DNA of 64,000 bases from a virus, in the IMG/VR virus record IMGVR_UViG_3300043446_003692, positions 1-64,000 of that record; one strand, 5' to 3'. This document shows positions 1 through 64,000 of this stretch, piece after piece. The position numbers were made by a program, and so were the translations under genes. Each line of letters begins with the position of its first letter. The stretch's first letter is position 1. Under the pieces are notes generated by a model. That model did not search any database and was not told the DNA's origin. It was given only the letters and a program-made list of their open reading frames with translations.

Positions 1-1
1 T

Positions 2-292
2 CTCATCTATGATCGTCTTGGCTTTGATGCTGATGCCTATGGTGTTCTGCTCGATGCTGGTATGACTCTCAGCAATGAATTTGATCTTACCGAAAAAGAA
101 GAAGTCGCTGAGTTTCTGAAGAACAATGATATCGAAGGAGCTAAGAAACGTCTTGGTTACTGCGACGAGCCAGGATGCTATAACGAAGTCAGTGCTGGTT
201 ATCCTGCACTAGATGGTCGATATCGCATGAGTTGTGGCGATCATTATCGTCAGTATCAGATACCGCAGACTACTCGCCTAAAAGAAGGTTGA
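2..292 (+). CDS. Partial Cys-rich small protein (5' end outside window)
   Basis: The reading frame is open from base 2 with no stop, so this is the C-terminal 96 residues of a gene that begins upstream; the ATG at 62 is probably internal. Near the C-terminus it has a Cys-x4-Cys pair (CDEPGC) and, 20 residues later, a Cys-x2-His pair (CGDH). This spacing could bind one zinc ion. No family is recognised. It ends just inside the -35 element of the tmRNA promoter, so the two transcription units abut. Confidence 0.6.
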   Translation, partial: LIYDRLGFDADAYGVLLDAGMTLSNEFDLTEKEEVAEFLKNNDIEGAKKRLGYCDEPGCYNEVSAGYPALDGRYRMSCGDHYRQYQIPQTTRLKEG

Positions 293-323
293 CTTTTACC
301 ATCGTATAAGCTATGATAAATAC
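289..323 (+). promoter_or_regulatory. Sigma70-type promoter overlapping a T4-late-like motif, upstream of the tmRNA
   Basis: TTGACT at 289-294 and TATGAT at 312-317 are separated by 17 bases, close to the sigma70 ideal. GATAAATACTAT (316-327) overlaps the -10 box and matches the T4 late consensus TATAAATACTATT at 11 of 13 positions when aligned from base 316. The expected start near 324 would put the acceptor piece at the very 5' end of the transcript. The locus could be read both early and late. Confidence 0.75.
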
Positions 324-393
324 TATGCTTAGGTCGTTGAGGCGTAAGGAATAGACGGATCGGACGGGAGGGCAGTACTCCCCGCCTCCACCA
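324..393 (+). ncRNA. ssrA: tmRNA acceptor piece (3' half of a permuted two-piece tmRNA)
   Basis: Bases 383-389 (CGCCTCC) followed by A and CCA (391-393) form the 3' strand of an acceptor stem. It pairs over seven positions with GGGGGCG at 687-693, the start of the coding piece, and the third pair is G-U, the alanyl-tRNA synthetase identity element. A T-arm of five pairs lies at 366-370/378-382 with loop GGCAGTA, not the usual TTCRANY. Gene order (3' half first) is that of permuted alphaproteobacterial tmRNA. The 5' end is inferred from the promoter. This half is separated from the coding half by 293 bases that hold a protein gene. Confidence 0.9.
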
Positions 394-405
394 TAGGGAC
401 ACGAC

Positions 406-699
406 ATGAAATCATTCAAGAACTTTTTTAAAGAAGATGATGATAGATTGGGTGTAAAGGTCGGTGATAAAGTAAAGCTGACCCATAAGGTAGGTAGCCA
501 CGAAAAAGATCGTGGCGAACATACTGTTACATCCGTAAAGTCATCTCACTTTACTATTGATCGTAATGATGAAAATGGTAAGCCTATGAAATTCAAACAC
601 AATGGCTACAGTCATGACTGGAAAAAGCAAAAGTCTGGTCGAGTAAAGGGTTTGTCAATTTCTTCTGGTCATCGTGTATCTTTGATGGGGGCGAAATAG
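406..699 (+). CDS. Small basic protein encoded in the tmRNA intervening segment
   Basis: 97 residues, lysine-rich, starting MKSFKNFFKEDDD. AGGGA (395-399) lies six bases before the ATG and starts two bases after the acceptor CCA. Residues about 17-55 (VGDKVKL, then HTVTSV and FTID) look like a small SH3/KOW-type beta barrel. The last codons (ATG GGG GCG AAA TAG) lie inside the tmRNA coding piece, so the acceptor-stem bases are also codons. The function is unknown. Permuted tmRNA loci normally have a short non-coding spacer, so a whole gene here is unusual. The good ribosome site and uninterrupted frame argue that it is real. Confidence 0.75.
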   Translation: MKSFKNFFKEDDDRLGVKVGDKVKLTHKVGSHEKDRGEHTVTSVKSSHFTIDRNDENGKPMKFKHNGYSHDWKKQKSGRVKGLSISSGHRVSLMGAK

Positions 700-832
700 G
701 ATCGACGGACGTAGTAAAGGTACGAAGAGACCAAAAGCAAACTCTAGGAGCAAACGATAACTTTGCCCCATCTTACGCACTAGCTGCGTGAACGAGCACG
801 GGAGGCGCTTGGGAACAGAAGCCTCCCACCTT
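687..832 (+). ncRNA. ssrA: tmRNA coding piece (5' half, carries the tag frame)
   Basis: Starts GGGGGCGAAATAGGATCGAC, the hallmark 5' end of tmRNA coding pieces. GGGGGCG pairs with the acceptor piece at 383-389. The resume codon GCA at 750 opens a tag of 13 codons ending TGA at 791. After the tag, GGGAGGC (801-807) pairs with GCCTCCC (822-828) as a closing hairpin; the 3' end near 832 is inferred. There is no acceptor sequence downstream, so the molecule must be completed by the upstream acceptor piece. A tRNA gene follows seven bases later, so RNase P cleavage at 839 would also help set the 3' end. Confidence 0.9.
750..791 (+). other. tmRNA proteolysis-tag reading frame (ANDNFAPSYALAA)
   Basis: GCA AAC GAT AAC TTT GCC CCA TCT TAC GCA CTA GCT GCG TGA. 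The start ANDNFA equals the known Caulobacter-type tag (ANDNFAEEFAVAA), and the end ALAA is the usual ClpX-recognised C-terminus. The middle PSY differs. This supports an alphaproteobacterial-type trans-translation RNA, unlike the picocyanobacterial or betaproteobacterial split tmRNAs, whose tags differ. Confidence 0.92.
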
Positions 833-838
833 ACCTAT

Positions 839-915
839 GGTCACTTAGCTCAGCAGGATAGAGCACAGAACTTCTAATTCTGGGGTCATTGGTTCGAGTC
901 CAATAGTGATCGCCA
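839..915 (+). tRNA. tRNA-Arg (anticodon TCT)
   Basis: A cloverleaf fits: acceptor GGTCACT (839-845) with AGTGATC (905-911), one G-T pair, discriminator G and encoded CCA (913-915). The D-arm contains TAGCTCAGCAGGATAGAGCA. The anticodon stem encloses CTTCTAA, giving TCT, which reads AGA. The T-arm carries GGTTCGAGTCC. AGA codons are frequent in the structural genes here (for example in the gp6 and fibre genes), so the tRNA may offset poor host supply. Confidence 0.95.
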
Positions 916-930
916 TTTCAGGAGTACATC

Positions 931-1158
931 ATGAAGAAACTTCTTATTATATCTGCAGCTACATTAGGTCTTGCTGGTTGTTCAGCGACTACGACAACTG
1001 TATACCGACCAGTTGCGCCAGTAACCTATCCGCTTCCTTCAGCTTATCCTAATACATATCCTTACGCTAGACCATATCGTTATCGTGGTCGAGTGCATTG
1101 TTATACGACTTGGGATCGCACACCATATGGTCTTCGCGAGCGTAGGGTTTGTGGATGA
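931..1158 (+). CDS. Small phage lipoprotein
   Basis: 75 residues. A basic start (MKKLL), a hydrophobic stretch and the lipobox LAGC at residues 14-17 predict signal peptidase II cleavage before Cys17 and lipid attachment. The mature part is rich in Tyr, Pro and Arg (YRPVAPVTYPLP) with two further cysteines near the end. AGGAG sits eight bases before the ATG. Phage lipoproteins sometimes block superinfection or act at the outer membrane, but the sequence gives no direct evidence for either role. The stop overlaps the next start (ATGA). Confidence 0.75.
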   Translation: MKKLLIISAATLGLAGCSATTTTVYRPVAPVTYPLPSAYPNTYPYARPYRYRGRVHCYTTWDRTPYGLRERRVCG

Positions 1159-1373
1159 AAAAGAAGTTCATCAAGTTAACAAACATCGCCGATAATCATA
1201 AAGGTATGCCGATCTGGCTGAATATGGACCATATTATTTCTGTTTATGAATACCCTTCTGTAGAGGGCGGTAGTCTTCGCACTTGCATATATGGTGGTCC
1301 GAAAGGCGATATTTGGGAAGTCGAAGAAAGCCCATTTCAAATCTTCAAGAGCATTATGGATGCCCAAGAATGA
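1155..1373 (+). CDS. Hypothetical protein
   Basis: 72 residues starting MKKKFIKLTN. The ATG at 1155 is chosen because it overlaps the stop of the lipoprotein gene (ATGA), a typical coupled start; a TTG at 1149 is in frame but less likely. The pattern of short strands (WLNMDHIISVYEY, then TCIYGG) suggests a small beta-rich fold. No family is recognised. Its stop overlaps the start of the gp33-like gene in the same way, so three genes are translationally linked. Confidence 0.6.
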   Translation: MKKKFIKLTNIADNHKGMPIWLNMDHIISVYEYPSVEGGSLRTCIYGGPKGDIWEVEESPFQIFKSIMDAQE

Positions 1374-1594
1374 TTCTTTTCGACGGTCAAAAGTTTATCA
1401 CCGAAATCGAGTATCTTTGCACTAATCGTGGCATCGAGTATATTGACGCTGTCATTCACTGGTGTGAAAAGAATAAAATTGAGGTGGAATACGTAGCTTC
1501 TTTCATTAAGAAAGATCCAGTTTTTAAATCTAAATTGCAGGAAGAAGCAGAGAACCTAAATATTCTAAAGCGAGGGGCGAGGTTGCCTCTTTGA
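1370..1594 (+). CDS. 33: gp33-like late-transcription coactivator
   Basis: 74 residues, starting at the ATG that overlaps the previous stop. The layout (YIDAVIHWCEKN, IEVEYVASFIK, then LQEEAENLNILK and a final ARLPL) resembles the short gp33 proteins of marine T4-like phages. In T4, gp33 binds the RNA polymerase beta flap and links it to the sliding clamp for late transcription. The presence of TATAAATA promoters elsewhere in the window fits. The assignment rests on pattern memory and is not a strong match to T4 gp33 itself. Confidence 0.6.
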   Translation: MILFDGQKFITEIEYLCTNRGIEYIDAVIHWCEKNKIEVEYVASFIKKDPVFKSKLQEEAENLNILKRGARLPL

Positions 1595-1612
1595 CTCCAA
1601 CGGGAGGCGCTG

Positions 1613-2074
1613 ATGTATATAAAGACAAAAGGTAGACCAGGAAATATACCTCCAAGTTTATGTAAGGAAGCAGCTCGCTGGTATGGGCGCAAGCTGCTAG
1701 GCGAAAGAATATATCACAATATCGAGTTAATTATTGATTTTAAAGACCCAGATGTAGGACAAGATCTTTATGGGTTTTGCCTCTATCATCCAGATGAGGG
1801 TCCGCTAAAGAAGTTTACCATTTCGTTAAATCCAAATCTTAGTAAGAAAGCCTGTCTTACTGCACTTGCCCACGAAATGGTGCATTTAAAACAATATGCA
1901 AGAGGCGAGTTGAAAGATTATGCTCGAGTAAAGAGCATAAAGTGGAAGGGTCAAGTATATGATGAAGACAGAATTGATTATTGGGACCATCCATGGGAAA
2001 TAGAGGCATATGGAAGAGAACGTGGGCTGTACGTTCGTTTCATAGATTACAAGAAAACAAAAAACAGCCGTTGA
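1613..2074 (+). CDS. SprT-like zinc metallopeptidase domain protein
   Basis: 153 residues. HEMVH at residues 87-91 is a zincin HExxH motif and lies in the right context (TALAHEMVHLKQY). About 35 residues later HPWEIEA (126-132) supplies the likely third ligand, as in SprT-like folds (DHPWE-type). SprT/Spartan proteins cut DNA-crosslinked or other protein targets; the phage target is unknown. Proteins of this size recur in T4-like marine phages. GGGAGG (1602-1607) is the ribosome site. The gp32 promoter overlaps the end of this gene. Confidence 0.75.
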   Translation: MYIKTKGRPGNIPPSLCKEAARWYGRKLLGERIYHNIELIIDFKDPDVGQDLYGFCLYHPDEGPLKKFTISLNPNLSKKACLTALAHEMVHLKQYARGELKDYARVKSIKWKGQVYDEDRIDYWDHPWEIEAYGRERGLYVRFIDYKKTKNSR

Positions 2075-2105
2075 CTTATATTGGTAATACACGTATACTA
2101 AATAC
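2071..2105 (+). promoter_or_regulatory. Sigma70-type promoter of the gp32 gene
   Basis: TTGACT at 2071-2076 and TATACT at 2094-2099, spacing 17. It is followed by AAATAC, so TAAATAC (2099-2105) is identical in position and sequence to the element after the tmRNA -10 box (317-323). It begins within the last codons of the SprT-like gene. The predicted start is close to 2106, exactly at the foot of a hairpin. Confidence 0.8.
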
Positions 2106-2129
2106 AGTTGGACGTTACACTGTCCAACT
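2106..2129 (+). promoter_or_regulatory. 5'-terminal hairpin in the gp32 mRNA leader
   Basis: AGTTGGAC (2106-2113) and GTCCAACT (2122-2129) pair perfectly over eight positions around an eight-base loop. The hairpin would sit at the extreme 5' end of the transcript, 32 bases before the gp32 ATG. Possible roles are mRNA protection or part of the gp32 autoregulation that T4 achieves through a leader pseudoknot. Confidence 0.7.
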
Positions 2130-2161
2130 ATACGATCAATACAAACAATACGGAGAATACG

Positions 2162-3094
2162 ATGGTAGATTTTGCAAAACTCAAGCAGATGCGTGGCAAC
2201 AAGTCACTCGAAGCTCTTACCGCAGAACTTAACAAGTTCAATACCCAGGGCGAGTCCAAGAAGGACGAGCGTTTCTGGTATCCTAGCGTTGACAAGGCTG
2301 GCAATGGCTACGCCGTTATTCGCTTCCTCCCCGCTCCAGGCAACGAAGATGTTCCGTTCATTCGCATGTTCGAACATGGCTTCAAGGGTCCGACTGGTTC
2401 TTGGTACATCGAGAACTCGCTGACCACAATTGGCAAGACCGATCCTGTTGGTGAATACAACACGATGCTCTGGAACTCTGGTCTTGACTCCGACAAGGAA
2501 ATTGCTCGCAAGCAGAAGCGCAAGTTGCACTTCGTCAGCAATATCTACGTCATTACTGACCAGTTGAACCCCGAGAACGAGGGTAAGGTATTCCTCTTCA
2601 AGTACGGTAAGAAGATCTTCGACAAGCTCAATGAGGCTATGAATCCTCAGTTTGCTGACGAGGATGCGATGAATCCGTTTGACCTGTGGACTGGTGCTAA
2701 CTTCAAGCTCAAGATCCGCAACGTCGAAGGCTATCGCAACTACGACAAATCAGAGTTTGCCTCGACTGGTCCTCTACTCGACGACGACTCCGAACTCGAG
2801 CGTATTTGGAAGAGCGAACATTCGCTGCAGGAATTCCTTGCGCCGAGCAACTTCAAGTCTTATGATGAGTTGAAGGCGAAGCTCTACAAGGTTCTCGGAC
2901 TTGATGAGGGTGGTAAGGTTGCACCTGCTACTGCTCGTGCTACTGCTGCCAAAAATGACACTGATGAGGATCTTCCTTGGAAGGAAGAGGCTGCAGCTCC
3001 GAAGTTTAAGGCTAAGGATGCACCAGCTCAGAAGTTTGATGAGGATGACGACGATGAAAGTTTGGCATTCTTCAACAAGCTGGTGAACAATTAA
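2162..3094 (+). CDS. 32: gp32 single-stranded DNA-binding protein
   Basis: 310 residues (T4: 301). The core matches gp32: AGNGYAVIRFLP (46-57), EHGFKG, then NPENEGKVFLFKYGKKI and the NFKSYDEL region. An acidic tail (DEDDDDESLAFF) ends the protein, as expected for partner binding. The start at 2162 (GGAG seven bases upstream) is preferred to one at 2108, which would fall in the leader hairpin. His72 is kept, but the three zinc cysteines of T4 (C77, C87, C90) appear replaced by Ser86, Asp94 and Gly97. The protein covers ssDNA in replication, recombination and repair. Confidence 0.95.
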   Translation: MVDFAKLKQMRGNKSLEALTAELNKFNTQGESKKDERFWYPSVDKAGNGYAVIRFLPAPGNEDVPFIRMFEHGFKGPTGSWYIENSLTTIGKTDPVGEYNTMLWNSGLDSDKEIARKQKRKLHFVSNIYVITDQLNPENEGKVFLFKYGKKIFDKLNEAMNPQFADEDAMNPFDLWTGANFKLKIRNVEGYRNYDKSEFASTGPLLDDDSELERIWKSEHSLQEFLAPSNFKSYDELKAKLYKVLGLDEGGKVAPATARATAAKNDTDEDLPWKEEAAAPKFKAKDAPAQKFDEDDDDESLAFFNKLVNN

Positions 3095-3100
3095 TAAACT

Positions 3101-3124
3101 GGGGAGCTTCGGCTCCCCTTTTTT
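3101..3124 (+). terminator. Rho-independent terminator after gp32
   Basis: GGGGAGC and GCTCCCC form a seven-pair stem closed by a TTCG tetraloop and followed by TTTTTT. It ends plus-strand transcription just before the convergent minus-strand tape-measure gene, whose stop codon is at 3123. On the minus strand there is no T-run after the stem, so it is one-directional. Confidence 0.95.
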
Positions 3125-5792
3125 ATGGTATGTTTATTTGGTCGCCGAAATAAGATCTCATTAAATCTGCTGGCGCTAGAGCTGGTCCGCTCTGAATAGT
3201 TCCAAGACCTTCATTAGCACCACTACCAGCAAAACCTTGTTGCATAGCGCTGGCTGGATTTGTTTCAGCCTGATACGATTTCATTCTAAATGCTTCTGTT
3301 TCCATCGCTGATATATTAAGTCTAGAAGCAGCTTCACCACTAGTTGTAGGATCTACCATAGGAACCAATGGACCTTTTGCTTTAGCAGCTAGAGCAGCAT
3401 CTATAGCAGCTTGAGAGCTTCCCTCTGTAAATCCACCTGCTCCAGTTTGAGAAGCAACTACTTCTGCATCTCTTCTTCTTTGTTCCGCATCAGCATTAGT
3501 TTTAGCAGCCCAAGCTCTAGCGTCAAAACCAGTCACACCACCCACAGCTTCAGCATCCATTGATGCTCGTTCAGCATCCATTTTTGCTTTTTGCTGCTCC
3601 GCCCACTTTAAAGAATCAGCATTTTCTGGTGCATTTAACCAACCTCTTTGTCTTTCCTCCGACCATTTTTTAGCATCAAACGCGCCAATCGTTTCAGGAT
3701 CTACGGCAGCTGCAGCAGCTGCCTCTTTATCAGCTACTCTCTGAGCGTTAAACTTACTAAGAATTTTGTCAGTCGCAGTCGCGTCTCTTTGAACTTCATC
3801 TGCAGTTGATATAATTCCACCAGCGCCCATTGCTGCGCTTGCTGCTGCAGCTTCTTCTTGCGCTCTGTATGCTGCATCCGAACTGCCGTAATCTGTTGGT
3901 GGTGGTAAATTAGGTCCGAATTGCCCCTGATTTAAAAATCTGCCTCGCATAGCAATTCTAGCTTGCGCTGCTGCTTCTTCAACTGGACCTTTTGGTTGGA
4001 AAGGACCGAATTGACCTTGGTTTAGAAAACGACCGCGAGTTGCAATTCCAGCTTGCGCTGCTGCAGCTTCGACTTCTGGACTATAACCACGTCTTACGCC
4101 TCCAGCGCCGCCTTCCCCAGCAGCCATAACACGACGACCCGCCATTCCTCCAGCGCCAAATAGAGCACTCATTTCAGTTCTAGAAAGACCACCACCGCTA
4201 GGTGTTGATGGCACAGCAGCGCCACCAGGAACTCCAGTAGCTGCTGTAATTGAACCACCCGCTCCAGCGCCTCCAGCGCCACTAGCTTTCGCTAGTTCTC
4301 TGGTCATTTGACCACCACCACCAATTCCATGCCATGTTGGTCTTAAAACGCTACTAATATAACCATGCATTTCAGGATTTTTCATATCCTCAGCGAGGTT
4401 TCTTCTAGTTTTTTGTCTATAAATTCTTTGAGCATGACTCCATGCAGCTCTATCCTGGTTTTCAGGAGTAAACTCGCGTGGGTCTATGCCCATAGCTTTT
4501 GCTTCTTTTTCCCATGTAGACCATAGAAACTGGTATCTTCCAGAAGCAGTATTACCGAAACGTCCTTCAAATGGATGCCTTGTACCCTGAAAATATGATG
4601 GTCGACCACCGCCACCTGGCGCCTTATAATTGATAATATCGTATCTACCACCACTTTCGCCAGAAGAGATTGTACTTAAAAGAGCTTGAGCTTCTGGCGG
4701 AAGATCTTTGGCGGCGAATGAACCACTACCGCCGCCAGAGGATCTACCACCGCCAGCGCCACCGCCCCCAGTTCCCGCTCCTGGAACGTATGAAGAACCA
4801 CCAGGTCCACCAGGAGCTGCACTAGGACCAGGTCCACCAGGAGCTGCACTAGGACCAGGTCCACCAGGAGCTGAACCACTTGAACCACCAAAACTTGCAC
4901 CTGCAGATGGTTGGCCACCAGCAGTTTCAAACTTGATACTGTCTGCTTTAAAAATAATTTCTCGAGAATTGAAATTGATAGATTGTTTTTCTACTTCAGC
5001 AGCTGCTTTTTGTTTTTGCTGTTGCTCCTTTACGGACAATTCAGCCATTGCATCTGTTTTGTTGCTTTTGTTGTCGCCAAAAATTGAATTGTATATAGCA
5101 GATCCCACATCGTATATAGCAGTCGCCGCCTTATCTCCCAAATAACCACCACCTACAAGACCAACTGCAGAACCCGCTGGACCAGCAACGCCACCTAAAA
5201 CACCACCAGCAAGTCTACCAATACCTGCTCCAATAGCGCCAGCTGCAGCTCTACCAGCTAAAGCTCCGCCTAACGTACCAGCACCAGAGGCTACTGCTCT
5301 ACCAGCGTTTCCGCTTTCCATATATTCAGAAACACCAGTCGCTGTTGCACCAATGGCTGGTATGGCTCTTCCGAACATTCTGGCAGCTGCAGAAATACCA
5401 GCTATAAGAGCAGCATTTTCTGCGACAGAACTTTTTGGAGTGTTAACCCCTTGCCCTTGTATTTTAGCTTCGATATTTTTAAGAGTTCTGTCGATGCTAT
5501 TAAGAGCGCCTCCCATATTATTAATACCAGCGCTGATATCTTTCAAGTCACCAGCTTGTTCATTGAAATCTGATTGAAGATCTCTGACAGCTCTTACAGT
5601 ATCTTTTCCGCTATCGCCAGTTTCACCACTTTGTCTACCAGTTTTTTTGGCTCCAGTTTTGGTGCTGCTGAAATTGTTTGCTATAGCGCCAGCGGCTGTT
5701 CCACCGACAGCCCCTTTCAAAAAATTCATGCCAGCTGTTTTAGCTATATCTAAGCCAATACCACCTACACCTGTTGCCAAATTTGCAATCAT
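3123..5792 (-). CDS. Tape-measure-like tail protein with lysozyme (lambda R/GH104-like) domain
   Basis: 889 residues. The N-terminal part has Gly/Ala-rich hydrophobic segments (about 165-235) and helical stretches typical of tail tape measures. A Gly/Pro/Ser linker (about 300-365) carries a 27-base tandem repeat. Residues about 370-495 look like a lambda R-type lytic transglycosylase: a Glu in SSGESGGRYD, then GRYQFLWSTW and FTPENQDRAAW. The C-terminal half is Ala-rich with two copies of a RGRFLNQGQFGP motif. In this cluster the position fits T4 gp29. An alternative is a separate tail lysin. It probably degrades peptidoglycan during DNA entry. Confidence 0.6.
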   Translation of the reverse strand: MIANLATGVGGIGLDIAKTAGMNFLKGAVGGTAAGAIANNFSSTKTGAKKTGRQSGETGDSGKDTVRAVRDLQSDFNEQAGDLKDISAGINNMGGALNSIDRTLKNIEAKIQGQGVNTPKSSVAENAALIAGISAAARMFGRAIPAIGATATGVSEYMESGNAGRAVASGAGTLGGALAGRAAAGAIGAGIGRLAGGVLGGVAGPAGSAVGLVGGGYLGDKAATAIYDVGSAIYNSIFGDNKSNKTDAMAELSVKEQQQKQKAAAEVEKQSINFNSREIIFKADSIKFETAGGQPSAGASFGGSSGSAPGGPGPSAAPGGPGPSAAPGGPGGSSYVPGAGTGGGGAGGGRSSGGGSGSFAAKDLPPEAQALLSTISSGESGGRYDIINYKAPGGGGRPSYFQGTRHPFEGRFGNTASGRYQFLWSTWEKEAKAMGIDPREFTPENQDRAAWSHAQRIYRQKTRRNLAEDMKNPEMHGYISSVLRPTWHGIGGGGQMTRELAKASGAGGAGAGGSITAATGVPGGAAVPSTPSGGGLSRTEMSALFGAGGMAGRRVMAAGEGGAGGVRRGYSPEVEAAAAQAGIATRGRFLNQGQFGPFQPKGPVEEAAAQARIAMRGRFLNQGQFGPNLPPPTDYGSSDAAYRAQEEAAAASAAMGAGGIISTADEVQRDATATDKILSKFNAQRVADKEAAAAAAVDPETIGAFDAKKWSEERQRGWLNAPENADSLKWAEQQKAKMDAERASMDAEAVGGVTGFDARAWAAKTNADAEQRRRDAEVVASQTGAGGFTEGSSQAAIDAALAAKAKGPLVPMVDPTTSGEAASRLNISAMETEAFRMKSYQAETNPASAMQQGFAGSGANEGLGTIQSGPALAPADLMRSYFGDQINIP
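4801..4874 (-). repeat. 27-base tandem repeat coding for PGPSAAPGG
   Basis: Two full copies (4801-4827 and 4828-4854) and 20 bases of a third are identical. They encode a nine-residue Pro/Gly/Ser linker unit immediately before the lysozyme domain. Copy number can change without loss of frame, which would alter linker length. Confidence 0.85.
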
Positions 5793-6277
5793 TACTGCTT
5801 ACCTGCGATTTTCTCTTGACCGCGAGTCCACGCAGCAACGCCAAGAATTGCGCCAAATGCCATATGAATCAATCCACCGTTATCCAGTGTGAGCGACTTC
5901 CATGGAATATACGCCATACCTTTTACGAACTGTGGCATAAACATTGAGATGATAGGAAACACAATGAAGTCACAAGCGCACATAGCCATGTAGAGCCAGC
6001 CCATGGCAGGACGCCACATAGACTTCATCCATGGCTCTTCTTGCTTTGCGTTCTGTGCTTCCCATTGCTTCTTCTCTAGCTCAATACGAGCTAGCTGCGC
6101 CGCTTCAGATTCTACTGGACGTGCTGATGACGCTGGTGAAGAATATGAATATGATGGCGCGCTAGCAGTATACGAAGCTGATGCAGCAACTACTGATGGT
6201 TTAGTAGGAGGTGGTAGCTCATCCATTGCTGGCTTGGCTACCGCTGGTTCATCGTCAGGTGATCCGAATTTAGGCAT
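5792..6277 (-). CDS. Holin-like membrane protein (three-TM holin superfamily)
   Basis: 161 residues. The N-terminal 80 are Pro/Ser/Ala-rich and likely unstructured, with a charged helix (ARIELEKKQWEAQ). The rest has WRPAMGWLYMAMCACDFIVFP, then IPWKSLTLDNGGLIHMAFGAILGVAAW. The W-RP-x6-Y...DF-x3-P pattern is typical of gene-transfer-agent/3TM holins. It would open the inner membrane for lysis, which fits the lysozyme-containing gene next door. The start overlaps the end of the gp51 frame, and the stop overlaps the next start by one base. Confidence 0.65.
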   Translation of the reverse strand: MPKFGSPDDEPAVAKPAMDELPPPTKPSVVAASASYTASAPSYSYSSPASSARPVESEAAQLARIELEKKQWEAQNAKQEEPWMKSMWRPAMGWLYMAMCACDFIVFPIISMFMPQFVKGMAYIPWKSLTLDNGGLIHMAFGAILGVAAWTRGQEKIAGKQ

Positions 6278-6449
6278 TTCTAGTTCTTTCCTCTAGTTTA
6301 TTGAGGTAATCCATTAAAAATGAAAAATACAAATCACGCTCGTAAGGCACCATATCCTCAATTTCTTTTATCGAATATTTATGGTGCTGAGCCAAGGAAA
6401 ATATAGAAGCATAATAATTTTCAAGAGTATTGTGACTCAGCGCAGCATA
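6270..6449 (-). CDS. 51: gp51-like extension reached by -1 frameshift from gp26
   Basis: A 59-residue frame with no start codon of its own follows a slippery T TTT TTT. It reads YAALSHNTLENYYASIFS, then LAQHHKYSIKEIEDM and VPYERDLYF. The ENYY...HHKYS...M-P-ERD-Y pattern is what I associate with gp51 (baseplate hub assembly catalyst) in T4-like phages. Joined to gp26 after Phe234 it gives a 293-residue protein. Its stop overlaps the holin-like start, so no space is lost. It is best explained as a fused tail-chaperone-like product. Confidence 0.7.
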   Translation of the reverse strand, partial: YAALSHNTLENYYASIFSLAQHHKYSIKEIEDMVPYERDLYFSFLMDYLNKLEERTRNA

Positions 6450-7150
6450 AAAAAATCGTTGAGAGAACTCAACTCTATTTTTCTATCATTACCAAATGAA
6501 TTTTTGTATGTAATTGTATGCTTTAATTTTGGAGCTGTTGCCAAAAATTCATTGATTTTTTCAAATGTCTTAATATCGATTTGATTGATGAAATCTAATA
6601 GTTCTTGGCGCGAAAAGTTTTTAGGTTCGTAAACCGATTCTTCGTCATAGATCTTATCTATGCAGCGAACAATCAATTCTATTGCTGCATCTTCTGGCGT
6701 AGCATTAAGGAATTCTTTATCAGAATAAATGCTGGCTGGAGGATACCTCATTACAATACCATTTTTACCTATGATGCTAATTTTATTAGAAACATCCTTC
6801 GGCATTTCCAAAACGATTTCGTCAAGATTAATTTCAAATTCGTATAGTTTTTCGTCTTCATAATCTTTGTACGAAAGTTTAATTACATTGCTTACTGACA
6901 AAGAACGAATTTTAAGGAACAAGTATTCCAGATCGAAAACAGAAATAGTATCTACGTCAAACGTAGGATCCATAGAACAATTGTTTACTACCTGTTTTAT
7001 GGCAGTTAAAATGTCATTATCTTCGTTGCTTGTTTTTGCTACAAGAAGTATTTTTTCTTCTCTGACTAGAAACTGCCTAAACTTCATCTTTTTGTTCAAT
7101 GAAGGCACAAGAATATCAAACTGCGGGTACATAATTTTAGGTAAAGACAT
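6437..7150 (-). CDS. 26: gp26-like baseplate hub protein (zero-frame product)
   Basis: 237 residues (T4 gp26: 208). Matches the T4 baseplate-hub protein family in layout: an N-terminal MYPQFDILVPS, then KFRQFLVREEK, a middle LKIRSLSV segment and a C-terminal helical DIKTFEKINEFL region. The gp26 family resembles tail-assembly chaperones in layout. The gene ends SLNDFFMLR directly after the slippery run, so most ribosomes would make this short form and some the gp26-gp51 fusion. It is preceded by the gp54-like gene. Confidence 0.8.
   Translation of the reverse strand: MSLPKIMYPQFDILVPSLNKKMKFRQFLVREEKILLVAKTSNEDNDILTAIKQVVNNCSMDPTFDVDTISVFDLEYLFLKIRSLSVSNVIKLSYKDYEDEKLYEFEINLDEIVLEMPKDVSNKISIIGKNGIVMRYPPASIYSDKEFLNATPEDAAIELIVRCIDKIYDEESVYEPKNFSRQELLDFINQIDIKTFEKINEFLATAPKLKHTITYKNSFGNDRKIELSSLNDFFMLR
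6449..6455 (-). promoter_or_regulatory. Slippery heptamer T_TTT_TTT for -1 ribosomal frameshifting
   Basis: On the minus strand the gp26 frame reads GAT TTT TTT ATG CTG CGC TGA. The seven Ts fit X_XXY_YYZ in phase, nine bases before the gp26 stop. Slipping back one base gives TAT GCT GCG and continues for 59 codons into gp51. No stable downstream stem was identified by eye. Confidence 0.75.
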
Positions 7151-7170
7151 AGTTCACACCTCTTAATAAG

Positions 7171-7845
7171 TTATCCACCGAAAAGCGATTGGTCTCCTCG
7201 AAATACTGCAGTTTCAATTGCAGCAGATCTATCGCCAACAGATCTAAACGTCTGAGCGCCACCGACTCCAACGTTACGTTCATTCCAAGAGAAAAAGTTA
7301 AATCTAACATTCAAACGCATAAAGTCGCTACTGCCCCAGTTTAAACTGATGTCAGATATGGAAACTGGGAATGCGTCAACCAAATCGATAATCATTGTTG
7401 GGTAATCTGGTCTAATTTCATTGTAAACGAAAATGGTCAAAGTTGATGCGTATTCATCTTTATAAGCTAACTCAAACTCTGTTCCTCGACCCAAATTATA
7501 ATTGTATATTGTGTCCATCCAAGCCTGAAACATATTCCACATTTGAGCTTTTTGATCAATGCGAAATGTGACATTACAATCAGTAAACGCTGCACCAAAT
7601 GGCATCTTTTCGATGTTACCAACACCTTGGCGGCGCAATTCAGAAGTCTGTAGGCTGATACCTGGAACAGATACGCTTTCTGCATAGTACTCTAGGATGC
7701 GACCAGTTTGAGCTGTGTTAACGCCACCTACTGATCTGCCAGTTAAAATATTTGGTATAGGTACGCGTACGACAAATCGATTATTTTTCAATAATCCGCC
7801 ATTACGCGATAAATTTGATGTAAACTGATCGATACTAAAAGGCAT
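7171..7845 (-). CDS. 54: gp54-like baseplate-tail tube initiator (tube-fold protein)
   Basis: 224 residues. The layout is that of a gp19-type tube fold: KNNRFVVRVP near the start, ESVSVPGISL, MPFGAAFTDCNVTFR, WMDTIYNY and a final strand FMRLNVRFNFFSW. gp54 and gp48 are the tube-like proteins that join the hub to the tube in T4. gp48 is identified separately at 8941, so this is the gp54 candidate. The gene is shorter than T4 gp54 (320). It shares one base with the upstream gene's stop. Confidence 0.6.
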   Translation of the reverse strand: MPFSIDQFTSNLSRNGGLLKNNRFVVRVPIPNILTGRSVGGVNTAQTGRILEYYAESVSVPGISLQTSELRRQGVGNIEKMPFGAAFTDCNVTFRIDQKAQMWNMFQAWMDTIYNYNLGRGTEFELAYKDEYASTLTIFVYNEIRPDYPTMIIDLVDAFPVSISDISLNWGSSDFMRLNVRFNFFSWNERNVGVGGAQTFRSVGDRSAAIETAVFRGDQSLFGG

Positions 7846-8447
7846 TATCTTCTAACCATTGATTGTGATTCCGCTTGTACTGTTGCTGCGCTGGCTTTTG
7901 CAAACCTTTCAGTTGGTAGCAACAATGCTTTATCCCAGTTTTCGGGCGAAACATACAGAAAATTACTCTGTACATGCCCGTAAAGATACCTTTTAAAGCA
8001 CGGTGCGAAATAACGAAACTTACTAGCGCTGGTCAAAATCTCATATGAAATTTGCAGCTTAGTGCTATCATCGTATTTATTGTTATTGCGGAGAGTGTAT
8101 AGCGCATCCATCAGTTGGGCGCGCAGCTTTGGCGGCAAATAGTGGAGATTCAAACCAGTGAATCCATCCTGATCTACATTGACCAACATAATCATAGGAA
8201 ATTTATCGTAGTATGGGAGAATTTTCTTCAGTTTTGGATCATAAAAAAACATAAACATTTTGCCAATATCAGCTGTACGTATACCTGATCTGACATTTTC
8301 TTTGTCGTTCATCAAACGATTGTTGTTTACGTTAGTTATTTTTTGAGCTTCGCCGCGATACCAAGCAATAGCATCTTTTGGGCTTAGGGAATCTACGCCC
8401 GCTCTTGCGCCTCTGTTGGCTAATTGTTGGAAAACGTAAGCAACCAT
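7845..8447 (-). CDS. Structural protein, candidate DNA end protector (gp2-like)
   Basis: 200 residues. Core motifs are MFFYDPKLKKILPYYDKFP, then GLNLHYLPPKLRAQLMDALY and FAPCFKRYLYGHV. This pattern recurs in marine T4-like phages and I recall it annotated as a virion protein or gp2. In T4, gene 2 lies next to gene 4, and here it lies next to gp4, which supports the idea. In T4, gp2 caps DNA ends against RecBCD. The length is below T4 gp2 (274), so the name is tentative. One-base overlaps link it to both neighbours. Confidence 0.45.
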   Translation of the reverse strand: MVAYVFQQLANRGARAGVDSLSPKDAIAWYRGEAQKITNVNNNRLMNDKENVRSGIRTADIGKMFMFFYDPKLKKILPYYDKFPMIMLVNVDQDGFTGLNLHYLPPKLRAQLMDALYTLRNNNKYDDSTKLQISYEILTSASKFRYFAPCFKRYLYGHVQSNFLYVSPENWDKALLLPTERFAKASAATVQAESQSMVRR

Positions 8448-8887
8448 CAGAAATTAATACCTAACTCTTTTTCTGTAAAGATATGAAATGACCATTTTCT
8501 ATCAGCGCAAAACTCTCGCGCTGCTTTCCACTTTGCTTGATTTACACCGTATGTCATAACCTCAGTAATATACTTTCGAGAGGGCTTTGGCTGCTTTTTA
8601 GGTTCCATAGTCTGCGCTAACGGTTTAACCTCGATAATTGCTGTTTCTATTAACCCCTGTTTATTTATCTTTTTGACATAAAAATCGGGAAAGTATCTAT
8701 GTAATTTGCCATCTACTGGCGATCGGTATGGAATGAAAAACTCCTCGGAGCTCCACTCAACAACATCAGGATGTTCGTCCAGATGCATCATAAGTTTAAG
8801 TTCCCAGCGGGAGCGATAAATAATATTTGAGGGATTGCCTCGATATTTTTGAGGTTGTTTTGGTCTGAAGTAACCTTTGTAAGCCAT
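8447..8887 (-). CDS. 4: gp4-like head completion protein (TnsA-like nuclease fold)
   Basis: 146 residues (T4 gp4: 150). It contains YRSRWELKLMMHLD, EEFFIPYRSP, then HRYFPDFYVK and IIEVKPLAQ. The PDF...EVK pair is the Asp and Glu/x/Lys active-site pattern of a PD-(D/E)XK nuclease, which gp4 proteins share. In T4, gp4 (with gp50) completes heads before tail joining. It is the first gene of the minus-strand hub operon and starts 36 bases from a GATAAATA motif. Confidence 0.85.
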   Translation of the reverse strand: MAYKGYFRPKQPQKYRGNPSNIIYRSRWELKLMMHLDEHPDVVEWSSEEFFIPYRSPVDGKLHRYFPDFYVKKINKQGLIETAIIEVKPLAQTMEPKKQPKPSRKYITEVMTYGVNQAKWKAAREFCADRKWSFHIFTEKELGINF

Positions 8888-8901
8888 GTTCCAAAATCTT
8901 C

Positions 8902-8909
8902 AATAAATA
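8902..8909 (+). promoter_or_regulatory. Late-promoter-like AATAAATA for the baseplate operon
   Basis: AATAAATA differs from the T4 late core TATAAATA at one position and lies 31 bases before the gp48 ATG, as for the exact match at 51024. It sits in the only gap between the two divergent operons. Confidence 0.5.
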
Positions 8910-8921
8910 ACAGTACTAAGC

Positions 8922-8929
8922 TATTTATC
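8922..8929 (-). promoter_or_regulatory. Late-promoter-like GATAAATA for the minus-strand hub operon
   Basis: TATTTATC on the plus strand reads GATAAATA on the minus strand, one mismatch from the late core, 34 bases upstream of the gp4 start. It faces the plus-strand motif at 8902-8909 with nearly the same predicted start point. Confidence 0.45.
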
Positions 8930-8940
8930 AAGGAAAATAA

Positions 8941-9768
8941 ATGTTAGACAGCGTATTGCAAGGTCTCAATGAGTTTGGTAAAACAATCGGTATAGATATC
9001 GGTTCGCTGACTTCTAGTATGAATACTGGAACTCATGTTTTTCCTTCCAATCTTAGCCGCGACTACTATATGGAAATTCAATTTTTTGAATATAGTCGAC
9101 AAAATCTAAACTCAATAGGTACTGCATTACCAAGAGGGAAAATACGATTACCTATAGCTGCTAACTTGGTAGACGCTCAAGGCGTAAATTATGGAGAAGA
9201 GGCATTAACAACCTCTTTGGGTGGTGCGACGAATGCTGTCGCTGGCAACGCGCCAGGTGGCGCTTTGTTCGATAAAGCATTAAATGCTGCTGGTGCTGGA
9301 GCTGTAGGTGGTGTGGCTGCTGCACTAGGCGGCACTGGGCAAGGATTGGTTGGAGCCATGTTTGGTATAACAGCCAACCCATTTTTAACAGTGTTGTTTA
9401 AGAATCCAAACTACAGAGAATACGAATTTGCTTGGAGATTAACGCCAAGAAATCCAACAGAAAGTGCAGCAATTCAAAACATTTACAAATCAGTAAAATA
9501 TCATCAGCTTCCAAAAAGAAGCGAAGGAGCTGGTGGTGCTGTGCTTGCTTACCCAAGCCTAGTTAAAGTTTCTATCAAGGCTCGACAAGAGTCATTATAT
9601 CCATTTAAGTATGGTGTTATCGTAAATTCTTCCTTCAATTTCGCACCAGATGGTGCACCATCGTTTTTCAGGAACGGCAATCCAACATCTATAGATTTTC
9701 GTTTGTCGGTAAAAGAAGTAGAATACTTCCTCAAGGGCGACAATCAAAGAATGTTCCAAAAAATTTAA
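8941..9768 (+). CDS. 48: gp48 tail tube cap / baseplate protein
   Basis: 275 residues (T4: 364). Clear gp48 signs are KIRLPIAANLVDAQGV, NPFLTVLFKNPNYREYEFAW, KSVKYHQLP, and LYPFKYGVIVNSSFNFAPDG followed by SVKEVEYFLKGD. A Gly/Ala-rich linker (about 95-140) replaces part of the T4 sequence. gp48 sits on the hub and starts tube polymerisation together with gp54. It is the first gene of the plus-strand baseplate operon. Confidence 0.9.
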   Translation: MLDSVLQGLNEFGKTIGIDIGSLTSSMNTGTHVFPSNLSRDYYMEIQFFEYSRQNLNSIGTALPRGKIRLPIAANLVDAQGVNYGEEALTTSLGGATNAVAGNAPGGALFDKALNAAGAGAVGGVAAALGGTGQGLVGAMFGITANPFLTVLFKNPNYREYEFAWRLTPRNPTESAAIQNIYKSVKYHQLPKRSEGAGGAVLAYPSLVKVSIKARQESLYPFKYGVIVNSSFNFAPDGAPSFFRNGNPTSIDFRLSVKEVEYFLKGDNQRMFQKI

Positions 9769-9780
9769 CGAGAAAATAAA

Positions 9781-10635
9781 ATGGAAAGATATTTCGAAAA
9801 GTTCCCAACAGTAACCTATAATGGCTATGAATCTAAAAACCTCATGGTAAGAACAAAAATCATTGACAAGGTATACGACAAACCAGAAAATTTTAATTTT
9901 TATGAATTAACAGATACTTTCAGACCAGACAACGTTGCATATGAATTGTATGGCGACCAGTATATGAGCTGGTTGGTTTATATGTCTAATAGAATAGTGG
10001 ATCCATACTATGATTGGTTCTTAGGGCAGTATGACTTCGAACAATATATTTTGCAAAAATATAGTTCTTACGAAAACGCTCAAGGTAAAGTAGCATATTG
10101 GTCTAACAATTGGTATGATGATAATACGGTGCTTTCAGTTTCTTATTACAATAACACATTAGCTGATTATGCTAAAAAATACTACGAGCCAGTATTTGCT
10201 GCTAATACAATTTTAGAATATAAACGTAGAGAAGCTGATTGGATTGTAAACACCAATCAAATTTGGGAACTTAAAGTTGACGCAGATATATCTTTAGTAT
10301 TAGACGATAAAGTTACGGTAGCCAATTCCTTATCATTTGACGTTGCTAACGGACAAGTATTGTTCGCGAACAGTTCTTTAGTTCGTATTCACCAAGTTTT
10401 TGGTTCACCAGAAGTTAGTAATGGAACTATAAGTTATGGTAGCAATACAGCTAACGTAACATCATCTACATTAGTTGCCAGAAATATACCTTTAGAAGAA
10501 CAATCTTTTTGGTCAGCAGTTACGTATTACGATGTTGAAGACATTAAAAATGCTGGTAAAAAATTAATCAAAGTAGTAAGTCCTTCTCTTGCGCTAGACA
10601 CAGCGCTACAATTGAAAAGAGAACTGAATCCATGA
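9781..10635 (+). CDS. 53: gp53 baseplate wedge protein
   Basis: 284 residues (T4: 196). The N-terminal half matches gp53: YELTDTFRPDNVAYELYGD, YMSWLVYMSNRIVDPYYDWFL and the following FEQYILQKYSSYENA. The C-terminal 130 residues are extra and contain Asp/Val-rich beta segments (DDKVTVANSL) not in T4. gp53 joins wedges into the six-fold baseplate. AACGAGAAA lies before the ATG, and the stop overlaps the next start (ATGA). Confidence 0.85.
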   Translation: MERYFEKFPTVTYNGYESKNLMVRTKIIDKVYDKPENFNFYELTDTFRPDNVAYELYGDQYMSWLVYMSNRIVDPYYDWFLGQYDFEQYILQKYSSYENAQGKVAYWSNNWYDDNTVLSVSYYNNTLADYAKKYYEPVFAANTILEYKRREADWIVNTNQIWELKVDADISLVLDDKVTVANSLSFDVANGQVLFANSSLVRIHQVFGSPEVSNGTISYGSNTANVTSSTLVARNIPLEEQSFWSAVTYYDVEDIKNAGKKLIKVVSPSLALDTALQLKRELNP

Positions 10636-11858
10636 CTGGTTATAATCCAGGCGATATATTGGTATACGAACTTAAAGTTGGGTCTATCGACTTTAAGTAT
10701 ACTTTCATTTCATTCGACATTTACGAAAGTGTTTTTACGCCTGGTGTTTTAGCAACTATAACTCTGTTAGATACTGGCGATTTTCTAGGTCAGCAAAAAA
10801 TAGCTGGTGGCGAACCAGTTAACATATCATTTAAAGCTCCTGGTGGGCAATTAGCAGAGTACAAACTAATCCTCAATAAGATTAAAGATTCAGAGCCATT
10901 ACCAAGTCAAAAGGCTAAATCATATATTATTGAAGCAGCCTCTGAAGAAATTTTCAATGCTCGCGACAAGTATGTAACAAAAGTTTATGACAACAAACAA
11001 TTTTCGCAGATGGTTGAAGACATATTCAAAGAGTTTTTAAAAAGCAGTAAGAAGCTCGAGGTAGAACAAACTAAGGGCATGCAAAAATATGTAGTGCCAA
11101 CTCAAAAACCTTTCCAAGCTATCGATATGATTCGTCGCCGCAGTGTTTCTCCTCAAAATGAATCATCAACATATGTGTTTTACGAAAACTCTGATGGGTT
11201 TCATTTCGTAACTTTAGAAAAAATCATTAGAGATAGAAAAATAGTTCGAACATTAATTCAGGATAATACAGTTGGTAATAATTTTTTAAGATCAAAAGCT
11301 AATAACATTTTACAGTTAAAAGTACCTCAGCAGATGGACGTTTCTCGTTCAACAGCTTCTGGTGCACAAAAGAGTCAATACAATACATTCAATCTATTCA
11401 CTTTGGATTATAAGAAAAAAGATATTGATGACCCAGAAAAAGGAACTGCGAAACCAGGTAAAAATAGAATAAAAAGTAGTTATGAAAGTAAGCACAAAGA
11501 AAAGCCAGGTTTGATCAGCGTTCTTCCAGTTGCTAATGAAAAGAAAGTTGGTCTTGGTGGTAAATCTTATATTCCAGAACAAACACCAAAGCAGCGTGCA
11601 TACGCGGACGCGCTCGCGAGTGGATCCATACGCATGACTGTTGTGGGCGACACAATTTACAAAGCTGGTGTAATGGTCACAGCTCAAATCATAAAGAAGG
11701 CAGACACAACTGTCCATCCAGGTCTTGATTACGCGATTACGGGCGATATGCTCGTAACAGCTGTTCACCATCAAGTTGGTAAACCAGCTGAACGCCCGAG
11801 ATATGTTAGCATTTTAGAATGCATGAAAGCGTCGTATAATGAGGATGTTAATTCATGA
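10632..11858 (+). CDS. 27: gp27 baseplate hub protein
   Basis: 408 residues (T4: 391). It shows the hub layout: FTFISF-type strand then YESVFTPGVLATITLLDTGD, IAGGEPVNISF, SYIIEAASEE, a QMVEDIFKEFLKSSKK helix, then RRRSVSPQNESSTYVFYENSDGF. gp27 forms the trimeric hub that carries the gp5 spike and matches the P2 gpD/VgrG fold. It lies directly before the gp5 OB-fold gene, overlapping by four bases, as expected for a gp27-gp5 pair. Confidence 0.88.
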   Translation: MTGYNPGDILVYELKVGSIDFKYTFISFDIYESVFTPGVLATITLLDTGDFLGQQKIAGGEPVNISFKAPGGQLAEYKLILNKIKDSEPLPSQKAKSYIIEAASEEIFNARDKYVTKVYDNKQFSQMVEDIFKEFLKSSKKLEVEQTKGMQKYVVPTQKPFQAIDMIRRRSVSPQNESSTYVFYENSDGFHFVTLEKIIRDRKIVRTLIQDNTVGNNFLRSKANNILQLKVPQQMDVSRSTASGAQKSQYNTFNLFTLDYKKKDIDDPEKGTAKPGKNRIKSSYESKHKEKPGLISVLPVANEKKVGLGGKSYIPEQTPKQRAYADALASGSIRMTVVGDTIYKAGVMVTAQIIKKADTTVHPGLDYAITGDMLVTAVHHQVGKPAERPRYVSILECMKASYNEDVNS

Positions 11859-13567
11859 CAGAGCGATCGCTTGGTTCAAATTTTAAATGGTTTCTCGCTA
11901 AGGTTGTCAATCGCGGCGATGGCAAACAGGGCAAAAAAGATAACACACAATCTGGTCGTGTACAGGTTCGTATATTCGGTAAACATGATGACGAGCAAAA
12001 CGTACCAGATGATAAACTTCCATGGGCAGTTCCTCTTCTTCCATTAGGAACTGGTGCGTCAAAAGAAGGCGTAGGAGCAACTCCAGTTGGGTTGAAAAAA
12101 GATAGTATCGTTGTTGGTTTTTATGCAGATAAAGACGAAACGATGCCAATTCTTTTCGGAATATTACATAAAGCTGGTACTGACTCTGGCGATGATGGCA
12201 CTGATCTTGATACCACAAAAAACGATGTGCCGAAAGGTGCAAGAACTCAAGATACTGGCGGCGGTGATAAAAATGATGTTCTTAAGAAACGACTTACTGA
12301 AGAAGTAGGTAAGGATGGTCAACATCATAAAGATAAAAAAACAATTGGTGATGTGCCATTCCAGGGCGAACCAGTTTTAGACGCTATTAAAAAAATAGAT
12401 CCATCAAATATATCTGGCGCTATACCTGGCGCGATTAATGGCATGAAATCTATTGTTAATACTCTTGGCGTTGCTGGTTCTCTACTTGCAAACTTTCAGG
12501 CATTGACCAGTGGAAAATTGTCGATTACTGGTTTGCTGGCAACAGTTACTAACGTTAGTGGTGTTATCAGTCAAGTAACGGGCGGACAAGTAGGTCAGAT
12601 TGCAGGAGTAGTAAATCAAGTAGCAGCCACAACTCTTGTTCAAACTTTTGGCGGTGTGCCAGTTAATATGGTTATGAATGGAACGCAAGGCGTCACAGCC
12701 AGATTTGGTAACACTGTTATCAATATCAGTCATAGATACGACAGATATGGTAATATTATATCTAGTAATGGTACAGTTTTAAATAATGGCGTTCTTATCG
12801 GCAGTGGTAATATGGCGCAAATAGGTATAGTAGTAGGAGGGCTTTCTCCAACAGCTAGTAAAATATTGGCTGGTGTGCAAGCAGCAAGTATGGCTTCTAA
12901 TCTTATAGCTAACGCATTTGGTGGGGGAAATCCGTTACAAACAGTTCTTAATGGTTTGGGTGGAATTACTGGTTTAACAAGTTTGGCATCAAAGGCGGCT
13001 GGATTACTAGGACCACTCACTCAAAATTTCGGCGTAGCTGTTGCGATTGCTAACAATCTTAGAAGTCAAACACAAATAGCATTTGCTGGATTACAAGCAG
13101 CCCCATTCCGTGCAGCTGGATCTGGCGAAATAAATCAAGTACTACAAAAAATCGGCAACATCGCTGGTGTTATCAATAATGTTGTTGGCGCTGCAGCTAT
13201 CATAAGCGGAAGAGCTAATATTGTTCCTTCTGTTTATGGTGCTAGAATTGGCGCGTTTAACACACCAGCTTCGTTATTGAATTCAGCAATAAGTATTTCT
13301 GCTGGTGTATTGACAGCTGCAGCTGCTCTCAACAGAAATCCATTAATTGCAGCTCCTCTTTCTCCGCTGGCAGTTTCTAGAACTTATGTAAGTCCTACGA
13401 TTATTACGCCACTGAGTTACACTAATCCACCAGCTAGAATTAGTTCTCTCAATAACAGCGTTCTCAGCGTAAACGTTCCAATACTAAACACTCGAGTCAT
13501 TTATGGCAATATCAACGCAGTTCCAGGCATTGGGTTCAATGTTTCTGGTATTGGTATTAGATTTTAA
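11855..13567 (+). CDS. 5: gp5-like hub OB-fold protein with long Gly/Ala/Val extension, no lysozyme
   Basis: 570 residues. Residues 1-110 match the gp5 OB-fold: WFLAKVVNRGD, SGRVQVRIFGKHDD, LPWAVPLLPLG, then VVGFYADKDETMPILFGIL. Unlike T4 gp5, no lysozyme domain follows. About 400 residues of Gly/Ala/Val/Asn-rich, weakly repetitive sequence (GVAGSLLANF, GNMAQIGIVVGG) replace it, and the beta-helix is a separate gene. The extension could be a membrane-active or beta-rich needle segment; its role is not known. It overlaps gp27 by four bases. Confidence 0.8.
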   Translation: MTERSLGSNFKWFLAKVVNRGDGKQGKKDNTQSGRVQVRIFGKHDDEQNVPDDKLPWAVPLLPLGTGASKEGVGATPVGLKKDSIVVGFYADKDETMPILFGILHKAGTDSGDDGTDLDTTKNDVPKGARTQDTGGGDKNDVLKKRLTEEVGKDGQHHKDKKTIGDVPFQGEPVLDAIKKIDPSNISGAIPGAINGMKSIVNTLGVAGSLLANFQALTSGKLSITGLLATVTNVSGVISQVTGGQVGQIAGVVNQVAATTLVQTFGGVPVNMVMNGTQGVTARFGNTVINISHRYDRYGNIISSNGTVLNNGVLIGSGNMAQIGIVVGGLSPTASKILAGVQAASMASNLIANAFGGGNPLQTVLNGLGGITGLTSLASKAAGLLGPLTQNFGVAVAIANNLRSQTQIAFAGLQAAPFRAAGSGEINQVLQKIGNIAGVINNVVGAAAIISGRANIVPSVYGARIGAFNTPASLLNSAISISAGVLTAAAALNRNPLIAAPLSPLAVSRTYVSPTIITPLSYTNPPARISSLNNSVLSVNVPILNTRVIYGNINAVPGIGFNVSGIGIRF

Positions 13568-13576
13568 GGATGTAAC

Positions 13577-14242
13577 ATGGCAGTAGGTAACGGCGATCAA
13601 GCTCCGAAACAGCGCCACCCAGAAACTGAATATGAAGCAGAGTATTATTATAACAAAAAAATGACTACTGAATCTGGTCATGAAATGGAGTGGGATGACA
13701 CGCCAGGTAAAGAGCGTATTCGTATAGGGCATAAATCGGGTTCCTATACAGAATTTAGCGCAAAGGGCGACAAGGTTGACAACATTATTGGGCGCGAGTA
13801 TAAATATAATACTGGTGGTTTTACACAAACAGTTGATGAAAATAGTGATATAAAATATAATGGGAACCTTCGCGTTTCGATTGGTAAAAATCAACACGTA
13901 GAAGTAAATGGCGCCAAAACTGAAACTATTGCTGAGGAATTAGCAATGGCAGTAAACAAAGGCGCTTCTATCGTGATTATTGAAGACCTTTATATTGTGG
14001 CTAAAAACGTAACGATTTCGGCTAGCGAACATGTTAATATAGATGCAGGCGGCGATATTGGTTTAAATGCTGGTGGCAATATTAATTTAAAAGCTGGGGC
14101 TGGTATGTCAGTAAAAGCGGAAGGTGGTGATATAATGACCGAATCTTCTGCAGCAACTAAAATGAGAATGGGCGCTACGTTCGAAACAACTTCTGGCAGC
14201 ACTACCACGATGAAGGCGCCAAAGATCGATCTGAACCCGTAA
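13577..14242 (+). CDS. 5: gp5 C-terminal-like spike (VgrG-type beta-helix)
   Basis: 221 residues. The start (GHEMEWDDTPGKERIRIGHKSG) is the VgrG/gp5 'H-x-M-x-W-D-D-T-P-G' needle signature. The end is an eight-residue repeat helix: ASEHVNIDAGGDIGLNAGGN and NLKAGAGMSVKAEGGD, typical of triangular beta-helix spikes. In T4 this is the C-terminal part of gp5. It would form the membrane-piercing needle, capped by the PAAR protein at 14671. AAGGA precedes the ATG. Confidence 0.9.
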   Translation: MAVGNGDQAPKQRHPETEYEAEYYYNKKMTTESGHEMEWDDTPGKERIRIGHKSGSYTEFSAKGDKVDNIIGREYKYNTGGFTQTVDENSDIKYNGNLRVSIGKNQHVEVNGAKTETIAEELAMAVNKGASIVIIEDLYIVAKNVTISASEHVNIDAGGDIGLNAGGNINLKAGAGMSVKAEGGDIMTESSAATKMRMGATFETTSGSTTTMKAPKIDLNP

Positions 14243-14251
14243 GGAAAAAAG

Positions 14252-14671
14252 ATGTCAGTAACATTAACAACACAAACAGCCAATGGTGTAACGGTAATCG
14301 TCGGCGAACAAACTGGCGGAACTGGCGCAGCAATTGCGATTAACTACGCGACTCTTTACGGTAGAATGGCTGATGCTTTAGAAAATCTAGCGGCGAATGT
14401 TGCTTCCATTAAAACTACATTAGAAAATATGAGTGCGAATGTTTCAGTTATAAGAACCAATTCTACTACGATGGCAACACTGGCTAGTGGCAATGGTATG
14501 CACATCGTTAGCCCATACGAATCTTTTGGCGCTGTTTCGCTTTATCGTTTGTATGCTGAGGAAGGCGCTATCCTTGATACTAAAAACTATGTTAATGACG
14601 AAAAGGAAACCGAAGCAAATAACGCGATTGCTGCGATGATGACCAAAGTCGAACCATTTAGGCAATTCTAA
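14252..14671 (+). CDS. Hypothetical baseplate-associated protein
   Basis: 139 residues between the spike and the PAAR tip. The middle is helical (MADALENLAANVASIKTTLENM), suggesting a short coiled coil; the end is a helical DEKETEANNAIAAMMTK. No family is recognised, but proteins of this size sit at this place in marine T4-like phages. The stop overlaps the PAAR start (TAATG), which suggests a shared role in spike or tip assembly. AAGGA precedes the ATG. Confidence 0.55.
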   Translation: MSVTLTTQTANGVTVIVGEQTGGTGAAIAINYATLYGRMADALENLAANVASIKTTLENMSANVSVIRTNSTTMATLASGNGMHIVSPYESFGAVSLYRLYAEEGAILDTKNYVNDEKETEANNAIAAMMTKVEPFRQF

Positions 14672-14937
14672 TGCCAGGAATTACGCGCAAGGGGCAAGAC
14701 GCAGCTGGTGGTGTTTTAGTTGGCGGTTCGGGCAATGTGTTCGTCAACTCAAAGGGTGCAGTTCGTAGAGGCGATCTGGTAGCGGCGCATGGTAGACGAC
14801 CACACGCTCCTGCGCCAGTTATGGTTGGTAAAAGTTCAACGGTATTCGTAAATGGCATAGGTGTATGTCGCGCAGGAGATGCAGCTAGCTGCGGTCACTC
14901 AGCGTCGGGTTCAGGCAACGTATTCGCAGGTGGGTAA
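14671..14937 (+). CDS. 5.4: PAAR-domain spike tip protein (gp5.4-like)
   Basis: 88 residues. It carries the PAAR pattern: GGSGNVFVNSKGAVRRGDLVAAHG, then GKSSTVFVNGIGVCRAGDAASCGH. The repeated x-V-F-V-N-G-x2-x-x-R-x-G-D units build the small cone, and HG/CGH residues bind metal at the tip. It caps the beta-helix spike and makes first contact with the outer membrane. Starts and stops overlap neighbours (TAATG). Confidence 0.92.
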   Translation: MPGITRKGQDAAGGVLVGGSGNVFVNSKGAVRRGDLVAAHGRRPHAPAPVMVGKSSTVFVNGIGVCRAGDAASCGHSASGSGNVFAGG

Positions 14938-15359
14938 TGTCAAGAGCAGCTAAAGAAACATTAAACAAGAAACAGCCAATTATCTATAGCGACTTTGTTA
15001 ATAATTTGCTATTGCATCCTTTATCTGGAGATATAGCCAGAGTAACTAATGATGAATCTATAAAACAGTCTATTAAAAATTTGATTACATTTAACTATGG
15101 CGAAAAACTCTTCAATCCTACAGTTGGATCTGATGTTTATAAAAGTTTGTTCGAACCACTGGATGGGTTCGTGCTTAATGACATAAGAGATCATATTGTA
15201 AACACAATCACTTATTATGAAACAAGAGTAAATTTGATAGACGTTAAAGTTTCGGGTATGGAAAACGACGAAAACGCGGTCGCTGTTACAATCGTTTTTA
15301 GCATAATAAATACAGGTGCATCTGCTTCATTAAACTTAATTCTTAGAAGAGTCCGATAA
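14937..15359 (+). CDS. 25: gp25-like baseplate wedge protein
   Basis: 140 residues (T4: 132). It matches GPW/gp25: SGDIARVTNDESIKQSIKNL, FNYGEKLFNPTVGSDVYKSLFEP, then IRDHIVNTITYYETRVNLIDV. gp25 is the EPR-motif wedge protein that, with gp6 and gp53, starts the sheath. Here the FEP loop supplies the conserved Glu-Pro. It starts at the TAATG overlap and runs directly into gp6. Confidence 0.92.
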   Translation: MSRAAKETLNKKQPIIYSDFVNNLLLHPLSGDIARVTNDESIKQSIKNLITFNYGEKLFNPTVGSDVYKSLFEPLDGFVLNDIRDHIVNTITYYETRVNLIDVKVSGMENDENAVAVTIVFSIINTGASASLNLILRRVR

Positions 15360-17270
15360 ATGGCAGCCAATAGTACGCTAAATCTTGTATCCCTCGATTT
15401 CGATACAACAAAAAATAGCCTGAAAGAATTTTTGAAGTCGCAAGACATTTTCAAAGACTACGATTTCGAAGGATCCAACATCAACATTTTGTTGGACGTA
15501 TTATCTTACAATACATTTCTTAATTCTTTCTATTTAAATATGGTGGCTTCTGAATCGTTTTTGGATTCAGCTCAGATGCGCGACAGCGTAATATCTCATG
15601 CTAAAGAACTTAACTATCTTCCAAGATCAGCTAAATCTTCGCGTATAGCTTTAGAACCTTTTATCATTTACACCAATAAAGAATTGACTACTCTGGTTTT
15701 ACCAAAAGGAACCAGATTCAGTGGCATTACTAAAGGCGTTTCATATAATTTTGTAACTGACACAGCGTATATAAACAACACACCTGTATACGAATCAAAT
15801 ACTCAAGCTGAAAATTACGATTCTAATAAATTTTACATTTCTTCGAGAATATATCCAGAAGATGGTTCGCCAAGCTATATTGACCCAGATAATCAACTTT
15901 TTGTATATCAGGGCGACTATCAGACAGACACATTCGTAGTTGATTACTCTTTTGAAAATCAACGTTTCGTACTAACTGACAGCTCTATCGATACTGACAG
16001 CATAAGTGTTACAGTAACTGAAAACTCGGGTTCTTCAACCTTGAGGTACATTTACTCTTCGACTCTTTTAGATGTGAAAAATACTGATACTAAATTTTTC
16101 TTACAGCCAGCAGAAAATGGAAAGTATGAGGTAATTTTTGGCGACGATATTATAGGTCGCCGCCCACGCAATGGTGCAGTTGTCACTGTTGAATATCGCG
16201 TTACAAGAGGCGAAGCTGGTAATGGTGTAGTATTGTTTAAACTAGATACTGATGTGGTTGGAGCTAGCAATGGTACTATGACAGATATCAGCACAATTAA
16301 AGCTGATCTAAATGTTGATGGTGGTACTTACGGCGGGTCGAACGCTGAAGATATAGAGGCTATTCGTTACAAAGCGCCACGTTATTTCCAAACGCAGGAA
16401 CGCGCAGTTACAACTTCTGATTATGAAATTCTATTACAAAACGCATTTCCAGAAATTCAAGCTATTTCCGTTTTCGGTGGCGAAACATTCGATCCACCAT
16501 TATATGGTAAAGTATATGTTTCTGTAAAACTTAAAGACGTTGATGGATTGCCAGACGCAAAAAAACAAGAATACATTAAGTATCTAGAACCTCGTTCTCC
16601 ATTGTCAATTGATGCTATTTTCATCACTCCAGAAAATTTATATTTGAAACTTACATCGGTTGTTAATTACAATATCAACGTAACAACAGCGCGCCCAGAT
16701 CAAATTAAAAATTCTGTTATTAATACAATAAGAACATTCAATACCAATAACCTTGACGATTTCAATGTTATTTTAAGAAAATCAAAACTAGTAGCAGCGA
16801 TAGATGCTTCAGATACTAGTATTGTAAGTAACCAAACCAATTTAGAAATCTATAAAAAGATAGTACCATTCCTTGGTGTAAATCAAAATATAACCATTAG
16901 ATTTGGTGTGCCTTTACTGTCATCTGTTCCAGAATTAGGAAGCTCTCACCCAGCTAACGACATTCACGCTGTTTCTTCTACACAATTTACATATAATGGT
17001 CAGCTTGTTGAATTAGAAGATAACGGCGACGGTATTATTAATTTGATTACATCAAATCGTGGAACTCATGCAGTAGTAAAACAGGTTGGCACTGTAAATT
17101 ATTCTACTGGCGAAATTAAATTGTTCGATTTTAATATTGATTCGTTTGAGGGTAGTGAGCTTAGAATTTATGGATTGCCAGAGTTTGATGATATTTCAGT
17201 AATCGGAAATAATATTTTTACGCTTGGATTGGACGAGCTTACAGTTAACGTAAGAACAGTTAGAGAATAA
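15360..17270 (+). CDS. 6: gp6 baseplate wedge protein (baseplate J-like)
   Basis: 636 residues (T4: 660). Gp6 signs: FEGSNINILLDVLSYNTFLNSFYLNM, FLDSAQMRDSVISHAKELNY, then FQTQERAVTTSDYEILLQ and a J-like PLYGKVYVSVK strand. gp6 dimers form the wedge ring around the hub and link to gp25 and gp53. The ATG follows the gp25 stop directly (TAAATG). gp7-, gp8- and fibre-type genes follow. Confidence 0.92.
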   Translation: MAANSTLNLVSLDFDTTKNSLKEFLKSQDIFKDYDFEGSNINILLDVLSYNTFLNSFYLNMVASESFLDSAQMRDSVISHAKELNYLPRSAKSSRIALEPFIIYTNKELTTLVLPKGTRFSGITKGVSYNFVTDTAYINNTPVYESNTQAENYDSNKFYISSRIYPEDGSPSYIDPDNQLFVYQGDYQTDTFVVDYSFENQRFVLTDSSIDTDSISVTVTENSGSSTLRYIYSSTLLDVKNTDTKFFLQPAENGKYEVIFGDDIIGRRPRNGAVVTVEYRVTRGEAGNGVVLFKLDTDVVGASNGTMTDISTIKADLNVDGGTYGGSNAEDIEAIRYKAPRYFQTQERAVTTSDYEILLQNAFPEIQAISVFGGETFDPPLYGKVYVSVKLKDVDGLPDAKKQEYIKYLEPRSPLSIDAIFITPENLYLKLTSVVNYNINVTTARPDQIKNSVINTIRTFNTNNLDDFNVILRKSKLVAAIDASDTSIVSNQTNLEIYKKIVPFLGVNQNITIRFGVPLLSSVPELGSSHPANDIHAVSSTQFTYNGQLVELEDNGDGIINLITSNRGTHAVVKQVGTVNYSTGEIKLFDFNIDSFEGSELRIYGLPEFDDISVIGNNIFTLGLDELTVNVRTVRE

Positions 17271-19873
17271 TGCTTATAACAGAAAAAACGATAACGAATT
17301 TAATTCAAACACATTTTCCGTTTTTTTATACGGAAGATAATCCATTACTAGTTGAGTTTGTCAAAACTTATTTCAGCTGGATGGAGTCAGAAGATCAGAC
17401 TCTTTATCATTCTCGTCGCCTTTCAGAATATAAAGATATCGATTCAACAGTTGATCGGTTTCTTGTTTACTTCAAAGAAAAATATCTGAAAAATATTCAG
17501 TTCAATACTGCTGCTTCAACCAAGCGAATGGTTAAACACAGTTTGGATCTTTATCGTGCAAAAGGTACGCCTCGCGCGATCGATCTAATGTTTAAAGTGG
17601 TGTTTGATACACCAGCCGAAGTATACCTTCCAAGTCGCGACATATTTCGTTTGTCGAGTGGCGATTGGTATGAGCAGTATTATATTGAAGTTTCGCCAGC
17701 ACCAATCAATATTACATTCGTTGGTAAACAGGTTGAAGGAGTGCAGTCTGGATGCACTGCATTCGTAGAAAAACTTGTTCGCAAAAAGGTAAAAGGCGTT
17801 TACGTTGAAGTATTCATAATTTCCAGTATAGTGCCAGGAAAACACTTTATTACTGGCGAGTTAATTAAGACAGCTGGTCAAATAGCAATTAAAAATAATC
17901 CTAGAATTATCGGTTCTCTTACTAATGTTCAAGTATTGAGTGGCAGCCAGGGTTTTGCTGTTGGTGATATTGTAAACATCAATTCAGATCAAGGTATAGG
18001 CGCGAAGGGTCGTGTTACTGAAATTGCCGAAGTAACTGGTAAAGTTGATTTCGATTTAATTGATGGTGGTTTTGGTTACACCACCAGTGCGAACATATAT
18101 GTTTCTGAAAAAGTTTTAAGATTATCAAACGTCCAAGTTAACACGCAAATAGTCAACAACAAGTATTTTGGTGACTTCGATACTATTACTGAAGATCAAA
18201 CAAGAATTAATGTAATCAATTCTAGTTCTTTATTTGTCACTGGCGAAACGCTGTACACCTATTATTCAAATGGCGTCGTAAAGGGCGAAGGATCTATTCA
18301 GAGAGTAATAGGAAATACTGCCTCAAGTAATGTGTATGTTACAATTCTTACTGGTAATTTAGTCGCGGGCGGTGCAAGTAGCGTCAATGCTTATTATACT
18401 GCTTCTAATGCAAAAAGCGCAAACATTGGACCAAGTGGTTATACTGATTTAACAGAAACAGCCACAGTTATTGGGATAGCAGATACTATTCGTATTAATT
18501 ATGCTAATACTTTACCTTTTACAAACAACGAAACAGTATATCAGCTTTCTAATGTAGGATTAATATCAGCCAGCGGTAAAGTTACTGATATTAGCGCGTC
18601 TGGTTTAACTGGTTTGTTAAGCGTTAATGATATTACTGGTTTATTCTTACCTAACTACAACATTTACGGTCAAACTAGTGGCGCGAATGGTGTAGTTACA
18701 TCAATTGGTGTTGATCTCGGCGTTGTTAATGTTTCTGGTCAGTTTTTCAGTAATAGCGGTAATTACATTTATTGTAAGGATTATCAGAACAACGTTTATT
18801 CTAATGCAGTAATTACAACTATATCTACTGGTTCATTAGCTTCTTTCCTAATAGCAAACACATTAGCTAATCCAGAAACAATAGAAATTGATACTGACTT
18901 TATTAAAGATTATGTTAATACAGCTCTTAGCGCTGCGAATTATACACCAATGAATGCTCCAGTAGGAGCGAATTTAAATTCTATAATTGGTGATTCTCTG
19001 ACTTACGACGCTATAACAATCGGCACAATTACAGCTCTTACTGGCATAAATTCTGGTCAGGATTATAACATTGACCCGATTGTAAAAATAAAAGAACCTT
19101 TGATTTCTCAGTATAATAAAAAAGATTTGTATATAAAAATCAGTAACAGCACTGGTGGTTTCTTCGTTGATGAGATAATTCGCCAGCCTAATACTGGAGC
19201 AAAGGGTTTAGTTAAAAGCGCAAACAGCAGCACAGTTTATATCAGATCTCTAAGTTTTGAAAATTCATTTTCTAATACAGCTGCAAACACTATAGTAGTT
19301 GGCACAGGATCTGGTTCGCAGGCTAATGTCGATCTCGTGTTTATAGATGAATCTACTGAACCAATGGGTCTTAATGCTGTTGTAAATGCTAACGTTGTTT
19401 CTGATGACGGTTCAGTAACTGCAATAGAAGTTATAGATTCGGGCGTAGGATATCGTCATCTTGAAGTTGGCTCCTTTGCTTCTTTGGATGGCGAAAGAGT
19501 CGGTTCAGCGTCGATGTTTCTCGGAACTAGAACTGCTAATACAGAGGCTCGCGGGCGCGAGGGTAAATCTCTAGGCAGATATAGAACCCAGGATGGATTC
19601 CTGAGCGACGATAAAAAGCTCCAGGATAGCTATTATTACCAGGACTTTTCATACGAAATCCGTTCCTCTGTGACGCTTGATAAATATGAAGCGATGCTAA
19701 AGCAGCTGCTTCACGTTGCAGGCACTAAATATTTTGCAGCTACAGTCAGATCTTCAATTATTTCGGTTGACACAACCGTATCTTCTAACAGTGAATTGAT
19801 CAACTTTACCGCTGATAAAAACACAGTTAACGTCGATACAACCTCGATTACAACAGATACGAATTACATCTAA
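17270..19873 (+). CDS. 7: Large baseplate wedge protein (gp7 candidate)
   Basis: 867 residues. The N-terminal 150 residues have the conserved part: THFPFFYTEDNPLLVEFVKTYF, HSRRLSEYKDIDSTVDRFL and YRAKGTPRAIDLMFKVVF; the last resembles the P2 gpI-type wedge helix bundle. The middle is a run of small beta domains with GSG-type turns. The C-terminal part (DGFLSDDKKLQDSYYYQDFSYEI, then YEAMLKQLLHVAGTKYF) is also characteristic of marine T4-like phages. The place between gp6 and gp8 suggests gp7; direct similarity to T4 gp7 was not established. Confidence 0.6.
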   Translation: MLITEKTITNLIQTHFPFFYTEDNPLLVEFVKTYFSWMESEDQTLYHSRRLSEYKDIDSTVDRFLVYFKEKYLKNIQFNTAASTKRMVKHSLDLYRAKGTPRAIDLMFKVVFDTPAEVYLPSRDIFRLSSGDWYEQYYIEVSPAPINITFVGKQVEGVQSGCTAFVEKLVRKKVKGVYVEVFIISSIVPGKHFITGELIKTAGQIAIKNNPRIIGSLTNVQVLSGSQGFAVGDIVNINSDQGIGAKGRVTEIAEVTGKVDFDLIDGGFGYTTSANIYVSEKVLRLSNVQVNTQIVNNKYFGDFDTITEDQTRINVINSSSLFVTGETLYTYYSNGVVKGEGSIQRVIGNTASSNVYVTILTGNLVAGGASSVNAYYTASNAKSANIGPSGYTDLTETATVIGIADTIRINYANTLPFTNNETVYQLSNVGLISASGKVTDISASGLTGLLSVNDITGLFLPNYNIYGQTSGANGVVTSIGVDLGVVNVSGQFFSNSGNYIYCKDYQNNVYSNAVITTISTGSLASFLIANTLANPETIEIDTDFIKDYVNTALSAANYTPMNAPVGANLNSIIGDSLTYDAITIGTITALTGINSGQDYNIDPIVKIKEPLISQYNKKDLYIKISNSTGGFFVDEIIRQPNTGAKGLVKSANSSTVYIRSLSFENSFSNTAANTIVVGTGSGSQANVDLVFIDESTEPMGLNAVVNANVVSDDGSVTAIEVIDSGVGYRHLEVGSFASLDGERVGSASMFLGTRTANTEARGREGKSLGRYRTQDGFLSDDKKLQDSYYYQDFSYEIRSSVTLDKYEAMLKQLLHVAGTKYFAATVRSSIISVDTTVSSNSELINFTADKNTVNVDTTSITTDTNYI

Positions 19874-19884
19874 GGAAGTAGGGA

Positions 19885-20658
19885 ATGGCAAAACAAATTA
19901 TCGGTATTGGCAGTGTACCAAATGACGGTAACGGCGATCCGCTTCGTACAGCTTTCAGTAAGGTTAACGACAACTTCAACGAAATGTATTCTTCGTTTGA
20001 TATGTCTGGTAAACTGACAGTTGGTAATTCTACTGTAAATTCTTCTGTTTCTAACACTAGCGGGTTTAGAACTGGCAACTCAACTTTTATTACAGTTGCA
20101 AACTCTACTACAATTCAAATCGCTAATTCTTCGGGAACAGCAAACCTTACGCCAACTGCATTAAATGTTGGCGCTAATGTTATAGTAAACACTACTGGAT
20201 TATTCGTTGGTAATTCTTCGGTTAACACAACAATTAATTCTACAGCTTTTACTGGTACAGCAAATAATTCAAATTATCTTGGTAGCGTGGCTGCTGCGTC
20301 ATATGTTCAAAACAACGCATCGCGTACTCTCTCGGGCAATCTTTATTTTACGGGAACTAATAACGTATTCGCTGCCAACACTGTAAAAATCGGTACATCA
20401 ACTATCGCCGCCAACGGATATACATATCTTCCGAATGGACTAAAAATGAATTGGGGTGTTGTTTCGGCTAACAGTTCTGACGGCAATATTTCGTTTACCT
20501 CAGCGTTTTCCACTGCTGTTTACTCGATTATAGTTTCGGGAACTAACACTGAAGTAACAACAATTCCAGCTGTTGTTGATGCGAATACTACCGCAGCGCT
20601 GATTCGTACCTCTAACGCTACTTCAGTAAACGTATATTTTACTGCGATAGGATCATAA
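19885..20658 (+). CDS. Short tail fibre protein with gp53-like C-terminal domain
   Basis: 257 residues. The start carries the phage-fibre motif GSVPNDGNGDPLRTAFSKVNDNF. A Ser/Thr/Asn-rich shaft (GNSTVNSS, TLTP-type) follows. The end (GLKMNWGVVSANSSDGNIS, then F-x-x-AFSTAVYSIIV) resembles the C-terminal domain of phage tail proteins with a W-G-x-G pattern, which often recognises receptors. AAGGA and AGGG lie before the ATG. It sits inside the baseplate operon between the gp7 candidate and gp8, a place suited to a short fibre. Confidence 0.65.
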   Translation: MAKQIIGIGSVPNDGNGDPLRTAFSKVNDNFNEMYSSFDMSGKLTVGNSTVNSSVSNTSGFRTGNSTFITVANSTTIQIANSSGTANLTPTALNVGANVIVNTTGLFVGNSSVNTTINSTAFTGTANNSNYLGSVAAASYVQNNASRTLSGNLYFTGTNNVFAANTVKIGTSTIAANGYTYLPNGLKMNWGVVSANSSDGNISFTSAFSTAVYSIIVSGTNTEVTTIPAVVDANTTAALIRTSNATSVNVYFTAIGS

Positions 20659-20661
20659 TCT

Positions 20662-22683
20662 ATGGCAACTTCACTGATTCCAAATTATTACAAGTACAAT
20701 GCAGCGGAAAACTTTGTTGATTCGTTTTCTCAAACTGGAGTAAATGGTAATTTTTACTACGTTTTTGCTGGAAATCATTTACCATACACTAATACAATTC
20801 CAACAATATATGATAATGTGAGTAACACTGCGATTGATGTTTATCGTAACATGATTTTCGGTAAACAGGTGCAATCAACAGATGTTTCATTAATGATTCG
20901 TCGTATTGATTACGAATCAAATAAGCCTTATGAGATGTATGACGATCAGGACAGAGCTCTTGGTGATAAAGATTTTTTTGCTGTTGTTAATGAAGGTGGG
21001 TTTTACAATATCTTCAAATGTTTAAATAATAACAATGGCGCTAATTCTACAGTAACTCCATCCATAACATCTGTTGGTACAGATGGAATTTTTTATAGTC
21101 CAGTTGATGGCTATACTTGGAAATACATGTATAGCGTAAATAACACTACATTCGACAAATTTTCTAACGACAAATATATTCCATATACTGCTAACACACA
21201 AGTAATCGACAACGCTATCGATGGGTCTATAGATTCTGTAAAGGTTACAGTAACTGGTTCTGGTTATTCCAACTACATTCAAGACGCCAGTTTCATATCA
21301 TCAGACGTTCATCTTTACTCTAATACACAATATTATGGAATAAGCGGTGCTGTTGGAGCTTCTTCGACTGACGATTTTTATCGAGGCTGTTACTTTGGTA
21401 TTACATCAGGAACTGGCTCTGGGCAGTATCGCGAAATTATAGCTTACGAAGGAACAGCGAATACCAAATATGTTGTTTTAACTGATCCTTTTGTTACGGA
21501 TCCAGATAATACTTCAACTTACTCAATTTATCCAGGTGTTTACATATACGGCGATCAGACTGAAACTGTTAATGCTATCGCTTGGGCGTATGTAAATACT
21601 AGCGGAAATACTATTTCTCGCGTAGAAATGATTGAACCTGGCGCTGGTTATAAAATTGCTGTGGCTAACGTATACGCTCATCCATCAGTTGGCATAACTT
21701 CAGCTGCAGCCGTAAGACCTATTCTTTCGCCTCCTGGTGGGCATGGTTCTAATCCAGGAAATGAGCTGTATTCTTCAAGAGCGGCAGTAAGCGTAAAGTT
21801 TACTACTACTGAATCCAACACCGTTCCTTCAACTAATCAGTTCAGGCAGATAGGATTACTACTTAATCCTGTTTACACTTCTGCAGCAATTAATTTTTCT
21901 AGCTCAACTTCTTCGTTTGTAGCTGGCGAAACTGCTTATTCCTTTTATCCAAAACGCATTCAAAATCACGTAGATATGAGCGTTGGTTCAATATCAGCGA
22001 ATGTGGAATATGGTGGAATTTTGGATACTGCTTTAAATACAAATGATAAAGTGTTTATTTCAGATGGAACGCAAACTCAACTTTTCACAGTTTCAACTGT
22101 AGTTAATAGCTCTGTAGTAGAATTTACTAGCAGCAGCCTGTACGATTTCGCTAATGCGCAAATGTATACTTTAGATACACAGGCTTATGGTGAAGTAATC
22201 GTAACCAGTGCTGGTTCTATTACGCTTTCTAATATAAGAGGTCATATTAAAGATGATGCATCTGTAGTTGGCGATATTTCAGGGGCGTACACTGATTCTA
22301 TAACTTCAATTGAAATTAGTGATACTGCAAAACAATTTGATACATTTGTTGCTACGTATAGATATACTGGAACAGTATTATCAGGAACATTTGTAGAAAA
22401 CGAAACCTTGACCCAAGTAACAAACAATACATCTAATGGCGTTCTTCATTCCGTTCAAACCTTGGGTGGTATAACTAGCTTTTTTGTCACAAACCAAAAT
22501 GGCATTTTTAATACATCAAACACTATAACTGGTTCGAATTCTGGCGCGGTCGCTAGTTTGACTGATAAATATTCTCCAGAAATAGTATTTAATAGCGGTA
22601 GGATTCTTTATTTGGAAAATTTGGACCCTATTACTAGAGCGAATACCCAGTCCGAAACATTTAAACTTATTTTTGAATTTTAA
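20662..22683 (+). CDS. 8: gp8-like baseplate wedge protein, enlarged
   Basis: 673 residues against 334 in T4. The N-terminal part has FYYVFAGNHLPY, VYRNMIFGKQVQSTDVSLMI, then FYNIFKCLNNN and VDGYTWKYMYSV, matching gp8 blocks (YRCLDV...DGYVWEYLF). The end (GRILYLENLDPITRA then ETFKLIFEF) matches the T4 gp8 end GEMIYMENRPP...INILFTF. About 300 residues of extra beta-rich sequence are inserted between. gp8 is part of the wedge near gp7. Confidence 0.8.
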   Translation: MATSLIPNYYKYNAAENFVDSFSQTGVNGNFYYVFAGNHLPYTNTIPTIYDNVSNTAIDVYRNMIFGKQVQSTDVSLMIRRIDYESNKPYEMYDDQDRALGDKDFFAVVNEGGFYNIFKCLNNNNGANSTVTPSITSVGTDGIFYSPVDGYTWKYMYSVNNTTFDKFSNDKYIPYTANTQVIDNAIDGSIDSVKVTVTGSGYSNYIQDASFISSDVHLYSNTQYYGISGAVGASSTDDFYRGCYFGITSGTGSGQYREIIAYEGTANTKYVVLTDPFVTDPDNTSTYSIYPGVYIYGDQTETVNAIAWAYVNTSGNTISRVEMIEPGAGYKIAVANVYAHPSVGITSAAAVRPILSPPGGHGSNPGNELYSSRAAVSVKFTTTESNTVPSTNQFRQIGLLLNPVYTSAAINFSSSTSSFVAGETAYSFYPKRIQNHVDMSVGSISANVEYGGILDTALNTNDKVFISDGTQTQLFTVSTVVNSSVVEFTSSSLYDFANAQMYTLDTQAYGEVIVTSAGSITLSNIRGHIKDDASVVGDISGAYTDSITSIEISDTAKQFDTFVATYRYTGTVLSGTFVENETLTQVTNNTSNGVLHSVQTLGGITSFFVTNQNGIFNTSNTITGSNSGAVASLTDKYSPEIVFNSGRILYLENLDPITRANTQSETFKLIFEF

Positions 22684-22700
22684 AAAAGGTCTCGAAGCAC

Positions 22701-25700
22701 ATGTCATTAAAAACTAACCTTAGTGTTTCCCCATACTTTGATGATTACGATGAGAATAAGAGCTTTTACAGAATCCTATTCAAGCCAGGTGTTTCAGTAC
22801 AGGTTCGCGAATTAAATCAGCTCCAGGCTATTGTACAGAATCAGATTGAGCAATTCGGCTCGAACATTTATAAGTCGGGCGCTATTATTTCTGGTGTCAA
22901 TTTTAGCTTTGATGACCAGTATAATTTCGTACGTATTCAAGACCTTGATCTAAATGGTATTCCAACGGTACCAAACGCTTATGTTGGAATGTTTACACAA
23001 AGCGATAGCACTGGTCTTAAGGCTCGTATCGTTGAAGCAGTAGATGGTTTTGAAACTACTGCTCCAGACACTAAAACTTTGTACATTAAGTATGTAAACA
23101 GTGGTTATGATAACAACACCACATCATACAGCAATAACGAAATTATTACTATCACCAATGCCAATAATTCTATTTTTGGTGTTTCAGTATTAAATGGTGG
23201 TAGTGGATTCGCGAATAGCGACAGCGTAATATTTACTAGCGCGGTTATTGTCGATCCTCTTTCTGGATCATTAGTCGTAGGTGACACGCTGGAACAGCCT
23301 AACACTGGGGCGCGTGCGCAAATTATTTCAATCAGCAACGGTTATTTCGGTAATACTCGTTTGGTTGTTGGATTAAAGCCTCTTGATATCGATTTAACTA
23401 CTAACCCAACTAATACTAGATATTGGGAATTTACAAACGACATCAATGTTAAAAACAGCGCTAATTCAGCAACTGGTAAGATAGTAGGTAGTATTGGTCG
23501 CAACGCTGCAGCGCAGCCAATTACTGATGCTATCGGATTTGTTGATTCAGTTATTGTTACAAACATCGGCTATGGTTATACTGTTCTTCCGCATATTTCT
23601 ATTAAACCAGCCAATTCAGACGCTAATATTACTGACTTCGAAGCGCTAGCGATTAACTATGCTGCCAAAGTAAGAGCCACATCAACAGTTGCTGCTTCTG
23701 GAACTGGTTATTCTATGGGCGTAACAGAAGGTTACATTTACCAAAAGGGCTATTTCCTAAAGGTATTACCACAATCAGTTATTGTAAGTAAGTATAACAA
23801 TCAGCCAAACAACGTATCGGTTGTATTCCAAACTAATGAAAGCATTGTTACTAGTAATATCGACACTTCATTGCTCGATAATGTTACTGGCACTTCGAAC
23901 GAAAACGCTCCTGGCGCTGATCGTTTAAAGCTAGCACCAGCGTTAACAGTTGTTACTACCGATGATGCTAACGCTTCTGATGAATATTACAGCCTCGTAG
24001 ATTTTAACGAAGGTAAACCATTTAAACAAACTCCATATACAGTTTACAACGAAATCAATAACGAACTGGCTCGTCGTACTTCTGACGAATCGGGCGATTA
24101 TGTTATTGACGAGTTCCTTTCTACAAATAGATCGCTAGTAGGAACGATTGCAAACAATTCAGAAAAGTCAGCTAAGTTTTCTGTTGTTGTAGATCCAGGC
24201 AAGGCATACATTAGCGGTTATCGTGTAGAAACTGTCGACAATTATTTTGAAACAGTTGACGCTGGTATCGATACTGGAACTACAAATAACGCTGTAATCA
24301 GTTTGAGTTATGGCAATTACATCAGAATTAAGGAAATGGGTGGTGCATTCCCATTCCAAACTGGTGCGCAAGTAACATTTTATGACACTGCAAAACAGTA
24401 TATTACAAGCGCATTAACTAGTGTAACAGTTCCAGGCGGCAACGTTATTGGTACTGCACGTATACGCTCTATTGTTTTAGAAAGCGGAACTCCAGGCACT
24501 GCAGATGCAACATATAGAATGTATCTGTTTAATATTACTACAGCTGCAGGTAAAAACTTTAAAGACGCAGAAAGTGTTTATTACACCAGCGCCACTGTAA
24601 AGGGCGTCGCCGACCTAGTTTTAGAAGCAGATTTAGTAACAGCTGCTAATGTAGCTATTGTAAAATCTCCTGAAAATTCTACTCTCTTGTTTAAGAGTGG
24701 CAGCAGTACTACGCTACTGAATGCAAATAATGTTAGCTATCAGTATAGAACTTCTAACAACACTGTTAGCATGGCTAACAATGGCGTTCTAACTATCAAT
24801 TATTCTACTGTAGCTAATGAATTTTTCCCATATGGAAATAGCGCTACACTTTCAAGCGCGCAAATGTTAGATATTACAGTTGTGCCTTCAGTCAATATTG
24901 TTTCTTCTGCTGCAGCTACTGGAACAGTAAACACCTCATTTACTTCTAACTCTGTAACTGGCACAGCTACTCAGTTCGTTTCAGATTTCCGCGTTGGAGA
25001 CTATGTTTACGTTGAAGCTAACAACGTTTCAGCCAACATTGATCCTGCTACAGCTGTAAACACAGCGGCTGATTTTATTATCATATCTAACAATCCATTC
25101 CCAGAAAATACAGCTGTTCTTTATACTGTCGCTTCTGGTAACTCTGCAATCGCAAACCTTGCTAGTGGCGCGACATATTACACATATCTTGCCAACAGCT
25201 CTGGTTTCAAACTAGTAAGCAGTGCTGGTAACACTACACCAATTAATATTGCCTCGGGCTCTTCAGAAATCGGTCATCAGTTTTCAGCTACTGCTACTTA
25301 CTCTGAACAGAAACAAGTTGTTCTTGTTACTAACAATACTAGCATGCAGTTAAATTCTAATCTTGGTTTTACAACTACCAATGCTAGCATTTACCGTTAT
25401 TTCCCACAAAACATGGCAATACCATTTGGGTTGCGTGATGGTTTATCTGCTAACGTAGATGTTAACAGAAACATTCTTCGTTTAAGTACTGGTTTTGCTT
25501 TACGCGGAACTTCATCAGCGAATGTTGTTGCGACTTATAATATTGAAAGAACCAACGTAACTCCTGGAACTAAAATTGCTAAAAGAAATATTCCAGTAAA
25601 AATTGATACAACTACTAATGCTGGTGGGGCTACTGGACCATGGTGCCTTGGATGCCCAGATATTTTCCGTCTTAACAAAGTAGTTGTCGATGGTGTTTCA

Positions 25701-28700
25701 GCGACAGAATATTTCTACGTCGATCATAATCAAAATCCTGATTTTTATGATCTCGGTTATCTCTACAATGATCCTAAATCACCATTCAATGTCACATCTT
25801 CGTCTGTAATTGAAGTATTTTTTGATGCGTTTGTAGTTGATCAGCCAGGTTACTTCATTAGCCCTTCATATGTTTCTGCGAATAGTCAGCAGCAGTATTC
25901 AGTTGATGCGAAAAACTATGCAGATCTTGGAACCGCAATCAACACGAATGAAGTGCCAGAACTGTTTTCAAACAAAAGCGGTTATTTTAACCTTCTTAAT
26001 ACATTCGATTTCCGCCCTATAGCAAATCCTACTATTAATGTGAATGCTACTTCTGCAGAAGAGGTATATTCTGCAGATAACTACGATATTACTAATGGTA
26101 TTGCTGATACTGGCGCTACTGAAACTATTTCTAATTATAATCCTTCTGCGACTATCTCATTCAGCAGCAATACAGATTTCAAATTCCCTCTGCCAGATAG
26201 CACAGTAGAAACAAATCTTACTTTCTATCTGCCAAGAATCGATTCGATTGTGGTCGGTAAACGTGGCATCATTGATATTATCAGAGGCGTAAGCTCTAAA
26301 ATACCAGCTATTTCTAACAAACCAGCTGATACGATTCTTATCGATAACGTATATGTTCCTGACTATCCATCTATTCCTAAAAATCCTGACAGAAGATTGC
26401 TCAAGATTTTAGATACAAAAATGGCTAGTGGGAAGTATGCTACGCGTCGCCTATCTAACCATATTGTGACACACCTGTTCAGCCCTAATGATAAAATCGG
26501 AGCCCAGCCAAAGGGTTATTCGATGGCTGATATCGGTAATCTAGAACGCAGAATTAAAGATCTAGAATATTATGTAAGCCTATCAACATTAGAAACTAGC
26601 GTATCAAATCTTGTAATTCCAAGCTCGATTACAAATTCGTTTGATCGTTTCAAATATGGTTTCTTTGTTGATGATTTTTCGACATCAACATTTTCTGATA
26701 CAACGAATCCAGAATATTCTGCTGCGCGCGCTTTCAACGATCTTTATCCTGCAGCTGAAAATATCAACTTACAACACGGCGACAAGTTCAATTACAGCTT
26801 GAGTATAGTTGCTGAACAACCAGTTGTAATACAGGATACTGCAACTTATTTGATACTTCCTGAACCTTGCGACATAGAAAACGGCGAGCCTATTGCAGTA
26901 ACACAGCTTACTCGTCAGCAACAAAATCCATATGAAGCAAATGAAGCAGTAGACACCTACGTTGCTCCTAAGTTTACTCAGTTTAACTCTCAAGCAACGC
27001 TCTACTTCTATGCTTATAATGGACCAATTAAAATTGAAGTCAAACAAGCTGGCGCGCCGCTAACTTCAACCGCAGATGCTGTAGCGTTAACGGCTGATGA
27101 TGTTGCTGCTCTAAAAGCTATTTCATTTTTCAATGAATCTGATATAGTAATTGATACATCTGCTCCAACAATATCGAGCGGTTATGTAACTGGTGGCTCT
27201 GGTAAAATCGTATTTTCGCATGTTCCTACGAGCGGGCGCATGTACACGATCGTAACTACCAAGGGTGTCAATGCTAAGAAGTGGCGTTACATGCTCGAAT
27301 ATCCTGTCGACTCGCAGGATTATATCGATTGCCGTTATGACGTAAGTCCTGTACAGGCTACCACAACTACCACCACAACTACAACTACAACTACAACTAC
27401 TACGACAACCAGTACTACGACTACGACTACTAGTACTACTACTAGCTCAACAAGTACTACATCAACAAGTTCAAGCAGTACAACTACTGTTTCAACTTCG
27501 TTGAGCGGGCTGTATTTACAAAACGAAGGTTACAGTTGGACTGGTTCATCGCTTCCTATAACTCCACACAATTGGGGAACGCCAGGTAGCGGCTCAGTTC
27601 AGGCAGCTAGATTCGATCATAGTAGTTGGACTGCTGTTAAAGCTGCTATGGATCCTTACTACGTAGTAGATACAGGCACCGATAAACTTGCTACTGTTTA
27701 CATCAGCAACTCTGTAATGGCAGACGGTATTCGTAAACTACTTTATGATGAGTTCAGAACATACTTCAAAATAGGTTCTGACAACGGTGCGACTTTGGTT
27801 GGATTAGTTCACGATTTGTATATCCAATACCTAAATCGTGTTCCAGAAATCGAAGGCGTTTACTACTGGATACATCAGTTAGTAACTGGCGCGCAAACAT
27901 ACTCACAAGTTGTTGCGTTTTTCTCCAACATGAGCAACGCTATTCTTTCTCAATGGAGTTTGCCAAACGTTGCAGCAATTGAGTTTAGATATAACACTAC
28001 TCCAAATGTTACATCTAGTTTCTCGATTACTTCAGTTTCGAACCCATCCTCGCTTGCCGACTGGTCATTCGTTCGCACTAAAAACCAGGTATCTTCGGCT
28101 GGCAAATTTGAAAACCTCAACAACTCTGGTGGTATCGACATCAGTGGTGGCGGTGGATTCGCGCAGTTTTATAGAAACAGTGGCGGAACATTTGTTGAGG
28201 AAAAACAAATTTGGCAAATTTCTACTACCAACTTACTTAACGGATTAAGCAACCGTATTGGTAGAAGTATTCCTTCTGCTGACGCAAGCTCAGTTCTCGC
28301 AACCATTTATGGATGGTATGTAAATACACCTATAACTGGTGGCGCTAAACTCGACGGCGGCTTAGGTAGACCACCTGATGTCGATGGGTTTGTTTTCTGG
28401 TGCAGCGGATATTACAACAGTGGTCGTTCGCTCGCTGATTTGAAAACAGATTTTTTCAACAATCCAGAAGCAGTTTCAATCAATTCAGGAAGTTTGAGTT
28501 GGTCTGGTAAATTTGCTACTGGCGTGTTGTCGCCATTCGTAGCGACTAGTGGCGCATTATCTTCTGGATTAGCGTCATTCTCTTCAGTTTCGACTGCAGT
28601 TGGCACTGGTATTACAGTTCCAAATACAACAATCAGTTCAACTGGTGCTGTTACTGCTGGTACTACAGGATCTTCTACAGCGTCTGGTGTGGTTACTAAA

Positions 28701-28883
28701 CCTTCAGACTCTTTGACACCAACTGTTGGCACTTCGGTTATAACTTATACGCAGTTACCTTATGAGGGCGAGGGAAGAGTTCTGTTTAGGGGAAGTGATG
28801 GTAAACTATATACTTTTGATCCTGAATCGGGTTCTTCTGGAACCTATTCACTTTATGATCCAACTAGTCGATCATGGGAATAA
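22701..28883 (+). CDS. Giant tail appendage/baseplate protein (DUF4815-like) with Thr-rich linker and DUF4214-like modules
   Basis: 2060 residues. The N-terminus (SFYRILFKPGVSVQVRELNQ then LQAIVQNQIEQFG) matches DUF4815-type virion proteins. A region to about residue 1545 is a series of beta domains. Residues about 1553-1600 are nearly pure Thr/Ser, encoded by an ACN triplet run. After it lie two DUF4214-like segments: LYIQYLNRVPEIEGVYYWIHQ (about 1710) and GRPPDVDGFVFWCSG (about 1890), each with the R-x-P-D/E-x2-G-x2-Y/F-W core. A Ser/Thr-rich stretch and a short terminal beta motif end it. Likely a host-contacting appendage. Confidence 0.7.
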   Translation: MSLKTNLSVSPYFDDYDENKSFYRILFKPGVSVQVRELNQLQAIVQNQIEQFGSNIYKSGAIISGVNFSFDDQYNFVRIQDLDLNGIPTVPNAYVGMFTQSDSTGLKARIVEAVDGFETTAPDTKTLYIKYVNSGYDNNTTSYSNNEIITITNANNSIFGVSVLNGGSGFANSDSVIFTSAVIVDPLSGSLVVGDTLEQPNTGARAQIISISNGYFGNTRLVVGLKPLDIDLTTNPTNTRYWEFTNDINVKNSANSATGKIVGSIGRNAAAQPITDAIGFVDSVIVTNIGYGYTVLPHISIKPANSDANITDFEALAINYAAKVRATSTVAASGTGYSMGVTEGYIYQKGYFLKVLPQSVIVSKYNNQPNNVSVVFQTNESIVTSNIDTSLLDNVTGTSNENAPGADRLKLAPALTVVTTDDANASDEYYSLVDFNEGKPFKQTPYTVYNEINNELARRTSDESGDYVIDEFLSTNRSLVGTIANNSEKSAKFSVVVDPGKAYISGYRVETVDNYFETVDAGIDTGTTNNAVISLSYGNYIRIKEMGGAFPFQTGAQVTFYDTAKQYITSALTSVTVPGGNVIGTARIRSIVLESGTPGTADATYRMYLFNITTAAGKNFKDAESVYYTSATVKGVADLVLEADLVTAANVAIVKSPENSTLLFKSGSSTTLLNANNVSYQYRTSNNTVSMANNGVLTINYSTVANEFFPYGNSATLSSAQMLDITVVPSVNIVSSAAATGTVNTSFTSNSVTGTATQFVSDFRVGDYVYVEANNVSANIDPATAVNTAADFIIISNNPFPENTAVLYTVASGNSAIANLASGATYYTYLANSSGFKLVSSAGNTTPINIASGSSEIGHQFSATATYSEQKQVVLVTNNTSMQLNSNLGFTTTNASIYRYFPQNMAIPFGLRDGLSANVDVNRNILRLSTGFALRGTSSANVVATYNIERTNVTPGTKIAKRNIPVKIDTTTNAGGATGPWCLGCPDIFRLNKVVVDGVSATEYFYVDHNQNPDFYDLGYLYNDPKSPFNVTSSSVIEVFFDAFVVDQPGYFISPSYVSANSQQQYSVDAKNYADLGTAINTNEVPELFSNKSGYFNLLNTFDFRPIANPTINVNATSAEEVYSADNYDITNGIADTGATETISNYNPSATISFSSNTDFKFPLPDSTVETNLTFYLPRIDSIVVGKRGIIDIIRGVSSKIPAISNKPADTILIDNVYVPDYPSIPKNPDRRLLKILDTKMASGKYATRRLSNHIVTHLFSPNDKIGAQPKGYSMADIGNLERRIKDLEYYVSLSTLETSVSNLVIPSSITNSFDRFKYGFFVDDFSTSTFSDTTNPEYSAARAFNDLYPAAENINLQHGDKFNYSLSIVAEQPVVIQDTATYLILPEPCDIENGEPIAVTQLTRQQQNPYEANEAVDTYVAPKFTQFNSQATLYFYAYNGPIKIEVKQAGAPLTSTADAVALTADDVAALKAISFFNESDIVIDTSAPTISSGYVTGGSGKIVFSHVPTSGRMYTIVTTKGVNAKKWRYMLEYPVDSQDYIDCRYDVSPVQATTTTTTTTTTTTTTTTTSTTTTTTSTTTSSTSTTSTSSSSTTTVSTSLSGLYLQNEGYSWTGSSLPITPHNWGTPGSGSVQAARFDHSSWTAVKAAMDPYYVVDTGTDKLATVYISNSVMADGIRKLLYDEFRTYFKIGSDNGATLVGLVHDLYIQYLNRVPEIEGVYYWIHQLVTGAQTYSQVVAFFSNMSNAILSQWSLPNVAAIEFRYNTTPNVTSSFSITSVSNPSSLADWSFVRTKNQVSSAGKFENLNNSGGIDISGGGGFAQFYRNSGGTFVEEKQIWQISTTNLLNGLSNRIGRSIPSADASSVLATIYGWYVNTPITGGAKLDGGLGRPPDVDGFVFWCSGYYNSGRSLADLKTDFFNNPEAVSINSGSLSWSGKFATGVLSPFVATSGALSSGLASFSSVSTAVGTGITVPNTTISSTGAVTAGTTGSSTASGVVTKPSDSLTPTVGTSVITYTQLPYEGEGRVLFRGSDGKLYTFDPESGSSGTYSLYDPTSRSWE
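27359..27491 (+). repeat. ACN triplet repeat (poly-Thr/Ser coding microsatellite)
   Basis: About 130 bases composed almost only of ACA, ACT, ACC, ACG and AGT/AGC triplets, encoding a run of 18 Thr followed by Thr/Ser mixtures. It keeps frame whatever the copy number. It separates the conserved N-terminal body from the DUF4214-like modules and could act as a flexible, length-variable or glycosylated linker. Confidence 0.85.
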
Positions 28884-28895
28884 CAGGAGAGTAAA

Positions 28896-29315
28896 TTGGA
28901 TTTAAATAACGTAAGAAAAAGTCTGTCGGCTAGAAAATTTGAAGTTCCTGATCAATCGTTCAGAATTGAATGCGTCAGCTTGCGACCATACACCAGATAT
29001 TATGTAATTTTTGATAAGTTGGATTTTACCCAGTTTTGCGCGCAAGATGGTAAAAGACTAGGCGAGGCTCTAATTTCTGATGGTTATGGTAAATTAGATT
29101 TTACATTTTATTGGAACAGAGAAAACGAAATAAATATTTTGGCTAACAAGCAATTTAATAGATTGTTTGACAAAAATCTTGGTAATAAGTTAATTACAAT
29201 TACTGATAAATCTGGCACAAGTTTTATCAACAAAACAATTTTCTTTACCAATAACACTCCAGATATTATGTTCACCAAATATACAAATGCATCTAACATT
29301 CTGTTAAACAGCTAA
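28896..29315 (+). CDS. Hypothetical virion protein, TTG start
   Basis: 139 residues. The only suitable start is TTG at 28896, with AGGAGA seven bases upstream; no ATG lies nearby. The sequence is beta-rich (RIECVSLRPYTRYYVIFDKLDF, then GYGKLDFTFYW), with a DKNLGNKLITITD strand in the middle. No family is recognised. It sits between the giant appendage gene and another structural gene, with spacings of 12 and 10 bases, so it is probably a component or assembly partner of the same structure. Confidence 0.6.
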   Translation: MDLNNVRKSLSARKFEVPDQSFRIECVSLRPYTRYYVIFDKLDFTQFCAQDGKRLGEALISDGYGKLDFTFYWNRENEINILANKQFNRLFDKNLGNKLITITDKSGTSFINKTIFFTNNTPDIMFTKYTNASNILLNS

Positions 29316-29325
29316 GGAAAAATTG

Positions 29326-31458
29326 ATGGAAGCCCAAACATTTACTATTGATCCAGCGTCGGTTAATTTTGCGGATCAGGTTAACATCACTAGCGTAGAC
29401 CTATATTTCAAGCAAAAGCCACTCGGTGTTGGTAACGATTCTGGTTCTTTGGATCCAGGAATATCTGTATTTCTTGTTCCTACTGCGGCTGGTGGCGTTC
29501 CAAACTATAAAACGCTAGACGATTACGCTGTTTCCAGAAAAGAATTTTCAGAAATCGTATCTTCTCGCGATGCTACTGTAGTTACCAAATTTTCTTTCAC
29601 AGCTCCTGTGCCAGTAAAAACTGGTGTTGAATATGCTGTAGTAGTAAAACCAGACTTAGAAGAAGGTTATGTTCTTTGGGCTTCTACACGTGGTGAAATT
29701 AATGTTTCAACTGAAGTATCTTCTCCTGGTATTGCTGGTAAATATATTGGTCGTTATTTTAGTTTGACTAATGTTAGCGCCAATTGGCAAGCTCTACCTT
29801 ACAAAAATTTAAAGTTTAAAGTAAACGTGGGTCGTTATGCTTATAATGGTATAATTCCTGCACCAGAACAACCATCGTTTACGCTTTATATGAAAAACTA
29901 TGAATTCGTAACTTATAATTTGGCAGCTAGTACTGGTATATTTTTGGGCGGCGAATATGTATATCAGGATAAAAATTCTGCAGATGGAAGCTGTGCAGTT
30001 GTAAAGGGTAACAATACAATTACAACAACTGGCGGCGCATTTTCGGGGTTATTTTCACCAACTGGTGATGACAGCTATATCGTAGTTAAAAATGGCGACA
30101 AGAGCGACGTTCGTAAAGTTATTAAAGTAACAGATAGCGATAATACAGTTATCGTTGATCGTCCGCTTTCGTTTACTAACTCTGGCGCTGACTTTATTCG
30201 CACTGTAGTTGGTAAGGCTTATGTCGGAAGAAACAGCAGATTCGTAAATAATTTTGATAATTTTATTGTTCTTTCTGAATCTTCTTCAAATTCTACAGTA
30301 AGATTTACTAATAACAGCATTCTTATTGGCGAGCAGTCTGGCGCATCAATTGTAAATTCATACTTCAATGATCTTCTGGTTCATATTTCAGACGCGCATG
30401 TGTACATCAACACACCACCTGGCACAAACTATGACGTAAATCAAATATTTGCTTATACTACTACCGACAGTTTAAATGGTTCTCTTGCTGCTGGCGAAAT
30501 TAATTTTGACATCGATATGTATCAGCCAGAAAATCTAGATTTCGGTCAGCCAGTGATGCTTATGTCTCGTACAAATGAAGTAGCTTTACGTAACTGGTCG
30601 TCAACTGAAAAGAGCAAATCTTCTAGACTGCTTTATACTATCGAAACCACAAACGACTATTCTTCTCCACAAATTGATTACAATGCGACAGACGTGTTCT
30701 TTACGCGTTATTTGATCAATAACAACAGTTCAAATGAACACACCTCTTATGGTTCTGCACTATCTAAACATATTACTAAAAAAATTACGTTTGCAAACGG
30801 AAGACAAGCTGAGGACATACTTGTTTATCTGCAAGCATACAAACCATCAGGAACTGATCTCAAAGTCTATGTGAAGCTATTCAATAGCCAAGATAATGAT
30901 TACTTTGAAGATAAAGACTGGACTGAATTGCGCGAAACTAGCGGCAATCGTTTAAGTAGCTCCACTAATCTTAGTGATTATGTTGAGTACACTTATGGTT
31001 TGTACGATTATACTACGAATCACAATATAGATTCAACTATCAATGGTGTAATTTCTATTTCTAGTGGCAGTACAACTGTAACTGGTATTGGTACTGATTT
31101 CTTAACAGATTTAGATGCAGGAGATTTAGTAAAAATATATCAACCGTTGTTCCCAGAAAAATACATCATATCTTCTGTATATAATATTGCTACAACTACA
31201 AGTTTGACGCTACAAACTGCGGTTACATCTAGCGATTACACTTATCTTGGTTCTGGTGGTTTAAACATGGATAAAATCCTATACAAACACCAAGCATTCC
31301 AAAACAAGAGAAATAACAACACAGTTCGTTATTTCAACTCTAGCATGACTCTTTACGACAAGTATGATACTTTTGCTATAAAGATTGTGTTTTTGTCTGG
31401 TAGCCAGTTTATTATTCCAAAAGTTTCTAACATCAGAGCTGTTGGAGTTTCTGCATAA
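29326..31458 (+). CDS. Structural protein, tail appendage
   Basis: 710 residues. The ATG at 29326 has AAGGA seven bases before it; a TTG directly upstream is less likely. The start (MEAQTFTIDPASVNFADQ) and the first domain (NITSVDLYFKQKPLG, then VLWASTRGEINVST) look like a carbohydrate-binding-type beta sandwich. A C-terminal region (AFQNKRNNNTVRYFNSSM and FAIKIVFLSGS) recurs in marine T4-like phages. Function not known beyond virion structure. The stop overlaps the next start (TAATG). Confidence 0.6.
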   Translation: MEAQTFTIDPASVNFADQVNITSVDLYFKQKPLGVGNDSGSLDPGISVFLVPTAAGGVPNYKTLDDYAVSRKEFSEIVSSRDATVVTKFSFTAPVPVKTGVEYAVVVKPDLEEGYVLWASTRGEINVSTEVSSPGIAGKYIGRYFSLTNVSANWQALPYKNLKFKVNVGRYAYNGIIPAPEQPSFTLYMKNYEFVTYNLAASTGIFLGGEYVYQDKNSADGSCAVVKGNNTITTTGGAFSGLFSPTGDDSYIVVKNGDKSDVRKVIKVTDSDNTVIVDRPLSFTNSGADFIRTVVGKAYVGRNSRFVNNFDNFIVLSESSSNSTVRFTNNSILIGEQSGASIVNSYFNDLLVHISDAHVYINTPPGTNYDVNQIFAYTTTDSLNGSLAAGEINFDIDMYQPENLDFGQPVMLMSRTNEVALRNWSSTEKSKSSRLLYTIETTNDYSSPQIDYNATDVFFTRYLINNNSSNEHTSYGSALSKHITKKITFANGRQAEDILVYLQAYKPSGTDLKVYVKLFNSQDNDYFEDKDWTELRETSGNRLSSSTNLSDYVEYTYGLYDYTTNHNIDSTINGVISISSGSTTVTGIGTDFLTDLDAGDLVKIYQPLFPEKYIISSVYNIATTTSLTLQTAVTSSDYTYLGSGGLNMDKILYKHQAFQNKRNNNTVRYFNSSMTLYDKYDTFAIKIVFLSGSQFIIPKVSNIRAVGVSA

Positions 31459-31655
31459 TGAATGTTATTAAAGGGTTTGTGAGAGATCCGATTACCCAAG
31501 CTGTGATAAATAAAGATGATAAGGATTATAAAGACCATATTTTCAAAATGGATGTTTATAAAGAAATAATTGAGTTGAGAAACCAAATACAGTTCCTTCG
31601 CGAAGAACTGGAAAAAACTAGAGCTCTATTGGCCAATTCGGAAGAGAAAAATTAA
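31458..31655 (+). CDS. Small coiled-coil protein
   Basis: 65 residues. Residues about 30-62 form a heptad helix (YKEIIELRNQIQFLREELEK), strongly predicted as a coiled coil. The start overlaps the previous stop and the stop overlaps the next gene's start (TAATG on both sides), so it is made in step with the fibre gene that follows. A similar small coiled-coil gene precedes another fibre gene at 36191. A fibre assembly or trimerisation helper is a reasonable guess. Confidence 0.65.
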   Translation: MNVIKGFVRDPITQAVINKDDKDYKDHIFKMDVYKEIIELRNQIQFLREELEKTRALLANSEEKN

Positions 31656-33157
31656 TGTCTAGACAATTAAACACAGTAAATGCTGCAGCTGATACGTTTG
31701 GTAACTGGGTTACTAAAACGAACGATCTTGTTTTGCTTGTAAATACAGACGTTGTTACTGTGGAGCAAAATACTGCTGGAGATCTTACTGTTGGTAACGG
31801 TTATGTTATTGGTATTTTTGGTTCCAATACAGTAGTAGCTACTGACATTCGAGGCGGTAACGTAACCTCTTCTAACGTTCTTTTAATTTCTTCTAATGCC
31901 AATTTCACTGGCTCGCAGGTTAATTCTGCAGCCAACGTTTATATTTCTTCTTCGAACACCTACATTAAAACTACTGCAGCAACAACTTTCGAAGGTAATG
32001 TTTATGCTTATGCCAATGGTTCGCAACAAATACTTGGTATAGTATCAAACGCTACTCATTACAGTATTAATGCAAATGTTAATAACGGTTTCCTAGTTAC
32101 TGGTAATACTAACCTTTATGGCGCTTTAGCAGTTAATTTAGCTTCTACGTTTAGCAACACTGTAGCTGTTACTGGCGCAACAACTCTTAGCAACACATTA
32201 AATGTTGTTGGAGGAGCAAACCTCCAATCAACTGCTAACGTTGGTGGAACTCTCGGAGTAGTAGGAACTGGAACATTTTATGGCGCGCTAGTTGTAAATG
32301 GTGCTGCTACTTTTGCTAATACTATCGCTGTAACTGGTAATGCTACATTCAGTAACACTATGAATGTTACTGGCGATGCTACGTTTGTGAATGTTTATGC
32401 TTCTTATGCAAACATTGCAAATTTAACAGCTGTTTCTTTAGATGTTGCTTCGGGCGTTCTTATAGCCAATTCTTCTGGCGTTTATGGTGTTTACTACTCC
32501 AACGCTATTACATCATCAACTAATGGTTATTTTAGTAACTCAACGTTGATCGCGCTCGGTAATACTAGCGTAAACACAATGATTACGCCAACGACAATAA
32601 CTTCTAACACTGGTTATTTTTATAACTTAAACGTAACTGGTTCTCTTGTTGGTACATTTAGTGCGACTGGTAACTTTATTCCTTCGCCTAACAATGTTCT
32701 GCTTATCGGAACTTCAGCGAATGTGTTTAATCACATTTACGCGACTAACACCTATACCAATTCTATTTCTAGTTTCTCGGGCAATTTAAATATTGCAACA
32801 AGCACCAGTCTGACTGGTAATTTGATGATAAACGCTAATAATGTTATTAGCTCTGGCAGATATGCATTTAGCGGCGGAACAATCGCTACTATCGATAGTT
32901 ATCCAGTAGCTACGTATAGAACTGGTGAATATCTAATCCAAATGTCTGAAACTGGTACGACAAATTACCATGCTTCAAAACTGGTTGTATACCATGACGA
33001 TACAACCGCTTATTCTAGTGAGTTTGCTCAGTTGTTTAACAACACAAGTTTAGGAACTATATCAACAGACGTAAGCGGCGGTGATGTTCGTGTGCGCGTG
33101 ACGCCAGTTTCTGCAAATGTTGTAGTAAAATTCAGTAAAAATTTAATTACGGTTTGA
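31655..33157 (+). CDS. Fibre shaft protein
   Basis: 500 residues. It starts SRQLNTVNAAADTFGNWV, a pattern seen at the start of marine phage fibre proteins. The shaft is a run of V-T/S-G-x-A-T-F/L-S-N-T repeats (TVAVTGATTLSNTLNVVGG, then IAVTGNATFSNTMNVTG), about 21 residues per unit, typical of a trimeric beta-spiral. The last 90 residues (YRTGEYLIQMSETG, HASKLVVYHDD, AQLFNNTSLG) form a compact tip domain with a predicted jelly-roll-type pattern. Confidence 0.7.
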   Translation: MSRQLNTVNAAADTFGNWVTKTNDLVLLVNTDVVTVEQNTAGDLTVGNGYVIGIFGSNTVVATDIRGGNVTSSNVLLISSNANFTGSQVNSAANVYISSSNTYIKTTAATTFEGNVYAYANGSQQILGIVSNATHYSINANVNNGFLVTGNTNLYGALAVNLASTFSNTVAVTGATTLSNTLNVVGGANLQSTANVGGTLGVVGTGTFYGALVVNGAATFANTIAVTGNATFSNTMNVTGDATFVNVYASYANIANLTAVSLDVASGVLIANSSGVYGVYYSNAITSSTNGYFSNSTLIALGNTSVNTMITPTTITSNTGYFYNLNVTGSLVGTFSATGNFIPSPNNVLLIGTSANVFNHIYATNTYTNSISSFSGNLNIATSTSLTGNLMINANNVISSGRYAFSGGTIATIDSYPVATYRTGEYLIQMSETGTTNYHASKLVVYHDDTTAYSSEFAQLFNNTSLGTISTDVSGGDVRVRVTPVSANVVVKFSKNLITV

Positions 33158-33164
33158 GGAATCT

Positions 33165-33497
33165 ATGGCTACTAAAGCTAACTTAGTTATCGATCAGGGC
33201 ACTACATTTAGCGCCACCATAACTATGACTGATGATAATGGAAATTTGATTGATCTTAGCGCGTATACCGCTAGATCTCAAATTCGTAAACATTACACAT
33301 CTACTACTGCAGTCAATTTTACTACTGAAATTACTGTTTCAACAGCGGAAATAACCCTTTCGCTGACAGATGTTCAAACAGCTAATTTAACAGCTGGCAG
33401 ATACGTTTATGATGTAGAAGTTGTAGATTCTTACGCTAATACGGTTTCTAGAGTAGTCGAAGGAATCGTAACTGTAACGCCAAATGTAACGAGATAA
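33165..33497 (+). CDS. Small beta-sandwich fibre-associated protein
   Basis: 110 residues. It reads IDQGTTFSATITMTDDNGN, LIDLSAYTARSQIRK, then AEITLSLTDVQTANLTAGRY and VYDVEVVD, the pattern of an immunoglobulin-like or BppU-type beta domain found in phage baseplate and fibre proteins. GAGGAA precedes the ATG. It is packed between fibre genes and probably forms a joint or adaptor. Confidence 0.6.
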   Translation: MATKANLVIDQGTTFSATITMTDDNGNLIDLSAYTARSQIRKHYTSTTAVNFTTEITVSTAEITLSLTDVQTANLTAGRYVYDVEVVDSYANTVSRVVEGIVTVTPNVTR

Positions 33498-33503
33498 CTA
33501 AAT

Positions 33504-33749
33504 ATGGCCAATATTGTTACAACCAGCAGAATCAATGTAAGAGTTTCGAATACCAGTTCGACTCTCTTAAATTCCAGCGTTCCAGTAACTCTCAAAAATA
33601 ATCCTGTGTTTGTATCTGGCGACAGAACCTTAGAAAGTCTAGATGATGTGTTAGTGGTTGATAAGGCTAATGGTTCGACCATAGCTTACAGTGCCAACAC
33701 GAATAAATATGAAATAAAACAACTCAGTCTAGACGGGGGAACCTTCTAA
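33504..33749 (+). CDS. Small fibre-cluster protein ending LDGGTF
   Basis: 81 residues. The C-terminal part (LESLDDVLVVDKANGSTIAY then LSLDGGTF) resembles the end of long fibre proteins. The final six residues LDGGTF are identical to the end of the 805-residue fibre protein encoded directly downstream. The following ATG begins immediately after the stop. It may be a detached fibre terminus or a connector; no enzyme motif is seen. Confidence 0.6.
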   Translation: MANIVTTSRINVRVSNTSSTLLNSSVPVTLKNNPVFVSGDRTLESLDDVLVVDKANGSTIAYSANTNKYEIKQLSLDGGTF

Positions 33750-36167
33750 ATGGCAAACAAAATTCAAATTAAAAGATCAACAGCCAACGCGACGGTCACA
33801 GGTCTCGCGAATGGTGAGTTGGCGTTTACACAGGCTAGTAATACACTCCACATCGGTTTACCTGATGGTTCGGGCACGCTTCGTATCGGCGGCGCGCAGT
33901 ATCCTGGCACACTAACTAACTCTCATGCTCTCGTCGCTAATGCGACTGGTGGCATTGACAAGGTTATTACTGCAAATCTAGTTGTAGATAAGGTTTACGC
34001 AAATGGTTCATTCGGAACTGGCGCGCAGCTGCTTGCATCTGGTGGTACAGGAGCGAATGCTTACTGGGTCGATGCTGGCACACTAGCCACTCAACCAGCT
34101 GGTTCAAACACTCAGGTACAGTATAACAATTCTAATACTCTTGGAGCTTCTGCAGGCTTCACGTTTAATCAGGCATCTAATACCCTTTTCGTAAATGGTG
34201 AAATTCAGTCAACAACAGCATATTTTACTTCGACTGTATATCTTGGTGCATCTGGCACAATTAACGAAACAGATTTTAGTGGTCGAGCAAATACTGCTAA
34301 AACTGCTAACAATGCAACTTACGCTTTTGGTAAATCAGAAAACCAACTTAATGTTAATAGCGCATTAACTTCTAACAACTCCACTTATGCGTTTGGAAAA
34401 AGCGAAGGCGATTTGAATGTTAACAGTGCACTAACATCAAATAACTCAACATACGCTTTCGGTAAGTCAGAGTCTGCGTTAAATGTTAACAATGCCGTAA
34501 CTGCTAACGATGCTAGCTACCTGGGTGGTACTGCAGCTTCAGGTTACGCTAAACTTGCTGGTAACCAGATATTTACTGGTAATAATACTTTCAACGCAAG
34601 ACTTATTGTAAATGGCGCATTCGTTGCTAATGGTTCGACTGGTGTAGCTGGTCAAATTCTTACTTCGAATGGTTCTTCGATTTACTGGACTGATCAAACA
34701 ACAGTAAGCAACGTTGCAGCTAATTCGCTTACTTCGAACGCTGTAACGATTAATGATACGATTTCCATCGGTAACTCGAGCGTTAACGTATTTGCTAACT
34801 CAACAACTCTAAAAATTTCAGACACTGGTAGTTCTGTATCCCTAAACTCTTCTGCGTTTAGTGGCACTGCTAACAACGCAACTTATGCATTCGGCAAGTC
34901 AGAATCTGGTCTCAACGTTAACAGTGCACTAACTTCTAACAATTCCACCTATGCGTTCGGTAAGAGCGAAGGCGGTCTTAATGTTAACAGCGCAGTATAT
35001 GTTTTGGCTAACAATGGAATTGTTTCCAACAGCTCTGGTGTATTTGTTAAGGCAGGAACGGGCGTTACTGTTAATGCTACTGGTGTTCATATCGGTCAGT
35101 CTGTTGGAACAACAGATAACGTAACTTTCAACGACATTATTATTAACGGAAATGCTGCTCTTGGTTCTAGCACTTCCGATATTGTTTCGATTAATGGTCT
35201 TGTCAATACTGACATTATTCCATCTGCTAACGTAACATATAGCCTCGGTAATACAACGAACCGTTGGAATGATCTTTATCTTTCTGGTTCGACAATTTAC
35301 CTAGGCAACGCTTCAATTAGCGAAGTTGGTGATGGTGCTGTAAGTATTGGAAATGTTAATATCACTACAACAGCTGAAATTGCTGATCTTGTAGTAACTG
35401 GTAATTCTAAGCTAGGTAATAATTTTGGTAGTGACGTTGTAAGTTTCATTTCAACAGTCAATACAGAAATTACTCCTTCTTCGAATATCACTTACGATCT
35501 AGGTCGTATTGATTTACGTTGGAGAGCAGTATACGCTAACACTGTTAATGCTACTGCTGCTTATATCGCTGGCGACCTGCAGGTTGGTGGTAACGTATAC
35601 GTTACTGGTAACGTAGCTTCTCTTAATGTTCAAAACCTTTCGGTAACTGACCCACTTATCCATCTCGCTTCTAACAATGAAACTTCTGATCTGTTAGATA
35701 TTGGTTTTGTCGGTCATTATAGCGACGATGCTGGTTCAACTAAACGTCATGCTGGTTTCTTCCGTGATGCATCAGATGCTGGTGTGTTTAAACTGTTTAC
35801 AAATCTCGTACAAGCAGATTTGGATACAGCCAATGCTACTATCATTAACACAGCAGCTGCTTCTTATGCAACAGCGAGCCTCGTCGCATACCTTAATTCT
35901 GGCGGACTGATTTCCAACAGCACAGCAGTAACAATTACTGCTAATTCTACATTGGCTGTTAGCATCACAGCGAATTCGCTGACGCTTTCTAGCCCGCTAG
36001 TAGGAACTTCTGGTGGTACTGGTCTAAACAGCTATACCGCTGAAGATCTTCTTGTTGCTAACGCGAGCAATGGATTCCGTAAACTGGGTCTTGGAACATC
36101 TGGATATGTTCTGCAGTCGAACGGATCTGCTCTCGTATACGACACGCTCGATGGTGGCACATTCTAA
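33750..36167 (+). CDS. Long fibre protein with 22-residue repeats
   Basis: 805 residues. It starts MANKIQIKRSTANATVTGL and NGELAFTQ, the 'I-Q-I-K-R-S...GELA-x-T' start shared by many phage fibres and tropism proteins. The shaft includes five copies of a unit like TYAFGKSESALNVNSALTSN (nucleotides about 34315-34510 and 34870-35000). The last part (LAVSITANSLTLSSPLVGTSGGTG, then LLVANASNGFRKLGLG) is a capping block, and it ends LDGGTF. No S74 chaperone is present. GGGGGAA precedes the ATG. Confidence 0.75.
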   Translation: MANKIQIKRSTANATVTGLANGELAFTQASNTLHIGLPDGSGTLRIGGAQYPGTLTNSHALVANATGGIDKVITANLVVDKVYANGSFGTGAQLLASGGTGANAYWVDAGTLATQPAGSNTQVQYNNSNTLGASAGFTFNQASNTLFVNGEIQSTTAYFTSTVYLGASGTINETDFSGRANTAKTANNATYAFGKSENQLNVNSALTSNNSTYAFGKSEGDLNVNSALTSNNSTYAFGKSESALNVNNAVTANDASYLGGTAASGYAKLAGNQIFTGNNTFNARLIVNGAFVANGSTGVAGQILTSNGSSIYWTDQTTVSNVAANSLTSNAVTINDTISIGNSSVNVFANSTTLKISDTGSSVSLNSSAFSGTANNATYAFGKSESGLNVNSALTSNNSTYAFGKSEGGLNVNSAVYVLANNGIVSNSSGVFVKAGTGVTVNATGVHIGQSVGTTDNVTFNDIIINGNAALGSSTSDIVSINGLVNTDIIPSANVTYSLGNTTNRWNDLYLSGSTIYLGNASISEVGDGAVSIGNVNITTTAEIADLVVTGNSKLGNNFGSDVVSFISTVNTEITPSSNITYDLGRIDLRWRAVYANTVNATAAYIAGDLQVGGNVYVTGNVASLNVQNLSVTDPLIHLASNNETSDLLDIGFVGHYSDDAGSTKRHAGFFRDASDAGVFKLFTNLVQADLDTANATIINTAAASYATASLVAYLNSGGLISNSTAVTITANSTLAVSITANSLTLSSPLVGTSGGTGLNSYTAEDLLVANASNGFRKLGLGTSGYVLQSNGSALVYDTLDGGTF

Positions 36168-36190
36168 CATAGCACATAGGTGATTATACT

Positions 36191-36403
36191 ATGAATCCTG
36201 AAATTGTCAATATGTATATTGCTAGATTAATTAAAGAGATCGAGGAGCTGACTAAAAATCGGCTCCTCGTCGAAACCCAACTTCAATATACTGAAAAACT
36301 CAACGCGGAACTTCAAGCGCAATTGAAACAGACCGAAGCTGAGATAGAAAAGAATAACAAAAAGATAAATAAAAAAGAAGTAAATACTTCTGACACTTTT
36401 TAA
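36191..36403 (+). CDS. Small coiled-coil protein
   Basis: 70 residues. Nearly the whole chain is helical with heptads (MYIARLIKEIEELTKNRLL, then YTEKLNAELQAQLKQTEAEI) and a lysine/asparagine-rich end. AGGTGA precedes the ATG. Like the gene at 31458 it directly precedes a long fibre gene, which suggests a matched chaperone or coiled-coil connector. The end of the gene contains GAAGTAAATACTTC. Confidence 0.65.
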   Translation: MNPEIVNMYIARLIKEIEELTKNRLLVETQLQYTEKLNAELQAQLKQTEAEIEKNNKKINKKEVNTSDTF

Positions 36404-36436
36404 TCGCGGTAAATACCGTTCGCTGAAGGAGCCAAT

Positions 36437-39253
36437 ATGGCTAATAATTTGATTCAGATCAAACGCACATCCGTATCTGGACGTGCAGCCAACACAGTAA
36501 CTCTCCCAAATGCTGGCGAATTAGCGCTGAACATGGCGGATGGAATTCTTTATTCCACCAATGGCGTCGCAGTATTTGAAATTGGTGCGAACAATACGAA
36601 CGTCAATGTTACTAATACGCTTACTGTCGCAAAACTTTCAGCAAACGGGACCATTGGTTCAGCTGGTCAGTATCTTACATCAAATGGTACCACAGTATAT
36701 TGGTCGAGTCCTGGAGTTGCATCCGTTAATGTTGATGCGCAGTATATTTGGACTAATACTCACACCTTCAGCAATACTGTATATTTGAATGCTGTTTCTG
36801 CAAATGGTGATTTAGGATCCGCTGGTCAAGTTTTAACATCTAATGGTTCAGACACCTATTGGTCCAGTGTTGGTGGATCAGGTACGGTAACTTCTGTTGA
36901 TTCAGGTAATGGTCTTACTGGAGGTCCAATTACTGGTTCGGGGACATTATCTGTTCTCGCAAACACTGGTATCGTAGCTAACTCAACTGGTGTGTTTGTT
37001 GATGCAACTTATATTGGAACATTAAGCGCAAACAATGCTTCGTATTTGGGTGGTACTGCTGCAGCTGGTTATCAAACAACAGCAGGACTTGCAGCCAATG
37101 TTGCTACTTTAACATCAAATAATGCTACCTATGCATTTGGTAAAACCGAAGGCGCATTGAACGTCAACAGTGCGTTAACATCGAACAGTACAACATATCT
37201 CGGCGGTAATACAGCATCTGATTTAAATACTTACGCTGATAATAAGGCGGCTAATGCTTATTCGAATGCAATTGCATATTCGGGCAACGCAGCGCAAGCA
37301 TATACTAATGCTGTATCTTATGTTGATGGTAAATCTTATGTTAATACCAGTCAACTATCATCTAATCTTTCTAACTATCAAACAACAGCTGGTTTAGCTA
37401 GCAATGTAGCTACACTCACATCAAATAATGCAACATATGCGTTTGGAAAAACGGAGGGTGCGCTGAATGTCAATAGCGCATTAACTTCTAACAATTCAAC
37501 CTATGCTTTTGGCAAATCAGAATCCGCTCTCAATGTTAACTCAGCACTAACTTCGAACAACTCAACATATGCATTCGGCAAGTCAGAGTCAGGTCTTAAC
37601 GTAAACAGTGCATTAACTTCTAACAATTCAACCTATGCTTTTGATAAAACAGAAGGCAATTTGAATGTTAACTCAGCACTAACCTCTAACAACTCGACAT
37701 ACGCCTTTGGCAAGTCAGAGTCAGCCCTAAATGTTAACAGTGCACTAACTGCAAATAATTCTAACAATCTTGGTGGCGTCGCAGCTTCTGGGTATCAAAC
37801 TACTGCAGGATTGGCTTCGAATGTAGCAACACTTGCTGCTAACTCTGCAACATATGTTCTCGCTAACAACGGTATTGTTTCTAATGCATCTGGTGTATTC
37901 GTTAACGGTAACACTGGTCTAGTTGTAAATGCCACTGGCGTACATGTTAATTCAACTTACATTGGGACATTAAGTGCAAACAATGCTTCGTATCTTGGTG
38001 GAACCATTGCTTCTGGTTATCAAACGACAGCGGGGCTTGCAGCTAATGTTGCTACTTTAGCAGCTAACTCTGCAACATATTTGGGTTCTTCTATCAATTC
38101 AGGTAATAGTACTGGCATATACAGTACAGGAACCATATCTGCCAGTGGTATCGTTAGTGGTTTAGAACTCACTTCAACACTAGCGAGCGGAGATGAGGGT
38201 GGGCAAATCAACTTAACTAAACCACCTAATGGCACCCTTGATGGTGGCATCACAATTGATGCTTATCAAAATAGAGTAAGAATTTTTGAACAGGGTGGAA
38301 GTGCAAGAGGCGCATATATTGATTTAACAGGTTGTGCAGCTGGAGTAGGAACAAATCTTCTTGGTGGGGCTGGCTCTGGAACTGTAACTTCAGTTGGTTC
38401 TGGTAATGGTCTTACTGGCGGTCCTATCACTGGCGCTGGAACTCTTTCAGTTCTTGCTAATAATGGTATCGTTGCTAACTCTACTGGCGTATTCGTTAAT
38501 GGTAATACTGGTCTTGTAGTAAATTCTACTGGCGTACATGTTAATTCAACTTACATTGGGACATTAACTGCAAATAATGCAACTAATCTCGGTGGTGTTG
38601 CAGCTGCCTCGTATGTTCAAAATACAGACAGTCGTACACTTTCAGGAAACTTAGCGTTTTCTGGCGCAAACAACACATTTAGCGGTAACTTAACTATTTC
38701 AGCGACTGGCGAACTTATTATTGCAGCTGGTGCTGGTATTTACGCTAATGGTGGACTAGGAACAGCTGGACAAGTATTAACATCAAATGCTTCTTCTGTC
38801 TATTGGTCAACAATTTCAGCTGGTGGTGGCGCAACTCTGTCAAACGAAACAGCTAGCGCTACTACACATTATCCAGCTATGTCTACTACCTCATCTGGTA
38901 CATGGTCTTCGGCTATTGTTTCAACAACAAAATTATACTTTACACCATCTACTGGCCAGCTGAATGCGACCATTTTTAACTCTTTATCTGACGCCAAAGT
39001 TAAAAAAGATATCGTAACATTTACAAACGCGCTTGGTGTGATTGATAATATCAGAGGTGTTCGATACAACTGGATTGATAATGGTAAACCATCTATCGGT
39101 GTTATCGCTCAGGAAATCGAAAAGTATTTGCCAGAACTTGTTTCGAAGAGTCCCGAAGGTGAGATGTCAGTTAACTATGGTGGCTTGGTTGGCGTATTGA
39201 TTGAAGCTATCAAAGAGTTAAACGAGAGAATCAATAAGCTAGAGGGTAAGTGA
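36437..39253 (+). CDS. Long fibre protein with 22-residue repeats and S74 auto-cleaving chaperone
   Basis: 938 residues. It starts with IQIKRTS...NAGELALN. The shaft has six copies of the TYAFGKSESALNVNS-type unit (about 37110-37760), alternating with LGG-x-A-A-S-G-Y-Q-T-T-A-G-L blocks. The end (about 850-938) is an intramolecular chaperone/peptidase S74 domain: SDAKVKKDI with the expected Ser and Lys, GVRYNWI, SIGVIAQEIEKYLPELV and a terminal helix ELNERINKL. The chaperone helps trimer folding and is then released by self-cleavage near Ser851. AAGGAG precedes the ATG. Confidence 0.85.
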   Translation: MANNLIQIKRTSVSGRAANTVTLPNAGELALNMADGILYSTNGVAVFEIGANNTNVNVTNTLTVAKLSANGTIGSAGQYLTSNGTTVYWSSPGVASVNVDAQYIWTNTHTFSNTVYLNAVSANGDLGSAGQVLTSNGSDTYWSSVGGSGTVTSVDSGNGLTGGPITGSGTLSVLANTGIVANSTGVFVDATYIGTLSANNASYLGGTAAAGYQTTAGLAANVATLTSNNATYAFGKTEGALNVNSALTSNSTTYLGGNTASDLNTYADNKAANAYSNAIAYSGNAAQAYTNAVSYVDGKSYVNTSQLSSNLSNYQTTAGLASNVATLTSNNATYAFGKTEGALNVNSALTSNNSTYAFGKSESALNVNSALTSNNSTYAFGKSESGLNVNSALTSNNSTYAFDKTEGNLNVNSALTSNNSTYAFGKSESALNVNSALTANNSNNLGGVAASGYQTTAGLASNVATLAANSATYVLANNGIVSNASGVFVNGNTGLVVNATGVHVNSTYIGTLSANNASYLGGTIASGYQTTAGLAANVATLAANSATYLGSSINSGNSTGIYSTGTISASGIVSGLELTSTLASGDEGGQINLTKPPNGTLDGGITIDAYQNRVRIFEQGGSARGAYIDLTGCAAGVGTNLLGGAGSGTVTSVGSGNGLTGGPITGAGTLSVLANNGIVANSTGVFVNGNTGLVVNSTGVHVNSTYIGTLTANNATNLGGVAAASYVQNTDSRTLSGNLAFSGANNTFSGNLTISATGELIIAAGAGIYANGGLGTAGQVLTSNASSVYWSTISAGGGATLSNETASATTHYPAMSTTSSGTWSSAIVSTTKLYFTPSTGQLNATIFNSLSDAKVKKDIVTFTNALGVIDNIRGVRYNWIDNGKPSIGVIAQEIEKYLPELVSKSPEGEMSVNYGGLVGVLIEAIKELNERINKLEGK
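37110..37760 (+). repeat. 66-base repeats coding for the fibre shaft (TYAFGKSE units)
   Basis: Six copies here and five in the upstream fibre gene (34315-34510 and 34870-35000) encode near-identical 22-residue units: T-Y-A-F-G-K-S/T-E-x-x-L-N-V-N-S-A-L-T-S-N-N. Third bases differ between copies, so the protein is conserved more than the DNA. Both genes could exchange shaft segments by recombination. Confidence 0.85.
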
Positions 39254-39254
39254 A

Positions 39255-40433
39255 ATGCCATCTGGGTTTAAATACGGTGAAGATGAATTTGATCGTGTTT
39301 TTATGACCGACTACGAAATTGTAGATCGATTCGTAGGGAATAGATTATGGACATGGGGTGTCAATGGAGAAGGTAACTTAGGCGAAAATACATCAACTAA
39401 TAGATCATCACCAGGAACAACTGCTGGTGGTGGTGTTAACTGGGTTCAAGTTTCAGCAGGTGGCACAACGGGAAATAGATATTCAGCCGCGATAAAAACC
39501 GATGGTACATTATGGACTTGGGGAGGAAATGTTGCTGGTAAATTGGGTGATGGAACAACAACTTCACGTTCATCGCCTGGAACAACTGCTGGTGGCGGCA
39601 CTAACTGGAAACAAGTTGCTTGTGGTGACACTAATATGGCTGCTGTAAAAACAGACGGTACTTTATGGACTTGGGGCGCAGCAACTTCTGGTGGCTTAGG
39701 CGACGGAACAACAACTTCTAGATCTTCTCCAGGCACAACTGCTGGCGGTGGCACTAACTGGAAACAAGTTGCGGCTGGATCAAATCTTATGGGCGCAATT
39801 AAAACTGATGGCACACTTTGGACTTGGGGTTCTGGTGCAAATGGAGGTTTGGGTGATGGAACAACAACTGCCAGATCTTCTCCTGGCACAACAGCTGGTG
39901 GTGGAACTACCTGGAAACAAGTAGCTGCTACAGTTGGGCGTATGGTAGCGGTTAAAACAGATGGTACGTTGTGGACATGGGGAAGAAACACAAGAGGACA
40001 ATTGGGTGACGGTTCATCAACTTCTCGTTCTTCTCCTGGCACAACTGCAGGTGGCGGAACAACTTGGAAATCTGTTGATACAGCTGATGGCACAAACGAC
40101 GGACACACTGCAGCCATTAAAACTGATGGAACATTATGGACTTGGGGGGAAAATACTGCTGGCGCATTGGGCGACGGTTCAACAACCTCTCGATCTTCTC
40201 CAGGCACAACTGCAGGTGCAGGTTCTAATTGGAAAATGGTTTCTTGTGGTTATCGCAATACAGCCGCTGTAAAAACCGACGGCACATTATGGACTTGGGG
40301 GTCTGCAATTAATGGTCAATTGGGTGACGGAACCACAACTTCTCGTTCTTCTCCAGGAACAACGGTTTCAAACTCAAATCAATGGAAAACAGTAAAATCA
40401 GCAAACTTCTATATGCTTGCTATAGCAGATTAA
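39255..40433 (+). CDS. RCC1-like seven-repeat propeller protein, copy 1
   Basis: 392 residues. After a 30-residue N-terminus (ending DRFVGN) it has exactly seven repeats of about 51 residues with a consensus TLWTWGxNxxGxLGDG, RSSPGTTAGGGTNWKQV and AAIKTDG. LWTWG-x-N-x2-G-x-LG is the RCC1/ATS1 blade core. Seven repeats suggest one complete beta-propeller. Propellers bind proteins or glycans, so a receptor-binding tip is likely. Related genes lie at 41080 and 42813. Confidence 0.85.
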   Translation: MPSGFKYGEDEFDRVFMTDYEIVDRFVGNRLWTWGVNGEGNLGENTSTNRSSPGTTAGGGVNWVQVSAGGTTGNRYSAAIKTDGTLWTWGGNVAGKLGDGTTTSRSSPGTTAGGGTNWKQVACGDTNMAAVKTDGTLWTWGAATSGGLGDGTTTSRSSPGTTAGGGTNWKQVAAGSNLMGAIKTDGTLWTWGSGANGGLGDGTTTARSSPGTTAGGGTTWKQVAATVGRMVAVKTDGTLWTWGRNTRGQLGDGSSTSRSSPGTTAGGGTTWKSVDTADGTNDGHTAAIKTDGTLWTWGENTAGALGDGSTTSRSSPGTTAGAGSNWKMVSCGYRNTAAVKTDGTLWTWGSAINGQLGDGTTTSRSSPGTTVSNSNQWKTVKSANFYMLAIAD

Positions 40434-40443
40434 AGAGGAAAAA

Positions 40444-41076
40444 ATGACAGCATATGTTTTAGTTCACAACGGATTTGTAATCAATGGTCCACGAGCTTGG
40501 AACTATCGCTCTTTCGAATCTTCATTGCAGGAAGATTGTGAAATCGAATACAAACTTCCTATGAGCAAGACCGATGAAGAAATTATCGAGATTGACGAAA
40601 ACACCAAGATTTATGCAGCAGAGTTAGTGTATCCTAACTACAATGCTAAAATTGAATACCCTCATGGTCCTTTTTGGGATTTTTCAACTGGCAAAGCTAT
40701 TGGAACATTTCAGGTGTTACCAACACCAATCGAGTTAATAAAAAACACGTTGAAGGCGAAAGTTGCTGAAATTCGCTGGCGTAAAGAAATTGCTGGTTTA
40801 ATAACAAACGTACAGGACAATGATGTGTTCGTTGATACAGCCAGAGAAGTTCGTGATGTGTTTTTACAAAAGTATATCCTAATGAACGAAAACGAAACTG
40901 TTCAATGGAAATTTAATTCTGGCTGGGTTACTCTTACACGAACAGAAGTAAATACGATAGCAACTGCGGTGGCTAATCATATTCAATCGCAGTTTGATTG
41001 GGAAATTGCAAAACATGCAGAAATTGATGCTTGTTCAACAGCAGAAGAACTAGACGCTATTGTTCTAGAGGAATGA
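40444..41076 (+). CDS. Tail fibre assembly-like protein (DUF4376-like C-terminus)
   Basis: 210 residues. The N-terminal half (AYVLVHNGFVINGPRAWNYR) is a small beta domain. The second half reads KAKVAEIRWRKEIAG, QDNDVFVDTAREVRDVFLQ and ETVQWKFNSGWVTLTRTEV, then a long helix, as in DUF4376-type fibre assembly and tail proteins. AGAGGAA precedes the ATG. It lies between two propeller genes, so it may chaperone or anchor them. Confidence 0.6.
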   Translation: MTAYVLVHNGFVINGPRAWNYRSFESSLQEDCEIEYKLPMSKTDEEIIEIDENTKIYAAELVYPNYNAKIEYPHGPFWDFSTGKAIGTFQVLPTPIELIKNTLKAKVAEIRWRKEIAGLITNVQDNDVFVDTAREVRDVFLQKYILMNENETVQWKFNSGWVTLTRTEVNTIATAVANHIQSQFDWEIAKHAEIDACSTAEELDAIVLEE

Positions 41077-41079
41077 TAG

Positions 41080-42321
41080 ATGCCTACATTTAATTTCACA
41101 GACAACGATGGTATTGATATTGGTAACAAGTATGTTACCAAAGAATATGTTATGGATGTTTATCCAAATTTAATACCTTCAATGGCTTCTCCTGATTTGT
41201 GGACTTGGGGGTCGAATACAGATGGTTCATTGGGGATAGGCACAACTACAGCTAGATCTTCTCCTGGAACAACAGTAGGTGGTGGTGCTACTTGGACTCA
41301 AGTTGTAATTGGCGGCTCGCAAAACGGATACACATTAGCTGGTGTTAAATCAGACGGCACATTATGGACTTGTGGTTATAATTTTAAGGGTGGTTTGGGC
41401 GATGGGTCAACAACATCTAGATCATCCCCAGGAACTACCGCTGGTGGTGGTACAACTTGGAAACAAGTTGCCATGCAGATGAACGGAGGCATCTTTATGA
41501 GCGCCGTTAAAACAGATGGAACGCTTTGGACGTGGGGCTACGATGGATATGGTGTTCTTGGAGCAGGAACAAATAACACAAGCCGTTCTTCTCCAGGAAC
41601 AACAGCTGGTGGTGGTACTAATTGGAAACAAGTCGCTTGTGGATACGGAGCGGCTGTTGGGGCAGTAAAAACAGATGGAACATTGTGGACGTGGGGAACC
41701 AATGGTGCTGGTCAATTGGGAGATGGTACTACTAGCACTAGATCATCTCCAGTAACAACAGCTGGTGGTGGTACTAACTGGAAACAGTTATCTATGGGTG
41801 CATCTTTTTCTGCCGCTATTAAAAATGATGGAACATTATGGACATGGGGAAGCGGCGGCGGCGGTACATTAGGAACAAATAATACAACAAACAGATCATC
41901 TCCTGGAACAACATCTGGAGGTGGCACTAACTGGAAACAAGTTTCAGGCGGTTCTTATCACTGCACAGCAATCAAAACTGATGGTACATTATGGACTTGG
42001 GGAACAAATACTAACGGGTCTTTAGGAACTGGTGATACAACCGATAGGTCTTCTCCTGGTACTACTGTTGGAGGTGGAACTGATTGGAAAACATTAGCAT
42101 TTAATCAAGGAACATATACTACAGCAGCGCTTAAAACAGATGGTACATTATGGACTTGGGGTGGGAATGCAGCTGGTACTTTGGGTACGAATAATACTAC
42201 ATCAAGATCATCACCAGGTACAACAGTAGCAAATTTTACTTCTTGGAAAAGCGTTTGTATGGCGGGTGGCTTCACAAGCAAGGGCGGCGCTGTTGCAATT
42301 GCAGAACAAGGTAACTGGTGA
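41080..42321 (+). CDS. RCC1-like seven-repeat propeller protein, copy 2
   Basis: 413 residues. A 40-residue N-terminus (with NKYVTKEYVMDVYPNL) is followed by seven LWTWG/LWTCG repeats with the RSSPGTTAGGGTNWKQV linker. It is closely related in plan to the copies at 39255 and 42813 but has diverged at the loop positions (for example GYDGYGVLG and GSGGGGTLG). Conserved strands with variable loops are as expected for a ligand-binding propeller under selection. GAGGAA precedes the ATG. Confidence 0.85.
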   Translation: MPTFNFTDNDGIDIGNKYVTKEYVMDVYPNLIPSMASPDLWTWGSNTDGSLGIGTTTARSSPGTTVGGGATWTQVVIGGSQNGYTLAGVKSDGTLWTCGYNFKGGLGDGSTTSRSSPGTTAGGGTTWKQVAMQMNGGIFMSAVKTDGTLWTWGYDGYGVLGAGTNNTSRSSPGTTAGGGTNWKQVACGYGAAVGAVKTDGTLWTWGTNGAGQLGDGTTSTRSSPVTTAGGGTNWKQLSMGASFSAAIKNDGTLWTWGSGGGGTLGTNNTTNRSSPGTTSGGGTNWKQVSGGSYHCTAIKTDGTLWTWGTNTNGSLGTGDTTDRSSPGTTVGGGTDWKTLAFNQGTYTTAALKTDGTLWTWGGNAAGTLGTNNTTSRSSPGTTVANFTSWKSVCMAGGFTSKGGAVAIAEQGNW

Positions 42322-42816
42322 ATGGCATTCATTAAAACATTGACGATTGATGATTTTTATACTCCTGAAGGCGCAACTAATCTTTCGCTAGTTGCCAGAG
42401 GATTGCCATTTGTACAGAAAGATTTAGGTAGAGAAATCGAAAACTTCAATCACGTTCCTGATGACATCTCCGAAATCATTTCTAATACAATTGCCCGTAA
42501 AGTTGAAGTTGATATGGATCGTTCTGGTGTATTCCGTTTTCCAGAAGTATTTGTACACTTTGAAGACTTTGAGTCGACCAAAGATTGGATTCTCGTTGTT
42601 GCGTTAGATCATACATATTTTAATATCTATGAACATAAAGATGGTGCAAGAAATGCTCTTGAGGGATATGAGTTCCCATATCGAGATTTGTTTCAGTGGA
42701 ATGTGAGAGTAAATTACGAATTAGAGCCAGGACAAGCAGTGTTTTTTCGCCCATGGCTTTTTCATTCGTTCACAGGAAACCTAGTTCAGATCTTTAGATT
42801 AAGAGACGTAGAATGA
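42322..42816 (+). CDS. Double-stranded beta-helix protein, possible oxygenase-like
   Basis: 164 residues. The pattern of strands with a charged GQAVFFRPWLFHSFTGNLVQIF end (F-x-R-P-x3-H near 143-148) resembles the last strands of cupin/2OG-oxygenase folds. A first H-x-D motif is uncertain (DHTYFNIYEH at 96-105 is a candidate), so activity is unproven. It lies between propeller copies 2 and 3, starting right at the stop of copy 2 and overlapping copy 3 by four bases. A modifier or partner of the propellers is possible. Confidence 0.45.
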   Translation: MAFIKTLTIDDFYTPEGATNLSLVARGLPFVQKDLGREIENFNHVPDDISEIISNTIARKVEVDMDRSGVFRFPEVFVHFEDFESTKDWILVVALDHTYFNIYEHKDGARNALEGYEFPYRDLFQWNVRVNYELEPGQAVFFRPWLFHSFTGNLVQIFRLRDVE

Positions 42817-44012
42817 CCGTAGGATTTACCACTGTTTATAACGGAAGAACTATTGAAGTTGATGATCTCTTGATGAAAAGAGAGTATTTCAATGATGGTA
42901 CACTTTACACATGGGGTTCCGCAGCTTATGGAGCTATGGGTGATGGAACTATAACATCAAGAAGTTCGCCAGGTACAACTGCAGGCGCTGGGTTAAATTG
43001 GAAATCTGTTTCAAATGGATTTGGAACAACGGTTGGTGTTAAAACTGATGGAACTTTGTGGACTTGGGGACATAATTTAAGAGGTCAGTTAGGGAACAGC
43101 AGCACTACTTCCCGTTCTTCTCCAGGGACCACTACAGGTGGTGGAACTAACTGGATGCAAGTTTCATGTGGTTATCAATCTGTAGGTGCCATTAAATCAG
43201 ATGGAACATTATGGACTTGGGGAAATAATTTATCGGGTCAATTGGGAGACGGAAGCACAACTTCTCGATCTTCCCCAGCACAAGTTGCTGGTGGTGGAGC
43301 CAACTGGAAACAAGTTACTAGTGGTCTTGTACAAATGGCTGCAATTAAAACAGACGGCACATTATGGACATGGGGTTCTGGAGCCAATGGTGGATTAGGA
43401 AATAGTGGTACAGCATCAAGATCATCACCTGGCACAACCTCTGGTGGTGGAACAAATTGGAAGCAAGTTTCTGCGGGAAATGCATATTATATGGGCGCTG
43501 TCAAAACAGACGGCACACTTTGGACTTGGGGGCTAAACGATTTCGGTCAGTTAGGCGCTGGTAATACAACAAATAGGTCTTCTCCAGGAACAGTTGCTGG
43601 TGGGGGCACTAATTGGAAACAAATTTCACTTGGTTATTATTCATGGTCTGCAATAAAAACAGATGGCACTCTTTGGACTTGCGGTTATAATAGTTTCGGT
43701 CAATTGGGTAATGGTGCATCGGGAGCAGCAGCACATCGTTCTTCCCCAGGAACAGTTGCTGGCGGGGGCACTAATTGGAAAGAGACTTCATCTAATTTAG
43801 CTTGTACTTTAGCAATTAAAACAGATGGCACATTATGGACTTGGGGCTATAATCTGTATGGATTTTTAGGTACTGGTAATACAACTTCTAGATCATCTCC
43901 AGGAACAGTCGTTGGTGGCATTACTAATTGGAAAAGCACTATTCAATCAACAGGCGGATTTACTGCTGAATATAATAATACAATAGGAGCTATTACTGAT
44001 CTGACTATATAA
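42813..44012 (+). CDS. RCC1-like seven-repeat propeller protein, copy 3
   Basis: 399 residues. A 29-residue N-terminus (DDLLMKREYFNDG) precedes seven repeats (TLYTWG once, TLWTWG five times, TLWTCG once) with RSSPGT linkers. All three propeller proteins share an acidic start and a final D/K/R-E-Y or related segment just before blade 1, perhaps the attachment signal to the tail. The start overlaps the preceding gene. A 26-base gap separates it from the sulfotransferase gene. Confidence 0.85.
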   Translation: MTVGFTTVYNGRTIEVDDLLMKREYFNDGTLYTWGSAAYGAMGDGTITSRSSPGTTAGAGLNWKSVSNGFGTTVGVKTDGTLWTWGHNLRGQLGNSSTTSRSSPGTTTGGGTNWMQVSCGYQSVGAIKSDGTLWTWGNNLSGQLGDGSTTSRSSPAQVAGGGANWKQVTSGLVQMAAIKTDGTLWTWGSGANGGLGNSGTASRSSPGTTSGGGTNWKQVSAGNAYYMGAVKTDGTLWTWGLNDFGQLGAGNTTNRSSPGTVAGGGTNWKQISLGYYSWSAIKTDGTLWTCGYNSFGQLGNGASGAAAHRSSPGTVAGGGTNWKETSSNLACTLAIKTDGTLWTWGYNLYGFLGTGNTTSRSSPGTVVGGITNWKSTIQSTGGFTAEYNNTIGAITDLTI

Positions 44013-44038
44013 TATGTCCACTACATTATGGAGTTGTT

Positions 44039-44812
44039 ATGAAGCGTTATCATTTTATTTCAGGGTTGCCACGTTCTGGTTCAACCCTTCTTACTTCAAT
44101 CCTCAATCAAAACCCAAAATTTCATTCTAACATTTCTAATCCTTTGGCTAGATTTGTGAGAAGAATCATCACAGAATCCCACGCTGGTCCTGGGTATCAT
44201 TTGCAGTGTCCAGAGCCGAAACGATTCGAGTTAATTCAAAACCTAGTTGCAACATATCATTCACATATTGATAAAGAAGTTTGCTTCAACACTAATCGTG
44301 GCTGGTCTTCGCTCCTGCCGATTCTTGAGCAAACACATCCTGAGTCAAAAGTTATTTGTTGCGTTCGTGATATTCGTTGGGTTTTAGATTCTTTTGAAGT
44401 ATTATTTCGAAAAAATCCATTTACGATGTCGACTTTGTATGGTGAGGAACAGGCTCAATCAGTTTATACGAGAGCTTATTCTCTTATGTCACCAGGAAAC
44501 ACAGTTCGTTTTGCATATGACTCGTTGAAAGAAGCTATTACTGGACCACAAAAGAAAATGTTGATGATTCTCGAGTACGATCAGCTAGCTAAAAACCCAG
44601 AGCAAACGATGCGCGCTCTATATAACTTCATTGGCGAACCATATTTTGACCATGACTTTAATAATGTTGAAGCCTCGTGGGATGAATATGATCTTGAGGC
44701 AGGAATTATTGGTTTACATAAAATCCGAAAAGAAGTAAAATATATACAAAGGGAGCCTATACTTCCTCCTGATCTTTGGAACGAGTTTTCGAATCTAGAA
44801 GTTTGGCGATGA
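44039..44812 (+). CDS. Sulfotransferase family protein
   Basis: 257 residues. SGLPRSGSTLLTS (8-20) is the PAPS 5'-phosphosulfate-binding loop. CCVRDIRWVLDSF supplies the R-D-x2-x2-x-x-S type 3'-phosphate-binding element (about 107-119). A later LILEYDQLAKNPEQTMRAL block matches the sulfotransferase helix. It should transfer sulfate from PAPS to a hydroxyl or amine; the acceptor is unknown. An APS-kinase-like gene three kb downstream could supply PAPS. GGAG precedes the ATG; the stop overlaps the next start. Confidence 0.85.
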   Translation: MKRYHFISGLPRSGSTLLTSILNQNPKFHSNISNPLARFVRRIITESHAGPGYHLQCPEPKRFELIQNLVATYHSHIDKEVCFNTNRGWSSLLPILEQTHPESKVICCVRDIRWVLDSFEVLFRKNPFTMSTLYGEEQAQSVYTRAYSLMSPGNTVRFAYDSLKEAITGPQKKMLMILEYDQLAKNPEQTMRALYNFIGEPYFDHDFNNVEASWDEYDLEAGIIGLHKIRKEVKYIQREPILPPDLWNEFSNLEVWR

Positions 44813-45150
44813 TATTCAAAACACATCATGTGAAGGCGATCACGATCGAGAGAGACATAGAAGTTTCCGATGTGCCTTGTCAGACAATCGACTGCACTCT
44901 TTGTTGTGAAATGTTGTCTCCATATCTTACCGAAGCTGAGATGAAATCGGGCAAGTATATCTTTACCTTTATGAACAACGACGCTGATCCATTTACGCCT
45001 GTTATCGCAGTTCCGCGAATCGAAACTGGCTGCATCTATTTTGGTGCTGATCGCAAATGCAAAATCTACGAAGATCGTCCTCTAGCTTGCAGACAATTCG
45101 ATTGCCGCAAGGGGCACCATCCAAAAATATCAAATCAATTCGAAGAGTGA
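44809..45150 (+). CDS. YkgJ-like Cys-cluster (zinc/iron) protein
   Basis: 113 residues, starting at the ATG overlapping the sulfotransferase stop (ATGA). It has DCTLCCEMLSPYLTEAE and, later, GCIYFGADRKCKIYEDRPLACRQFDC. The CxxCC...C-x6-Y-x2-RP-x2-C-x3-C pattern is the YkgJ family (PF03692) cluster, which probably binds a metal or Fe-S centre. YkgJ proteins appear in oxidoreductase or modification settings; the exact reaction is unknown. It is co-transcribed with the sulfotransferase and a methyltransferase. Confidence 0.7.
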   Translation: MIFKTHHVKAITIERDIEVSDVPCQTIDCTLCCEMLSPYLTEAEMKSGKYIFTFMNNDADPFTPVIAVPRIETGCIYFGADRKCKIYEDRPLACRQFDCRKGHHPKISNQFEE

Positions 45151-45157
45151 GGTTGTT

Positions 45158-45706
45158 ATGAAAATTAATATTGGTGCTGGTGATACCAGATATGATGGAT
45201 TTGTAAATTGCGACTACGACGCGAGATGTAAGCCAGATTTTATTTTTGACATGGAAAAAGATGTTTGGCCATTTGAGGATAACACAGTCGAGCAGGTGAT
45301 CGCTCATCATGTTCTTGAACATATGGGTGAGGGATACTTTCACGTTATGAAAGAAATGTATCGTGTATGCAAACACGGCGCATTAATTGACATTCGCGTA
45401 CCGCATCCACGCCATGACTATTATTTAAACGACCCAACGCATCGTCGCCCAATTACGCCCGATGGTCTATCTCTATTCAGTAGAAAGTACAACGATGCTT
45501 GCATTGAACAAAACGCAGCTGCCTCGCGTCTCGGTTACTACTTCGGTGTTGATTACGAAGTGGCAGATGTAAACGAGATCCCCGATCCATTATATTTAAA
45601 AGCATTTGATGGAACGCAAGCAGACCAAGCTCGTCGTTACATTCACGAACATAATAATATCGTAATGGAATATCATATTCGTTTGGTGGTTATAAAAAAT
45701 GGATGA
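45158..45706 (+). CDS. SAM-dependent methyltransferase (class I, type 11)
   Basis: 182 residues. The start KINIGAGDTRYDGFVNCDYD is motif I with the following acidic residue, and VIAHHVLEHMGEGYFHVMKE is the type-11 'H-x-LEH' motif. A loop HPRHDYYLNDPTHRRPI follows. The size fits the family. It likely methylates a small molecule or sugar; in sugar clusters such enzymes cap glycans. GAGGTTGTT precedes the ATG. The end overlaps the glycosyltransferase start by eight bases. Confidence 0.85.
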   Translation: MKINIGAGDTRYDGFVNCDYDARCKPDFIFDMEKDVWPFEDNTVEQVIAHHVLEHMGEGYFHVMKEMYRVCKHGALIDIRVPHPRHDYYLNDPTHRRPITPDGLSLFSRKYNDACIEQNAAASRLGYYFGVDYEVADVNEIPDPLYLKAFDGTQADQARRYIHEHNNIVMEYHIRLVVIKNG

Positions 45707-47051
45707 AAAAAAGGTAGAAACGGATCCGCTGTTTCTAGTCATCAAGTCGTTGACATCTGATGAACGTCGCAAAACAGCTGTTATACTACTGGACGAAATG
45801 TTTAAACTAGCCAAAACCGTTCAACAGTTTGAGTCGGTTGGTAGAGCTGCACTTGAAGTAAAGTATGCAGAACTGTATCTCAAATGCGCTGAAATTTGCT
45901 ACTCGATGATGAGAACTTCAGAGCAGCTTTATATTGCTCGTGAAAACTTGTACAAGGCATACAATCTCAACAATTATCCAGAAAAAGCTCTGTTTTATAT
46001 TGATTTAAATTTGCAAGTCACACCCGACGATCCAGACACGCTCGCGCAAAAAGCATTTAATCTATCGCTGATGGGCGACCGTAAGGGCGCAGAAGCTATC
46101 ATTGAGAGTTTGATAGCTCGTAAAGTTAAATTGGATAAAGAGGGTTCTTTAGACTATGCGCTCTGCGGTAAGTATTTGCGCATGGGTCAAACTGCCAAAG
46201 GAATCGATCTGTTCATTAATACGTTCAAAAAGAAAAATCATTTATTCGAAGATGCATTAAAGCTGAAGTTTTGGAATGGCGGCGCGTATCCTGGTAAAAC
46301 GATTGTTATCAACGGCGAAGGTGGTATCGGCGACGAACTTATCAATATTCGTTTCCTTGATAATTTAAAACAGTTAGGTATGAATCCTATATTGTATTCA
46401 TCATGGCATATGTATCGTCCCGACATGGTAGGATTGTTTAAACGCCACGGATATGAAGTTACAACGAATCACTTATTTTTTCCTAAAGATGCGCTGTGGA
46501 CGCATATGATGAGTTTGCCAGGATATCTTGATTTGAAAGAAGAACAGCTCTGGACTGGTTCATATTTGAAACCACTGCGTCAGGAAAAGAACAAACTAGA
46601 AAGCAAGAAGTTCAAAATTGGTATCAAGGCGAATGGTAATCCGCACTTTGAGCAGGACGTGTACCGTCGCATTCCGTTTGATCAGCTGATGGGTGTTATG
46701 CCCGAAGACGTTGAAGTATATTATATCGATACGGAAAGAGAATACGAAGGCACAATCTCACTGAAGAATCGTATTCAGTCTTGGGAAGATACGCTCGACT
46801 TTATCGACCAAATGGATATGATTGTTTCTTCTTGTACTAGTCTTGTACACGCAGCTGGCGCTATGGGTAAGCGAACAATTGTTTGCGTTCCGATTGCTGA
46901 GTATTATATCTGGACTTCTACCAGAACAAATGAAACGACGCCATGGTATGGCGACAATTTTACTGTGTTGAAACAAACAAAATTAAGAAGCTGGGATGAG
47001 CCTCTCGCTCGCGCGCGAGAACTGATACTGGAGGAAATGAATGCAAATTGA
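45699..47051 (+). CDS. TPR-glycosyltransferase (heptosyltransferase/GT9-like)
   Basis: 450 residues. Residues about 60-190 are helical TPR-like repeats (YIARENLYKAYNLNNYPEKA, LMGDRKGAEAIIESL). The catalytic part has NGEGGIGDELINIRFL (near 206), IGIKANGNPHFE and MDMIVSSCTSLVHAAGAMGK (about 371-390), the GT-B/GT9 C-terminal donor motif of ADP-heptose and TPR-linked transferases. It should move a sugar to a glycan or protein. The nearby ADP-heptose genes make ADP-heptose a plausible donor; this is inferred. Confidence 0.75.
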   Translation: MDEKKVETDPLFLVIKSLTSDERRKTAVILLDEMFKLAKTVQQFESVGRAALEVKYAELYLKCAEICYSMMRTSEQLYIARENLYKAYNLNNYPEKALFYIDLNLQVTPDDPDTLAQKAFNLSLMGDRKGAEAIIESLIARKVKLDKEGSLDYALCGKYLRMGQTAKGIDLFINTFKKKNHLFEDALKLKFWNGGAYPGKTIVINGEGGIGDELINIRFLDNLKQLGMNPILYSSWHMYRPDMVGLFKRHGYEVTTNHLFFPKDALWTHMMSLPGYLDLKEEQLWTGSYLKPLRQEKNKLESKKFKIGIKANGNPHFEQDVYRRIPFDQLMGVMPEDVEVYYIDTEREYEGTISLKNRIQSWEDTLDFIDQMDMIVSSCTSLVHAAGAMGKRTIVCVPIAEYYIWTSTRTNETTPWYGDNFTVLKQTKLRSWDEPLARARELILEEMNAN

Positions 47052-47628
47052 AGCACATTTTCCAACACTGATTGGCGTTCATCAGGTTGATCAAACTGTA
47101 GTCGAAAAGACATTGATGGGAGTGCGGCAGTGGGAAACTACAGACAGCTACAAAAGATGCGTAGAGTATTCAAAGAGCGAAAATCTCAACACTTCATATC
47201 ATACGTATCATGATATTCTTGGTGAGATCAAGCTGAGTGATTTGCGCAAAGAGATAGAAAACGCTGTTGAAGAATATTCGTATGTTTATACTTCTAATTC
47301 AAAAGACTACAGGATTGACTCATGGATTAATTATTTTGAGCCAGGAAATTACGAGGCTGAACATAATCATTTTGGTAATTACATCTCTGGCGTTTATTAT
47401 GTTCAAGCTACACCCGATACTGGTAATTTCGAATTCTACGAGCCAGCGAAACAAAAAGGATTGTGGCAATCTTTGTATTCTGATAAGATGAAGTCTTCGT
47501 CAACGTATTCACCTAAAACTGGAAAAATGATTTTGTTTCCTTCGTATCTCGATCACTCTGTATTAAGGAATATGTCATCGTCAACACGGATTTCAATCGC
47601 CTTCAATATTCATGTGGAGTTAAAATGA
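47041..47628 (+). CDS. Fe(II)/2-oxoglutarate oxygenase family protein
   Basis: 195 residues. The sequence EAEHNHFGNYISGVYYV (about 106-121) gives the first His pair; LFPSYLDHSV (165-174) gives the distal His172; RISIAFN (183-189) gives the 2-oxoglutarate-binding Arg. This is the putative 2OG-Fe(II) oxygenase pattern common in T4-like marine phages (PF13759-type). It probably hydroxylates a protein or sugar. GGAGGAA precedes the ATG; the stop overlaps the next gene. Confidence 0.8.
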   Translation: MQIEAHFPTLIGVHQVDQTVVEKTLMGVRQWETTDSYKRCVEYSKSENLNTSYHTYHDILGEIKLSDLRKEIENAVEEYSYVYTSNSKDYRIDSWINYFEPGNYEAEHNHFGNYISGVYYVQATPDTGNFEFYEPAKQKGLWQSLYSDKMKSSSTYSPKTGKMILFPSYLDHSVLRNMSSSTRISIAFNIHVELK

Positions 47629-48428
47629 AAATACTTATTATGGGTCTACCAGGATCTGGTAAAACAACTTTGGCTGAAGAACTTGTGCAGCAATTTACTG
47701 AACAAGGAATGCCCGTTAATTGGCATAACGCAGATTCCGTTAGAAAAATATTTGATGATTGGGATTTTTCTGAAGCGGGTAGAATTCGTCAAGCAGAACG
47801 TATGGGCAGATTTGCTAATGTTGATAAGAGAGAAGGTATTTTTTCTATCTGTGATTTTATATGCCCAACCGAAAACCTAAGAAACATATTTGCAGATGGT
47901 GGGAAACCAGATTACATTATCTGGATGGATACGATCAAGAAAGGTCGCTATGAAGATACCAACAAATTGTTTGAGCCACCAACATACTATGATTATCGTA
48001 TTACTAACTTTGATGCCAAAGGTTGGGCGAAGCGTCTATTAAAAGATATTATAAATGGTGAGAAGCCAGAACAGTTTGATTTACGCAAACCAACTGTGCA
48101 AATGCTTGGGCGTTGGCAACCATGGCACGATGGTCATCAAGCATTGTTCGAACGCGCATTAGCTAAGACTGGTCAAGTTTGCATTATGATTCGCGACTGT
48201 CAAAATTGGAATGACAGCAATCCGTTTGACGTAGCCGATGTTGAAGAGCGTATTCATAAAGCTCTTGGACCCAAGTTCTATGGGAAGTATACGGTACAGG
48301 TAGTACCCAATATCGTTAACATCACCTATGGTCGCGATGTCGGTTATAAAATCGAACAAGAAACATTTGATGACGCTACGCACGCCATATCAGCTACGAA
48401 GATTCGAGAAAGTCTCGGACTGAAATAA
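47625..48428 (+). CDS. APS-kinase-like P-loop / HxGH nucleotidyltransferase fusion
   Basis: 267 residues. Residues 1-140: Walker A GLPGSGKTT (7-15), then NWHNADSVRKIFDDWDF and FSEAGRIRQAERMGR, the APS-kinase substrate region. Residues 155-267: QMLGRWQPWHDGHQ with HDGH at 168-171, and ISATKIRESLG at the end, the cytidylyl/adenylyltransferase ISxTxxR motif. APS kinase makes PAPS, the sulfate donor for the sulfotransferase here. The second domain is not an ATP sulfurylase by its motifs; a nucleotide-activating role is likely. Its 3' end overlaps the opposite-strand HldD gene. Confidence 0.7.
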   Translation: MKILIMGLPGSGKTTLAEELVQQFTEQGMPVNWHNADSVRKIFDDWDFSEAGRIRQAERMGRFANVDKREGIFSICDFICPTENLRNIFADGGKPDYIIWMDTIKKGRYEDTNKLFEPPTYYDYRITNFDAKGWAKRLLKDIINGEKPEQFDLRKPTVQMLGRWQPWHDGHQALFERALAKTGQVCIMIRDCQNWNDSNPFDVADVEERIHKALGPKFYGKYTVQVVPNIVNITYGRDVGYKIEQETFDDATHAISATKIRESLGLK

Positions 48429-49173
48429 ATTTATAATCGTAGTGTTTTCTGGCGCAAGTATAGGTTTGATACTTATTTTCTAATTGTTTAGGAAATGGTA
48501 TTTCTTCTATAAACGCATCATACTTACGAGCGACGAGGCTAGCTACGTATTGAAACGAAATCGGGTTATTTGTACCAACATCATAAATTCCCGATTCTCG
48601 TTCCATTGTCATACAATTTATAGCGTCATCAACGTGGATAAAATCACGGAAATAATCTTTTGACCCTTCAAATATCTTAATTATACCAGTTTCTTTTGCT
48701 TGTTTTGTAAACTGATGTATTGGGCTGGCTTGTGAACCCTTACGATCTTCGCCATTGCCATATACATTAAAGAATCTACAGCCTACTACATTGCTGAACC
48801 TATCAATGTTATCAAGAACCCAGTAATCTACAGTCGCCTTAGATAAGGCGTAGTAATTGAGAGGATTTATCTGATACGTCAGCGAGTTTCCATAAACAGA
48901 AGCCGAAGAAGCATACGTTACAGGAATTTTGTGTTCGATAGCATACTCGAATAATGACACACTGTATTTGATATTGAGATTGTGGATACGTTCTAAATTG
49001 CTTTCTGTAGTGCTTGATACAGCGCCAAGGTGATATATTTTTGTGATATTTTTCCATGGAAAATCGAGGTCGAAAATTTCCATATGGTTTTTAAAATCAA
49101 GAGCAATAATATTATCTTGTTTTTTTATTAAATTACTACCAATAAATCCATCAGATCCTGTTATCAATATCAC
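48394..49173 (-). CDS. hldD: HldD-like ADP-heptose 6-epimerase (NAD-dependent epimerase)
   Basis: 259 residues (E. coli HldD: 310). It has GSDGFIGSNL (7-16) for NAD binding, ASSASVYGN and NYYALSKATVDYW for the Ser-Tyr-Lys catalytic set, GCRFFNVYGNGED and YFRDFIHVDDAI. These blocks match RfaD/HldD and related epimerases. The GTG start at 49173 is supported by AAGGAG eight bases upstream. It is the last gene of the minus-strand cassette and overlaps the end of the plus-strand kinase fusion by 35 bases. Confidence 0.8.
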   Translation of the reverse strand: MILITGSDGFIGSNLIKKQDNIIALDFKNHMEIFDLDFPWKNITKIYHLGAVSSTTESNLERIHNLNIKYSVSLFEYAIEHKIPVTYASSASVYGNSLTYQINPLNYYALSKATVDYWVLDNIDRFSNVVGCRFFNVYGNGEDRKGSQASPIHQFTKQAKETGIIKIFEGSKDYFRDFIHVDDAINCMTMERESGIYDVGTNNPISFQYVASLVARKYDAFIEEIPFPKQLENKYQTYTCARKHYDYKFISVRDFLESS

Positions 49174-49465
49174 TGAAGTACTCCTTATCGCTCATAGCTT
49201 TGTCGTCAATCCAAATATCGTATTTGGGTTTACGAAAATTTATAGAAGTATATTTTACGCCCCAGCTAGCTAATTGTTTCTTAGTAAACTCTGACCAATC
49301 TTTTCCGCTGTTACCGCCACGCGCAGTCCAGTAATGAATTTCATTACCCTGTTCGTATAATTTATTGAAATGAGCAATACGCTTTACATAAGGCTCGGCG
49401 TATTCGTAGTTGTTGGTTACAGTGCTAGTACAAATCGTGCCGTCAATATCAACGTAGTATATCAT
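49151..49465 (-). CDS. Small HAD-superfamily phosphatase
   Basis: 104 residues. YVDIDGTICTS (4-14) is HAD motif I (DxDGT); HYWTARGG is the Thr motif II; KPKYDIWIDDKA supplies Lys and the DD motif. It lacks a cap domain, so it is a minimal HAD. Its place between HldE and HldD suggests the step normally done by GmhB (removing a phosphate from heptose bisphosphate), but it is much shorter than GmhB (about 190). Its start overlaps the end of HldE by 17 bases and its end overlaps HldD. Confidence 0.7.
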   Translation of the reverse strand: MIYYVDIDGTICTSTVTNNYEYAEPYVKRIAHFNKLYEQGNEIHYWTARGGNSGKDWSEFTKKQLASWGVKYTSINFRKPKYDIWIDDKAMSDKEYFSDIDNRI

Positions 49466-50606
49466 CTAACACCTTTGTTGTTGAGTAACCGTTGACATAT
49501 GGAATAATAACAACTTCTGCCAAATCTTTTCCTATCACCATATCTGGTGTATAGTCGCCGCCTTTTGTAATTATATCTGGTTTAATGCTTTTGATTAATT
49601 CGTATGGTGTATCTTCGTCAAAAATAATTACCTGGTCAACACAACCTATAGACTGAAGAACAGCTCGTCTATCATACTGATTGTTAATTGGGCGACACGC
49701 GCCCTTCAATCTTTTTACAGACTTATCTGAATTAAGACCAACGATTAGTTTACCGCCTAACTTTTTCGAAGCTCGTAAATATTCGATGTGACCTTTGTGG
49801 AGGATATCGAAGCAACCATTGGTAAATACTACCTTTGTTTCTTTTAAATCCTCGGGCTGCAAAATATATGTTCCCATTTTGGTAACAGAAATACTCGCGA
49901 GCGTATTCGCGCGCTCGCATGCATGCCTCAATGTAAAACCATGATCCAAATAATGAGCCATAGCAGCCAAAAATACATCTCCAGCACCAGTTACATCAGC
50001 TACTTGTCGTTTTTCTCCAGGAATTGTACCAGTAAATTCCTTAGAGTTAATGTAAACACCATCACCGCCCAGTGTGATTACGATAGCACCGATATTGAAA
50101 TTGCGGCGAATAATTTCACAGTTTTCGAATTCTTTGTGACCCGTAAATTCAAAAAACTCTTTTTTATTTAATTTTACGATATCCGCACCAACATAACGAT
50201 GTATTTTTTTCTTTGGGTCGACAATAACTTTGACGCCAGCTTTCTTGAAGTTTTCTATAATATCTTCAGAGTGGTGAACATGACCCTTGTTATAATCAGA
50301 AATAATAAGCCAGTCAATACCGATCGGATTGTACTCTGTAAAATCGTTTACTTCATAAGTTTCATTGTCGCTACGAAAAACAATTCTATTATCGACAACG
50401 TAGCGCGTTTTAGTCGAACTGCAGCCACAGTCAAAATATGGATTGGTTCCTAGCGCAGTTAGATTGGTAATAACATTCCAAGCTCCACCTAACCGTTTTT
50501 CAATCTTTTCTTCGTTAAAAATTGGAATCGGTGTTTCTGGAGATATTTTATTATATGAACCGTGAATATACTCGTCGCTAATACCATCGCCAATCACATA
50601 AATCAT
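49449..50606 (-). CDS. hldE: HldE-like heptose-7-phosphate kinase / heptose-1-phosphate adenylyltransferase
   Basis: 385 residues (E. coli: 477). Residues 1-250 are a ribokinase-type kinase: GDGISDEYIHG, LGGAWNVITN, DYNKGHV and DVTGAGDVFLAAM. Residues about 265-385 are the adenylyltransferase: FTNGCFDILHKGH with HxGH, GLNSDKSVKRLKG, INNQYDRRAVL and ITKGGDYTPD. The domain order equals HldE/RfaE. Together they phosphorylate D-glycero-beta-D-manno-heptose-7-phosphate and adenylylate the 1-phosphate. Isomerase GmhA is not seen, so the host may supply the substrate. It overlaps the cupin stop (ATGA). Confidence 0.9.
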   Translation of the reverse strand: MIYVIGDGISDEYIHGSYNKISPETPIPIFNEEKIEKRLGGAWNVITNLTALGTNPYFDCGCSSTKTRYVVDNRIVFRSDNETYEVNDFTEYNPIGIDWLIISDYNKGHVHHSEDIIENFKKAGVKVIVDPKKKIHRYVGADIVKLNKKEFFEFTGHKEFENCEIIRRNFNIGAIVITLGGDGVYINSKEFTGTIPGEKRQVADVTGAGDVFLAAMAHYLDHGFTLRHACERANTLASISVTKMGTYILQPEDLKETKVVFTNGCFDILHKGHIEYLRASKKLGGKLIVGLNSDKSVKRLKGACRPINNQYDRRAVLQSIGCVDQVIIFDEDTPYELIKSIKPDIITKGGDYTPDMVIGKDLAEVVIIPYVNGYSTTKVLDDILR

Positions 50607-50959
50607 TTTTGAGAATCTCCAGGCATAACTCTATAGTTGTCCATAGGATCATCTGCAGAGGAAACTTCAACTATAGCCGAGTTTTCCTCGAGAGCTTCTA
50701 ATTGGTGAGGGAGCAGGGGCGCGTTTCTCCAAGTATCGCCTGTATTAAGAATAATCTCTTTAATTTCTGCAGTATTAGTATCAATTACTTTTAATAAAAA
50801 TTTTCCATTTAGGACTACCCAGGTTTCATCTTTTTCTTTGTGGAAATGCATGCTCATTTTAGAGCCTACATTTGCAAATTGCAAAAATTTACCTGCGTAT
50901 TTTTCATTAGAGGCAAAAATGACCTCTTTACCCCATCCCTTTTCGACATCAGCACTCAT
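50603..50959 (-). CDS. Cupin protein (ManC/MPI C-terminal-like)
   Basis: 118 residues. The start is taken at ATG 50959 because GGAGGT lies six bases before it; two upstream ATGs lack a ribosome site. The cupin core is KGWGKEVIFASNEKYAGKFL, MSMHFHKEKDETWVVLNGKF and PHQLEALEE, the His-x-His...Glu...His metal set of mannose-6-phosphate isomerase/ManC-type cupins. It lacks the catalytic guanylyltransferase domain. It may isomerise or epimerise the sugar intermediate. It is the first gene of the heptose operon. Confidence 0.8.
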   Translation of the reverse strand: MSADVEKGWGKEVIFASNEKYAGKFLQFANVGSKMSMHFHKEKDETWVVLNGKFLLKVIDTNTAEIKEIILNTGDTWRNAPLLPHQLEALEENSAIVEVSSADDPMDNYRVMPGDSQK

Positions 50960-50985
50960 TATTACCTCCATGTTGCTCATAGTCT

Positions 50986-51013
50986 ATTATACTGGTTTAC
51001 TGGAAAAAGTAAA
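50986..51013 (-). promoter_or_regulatory. Sigma70-type promoter for the heptose operon
   Basis: On the minus strand TTTACT (51013-51008) and TATAAT (50991-50986) are spaced by 16 bases. TATAAT is a perfect -10 box. It lies 27 bases upstream of the cupin start. It points away from the late promoter at 51024. Confidence 0.7.
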
Positions 51014-51023
51014 GCTCTGAATC

Positions 51024-51031
51024 TATAAATA
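51024..51031 (+). promoter_or_regulatory. T4-type late promoter TATAAATA
   Basis: TATAAATA exactly matches the T4 late core. It lies 31 bases before the ATG of the fibre gene at 51063, just beyond the reverse-oriented sigma70 promoter, so a divergent early/late pair controls the border. Confidence 0.8.
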
Positions 51032-51062
51032 GAAAAAATAACTCCATAGGGGAAAGGGAACC

Positions 51063-53120
51063 ATGGCTGATAGAGATTTCGTAGTCAAGAATGGTGTTCG
51101 TACAGTCGGTAACACCATCGTCGCCAATTCTACAACTGTATTAGTTGGCGCTAACCTAGTCGTAGCTAACTCTGCTTCTTTCACAGCTAATGGTTCTACA
51201 GGAACTGCTGGGCAGTATCTTCTTTCCAATGGATCAGGTATTTATTGGGCAACAGTAGTAGCTGGTACTAATGTTGATGCTCAATATGCATGGACTAACA
51301 CCCACAGTTTTAGTAATGTTGTTACTTTTAATGGAAATGTTGTAATCACCAAGGCGTTTACAGCAAATGGTGGTGTTGGAACAGCTGGACAAGTGTTGAC
51401 TTCCAATGGTTCAACTGGCTCACCATATTGGTCCACAGTTGCTGGTGTGAATACAGCAGCGCAATATGTGTGGTCAAACACTCATACATTTTCAAACACT
51501 GTTACTGTCAATGGCAGATTAGTATTCGACGGTATTGTTACTGCGAATGGTAGCAATGGTACTGCTGGGCAAGTATTAACTTCGAATAGCTCTGGTGTGT
51601 ATTGGTCAACTCCTGCTAATGGTACAGTAACTCAAGTTAATACTGGTATCGGTCTTAGTGGTGGTCCTATTACAACAACTGGTACTGTTCAAGTATTAGC
51701 TAATACGGGTATCGTTGCAAACGCCAGTGGCGTGTTTGTTTCAAATACTTATGTTAACACTAGCGCTGATTTTACTATCAATGGCGCGATTACATTTTCT
51801 AACAATATCACTTTTAACTCCAACGTTTCCATTGCCAAAGTATTGTCAGCCAATGGTGGAACTGGCACAGCTGGTCAGGGTTTAATATCGGGTGGTACAG
51901 CAAACGCATATTGGGCTAACGTGGTTCGTAGCGTTGCAACTAGCACTGGTATTACAGATAGCGGTACAGCAACTGCACCGACTTTAGCTCTTGCTACGCT
52001 TTCGCCAAGCCCAGCTGGATCGTATACTTCAACAAACATTACAGTTGATGCTTATGGTCGTGTTACTGCAGCAACTTCAAACACTTCTGGCGCTTCTGGT
52101 GTCACATCTGCAGCTAATACTTCTGATATTACTATCACTGGTACAGGCTCTGGTCCATATACTGGTGCAATCACAATTGGTCTTGCGAACGCTGGCGCTG
52201 GTAACGGTGTTTATGGAACTGCTGGCGTTCAAGCTATCACTCTTGATCCAAAAGGTCGTGTAACTGCAGTAACAACTGCAAGTTATTTAACAACTAGCGC
52301 CGCTAGCTCTACATACGCTCCTCTTGCAAGCCCAACATTTACTGGTACTGTAACTATGCCTTCAATCGTACCTTCGGGTACAGGCGTTACAATTTCAACA
52401 ACTGAGCTAAGTTATCTTGATGGTGTTACCTCAAATATTCAATCTCAGTTGAATAGCAAAGGAACTGGTAGCGGTACTATAACAAACGTATCAGCTGGAA
52501 CAGGTTTAACTGGTGGTGGTAGCAGCGGTAGCGTTACTCTCTCCATGTCTGGTTCTTATTCAGGCACATTTACTGCCGACGCTTTAAGAGCTACTGGCTC
52601 CACATTTAATATGGTAGAATTTAGTGGCGGCGCTGGTTCTCATAATTGCGCTCCAGGCACTTCAATTTATGGCACTGGCTCTTACATGGTAGGAGCGGTT
52701 GGTTACAGTTCATATTGGACATGTCAATCTTCTAACTTTACTTTGGGTAGTGGTATTGCCGCATTTAAAGACGGTGGTGGTTCTTGGTCTGCTACGTCTG
52801 ACGCTCGCACTAAAAAAGATCAGTTACCTTATACAAAAGGTCTCAACAATCTTAAAGAATTAAATTTAATAACATTCAAATACAATGGAATGTATGGTAC
52901 ACCAAATAATGATGTAAGATATACTGGTTTGATTGCGCAGGAAGTTTTGAATACTAGCCTTGCTGATATGGTAAAAACATACACCTACACAAACAATAAA
53001 ACTGGAGAAAAACAAGAGCTTTATAGTTTGGACAACTCAGAGTTGATTTACACTTTGGTCAACGCAGTTAAAGAACTATCAGCAAAAGTTGAAGCTCTTC
53101 AAGCTAAACTTGGAATTTAA
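51063..53120 (+). CDS. Tail fibre protein with S74 auto-cleaving chaperone
   Basis: 685 residues. The start MADRDFVVKNGVRTVGNTIVA is a common phage-fibre N-terminus. The shaft uses NG-x-x-GTAGQ-x-LTSNG-x-x-YW units and an NTSSN-rich middle (TSTNITVDAYGRVTAATS). The end is an S74/ICA domain: SDARTKKDQ (Ser near 579), FKYNG, YTGLIAQEVL and a terminal helix ELSAKVEALQAKL. It shares AGQ...YW shaft elements with the 36437 fibre. GGGGAAAGGGAA precedes the ATG. Confidence 0.85.
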   Translation: MADRDFVVKNGVRTVGNTIVANSTTVLVGANLVVANSASFTANGSTGTAGQYLLSNGSGIYWATVVAGTNVDAQYAWTNTHSFSNVVTFNGNVVITKAFTANGGVGTAGQVLTSNGSTGSPYWSTVAGVNTAAQYVWSNTHTFSNTVTVNGRLVFDGIVTANGSNGTAGQVLTSNSSGVYWSTPANGTVTQVNTGIGLSGGPITTTGTVQVLANTGIVANASGVFVSNTYVNTSADFTINGAITFSNNITFNSNVSIAKVLSANGGTGTAGQGLISGGTANAYWANVVRSVATSTGITDSGTATAPTLALATLSPSPAGSYTSTNITVDAYGRVTAATSNTSGASGVTSAANTSDITITGTGSGPYTGAITIGLANAGAGNGVYGTAGVQAITLDPKGRVTAVTTASYLTTSAASSTYAPLASPTFTGTVTMPSIVPSGTGVTISTTELSYLDGVTSNIQSQLNSKGTGSGTITNVSAGTGLTGGGSSGSVTLSMSGSYSGTFTADALRATGSTFNMVEFSGGAGSHNCAPGTSIYGTGSYMVGAVGYSSYWTCQSSNFTLGSGIAAFKDGGGSWSATSDARTKKDQLPYTKGLNNLKELNLITFKYNGMYGTPNNDVRYTGLIAQEVLNTSLADMVKTYTYTNNKTGEKQELYSLDNSELIYTLVNAVKELSAKVEALQAKLGI

Positions 53121-53131
53121 GAGGTAATAGG

Positions 53132-53872
53132 ATGTCTGTACCAACATCAAGAGCTGAGTTCAAAGAATATATTCTTCGCAGACTTGGCAAGCCTGTTATC
53201 GAGATCAACGTAGACGATGACCAAGTCGACGATCGTATCGACGAGGCGTTGAAGTATTACTACGATTACCATTTCGATGGCACCGAAAAGATTTTTTATA
53301 AGCATGTTGTGACACAAACTGATATCGATAACAAGTATATCACATTACCCCAGAACGTAATCGGCGCTGTGAACCTGTTTCCGATCGGTCAGGGTCTTAA
53401 CACCAACAATCTATTCAATATTCGTTACCAGATCGCATTGAACGATCTCTATACGCTGACTTCTGTTTCGATGGTGCCATACTACATGGCACTGACTCAC
53501 GTACAGTTCCTAGAACAGATGCTTGTAGGTCAGCAGCCATTTCGCTATAACAGACATGTAAATAAGTTGTATATTGATACAGACTGGAACCTTTTTAATA
53601 TTGGCGACAGCATTCTTGTTGAAGCATATCAAATTGTTGATCCTGCCACATTCAATGATGTGTGGAGCGATCGCTGGTTGATGCGCTACTGCTATTGCTT
53701 AGTTAAGATGCAGTGGGGAAATAACCTCAAGAAGTATCAGGGTATGCAGCTTCCTGGCGGTCTTACATTCAATGGTCAGCAAATTTATAATGAGGCGAAT
53801 GAAGAGAAAGAAGAGCTAGAAAAAGAAATGATTTACAGCTATAGCTTGCCAGCTACAGATATGATTGGATAA
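53132..53872 (+). CDS. 13: gp13 neck protein
   Basis: 246 residues (T4: 309). It begins SRAEFKEYILRRLGKPVIEINVD, with DRIDEALKYYYDYHFDG, then ITLPQNVIGAVNLFPI and WSDRWLMRYCYCLVKMQWGNNLKKY, the gp13 core. It ends in helical GEANEEKEELEKEM-type sequence. gp13 and gp14 form the neck joining head and tail. GAGGTAATAGG precedes the ATG. It starts a compact gp13-gp17 run. Confidence 0.93.
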   Translation: MSVPTSRAEFKEYILRRLGKPVIEINVDDDQVDDRIDEALKYYYDYHFDGTEKIFYKHVVTQTDIDNKYITLPQNVIGAVNLFPIGQGLNTNNLFNIRYQIALNDLYTLTSVSMVPYYMALTHVQFLEQMLVGQQPFRYNRHVNKLYIDTDWNLFNIGDSILVEAYQIVDPATFNDVWSDRWLMRYCYCLVKMQWGNNLKKYQGMQLPGGLTFNGQQIYNEANEEKEELEKEMIYSYSLPATDMIG

Positions 53873-53874
53873 CA

Positions 53875-54597
53875 ATGGCAACGAATTTTTACTTCAATAA
53901 TTTTCAATCAGCTCAGGAGCAGCTGCTACTTGAAAATTTAATTATTGAAGCTATCAAAATTTACGGCGAAGATATGTTTTATCTTCCCAGAAATATTAAT
54001 AACTTAGACAGAGTTTATACTGCGGACGATCAGTCATCGTATACGCTTGCTCTGCCTATCGAAATGTATATTAAGTCAGTCGATGGTTTCTCTGGCGATG
54101 GCAACTTCATGTCGAAATTTGGTCTTGAAATTCGTGATCAGGTTATTTTTTCTGTAGCACAAAGAGTGTTCAGCGAAGAAATTGGTAATCAGATCGAACT
54201 GGTTCGCCCGCGCGAAGGCGACCTAGTATACTTCCCGCTAAACAGTAAATGTTTTCAAATTAAATATGTTAACAAACAGGAAATGTTTTACCAATTAGGC
54301 GCGTTGCAAACTTGGGAACTTACATGTGAGTTGTTCGAGTACAGCAATGAAGATATGGATACTGGTATTTTTGAAATTGATTCTATGCAAACGCGCCTCA
54401 GCACGAATATTCTTGATCGCGCTCTTACAGATGAAAGCGACTATTATCTATTAGACGAAAACGGTGATTATCTCGTAGAAGAAAATTACAACTTGGAAAA
54501 TATTACTGGCACTGGCGGTAACGATGCAATACAAAATGAAACAGATGACTTCGTAGATTTTTCTGTTTATGATCCATTTAGTGAAGGTAGGATTTAA
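53875..54597 (+). CDS. 14: gp14 neck protein
   Basis: 240 residues (T4: 256). ENLIIEAIKIYGEDMFYLPR and IKSVDGFSGDGNFMSKFGLE are conserved gp14 parts. GDLVYFPLNSKCFQIKYVN and EMFYQLGALQTWELTCELFEY follow. It forms the neck ring with gp13. The start lies two bases after the gp13 stop; the stop overlaps the gp15 start (TAATG). Confidence 0.93.
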   Translation: MATNFYFNNFQSAQEQLLLENLIIEAIKIYGEDMFYLPRNINNLDRVYTADDQSSYTLALPIEMYIKSVDGFSGDGNFMSKFGLEIRDQVIFSVAQRVFSEEIGNQIELVRPREGDLVYFPLNSKCFQIKYVNKQEMFYQLGALQTWELTCELFEYSNEDMDTGIFEIDSMQTRLSTNILDRALTDESDYYLLDENGDYLVEENYNLENITGTGGNDAIQNETDDFVDFSVYDPFSEGRI

Positions 54598-55433
54598 TGT
54601 TTAATCAGATTTTTTATTTTCAAACTATAAGAAAATACGTTACTCTTTTTGGAACTTTATTCAACGAGATATCTATCACGAAAGAAAATCCTACTAGTGG
54701 TAGACTCGAGCAGCTGATTCGTGTTCCTATTACCTACGCCCCAAAGGAAAAAATGCTGGCGCGTGTACAAATGGATCCCAATATCGATCGACCATCTGCA
54801 ACCGTAACACTTCCTTATATGTCATTTGAGATGACGAATGTTGCTTACGACAGCAATCGTAAACTTATTACAACCAACAGAATTTCTAGAAAAGACGCTG
54901 ATGATCCAAACAAACTGAAATATCAGTACAACCCAGTTCCTTATAACTTCGGGTTTCGTCTTTATGTTTATGTAAAAAATGCTGAAGACGGAACTAAAAT
55001 TATTGAACAGATTCTTCCGTATTTCACACCAGATTTTACAGTGTCGGTAAATTTGATTCCTGAAATGAATGTAACTATGGAAATTCCTGTAGTAATGAAC
55101 AGCATTTATCAGGAAGATACATATGAAGGAGACTTCAGAGAACGTCGTGCCATTATTTGGACTTTAGATTTTACTCTCAAGGGGTATATCTATGGACCAA
55201 TTAAAAAGAGTGCAATTATTAAATACGCTAACACAGTATTTTATGTACCAGGCGCGACAACGAATATTGAAGATGCTCCAGGTGAAACACCATATCATCA
55301 TTATACGGTAATTACACCTGGTATGTTAGCGAATGGAAGCCCAACATCAAATGGTGCAGCTTCTATTAGTCCACTGTTGATCGAAGTCGATGATGATTTC
55401 GGATATGTAATTGAAACAACTTATGGCGTATGA
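54597..55433 (+). CDS. 15: gp15 tail completion / sheath stabiliser protein
   Basis: 278 residues (T4: 272). Matches gp15: YFQTIRKYVTLFGTLFNEI, VPITYAPKEKMLARVQMDPN, LPYMSFEMTN, then NPVPYNFGFRLYVYVKN and IEQILPYFTPDF. gp15 caps the finished tail and binds the neck. It is linked by TAATG to gp14 and overlaps gp16. Confidence 0.93.
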   Translation: MFNQIFYFQTIRKYVTLFGTLFNEISITKENPTSGRLEQLIRVPITYAPKEKMLARVQMDPNIDRPSATVTLPYMSFEMTNVAYDSNRKLITTNRISRKDADDPNKLKYQYNPVPYNFGFRLYVYVKNAEDGTKIIEQILPYFTPDFTVSVNLIPEMNVTMEIPVVMNSIYQEDTYEGDFRERRAIIWTLDFTLKGYIYGPIKKSAIIKYANTVFYVPGATTNIEDAPGETPYHHYTVITPGMLANGSPTSNGAASISPLLIEVDDDFGYVIETTYGV

Positions 55434-55855
55434 TGGAAAACAAAAAACCAGATCCTATTAGTGATGCATTGAATCTCAATCCTATTGCAACAACTGATTC
55501 TGTAAAAGCGATTGTGGCGCAGGCTCACGACAATAGTGCAAAAAACGATTTCGAATTAGCTCGTTCAAACATTCATGAGGTAATTCAGAATGGTGTGTAT
55601 GCGATGGAAAAGCTATCGCAAATCGCCGACAGTAGTCAGCATCCCAGAGCTTTCGAAGTTTTAGCTAAACTTATGGATACGATGCTGCAAGCCAACAAAG
55701 ATTTGATGGCGCTACAGAAAGATATCCGCGAGATCGACGCGAAGGACGTTCCTACTAACGACCAAGCTAAAACAGTAACAAATAATTTGTTCGTTGGCTC
55801 CACAGCCGATCTGCAAAAAGTAATCGAGAACATGAAAAATGGTGGATCTAACTAA
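55430..55855 (+). CDS. 16: gp16 small terminase subunit
   Basis: 141 residues (T4: 164). Helical throughout: NPIATTDSVKAIVAQAHDNS, FELARSNIHEVIQNGVYAME and LMDTMLQANKDLMALQKDIRE, the small-terminase coiled-coil core. The place before gp17 and the 17-base overlap with it confirm the role: it regulates the packaging motor. Two ATG codons begin the frame; either could be used. Confidence 0.88.
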   Translation: MMENKKPDPISDALNLNPIATTDSVKAIVAQAHDNSAKNDFELARSNIHEVIQNGVYAMEKLSQIADSSQHPRAFEVLAKLMDTMLQANKDLMALQKDIREIDAKDVPTNDQAKTVTNNLFVGSTADLQKVIENMKNGGSN

Positions 55856-57473
55856 TCTCAAAGGTTATAACGGCAATTTAAATCTCAAACGCTCGAACCA
55901 AAATATCGAGTGGACGCCAGACCTAGTTCAAGAATATATCAAATGTTCTCAGGATCCAGTGTATTTCACTGAGACCTATATGAAGATCATCAACATCGAC
56001 CGTGGCTTGGTTAGCTTCAAACTGTACGGCTATCAGAAAGAAATGCTGAAGTCGATGCAGGAAAATCGTTTCAACATTATCGCCACAGCTCGTCAGGCAG
56101 GTAAGTCAACGGTTACTTGCGCTTTCGTTCTATGGTATATTATTTTCCACGGCGAAAAGACAGTCGCATTGCTGGCGAACAAGGGCGAAACTGCTCGTGA
56201 AATCCTCGGTCGTATTCAGCTAGCATACCAGCATCTGCCACGCTGGTTGCAGCAGGGTGTCAAGGAATGGAACAAAGGCTCGATGGAGCTGGAAAACAAC
56301 AGCCGTGTTATCGCTGCTGCTACCAGTTCCGACGCTATCCGTGGTTATTCTATCAACCTTCTTTTTATCGACGAAGCTGCGTTCATTGAGAACTGGGACA
56401 GCTTCTTCACTTCGGTTTATCCTACCATTTCATCTGGTAAAGAGTCTAAGATCGTTCTTGTTTCTACGCCGAATGGACTCAATCACTTCTATGCTATTTG
56501 GCAAAATGCTAACGAAAAACGTAATGGTTATACACCGATCAAGGTGATGTGGCAGGACGTTCCAGGTCGTGATGAAAAGTGGAAGCAAGATACGCTCGCA
56601 TCAATGAATTTCGATCACGAAAAGTTCGAACAGGAATATTGCGTCGAGTTTCTTGGTAGCTCTGGCACGCTGATTGCTGGCTGGAAGCTGAAAGAGTTGG
56701 TGCACAAAACACCATTGACTCATAAGGACGGTTTATCACAGTATGTGCAGGTTTTACCAGGTCACAGCTATGTGTGCTTGGTCGACGTTTCCCGAGGCAA
56801 AGGATTAGACCATTCAGCTTTCCACGTTCTTGACGTCACGCGCATGCCATACGAGCAGGTATGCGTGTACCGAAACAATATGATTACGCCTATCGACTAC
56901 GCCGAAGTTATATTCCGAGTTTGTAAGGCGTACAACAATGCATCCTGTTTGGTCGAAATTAACGATATCGGCGAACAGGTCGGGCACTCACTACACTACG
57001 ATTTTGAGTATGACAATGTGCTGTTTACTGAGAATGCTGGTCGTTCTGGTAAACGTATTACCTCTGGTTTCGGCTCAACTGTTGACAAGGGTATTCGTAC
57101 TACTAAAACAGTCAAGTCAGTTGGCTGTTCAATCCTAAAGCTGTTGATTGAGCAAAATCAGCTGATGGTGCACGACTTCCACACTATTGAAGAGCTGGCA
57201 ACTTTTTCCAGAAAAGGTCAGAGCTACGAGGCTGAGGAAGGTAAACATGACGATCTCGTAATGGGGCTTGTTCTTTTCGCTTGGTTGTCAGATCAACAAT
57301 ATTTCAAGGATTACACAAACATAAATACACTAATGAAATTACGAGAAAAAACTGAAGACGAGATTATGAACGACCTTACGCCTTTTGGATTTGTCGACAG
57401 CGGCGACGATATGGCAGACATGATGGTGAATGAACCACGGGTTGGAAATTGGATGTTTAATGGGGATCTCTAA
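55839..57473 (+). CDS. 17: gp17 large terminase subunit (ATPase-nuclease)
   Basis: 544 residues (T4: 610). ATPase: Walker A ARQAGKST (84-91), Walker B LLFIDEAA (174-181), coupling VSTPNG (208-213). Nuclease: VDVSRGKGLDHS with Asp316, LVEINDIGE with Glu373 and GKHDDLVMG with Asp471/472, matching the T4 triad. It cuts concatemers and drives DNA into the head. The start overlaps gp16. No intein or insertion is seen. Confidence 0.96.
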   Translation: MVDLTNLKGYNGNLNLKRSNQNIEWTPDLVQEYIKCSQDPVYFTETYMKIINIDRGLVSFKLYGYQKEMLKSMQENRFNIIATARQAGKSTVTCAFVLWYIIFHGEKTVALLANKGETAREILGRIQLAYQHLPRWLQQGVKEWNKGSMELENNSRVIAAATSSDAIRGYSINLLFIDEAAFIENWDSFFTSVYPTISSGKESKIVLVSTPNGLNHFYAIWQNANEKRNGYTPIKVMWQDVPGRDEKWKQDTLASMNFDHEKFEQEYCVEFLGSSGTLIAGWKLKELVHKTPLTHKDGLSQYVQVLPGHSYVCLVDVSRGKGLDHSAFHVLDVTRMPYEQVCVYRNNMITPIDYAEVIFRVCKAYNNASCLVEINDIGEQVGHSLHYDFEYDNVLFTENAGRSGKRITSGFGSTVDKGIRTTKTVKSVGCSILKLLIEQNQLMVHDFHTIEELATFSRKGQSYEAEEGKHDDLVMGLVLFAWLSDQQYFKDYTNINTLMKLREKTEDEIMNDLTPFGFVDSGDDMADMMVNEPRVGNWMFNGDL

Positions 57474-57484
57474 AAACAATAATT

Positions 57485-57492
57485 TATAAATA
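57485..57492 (+). promoter_or_regulatory. T4-type late promoter TATAAATA upstream of sheath
   Basis: TATAAATA lies 40 bases before the gp18 ATG in a 59-base gap after gp17. Together with AAGGAG at the ribosome site it predicts very high sheath expression. Confidence 0.8.
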
Positions 57493-57532
57493 ATTTCATG
57501 AAATTGTCTTTTTTCCATGGAAGGAGAAACAA

Positions 57533-59566
57533 ATGCCATTCCAAGTTAGTCCAGGTGTAAACGTATCCGAAATTGACCTTACTACGGTTGTTCCTGCAGT
57601 ATCCACCACTGATGGTGCTATTGCAGGTATTTTCAACTGGGGTCCAGTCCGCGAGCGTGTGCTTGTTGATAGTGAAAATCAACTCGTAGCTCGTTTCGGT
57701 AAACCAACAAACGATAATGCAGAAACTTGGTTTACTGCATCCAGTTTCCTTTCATACGGAAACAAGCTGAACGTAGTTCGCGCTGCCGACTCTAGTGTCG
57801 TTTCCGCTTTTGCGAATAGCGGTGCAGCTACTGCAAACCTAGTTAACTCGGTTCTTAACCAAACTGATTATCTGAACAAAGACGGATATTTCGACACTGA
57901 TATCCAGTGGATTGCCAAGTATCCAGGTTCGTTCGGTAATTCGCTTCGTATTTCAGTTTGCGATAGCGCAAATGCTTTCAATTCAACTGTTAATATGACT
58001 TCAGATGCCAATACCTCTGGCACTCTTTCTATTACCGTAGGTTCTAATACTGGCGCTGTTATTGTTACTAACACCGCATCTGGTACTTTAGTTGAGGCTA
58101 ACACTAATGCTCTTGCTTACGCAGCCACTCTTGCTGAAGGCGATTTAGTATTTGTTGGTAATAACGATGTAGGAACTCAGTATCTCAAGGTTACAGCTGT
58201 CAGTTCGATTAGTACGAACTCAAGCTCCCGTTCCTTTACTATTTCGTTCGAAGATCCGCTACAGCTTCACACGAATATTTCGCAGTCTTCATTCAGCCGT
58301 TATTGGGAGTTCTTTAACGTAGTTGATGCTGCTCCAGGAACTTCTGAGTATGTTACTCAATTTGGTAATTCGGCTGCTAAAGACGAAATACATGCAGTAA
58401 TCGTCGATCAGGGCGGCAAGTTCACTGGATCTCCAGGCACTATTCTCGAAACTTTCCGCGCTATGTCTCGCGCAACAGACGCCAAAACAATTGATGGTGG
58501 AACTAACTACTACAAAACTATTATGAATGAACAGTCAAAGTATGTTTGGTTTGCCAATGATCGTTCTGGTGCAGTTTCAAATACAGCTCAATATGTTACT
58601 AGCTCTGCAGCAACTTCCGTATACAACGAAAGATTCAATAGCGGTGCTGAAGTAAATACCGAAGCGAATTGCTCAGTAGCTACCCTCGCTGCTGGTTACG
58701 ATCTATTCCAATCAGCTGAAGATGTAGATATTTCTCTTGTTCTTACTGGTAAATCTGTTGGTGGTACTAACGGAGAACAGATTGGTAACTATCTAGTCGA
58801 CAATATCGCAGAAATCCGTAAGGACTGCGTTGTATTCATTTCGCCAGCTAAGGCAGACGTAGTTAATGCTCTCGGCACAGAAGCATCTAACATCGTTCAG
58901 TTCCGCAATAGCTGCCGCGATACTTCATACGCTGTACTTGACTCTGGTTACAAGTACATGTACGACCGTTATAACGATCTGTATCGTTGGATTCCTCTCA
59001 ATGGTGACATTGCTGGTCTCTGCGTTCGTACAGACACAACCAATGATCCATGGTGGTCACCAGCTGGCTTCAACCGTGGTCAGATTAAGAACATCGTGAA
59101 ACTTGCGTATAACCCACGCAAGGCAGATCGTGACACACTTTATAAGTCTGGTATCAACCCAGTAGTAACATTCCCAGGTCAGGGTACTGTTCTATTCGGT
59201 GACAAGACTCTTCAGTCTAAGCCATCTGCATTCGATCGTATTAACGTGCGTCGTTTGTTTATCGTTCTAGAGAAGGCTATCTCAACTGCTGCGAAGTTTA
59301 CTCTGTTCGAATTCAACGATGCATTTACTCGTTCGCAGTTCAAAAACCTTGTAACACCATATCTTCGTGACGTCAAGGGTCGTCGTGGTATCACTGACTT
59401 CCTTGTTGTTTGCGATGAAACTAATAACACTGGTGAGGTTATTGACCGCAACGAGTTCGTCGGTGACATCTATATCAAGCCAGCTCGCTCTATCAACTTT
59501 ATCCAGCTTAACTTCGTTGCTGTTCGCTCTGGCGTCCAGTTCTCTGAAGTTGTTGGTCAGTTCTAA
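57533..59566 (+). CDS. 18: gp18 tail sheath protein
   Basis: 677 residues (T4: 659). The start PFQVSPGVNVSEIDLTTVVP is the sheath N-terminal arm; AIAGIFNWGPV and FGKPTNDNAETWFTASSFL follow. The end is the C-terminal arm domain with INVRRLFIVLEKAIS, FNDAFTRSQF and NFIQLNFVAVRSG. It polymerises around the tube and contracts. Codons are more GC-rich and optimised than in nearby fibre genes, as for a major protein. Confidence 0.97.
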   Translation: MPFQVSPGVNVSEIDLTTVVPAVSTTDGAIAGIFNWGPVRERVLVDSENQLVARFGKPTNDNAETWFTASSFLSYGNKLNVVRAADSSVVSAFANSGAATANLVNSVLNQTDYLNKDGYFDTDIQWIAKYPGSFGNSLRISVCDSANAFNSTVNMTSDANTSGTLSITVGSNTGAVIVTNTASGTLVEANTNALAYAATLAEGDLVFVGNNDVGTQYLKVTAVSSISTNSSSRSFTISFEDPLQLHTNISQSSFSRYWEFFNVVDAAPGTSEYVTQFGNSAAKDEIHAVIVDQGGKFTGSPGTILETFRAMSRATDAKTIDGGTNYYKTIMNEQSKYVWFANDRSGAVSNTAQYVTSSAATSVYNERFNSGAEVNTEANCSVATLAAGYDLFQSAEDVDISLVLTGKSVGGTNGEQIGNYLVDNIAEIRKDCVVFISPAKADVVNALGTEASNIVQFRNSCRDTSYAVLDSGYKYMYDRYNDLYRWIPLNGDIAGLCVRTDTTNDPWWSPAGFNRGQIKNIVKLAYNPRKADRDTLYKSGINPVVTFPGQGTVLFGDKTLQSKPSAFDRINVRRLFIVLEKAISTAAKFTLFEFNDAFTRSQFKNLVTPYLRDVKGRRGITDFLVVCDETNNTGEVIDRNEFVGDIYIKPARSINFIQLNFVAVRSGVQFSEVVGQF

Positions 59567-59572
59567 TAAATA
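59565..59572 (+). promoter_or_regulatory. Late-promoter-like AATAAATA upstream of tube gene
   Basis: AATAAATA overlaps the sheath stop codon and lies 26 bases before the tube ATG. One mismatch to the late core. It may give the tube gene its own late promoter. Confidence 0.35.
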
Positions 59573-59598
59573 AAGAAGAGCTAATAGGAGTTTAAAAG

Positions 59599-60183
59599 AT
59601 GGCATTCAATGTTAACGAATTTATCGCAAGAGGGTTGGAGTTTGGTGGCGCCAGACCATCGCTCTTCAACGTGTTCCTCAATCCTCCTGCAGGATTAGGA
59701 ATCGAAGCATCAAGCATTAGTAAATTTACTTTTGCTTGCCAAGGCGCACAGCTTCCAGCAGCCTCGATCTCACAGATCGAGGTTCCTTACTTCGGTCGCA
59801 GAATTAAGGTGGCGGGCGAGCGTACTTTCGACAACTGGACTGTTTCAATTATGAACGACGAGGACTTCAAGGTCCGCGCTCTGTTTGAAAAGTGGTCAAA
59901 CGCTCTTAATTCTCTGGAAGGCAACCAACGTATTGCCAACCTCAATGAAGAGAATTACAAGGCAGACCTCGAAGTATTCCAGTATGGTAAGGATGGTTCA
60001 ATTATTAGAGGCTATAGAATCATCGGCGCTTTCCCAACAGATATCTCAGCAATTGATGTTAACTGGAGTTCAACTGGCGCAATTGAGTCGTTCAACGTGA
60101 CATTCGCGTACGACTACTGGGAGCCAAGCGTTGAGTCTATTGGTACTAACCAATACGCTCAGGACGTTTCAGCTAACTTCTAA
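59599..60183 (+). CDS. 19: gp19 tail tube protein
   Basis: 194 residues (T4: 163). It reads GGARPSLFNVFLNPPAGLG, FACQGAQLPAASISQIEV, GRRIKVAGERTFDNWTVSIM, then SIIRGYRIIGAFPTDISAIDV and NVTFAYDYWEP, a complete tube fold. It forms the inner tube of the tail. AGGAG precedes the ATG. It is followed by a terminator. Confidence 0.96.
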   Translation: MAFNVNEFIARGLEFGGARPSLFNVFLNPPAGLGIEASSISKFTFACQGAQLPAASISQIEVPYFGRRIKVAGERTFDNWTVSIMNDEDFKVRALFEKWSNALNSLEGNQRIANLNEENYKADLEVFQYGKDGSIIRGYRIIGAFPTDISAIDVNWSSTGAIESFNVTFAYDYWEPSVESIGTNQYAQDVSANF

Positions 60184-60225
60184 TTGAATTAATAAATTTC
60201 ATAATGCGCCTCTGAAACAATATAG

Positions 60226-60254
60226 AAGGGGGCTATATTAGTCCCTTTCTTTTT
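60226..60254 (+). terminator. Rho-independent terminator after tail tube gene
   Basis: AAGGGGGC (60226-60233) pairs with GTCCCTTT (60241-60248), with two G-T pairs, around the loop TATATTA; CTTTTT follows. It separates the sheath-tube unit from the portal gene. Confidence 0.75.
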
Positions 60255-60265
60255 AGGAGATTTTG

Positions 60266-61978
60266 ATGGCAGAATTATTCGGCTGGGAATTTAAGCGTAA
60301 AAAAGAACTAGATCCTATACCATCGTTTGCGCCTAAAGAGCAAGAAGACGGTGCAGTTGTTATTGCAGCTGGTGGTTCGTTTGGTACATATGTTGATCTC
60401 GATGGTACTGTTAGAACAGAAGCCGAACTAGTAACAAAATATCGCGAAATGTCACTGCAGCCAGAATGCGACGCAGCAGTTGACGAAATCGTTAATGAAA
60501 TTATGTCAATCGATGAAACTAAAATTGTTTCAATTATTCTCGACGACATCGAACTATCCGAAAAAGTTAAGAAAGCTATTCGTGAAGAGTTCGACAACTG
60601 CCTAAACATTCTCAACTTCAATCGCCAAGCGTATGAAATAGTTCGTCGTTGGTATATTGATGGTCGTTTGTATTATCACATTCTAGTTGATGAATCTGAT
60701 TTGAAGGCTGGTATCAAAGAAGTTCGTTACATAGATCCACGTAAGATACGTAAGGTTAGAGAAATCGCCAAAAAGCGTGTTAAGGGTGGAGAAATGGCAG
60801 AAGCTGTCATTCAAAAAACTCAGAACGAATATTATATTTTCAATGACAAAGGTTTCAATTACGGCAACAAGGCAGTAGGTCCAAGCACCACTGGCTTACG
60901 CATTGCTAAAGATTCAATCCTTCATATTACCTCTGGTTTAACTGATACACAGGGCACAATGGTTCTGTCGTATCTTCATAAAGCTATTAAGGCGTTGAAC
61001 CAGCTGCGCACACTCGAAGACGCGCTGGTAATTTATCGTTTAGCTCGTGCACCAGAACGTCGTATTTGGTATATTGACGTAGGTAATCTGCCAAAGATGA
61101 AGGCAGAGCAGTACGTCCGCGATATCATGGTCAAGCACAAAAACCGTTTGATCTATGACGCATCAACTGGTGAAATTCGCGACGACCGCAAGTTCATGAC
61201 CATGCTTGAAGATTACTGGCTTCCACGTCGCGAAGGTGGTCGTGGTACTGAAGTTACTACACTGGCTGGTGGTCAGACACTTGGTCAGATGGATGACGTT
61301 CTGTATTTCCAAAAGAAGTTTCTACAAACACTCAACGTTCCAGTAAATCGTCTTAACTCTGATGCGCTGTTCTCACTCGGACGCGCGACAGAAGTTACTC
61401 GCGACGAATTGAAGTTTGCTCGTTTCATTTCACGTTTGCGCGGGCGTTTCGCTACAATTTTTATTAAGATGCTTGAAAAGCAGTTAGTGCTGAAACAAAT
61501 TATGACTATCGAAGATTTTGCTCTTATTCAGCAAAAGATTCGTTTTGACTTTGCCAAGGATAACTACTTCACTGAGCTCAAGGATGCTGAAATTCTTGAC
61601 AATCGCATTAGCCTCGCACGTAATTTCCAAGATATGGTTGGCAAATATTATTCTAACGAGTGGGTTCGTAAAAATGTTCTCAAACAGTCAGATGACGAAA
61701 TTGAGGATATGGATGAGGAAATCGCTGAAGAAAAAGATAATCCGCAGTATATGGATCCAATGATGCAACAGGGCATGATGAATCCTTCTGGCGATATGCA
61801 ACAGCAAAATTTCCAACCCGACACTTCAACTGATCAGATGCCTGCAGATCAAGCAATTAGTAATCGATTACAAGATGCACAGGCTACTTACGAACTACTG
61901 AAAAACAAAAGAAATCGTACACTAAAAGATGAGGCAGATTTGAAATCTGCAGCTCAAATATTGGCTAAAAATAAATAA
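60266..61978 (+). CDS. 20: gp20 portal protein
   Basis: 570 residues (T4: 524). MSLQPECDAAVDEIVNEIMS, YEIVRRWYIDGRLYYHILVD, YIDPRKIRKVREI, RAPERRIWYIDVGNLP, then DDVLYFQKKFLQTLNVPVNRL. These are typical gp20 blocks. The last 80 residues are acidic and Gln/Met-rich. The portal is the head dodecamer through which DNA passes. The ATG at 60266 is used, five bases after AGGAGA; a TTG one codon upstream is unlikely. Confidence 0.95.
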   Translation: MAELFGWEFKRKKELDPIPSFAPKEQEDGAVVIAAGGSFGTYVDLDGTVRTEAELVTKYREMSLQPECDAAVDEIVNEIMSIDETKIVSIILDDIELSEKVKKAIREEFDNCLNILNFNRQAYEIVRRWYIDGRLYYHILVDESDLKAGIKEVRYIDPRKIRKVREIAKKRVKGGEMAEAVIQKTQNEYYIFNDKGFNYGNKAVGPSTTGLRIAKDSILHITSGLTDTQGTMVLSYLHKAIKALNQLRTLEDALVIYRLARAPERRIWYIDVGNLPKMKAEQYVRDIMVKHKNRLIYDASTGEIRDDRKFMTMLEDYWLPRREGGRGTEVTTLAGGQTLGQMDDVLYFQKKFLQTLNVPVNRLNSDALFSLGRATEVTRDELKFARFISRLRGRFATIFIKMLEKQLVLKQIMTIEDFALIQQKIRFDFAKDNYFTELKDAEILDNRISLARNFQDMVGKYYSNEWVRKNVLKQSDDEIEDMDEEIAEEKDNPQYMDPMMQQGMMNPSGDMQQQNFQPDTSTDQMPADQAISNRLQDAQATYELLKNKRNRTLKDEADLKSAAQILAKNK

Positions 61979-61990
61979 TTGGAGTTGATT

Positions 61991-62266
61991 ATGGATAATG
62001 AAAACACATACACAGTAACTGATTTATTGAGTTTTGCTCATCAGCAAAAGCCAATTGATTTTGAAAATGCATTTACAAGTATTATGGCTGACAAAATGAT
62101 AGCAGCCATTGATGCTAAAAAGGTAGAAGTTGCTTCTAGTTTATATTCTTCTGCTGAAGAAATTGATAGCGAAGAAGAAACTGATGAAGCTGATGAAATA
62201 GATTACGAATCAGAAGAAGAACAAGAAGAAACACCAGAGGAATCTAACGATGGCGAAACAGCTTAA
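61991..62266 (+). CDS. Small acidic prohead core-like protein (gp67/68-like position)
   Basis: 91 residues. The N-terminal half has VTDLLSFAHQQKPIDFENAF and MADKMIAAIDAKKVEVASSLY; the rest is almost only Glu, Asp and Ser. This pattern (…MADKM-x-x-AI-x-x-KK-x-x-V-A-x-SLY) recurs at this place in T4-like phages as a prohead core/scaffold protein. ATG 61991 is chosen for GGAG seven bases before it. It overlaps the next gene by 17 bases. Confidence 0.65.
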   Translation: MDNENTYTVTDLLSFAHQQKPIDFENAFTSIMADKMIAAIDAKKVEVASSLYSSAEEIDSEEETDEADEIDYESEEEQEETPEESNDGETA

Positions 62267-63608
62267 AGACATTTTGAAGGCAGCGAGCGATACTATTAAG
62301 GGTGTTCGTCCTTCAACCACAACCGATCTTTCGCTCGGCAAAGATCCTGGTGTTGACTACGATCCAAAAGCTAAGGACGAGCAGGATTTCGTAGCAAAGC
62401 ATTCAGTCCAGAAGTGGGATGATCCTAACGGTAACGGTTCTGACGTGTTTCAGGCTACCAATATCAAGCACTCACAGGTCGATGAGCCACACGGTTATAA
62501 AAAGCCAAAGGACAAGAAGGTAAACGAAGAGTCTTTTGACGAAGCGTGGATTGTTACTCATAAGGATGGCAAGGTAACAACTCACGCAGGACAAAGAGAC
62601 GCTCTTAAGGCATCCAAATCTTCTCCTGGTTCAAAGGTTTCAGCAACTCATGGCGCCATGGGTCAAAGAGCGCATGCTGTTCTTGAACCACACCAGCGTG
62701 GCGATATGGGAACATTTAGCGCTGCTGGCTACACCCCGCCTAAAAAGAAAAAGAAAATGAAGGAAGAAGCCGAACTCGATGAAGGCTCGTATTCAGGAAC
62801 ACCAAGTCAAACAAAATTAGTTTTCAGTGGTTCTCCATCACATACTTCTAAGAAGGCTGCTGACTATAAAAAGCGTGGCTACGAAGTTCACTCAATTAAA
62901 AAACACACCAGTGGATCGTTTGGCGATAATGCTGAAAAGCACACATACACGATGCTTCATAAAAGCGTAAAAGAAGAAGTCGAGCAGGTCGATGAAGTAT
63001 TGACCAAGAAGGAACCAGCATCAACATGGATCCGCGACTTCGTACATTCAAAGAATCCAAAGTTTGCTGGCAAGTCAAAGAAAGAGCGTCAGCGTATGGC
63101 TCTTGGCGCTTACTACGCAAAGCAGCGCAATGAAGAAGTTGAAGAGCTCGATGAGCGCGATATGGTTAACAAGGCTAAAAAAGATGCTGCAATACAAAAG
63201 ATTGGATCACAGCACAAAGATGAAAAACATTTAGGCGATAGAATGCGCACAAGTGTAGCAAATAAGATTCGTGGTCGCGAAGTAACACAAGGTAAAAATC
63301 GAGTTCAAGAAAATTTAGCTATCCCACTACTTGGCGGCATGGATGACGACGAATCAGCCGAAATGGCAAAGGCGCAACTCAAGGCACTAGCCGCTAAGGC
63401 AAATGCTCTTGCTGACCAGCTGTCTGACGATCTGATGATCGAGCCATGGGTGCAGTCAAAGATCGCTGTTGCAAAAGACTATGTAACTTCGGTACACGAT
63501 TACATGATCTACGGCGAACACGATAAGAATAATGAACAAACTGGACCAGACACACCAATGACATTTCCTAATATGTCAGTAGATGTAAATACAGGACACA
63601 ACGTATGA
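62250..63608 (+). CDS. Prohead core/internal head protein with LDE-type cleavage motifs
   Basis: 452 residues. Highly charged. It has repeated short acidic motifs EEAELDEG, EEVEQVDEV and EEVEELDER, which resemble the L-x-x-E sites cut by the gp21 prohead protease. Between them are basic blocks, including WIRDFVHSKNPKFAGKSKKE and RQRMALGAYYAKQRN, common in internal proteins of marine T4-like phages. The end (AQLKALAAKANALADQLSDDL) is helical. It is probably a scaffold or packaged protein processed during head maturation. Confidence 0.65.
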   Translation: MAKQLKDILKAASDTIKGVRPSTTTDLSLGKDPGVDYDPKAKDEQDFVAKHSVQKWDDPNGNGSDVFQATNIKHSQVDEPHGYKKPKDKKVNEESFDEAWIVTHKDGKVTTHAGQRDALKASKSSPGSKVSATHGAMGQRAHAVLEPHQRGDMGTFSAAGYTPPKKKKKMKEEAELDEGSYSGTPSQTKLVFSGSPSHTSKKAADYKKRGYEVHSIKKHTSGSFGDNAEKHTYTMLHKSVKEEVEQVDEVLTKKEPASTWIRDFVHSKNPKFAGKSKKERQRMALGAYYAKQRNEEVEELDERDMVNKAKKDAAIQKIGSQHKDEKHLGDRMRTSVANKIRGREVTQGKNRVQENLAIPLLGGMDDDESAEMAKAQLKALAAKANALADQLSDDLMIEPWVQSKIAVAKDYVTSVHDYMIYGEHDKNNEQTGPDTPMTFPNMSVDVNTGHNV

Positions 63609-63859
63609 GTTCGATTATTAAACCGCTAGCAAACACAATTGATATCAGCTCGACTGCTAACAATATGGGCGGCGCAACAATTATTAAAGTTGTCAACACT
63701 GGCGCATATGCTACGCTAGTTTTTAAGTATGCTAATAATGTGCAGTATGCAGATTTACCAGTAGCAAATGGCGAAAGCGTGATTGTTCAAAAAGAATCTA
63801 CAGATATTATTCTCGGCTCAAATATGAGAGCTGCAGCAATAGCTTGGCCAAAAGGATAA
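63605..63859 (+). CDS. Small conserved structural protein
   Basis: 84 residues. Beta-rich (ATIIKVVNTGAYATLVFKYA, then NGESVIVQKESTDIIL). Small proteins like this occur beside gp21 in marine T4-like phages and are listed as virion proteins. The start overlaps the previous stop (ATGA). No catalytic motif is seen. Confidence 0.6.
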   Translation: MSSIIKPLANTIDISSTANNMGGATIIKVVNTGAYATLVFKYANNVQYADLPVANGESVIVQKESTDIILGSNMRAAAIAWPKG

Positions 63860-63863
63860 AAAA

Positions 63864-64000
63864 ATGAAGCTCATTACAGAGTTAGTCGAAGAAGTTCAAT
63901 ATATCGCCGAAGCTAAAGAAAACGGTGACAAGGAACACTTCATTGAAGGCATTTTCCTTCAGGCTAACAGAAAAAACAGAAACGGTCGTATTTATCCTAT
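63864..64000 (+). CDS. 21: gp21 prohead protease (5' part; cut by window end)
   Basis: The first 45 residues read MKLITELVEEVQYIAEAKEN, then EHFIEGIFLQANRKNRNGRIYP. This is the start of gp21 protease: the I-E-G-x-F-x-Q-A and N-R-N-G-R-x-Y-P blocks are diagnostic. The catalytic residues lie beyond the window. It cuts core and shell proteins at L-x-x-E-type sites. Confidence 0.92.
   Translation, partial: MKLITELVEEVQYIAEAKENGDKEHFIEGIFLQANRKNRNGRIYP

Follow-up and report, generated by a model that had tools for sequence, protein, structure and literature searches.

How would a phage express a protein domain whose reading frame offers no start codon able to yield it whole? The question arises at the 3' end of a gp26-like gene in the window, the 64,000-nucleotide stretch of an uncultured, T4-like virus record (IMG/VR IMGVR_UViG_3300043446_003692) that we analysed, where a gp51 domain lies in the −1 frame behind a phased run of T's. 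We consider it very likely that −1 programmed frameshifting at gp26/gp51 makes a short and a long tail assembly chaperone from this locus, and probably from its counterparts in most related phages.

Results

A gp51 domain is encoded in the −1 frame at the end of gp26

The gp26-like gene (6437–7150, minus strand) encodes 237 residues that match PF12322, the family of T4 gp26 and gp51 (E = 4.6e-52; 177.3 bits against a curated cut-off of 24.5), and phrog_150 in a PHROG profile search. From these matches and the AF2 model described below, the product is predicted to be the short tail assembly chaperone (TAC-N). Read on the minus strand, the gene ends CTC AAC GAT TTT TTT ATG CTG CGC TGA. The heptamer T_TTT_TTT (6449–6455) has the X_XXY_YYZ phase with gp26 that tandem −1 slippage requires; three gp26 codons follow it, and the TGA stop (6437–6439) lies nine bases past it.

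The −1 frame is open from 6482 to 6270 (70 codons), and 59 of these codons, with the stop, make up the extension after the slip (6270–6449, minus strand). Its residues, YAALSHNTLENYY...RNA, match phrog_634 (‘baseplate hub assembly catalyst’, E = 7.4e-21), and gp26 joined to this extension gives a fusion of 293 residues, Met included, the predicted long chaperone (TAC-NC). The first-pass annotation had described a gp26 gene ending nine bases past a phased T_TTT_TTT, followed by 59 codons of −1 frame with a gp51 block and a 293-residue fused product; its coordinates and lengths were correct. Its claim that the extension has no start codon held in part: ATG, GTG and TTG are absent from the upstream −1-frame stop to extension residue 18, but a TTG occurs at 6395, and ATG and GTG codons lie within the conserved gp51 core. 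None of these would yield a complete gp51 domain.

The heptamer and the −1 frame recur in related phages

From two IMG/VR scans and a set of named phages we collected 129 loci; with the window counted, these comprise 106 distinct junctions. Every one of the 106 places gp51 in a −1 frame that stays open from the heptamer onwards, and carries T_TTT_TTT or T_TTT_TTC in phase close to the gp26 stop: at the stop, shortly ahead of it or, in two cases, about ten codons ahead. The first-pass annotation had pointed to related phages as the place to look for the heptamer ahead of gp51, and there it was found. Because heptamer, phase and frame recur at every distinct junction and the extension matches phrog_634, the arrangement is not a product of chance.

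The same two-frame arrangement was present in cultured phages, for example S-ShM2, S-PM2, Cr30, phiM19 and DLP6, with further agreement from the KVP40-type Vibrio phage K571, Aeromonas phage ZPAH1, Agrobacterium phage OLIVR5, Methylophilales phage Melnitz and Desulfovibrio phage 7757. Rhizobium phage I1_9 has the heptamer variant T_TTT_TTG. Vibrio phage SUMAE keeps a gp51-like −1 frame with a degenerate slippery site, CTTTTC (CAACTTTTC).

Codon choice at the heptamer was compared among 62 representatives below 60% identity. The first Phe codon was TTT in all 62 (66% expected from each gene's own codon usage, log10P −12.8), and the codon before Phe-Phe, specifying D, S, N or A, likewise ended in T in 62/62 (72% expected, log10P −11); the representatives were treated as independent, and shared ancestry weakens both log10P values. 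By this comparison, the encoded residues and codon usage together do not account for how strongly the T-run is conserved.

These counts bear on the alternative that gp51 is a separate protein, translated by reinitiation past the gp26 stop or from an internal start, with Phe-Phe kept for protein reasons only. Many relatives, cyanophages among them, have an ATG just past the gp26 stop, either overlapping it (TGATG or TAATG) or within 5–8 nt, and most public records annotate gp51 as its own gene. However, where a complete gp51 could start, 72 of the 106 distinct junctions lack ATG and 51 lack ATG, GTG and TTG altogether. The TTG at 6395 in the window lies at the 3' arm of the RNA stem described below, has no evident Shine-Dalgarno motif, and as a start would drop the N-terminal part of the domain. 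The T4 genes described next add to the case against a separate gp51.

T4 encodes the two forms in two genes

T4 gp26 and gp51 both match PF12322 over its whole length (8.8e-64 and 3.9e-52), and T4 gp51 has the phrog_634 domain at its C-terminus, so that it joins both domains naturally in one chain. The two genes lie on opposite strands. Judged by these profile matches, T4 gp51 is the unsplit counterpart of the predicted frameshift product and T4 gp26 is the short paralogue. The first-pass annotation rightly had gp26 and gp51 as separate genes in T4, but T4 gp51 is more than the extension: it consists of a full-length paralogue of gp26 to which the extension is joined; T4 would therefore encode short and long forms by two genes. 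T4 gp51 is needed for assembly but does not form part of the virion (PMC3004832).

T4, JS10 and most other Tevenvirinae examined have a gp26 that ends in Phe-Phe, coded TTCTTT, with the T-run absent at the gene end. The Tevenvirinae are thus a natural control, in which Phe-Phe is mostly kept and the T-run is lost where gp51 is a full-length paralogue. A T-run kept beyond codon usage elsewhere and gone here, though most Tevenvirinae retain Phe-Phe, argues against a separate gp51, as does the natural fusion in T4, and we regard that alternative as improbable beside −1 frameshifting. In a tree, the T4 gp26 and gp51 groups formed separate clades on long branches, so that the duplication is not datable from it.

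A conserved RNA stem follows the heptamer

In the window's clade, GCTGAGTCA (6433–6441, minus strand), which begins 7 nt after the heptamer and contains the gp26 stop, pairs with TGGCTCAGC (6386–6394, minus strand) across a loop of 38 nt. Taken by itself, the window stem had z = −1.6 against dinucleotide shuffles. Across relatives, the 70 nt past the heptamer had a mean z of −2.4 against such shuffles, compared with −0.36 for control windows and −0.04 upstream. A synonymous-codon null, with variants preserving the gp51 protein and codon usage, gave a mean z of −3.1 (p ≤ 0.05 in 43 of 62), and means of −0.2 to −0.4 for four control windows. The helix started 6–8 nt past the heptamer in 29 of 55 sequences (mode 7).

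The pairing was assessed by explicit pair counts together with the synonymous-codon null. In an alignment covering 51 of the 55 sequences of this class (the other four, L078, L082, L085 and L091, do not form the stem), 91% of stem pair cells were standard, compared with 18–37% when the register was slid. There were 16 double changes, against 0 of 500 shuffles, confined to two of the nine pairs. RNAalifold predicted no consensus pairs from the 51-sequence alignment, and an Rfam search returned no match. A structure conserved at a spacing of 7 nt (z −3.1), within the 5–9 nt range used for frameshift sites, is consistent with a putative role in stimulation despite the negative RNAalifold result; from its position and conservation, the stem probably stimulates slippage.

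Where this register is broken, several sequences instead pair as another stem, often a longer one, at the same place. In L010, L033, L040 and similar loci the register has switched (for example, to TTGCGCTAAAC/GTTTAGCGCAA) with the position after the heptamer unchanged. An inverted repeat upstream of the heptamer in the window, GTTGAG TTCT CTCAAC, was dropped as a candidate element, upstream structure being unenriched in relatives (mean z −0.04).

Structure was weaker in the T_TTT_TTC clade (mean z −1.9; p ≤ 0.05 in 9 of 21). Members of this clade often have GGAGGG about 10 nt upstream of the heptamer, and in several of them the motif is stronger than in synonymous variants; this GGAGG-like element is a candidate stimulator of slippage. 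GGAGGG-like Shine-Dalgarno motifs were seen, for example, in L047, L112, L117 and L129, and were absent from the window's own clade.

Position and spacing also help to separate ribosomal from transcriptional slippage, in which RNA polymerase would produce mixed mRNAs on the T-run and a one-base insertion or two-base deletion would join the frames. RNA polymerase is known to slip on homopolymer runs (PMC5009743), and the run is seven T's long in the window and eight in some relatives. However, the run in 21 of the 62 representatives is six T's and then C; in 62/62 the additional T lies 5', where tandem tRNA slippage needs it, whereas of the 41 with TTTTTTT only 5 have another T on its 3' side. 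The stem spacing of 6–8 nt also suits the ribosome, and transcriptional slippage appears less probable still than a separate gp51. That a homopolymer error in sequencing or assembly has split one truly fused open reading frame has a negligible chance of being right: homopolymers are error-prone and the window comes from an uncultured virus, but independent genomes contradict it, with the two-frame layout shared by 106 distinct junctions and by cultured phages. We retain −1 ribosomal frameshifting as by far the likeliest reading of this junction.

Fold and gene neighbourhood fit a tail assembly chaperone

The AF2 model of gp26 (pLDDT 88.8) matched, over about residues 1–88, 3fgx (Z 8.1), 2ob9 (Z 7.8) and 3klu (YqbN; Z 6.9), ranked first to third with the next structure at Z 3.8; Foldseek E-values for these hits were poor, and the tool itself rates a Z near 8 as borderline. 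The HK97 tail assembly chaperone is 2ob9, matched by gp26 residues 1–86, and we take 3fgx and 3klu to be tail-chaperone-type proteins. With absolute Z borderline, the model is supportive of a chaperone-like fold in the N-terminal domain of gp26. When a T4-like gp51 model was the query, tail chaperones were not among the chains passed on by Foldseek, and a PDB sequence search gave only marginal matches, to unrelated enzymes.

The gene order in the window is tail tube, gp26, gp51, a small gene and a likely tape measure or tail lysin, all on the minus strand, and it is similar in the relatives Cr30, K571 and phiM19. The tail tube protein (gp19-like; 7171–7845) matched strongly (phrog_45, E = 2.8e-37; PF23849, E = 4e-13). 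The small gene (5792–6277), which overlaps the gp51 end, matched GTA_holin_3TM (PF11351, E = 2.3e-6). The 889-residue gene after it (3123–5792) is placed by its position and by weak matches to phrog_794 (tape measure, E = 3e-5) and phrog_1047 (tail lysin, E = 3e-6). Several relatives also have a small gene between gp51 and a large tape-measure-like gene. Gene V of lambda precedes G, and the order around G/GT is similar. The first-pass annotation had proposed a −1 frameshift and had likened gp26/gp51 to the gpG/gpGT tail chaperones; the comparative, structural and synteny evidence supports both proposals.

Elsewhere in the window, two proteins matched RCC1-like PHROG families (‘regulator of chromosome condensation’; 39255–40433 and 42813–44012, plus strand).

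Discussion

On the mechanism that we propose, most ribosomes would stop at the end of gp26 and release the short chaperone, TAC-N. A minority, with tRNA-Phe in the P and A sites on T_TTT_TTT, would slip back one base and read on in the gp51 frame to give the 293-residue TAC-NC. It counts against this mechanism that in E. coli, which may not be the host, U_UUU_UUU slips only modestly beside A_AAA_AAG (PMC5009743). The stem-loop, its 5' arm 7 nt downstream of the heptamer, would probably pause the ribosome and stimulate the slip, and in another clade the GGAGG-like Shine-Dalgarno element about 10 nt upstream may do so. By analogy with gpG/gpGT of lambda, the tape measure protein would be covered by many copies of the short form and few of the long one, whose gp51 domain would bring in tail tube subunits.

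The slippery heptamer of lambda is G_GGA_AAG, and G/GT frameshifting is classical. The E. coli dnaX element combines an A_AAA_AAG heptamer with a downstream stem-loop and an upstream Shine-Dalgarno-like stimulator; the locus described here likewise has a heptamer and a stem-loop, and the cyanophage clade shares the Shine-Dalgarno-like element about 10 nt upstream, whereas gene and heptamer differ. The system to which we liken gp26/gp51, the −1 frameshift of lambda gpG/gpGT, is conserved across long-tailed phages (PMC5009743); here, in contrast, the heptamer is of the T type, a conserved stem lies downstream, and gp26 has a large domain past its chaperone-like N-terminus. The tail assembly chaperone of Pseudomonas phage Adele (Vandenendeviridae/Andersonviridae), also a myovirus studied by comparative genomics, likewise has a T-rich −1 site, but it belongs to a different family and its motif is GTTTTT (PMC12846349).

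T4-like tail chaperone genes were identified by Vladimirov, Gautam and Davidson in 2022, according to papers that cite them (PMC10885494, PMC12846349). As cited there, in some T4-like phages two genes take the place of a frameshift (PMC10885494), and poly-T slippery sites are present in T4-like TAC-N genes (PMC12846349). With the family so identified and the frameshift of a classical kind, mechanism and family are already known; what may be new in detail is the conserved stem and how widely the arrangement is conserved. T4 itself shares with these phages the PF12322 family and the gp51 C-terminal domain, but has two divergently oriented paralogous genes for the short and long forms and no slippery run at the gp26 end.

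We lean towards frameshifting being ancestral in the T4-like group outside the Tevenvirinae, with a register-switching stem in one large clade and a Shine-Dalgarno-like element in another, and with frameshifting lost in T4 by duplication. If so, the two-gene system of T4 would be the exception. The T4 hub proteins gp26 and gp51, long a puzzle, find a probable place in the tail assembly chaperone system, and for most of their relatives a probable way of making both forms can now be stated. The heptamer, 7-nt spacer and stem define a compact RNA element that is directly testable.

Among the frameshift-type phages whose public annotation we examined, the frameshift was unmarked, and gp51 was separate, truncated or missing. 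Where these records list ‘gp51’ as its own gene, they probably show the 3' half of a gene that is frameshifted. In Aeromonas phage ZPAH1 (L143) gp51 is missing from the annotation, and in OLIVR5 (L146) and Melnitz (L147) it is truncated by an internal start, apparently because the frameshift went unrecognised.

Follow-up and report, generated by a model that had tools for sequence, protein, structure and literature searches.

We report that a T4-like phage, probably of aquatic bacteria, carries three genes in its tail-fibre block, each encoding a short acidic N-terminus followed by exactly seven RCC1 repeats, and that these proteins are, as we infer, probably tail-fibre-linked adhesins that bind the host receptor, rather than the DNA-condensing proteins suggested by their database name. 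The first of the three proteins is predicted to form a closed seven-bladed propeller; among relatives the genes keep a stereotyped order behind an S74 tail fibre, each position retains its own N-terminus while the propellers have lost orthology, and the most variable positions of the blades map, by strand order, to a single face. The existence of three such genes, as in the original prediction, is confirmed by our analysis, with coordinates, strand and repeat number all correct. The interpretation that accompanied it, a set of alternative or combined receptor binders on the tail, is supported only in part, because the fold and the link to tail fibres are borne out by prediction and by comparison of genomes, whereas receptor binding and virion location remain inferences for this phage.

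Results

Three RCC1 repeat genes in the tail-fibre block

The window, that is the whole stretch of 64,000 nucleotides analysed here, is part of a 70,209-bp virus record which carries a T4-like tail module, with matches to the gp5-OB, gp6, gp8, baseplate wedge, sheath gp18 and tube gp19 profiles. The sheath is nearest to that of Stenotrophomonas phage DLP6 (59%) and to those of Sinorhizobium and Caulobacter T4-like phages. The genes and parts considered are the following:

36437..39253 (+), tail fibre with a C-terminal S74 intramolecular chaperone, directly upstream of propeller gene A (PF13884, E 4e-13, at aa 851-902; PHROG tail fibre and long tail fibre distal subunit hits)
39255..39344 (+), class A N-terminal putative anchor peptide, about 30 aa, delimited by alignment of class A N-termini (two short predicted helices, 12-16 and 19-27, of low confidence)
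39255..40433 (+), RCC1-like protein A, 392 aa, predicted seven-bladed propeller (PF00415 x7, PF25390)
40444..41076 (+), DUF4376 gene, conserved between A and B (PF14301, E 4e-12; phrog_10508, 'tail fiber protein', E 3e-16)
41080..41196 (+), class B N-terminal putative anchor peptide, about 39 aa (DIGNKYVTKEYVMDVYP)
41080..42321 (+), RCC1-like seven-repeat protein B, 413 aa (PF00415, PF25390)
42322..42816 (+), protein predicted to be double-stranded beta-helix, 2-oxoglutarate-oxygenase-like, between B and C
42813..42899 (+), class C N-terminal putative anchor peptide, about 29 aa
42813..44012 (+), RCC1-like seven-repeat protein C, 399 aa (PF00415 x7, PF25390)

Gene ends abut or overlap (39253/39255, 42321/42322, 42816/42813). 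There are 21 RCC1 Pfam matches in all (7+7+7) and none elsewhere in the record; the matches are well above the curated cut-offs, with 195-202 bits against 150 for the RCC1-like domain PF25390 (E = 3e-57 to 3e-59) and 145-165 bits against 21.7 for PF00415. The repeats are not a product of chance, since 21 L[WY]x[WC]G motifs are present and 0 of 1000 shuffles of the pooled sequence reach even 3. However, the claim that the framework residues TLWTWG, RSSPGTT and NWKQV are fixed is overstated: RSSP is found in 21/21 repeats and LWT[WC]G in 20/21, but TLWTWG in 16/21, RSSPGTT in 16/21 and NWKQV in only 6/21. The acidic N-termini are real (net charge -2 to -3) and fall into three distinct classes, A, B and C. 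Of the two intervening genes, the first is a DUF4376 gene, as proposed. The second had been described as encoding a beta-helix fold; its predicted fold is a double-stranded beta-helix of 2-oxoglutarate-oxygenase type and not a parallel beta-helix, with an invariant H79-x-E81...H148, a model pLDDT of 92 and Foldseek matches to PtlH, SnoN and PHYHD1.

Predicted fold

Structure prediction had been set beforehand as a test that could refute the propeller reading, and the test is passed clearly. AlphaFold2, run on protein A with an alignment of 50 sequences, gives a closed propeller of 28 strands (pLDDT 89.4, pTM 0.87), following the two short helices of residues 1-30, which are modelled with low confidence. 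Foldseek and VIA-align place the model with the RLDs of HERC2 and HERC1, UVR8, RPGR, RCC1 and BLIP-II (VIA-align Z of 53.7 for HERC2-RLD, 50 for UVR8, about 48 for RCC1 and 32.5 for BLIP-II). Among viral models (BFVD), the best matches are uncultured Caudovirales RCC1 proteins, and annotated tail fibres of Pseudomonas phages PollyC and Littlefix also match. The fold of B and C is inferred from the repeats and Pfam scores that they share with A. Independent support comes from the repeat number in relatives: of 140 distinct RCC1 ORFs in the fetched loci, 126 have 7, 14, 21 or 28 repeats, as closed propellers require. Most exceptions are short or lie near contig ends, although two apparently intact ORFs have six repeats, so that seven is the rule rather than an invariant. 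The loci were fetched by similarity to protein A, which favours seven-repeat relatives, though not those with 14, 21 or 28.

Distribution and gene order

A protein scan of IMG/VR found at least 597 stretches encoding relatives. In contrast, only 6 of 50,697 deposited phage records match protein A, the best being Synechococcus phage S-SRM01, with the same three genes, and searches of these records with the A, B and C anchors found only S-SRM01. No close DNA relative was found among the phage records by megablast over 20-44 kb, and a search for bacterial relatives in 84,980 genomes gave one weak hit with the patterns used.

Directly upstream of gene A lies an S74-chaperone tail fibre in 48 of 54 cases, usually overlapping by 1-8 nt, and the next gene is the DUF4376 gene in most. 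In 15 of 15 genomes with one seven-blade copy of each class the order is A<B<C. Moreover, in two relatives (loci L028 and L039 of the fetched set) collagen repeats, RCC1 propellers and the S74 domain are one protein, of 1117 aa with one propeller in L028 and of 2445 aa with four propellers in L039. This ties the domain to tail fibres directly.

Separate evolution of the N-termini and the propellers

The three classes of N-termini follow gene position. Every N-terminus is closest to one of its own class, whereas propellers are closest within the same genome in 27 of 45 cases. Mean identity between N-termini is 0.414 within a class and 0.24 otherwise; for propellers it is 0.598 within a class, 0.599 between classes and 0.701 within a genome. 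In permutation tests the class effect for N-termini gave 0/1000 and there was none for propellers (718/1000), while the within-genome excess for propellers gave 0/2000. Because classes were assigned from the N-termini, the position order is the independent part of this test. Against its closest relative, locus L012, the flanking genes of the window are mostly 85-95% identical (the DUF4376 gene 92%, the oxygenase-like gene 95%, and one at 67%) and the N-termini 79-82%, but the propellers are only 59-64% identical, which is the level of paralogues. Loci L012 and L013 are 98.2% identical in nucleotides over 9.9 kb including B and C, yet A and the fibre in front of it are only about 70% alike, a natural exchange of fibre tip plus propeller between near-identical phages.

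A scan with the class B anchor returned only ORFs carrying RCC1 repeats (47 of 47 distinct ORFs), which does not support the idea that the anchor motif is a freely swapped domain. In addition, in loci L067 and L070 the A- and C-type motifs follow another domain instead of starting the protein. Thus, the motif could be a propeller cap rather than a dock.

Position of the variable sites

Over 315 blades, six positions exceed 3 bits of entropy, namely 7, 9, 10, 20, 41 and 42, and these are rich in Y, N, S, G, F and R. On the strand map of the model, 7-20 is the S1-S2 loop and 40-42 the S3-S4 loop, which in an antiparallel blade lie on the same face; the S2-S3 and S4-S1 loops of the other face are conserved (mean loop entropy 0.97 against 2.09). 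This assignment comes from strand order and not from model coordinates. Positions 41-42 align with the Trp-Arg of the GWRHT motif of UVR8, an interface loop in that protein. Between blades of one genome pN/pS is 0.18 at framework and 1.72 at variable positions, and 0.36 and 5.2, respectively, for recently homogenised pairs; choosing the variable columns by amino-acid entropy inflates their pN, however, and only the low pS there is independent.

Framework codons are the same in 66% of within-genome comparisons against 41% between genomes, a figure that reaches 94% among the 21 blades of the relative L041, where variable codons show a pN/pS of 8.6 and loop segments recur in different blade combinations. 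The L041 blades look like recombined segments, but the formal four-gamete test finds only one violation in L041 and none in the window. Recent homogenisation in the window genome itself is weak: its framework codons are only modestly more alike (0.47) than codon usage predicts (0.36), and the longest DNA shared between genes is 24 nt. A diversity-generating retroelement was also considered, without clear support: no match to the reverse transcriptase profile PF00078 was found in 10 records, most of which are genome fragments, and in the window third codon positions at variable sites vary about as much as the first two.

Discussion

The most likely explanation, which we hold with fair confidence, is that the three genes encode virion adhesins, each made of a short acidic N-terminal anchor and one closed seven-bladed RCC1-type propeller. 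In this view, the anchor is specific to the position of the gene and probably docks the protein to a particular partner on the virion, and A probably docks to the tip of the S74 fibre encoded directly upstream. The chain enters a blade at S1 and leaves after S4, both on the conserved face, so the opposite face, made of the S1-S2 and S3-S4 loops of all seven blades, would point away from an N-terminal mount. That face would carry up to 42 hypervariable positions (6 per blade) and is the likely receptor-binding surface. The propellers change much faster than neighbouring genes, are homogenised among the three genes of a genome (weakly, as far as recent events go, in the window genome) and can be exchanged with the fibre tip, as expected of a host-range module. 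The analysis itself establishes the fold, as a prediction, the gene order, the fibre fusions in relatives, the single-face hypervariability, from strand order, and the decoupled evolution of anchor and propeller. The docking partners, receptor binding, presence in the virion of this phage and combined or alternative use of the three proteins are inferred; conservation of the anchors is suggestive of docking to the fibre tip. By mass spectrometry, virion presence is known only for distant relatives of the phrog_4219 family, W70_237-239 (PMC11370258) and GAP32_001 (PMC5259590).

An alternative, which we consider unlikely, is that the propellers are structural decoration or assembly factors of the fibre or baseplate, such as spacers or chaperones, without receptor contact. 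The conserved gene order beside DUF4376 and fibre genes is compatible with this view, and the four propellers strung along one fibre in L039 could be spacers; however, hypervariability limited to one face and far above that of flanking genes is not expected of a spacer. Even less likely, in our view, is a role as DNA-organising proteins packaged with the genome, as suggested for the RCC1-type proteins of phAPEC6 (PMC7247149) and W70 (PMC11370258). RCC1, a Ran exchange factor, itself binds nucleosomes, and the propellers are basic (median pI 9.3, net charge +6.7), which suits binding of DNA but also of anionic polysaccharide; bacteria have neither Ran nor nucleosomes. Nevertheless, the genes sit in the tail-fibre block, propellers are built into collagen/S74 fibres in L028 and L039, and a DNA binder needs neither a hypervariable face nor allele exchange. 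The published link rests on the family name, and we found no DNA-binding data in those parts of the papers that were consulted. The least likely possibility, that the propellers neutralise another protein, such as an adhesin of a rival phage or a host enzyme, draws on the structural similarity to the bacterial seven-bladed inhibitor BLIP-II but is at odds with the fusion to fibres, the fibre-coupled gene order and the presence of distant relatives in virions.

More tentatively, and less likely than not, the locus may be a modular repertoire system, in which three position-fixed anchors display propellers whose blades are shuffled and homogenised by recombination between the 21 near-identical blades of a genome, while loop codons on one face diversify, giving a combinatorial binding surface without a retroelement. 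The suggestion rests mainly on L041.

RCC1-type proteins are common in aquatic viral contigs and their label, 'regulator of chromosome condensation', steers readers to the capsid. The evidence presented here moves them to the tail, as a repeat-protein adhesin scaffold with a conserved anchor and a single hypervariable face, used by many uncultured T4-like phages. If this reading is right, hundreds of metagenomic phages gain a readable host-recognition locus, and the repeat architecture offers a natural model for how phages diversify binding surfaces by shuffling blades. The claim that this use of RCC1 propellers is little described fits the literature found: published comments on the relatives speak of DNA condensation, not adhesion (PMC7247149, PMC11370258, PMC10059673), and other papers matched 'RCC1' only through culture-collection numbers and were irrelevant (PMC12906663, PMC8066274, PMC5723332, PMC3482391).

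Synechococcus phage S-SRM01 (NC_070963) has the same A-B-C anchors in gp335, gp337 and gp344, an S74 fibre upstream, a DUF4376 gene between A and B and a sulfotransferase after C; identity is about 55%, gp335 has six repeats, and the proteins are annotated only as regulator of chromosome condensation. The virion RCC1 proteins of jumbo and Vequintavirinae phages (phrog_4219: GAP32_001, W70_237-239, 121Q, phAPEC6) belong to the same repeat family and are of the same size, with several copies in most, three of them adjacent in W70. The window proteins match this profile with E 1e-39 to 1e-44, and GAP32_001 and 121Q_241 with 3e-102 and 1e-104. In 121Q and GAP32, however, the copies share one N-terminal tag (MLPFxRxxxYGN), also seen on non-RCC1 neighbours and absent from the window proteins, and the repeats are degenerate, whereas here there are three distinct anchors and near-perfect repeats. 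UVR8, the HERC2 RLDs, RCC1 and BLIP-II share the seven-bladed RCC1 fold, and the GxxHT loop that is variable here aligns with the GWRHT loop of UVR8, but these are cellular proteins with unrelated roles and only about 20-30% identity. The overall pattern, a fibre-coupled gene, a fixed anchor, a constant framework, hypervariable loops and exchange with the fibre tip, is that of the T2-type gp38 adhesins of T2, PP01 and S16, whose N-terminus docks on gp37 and whose hypervariable loops bind the receptor (PMC12892980). The gp38 gene lies behind the distal fibre gene, as gene A lies behind an S74 fibre. Yet gp38 is a polyglycine-II sandwich, no gp38 Pfam or PHROG profile matches the window proteins, and here three paralogues with a predicted RCC1 propeller scaffold stand in a row, so that they would be analogues of gp38 and not members of its family.

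In relative L041 (7811-12568), the 21 blades in three genes have a nearly identical DNA framework (94% same codons), while loop segments recur in different combinations, which is suggestive of blade shuffling. Relative L018 codes for a two-blade, 140-aa stub (1870-2292) with a class B N-terminus, directly behind an intact class B gene, and has two class C genes; possibly, this is an intermediate of duplication and decay. Two apparently intact relatives, L001:18231-19265 and L021:11512-12528, have six RCC1 repeats and may form six-bladed propellers. L039:5477-12814 is a 2445-aa fibre with four seven-blade propellers separated by collagen-like stretches and ending in S74. In L067:6705-8558 and L070:7462-9141, the class A and class C motifs are directly before the propeller, but behind an additional N-terminal domain, LamG-like by eye.

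In the window, two fibre proteins (33750-39253) have many internal repeats of the type ALTSNNSTYAFGKSE-LNVNS. Moreover, 44039-50980 is a block of surface- and sugar-modifying genes (sulfotransferase, methyltransferase, a heptose-kinase/adenylyltransferase-like PfkB + cytidylyltransferase, and cupin); S-SRM01 also has a sulfotransferase behind its third propeller gene. In phages 121Q (L084:1705-11256) and GAP32 (L083:301-2436), RCC1-like proteins and non-RCC1 neighbours (the glycine-rich 121Q_243, and GAP32_002, annotated as virion structural protein) share the N-terminal tag MLPFxRxxxYGN, which looks like a common virion-docking peptide carrying different distal domains.
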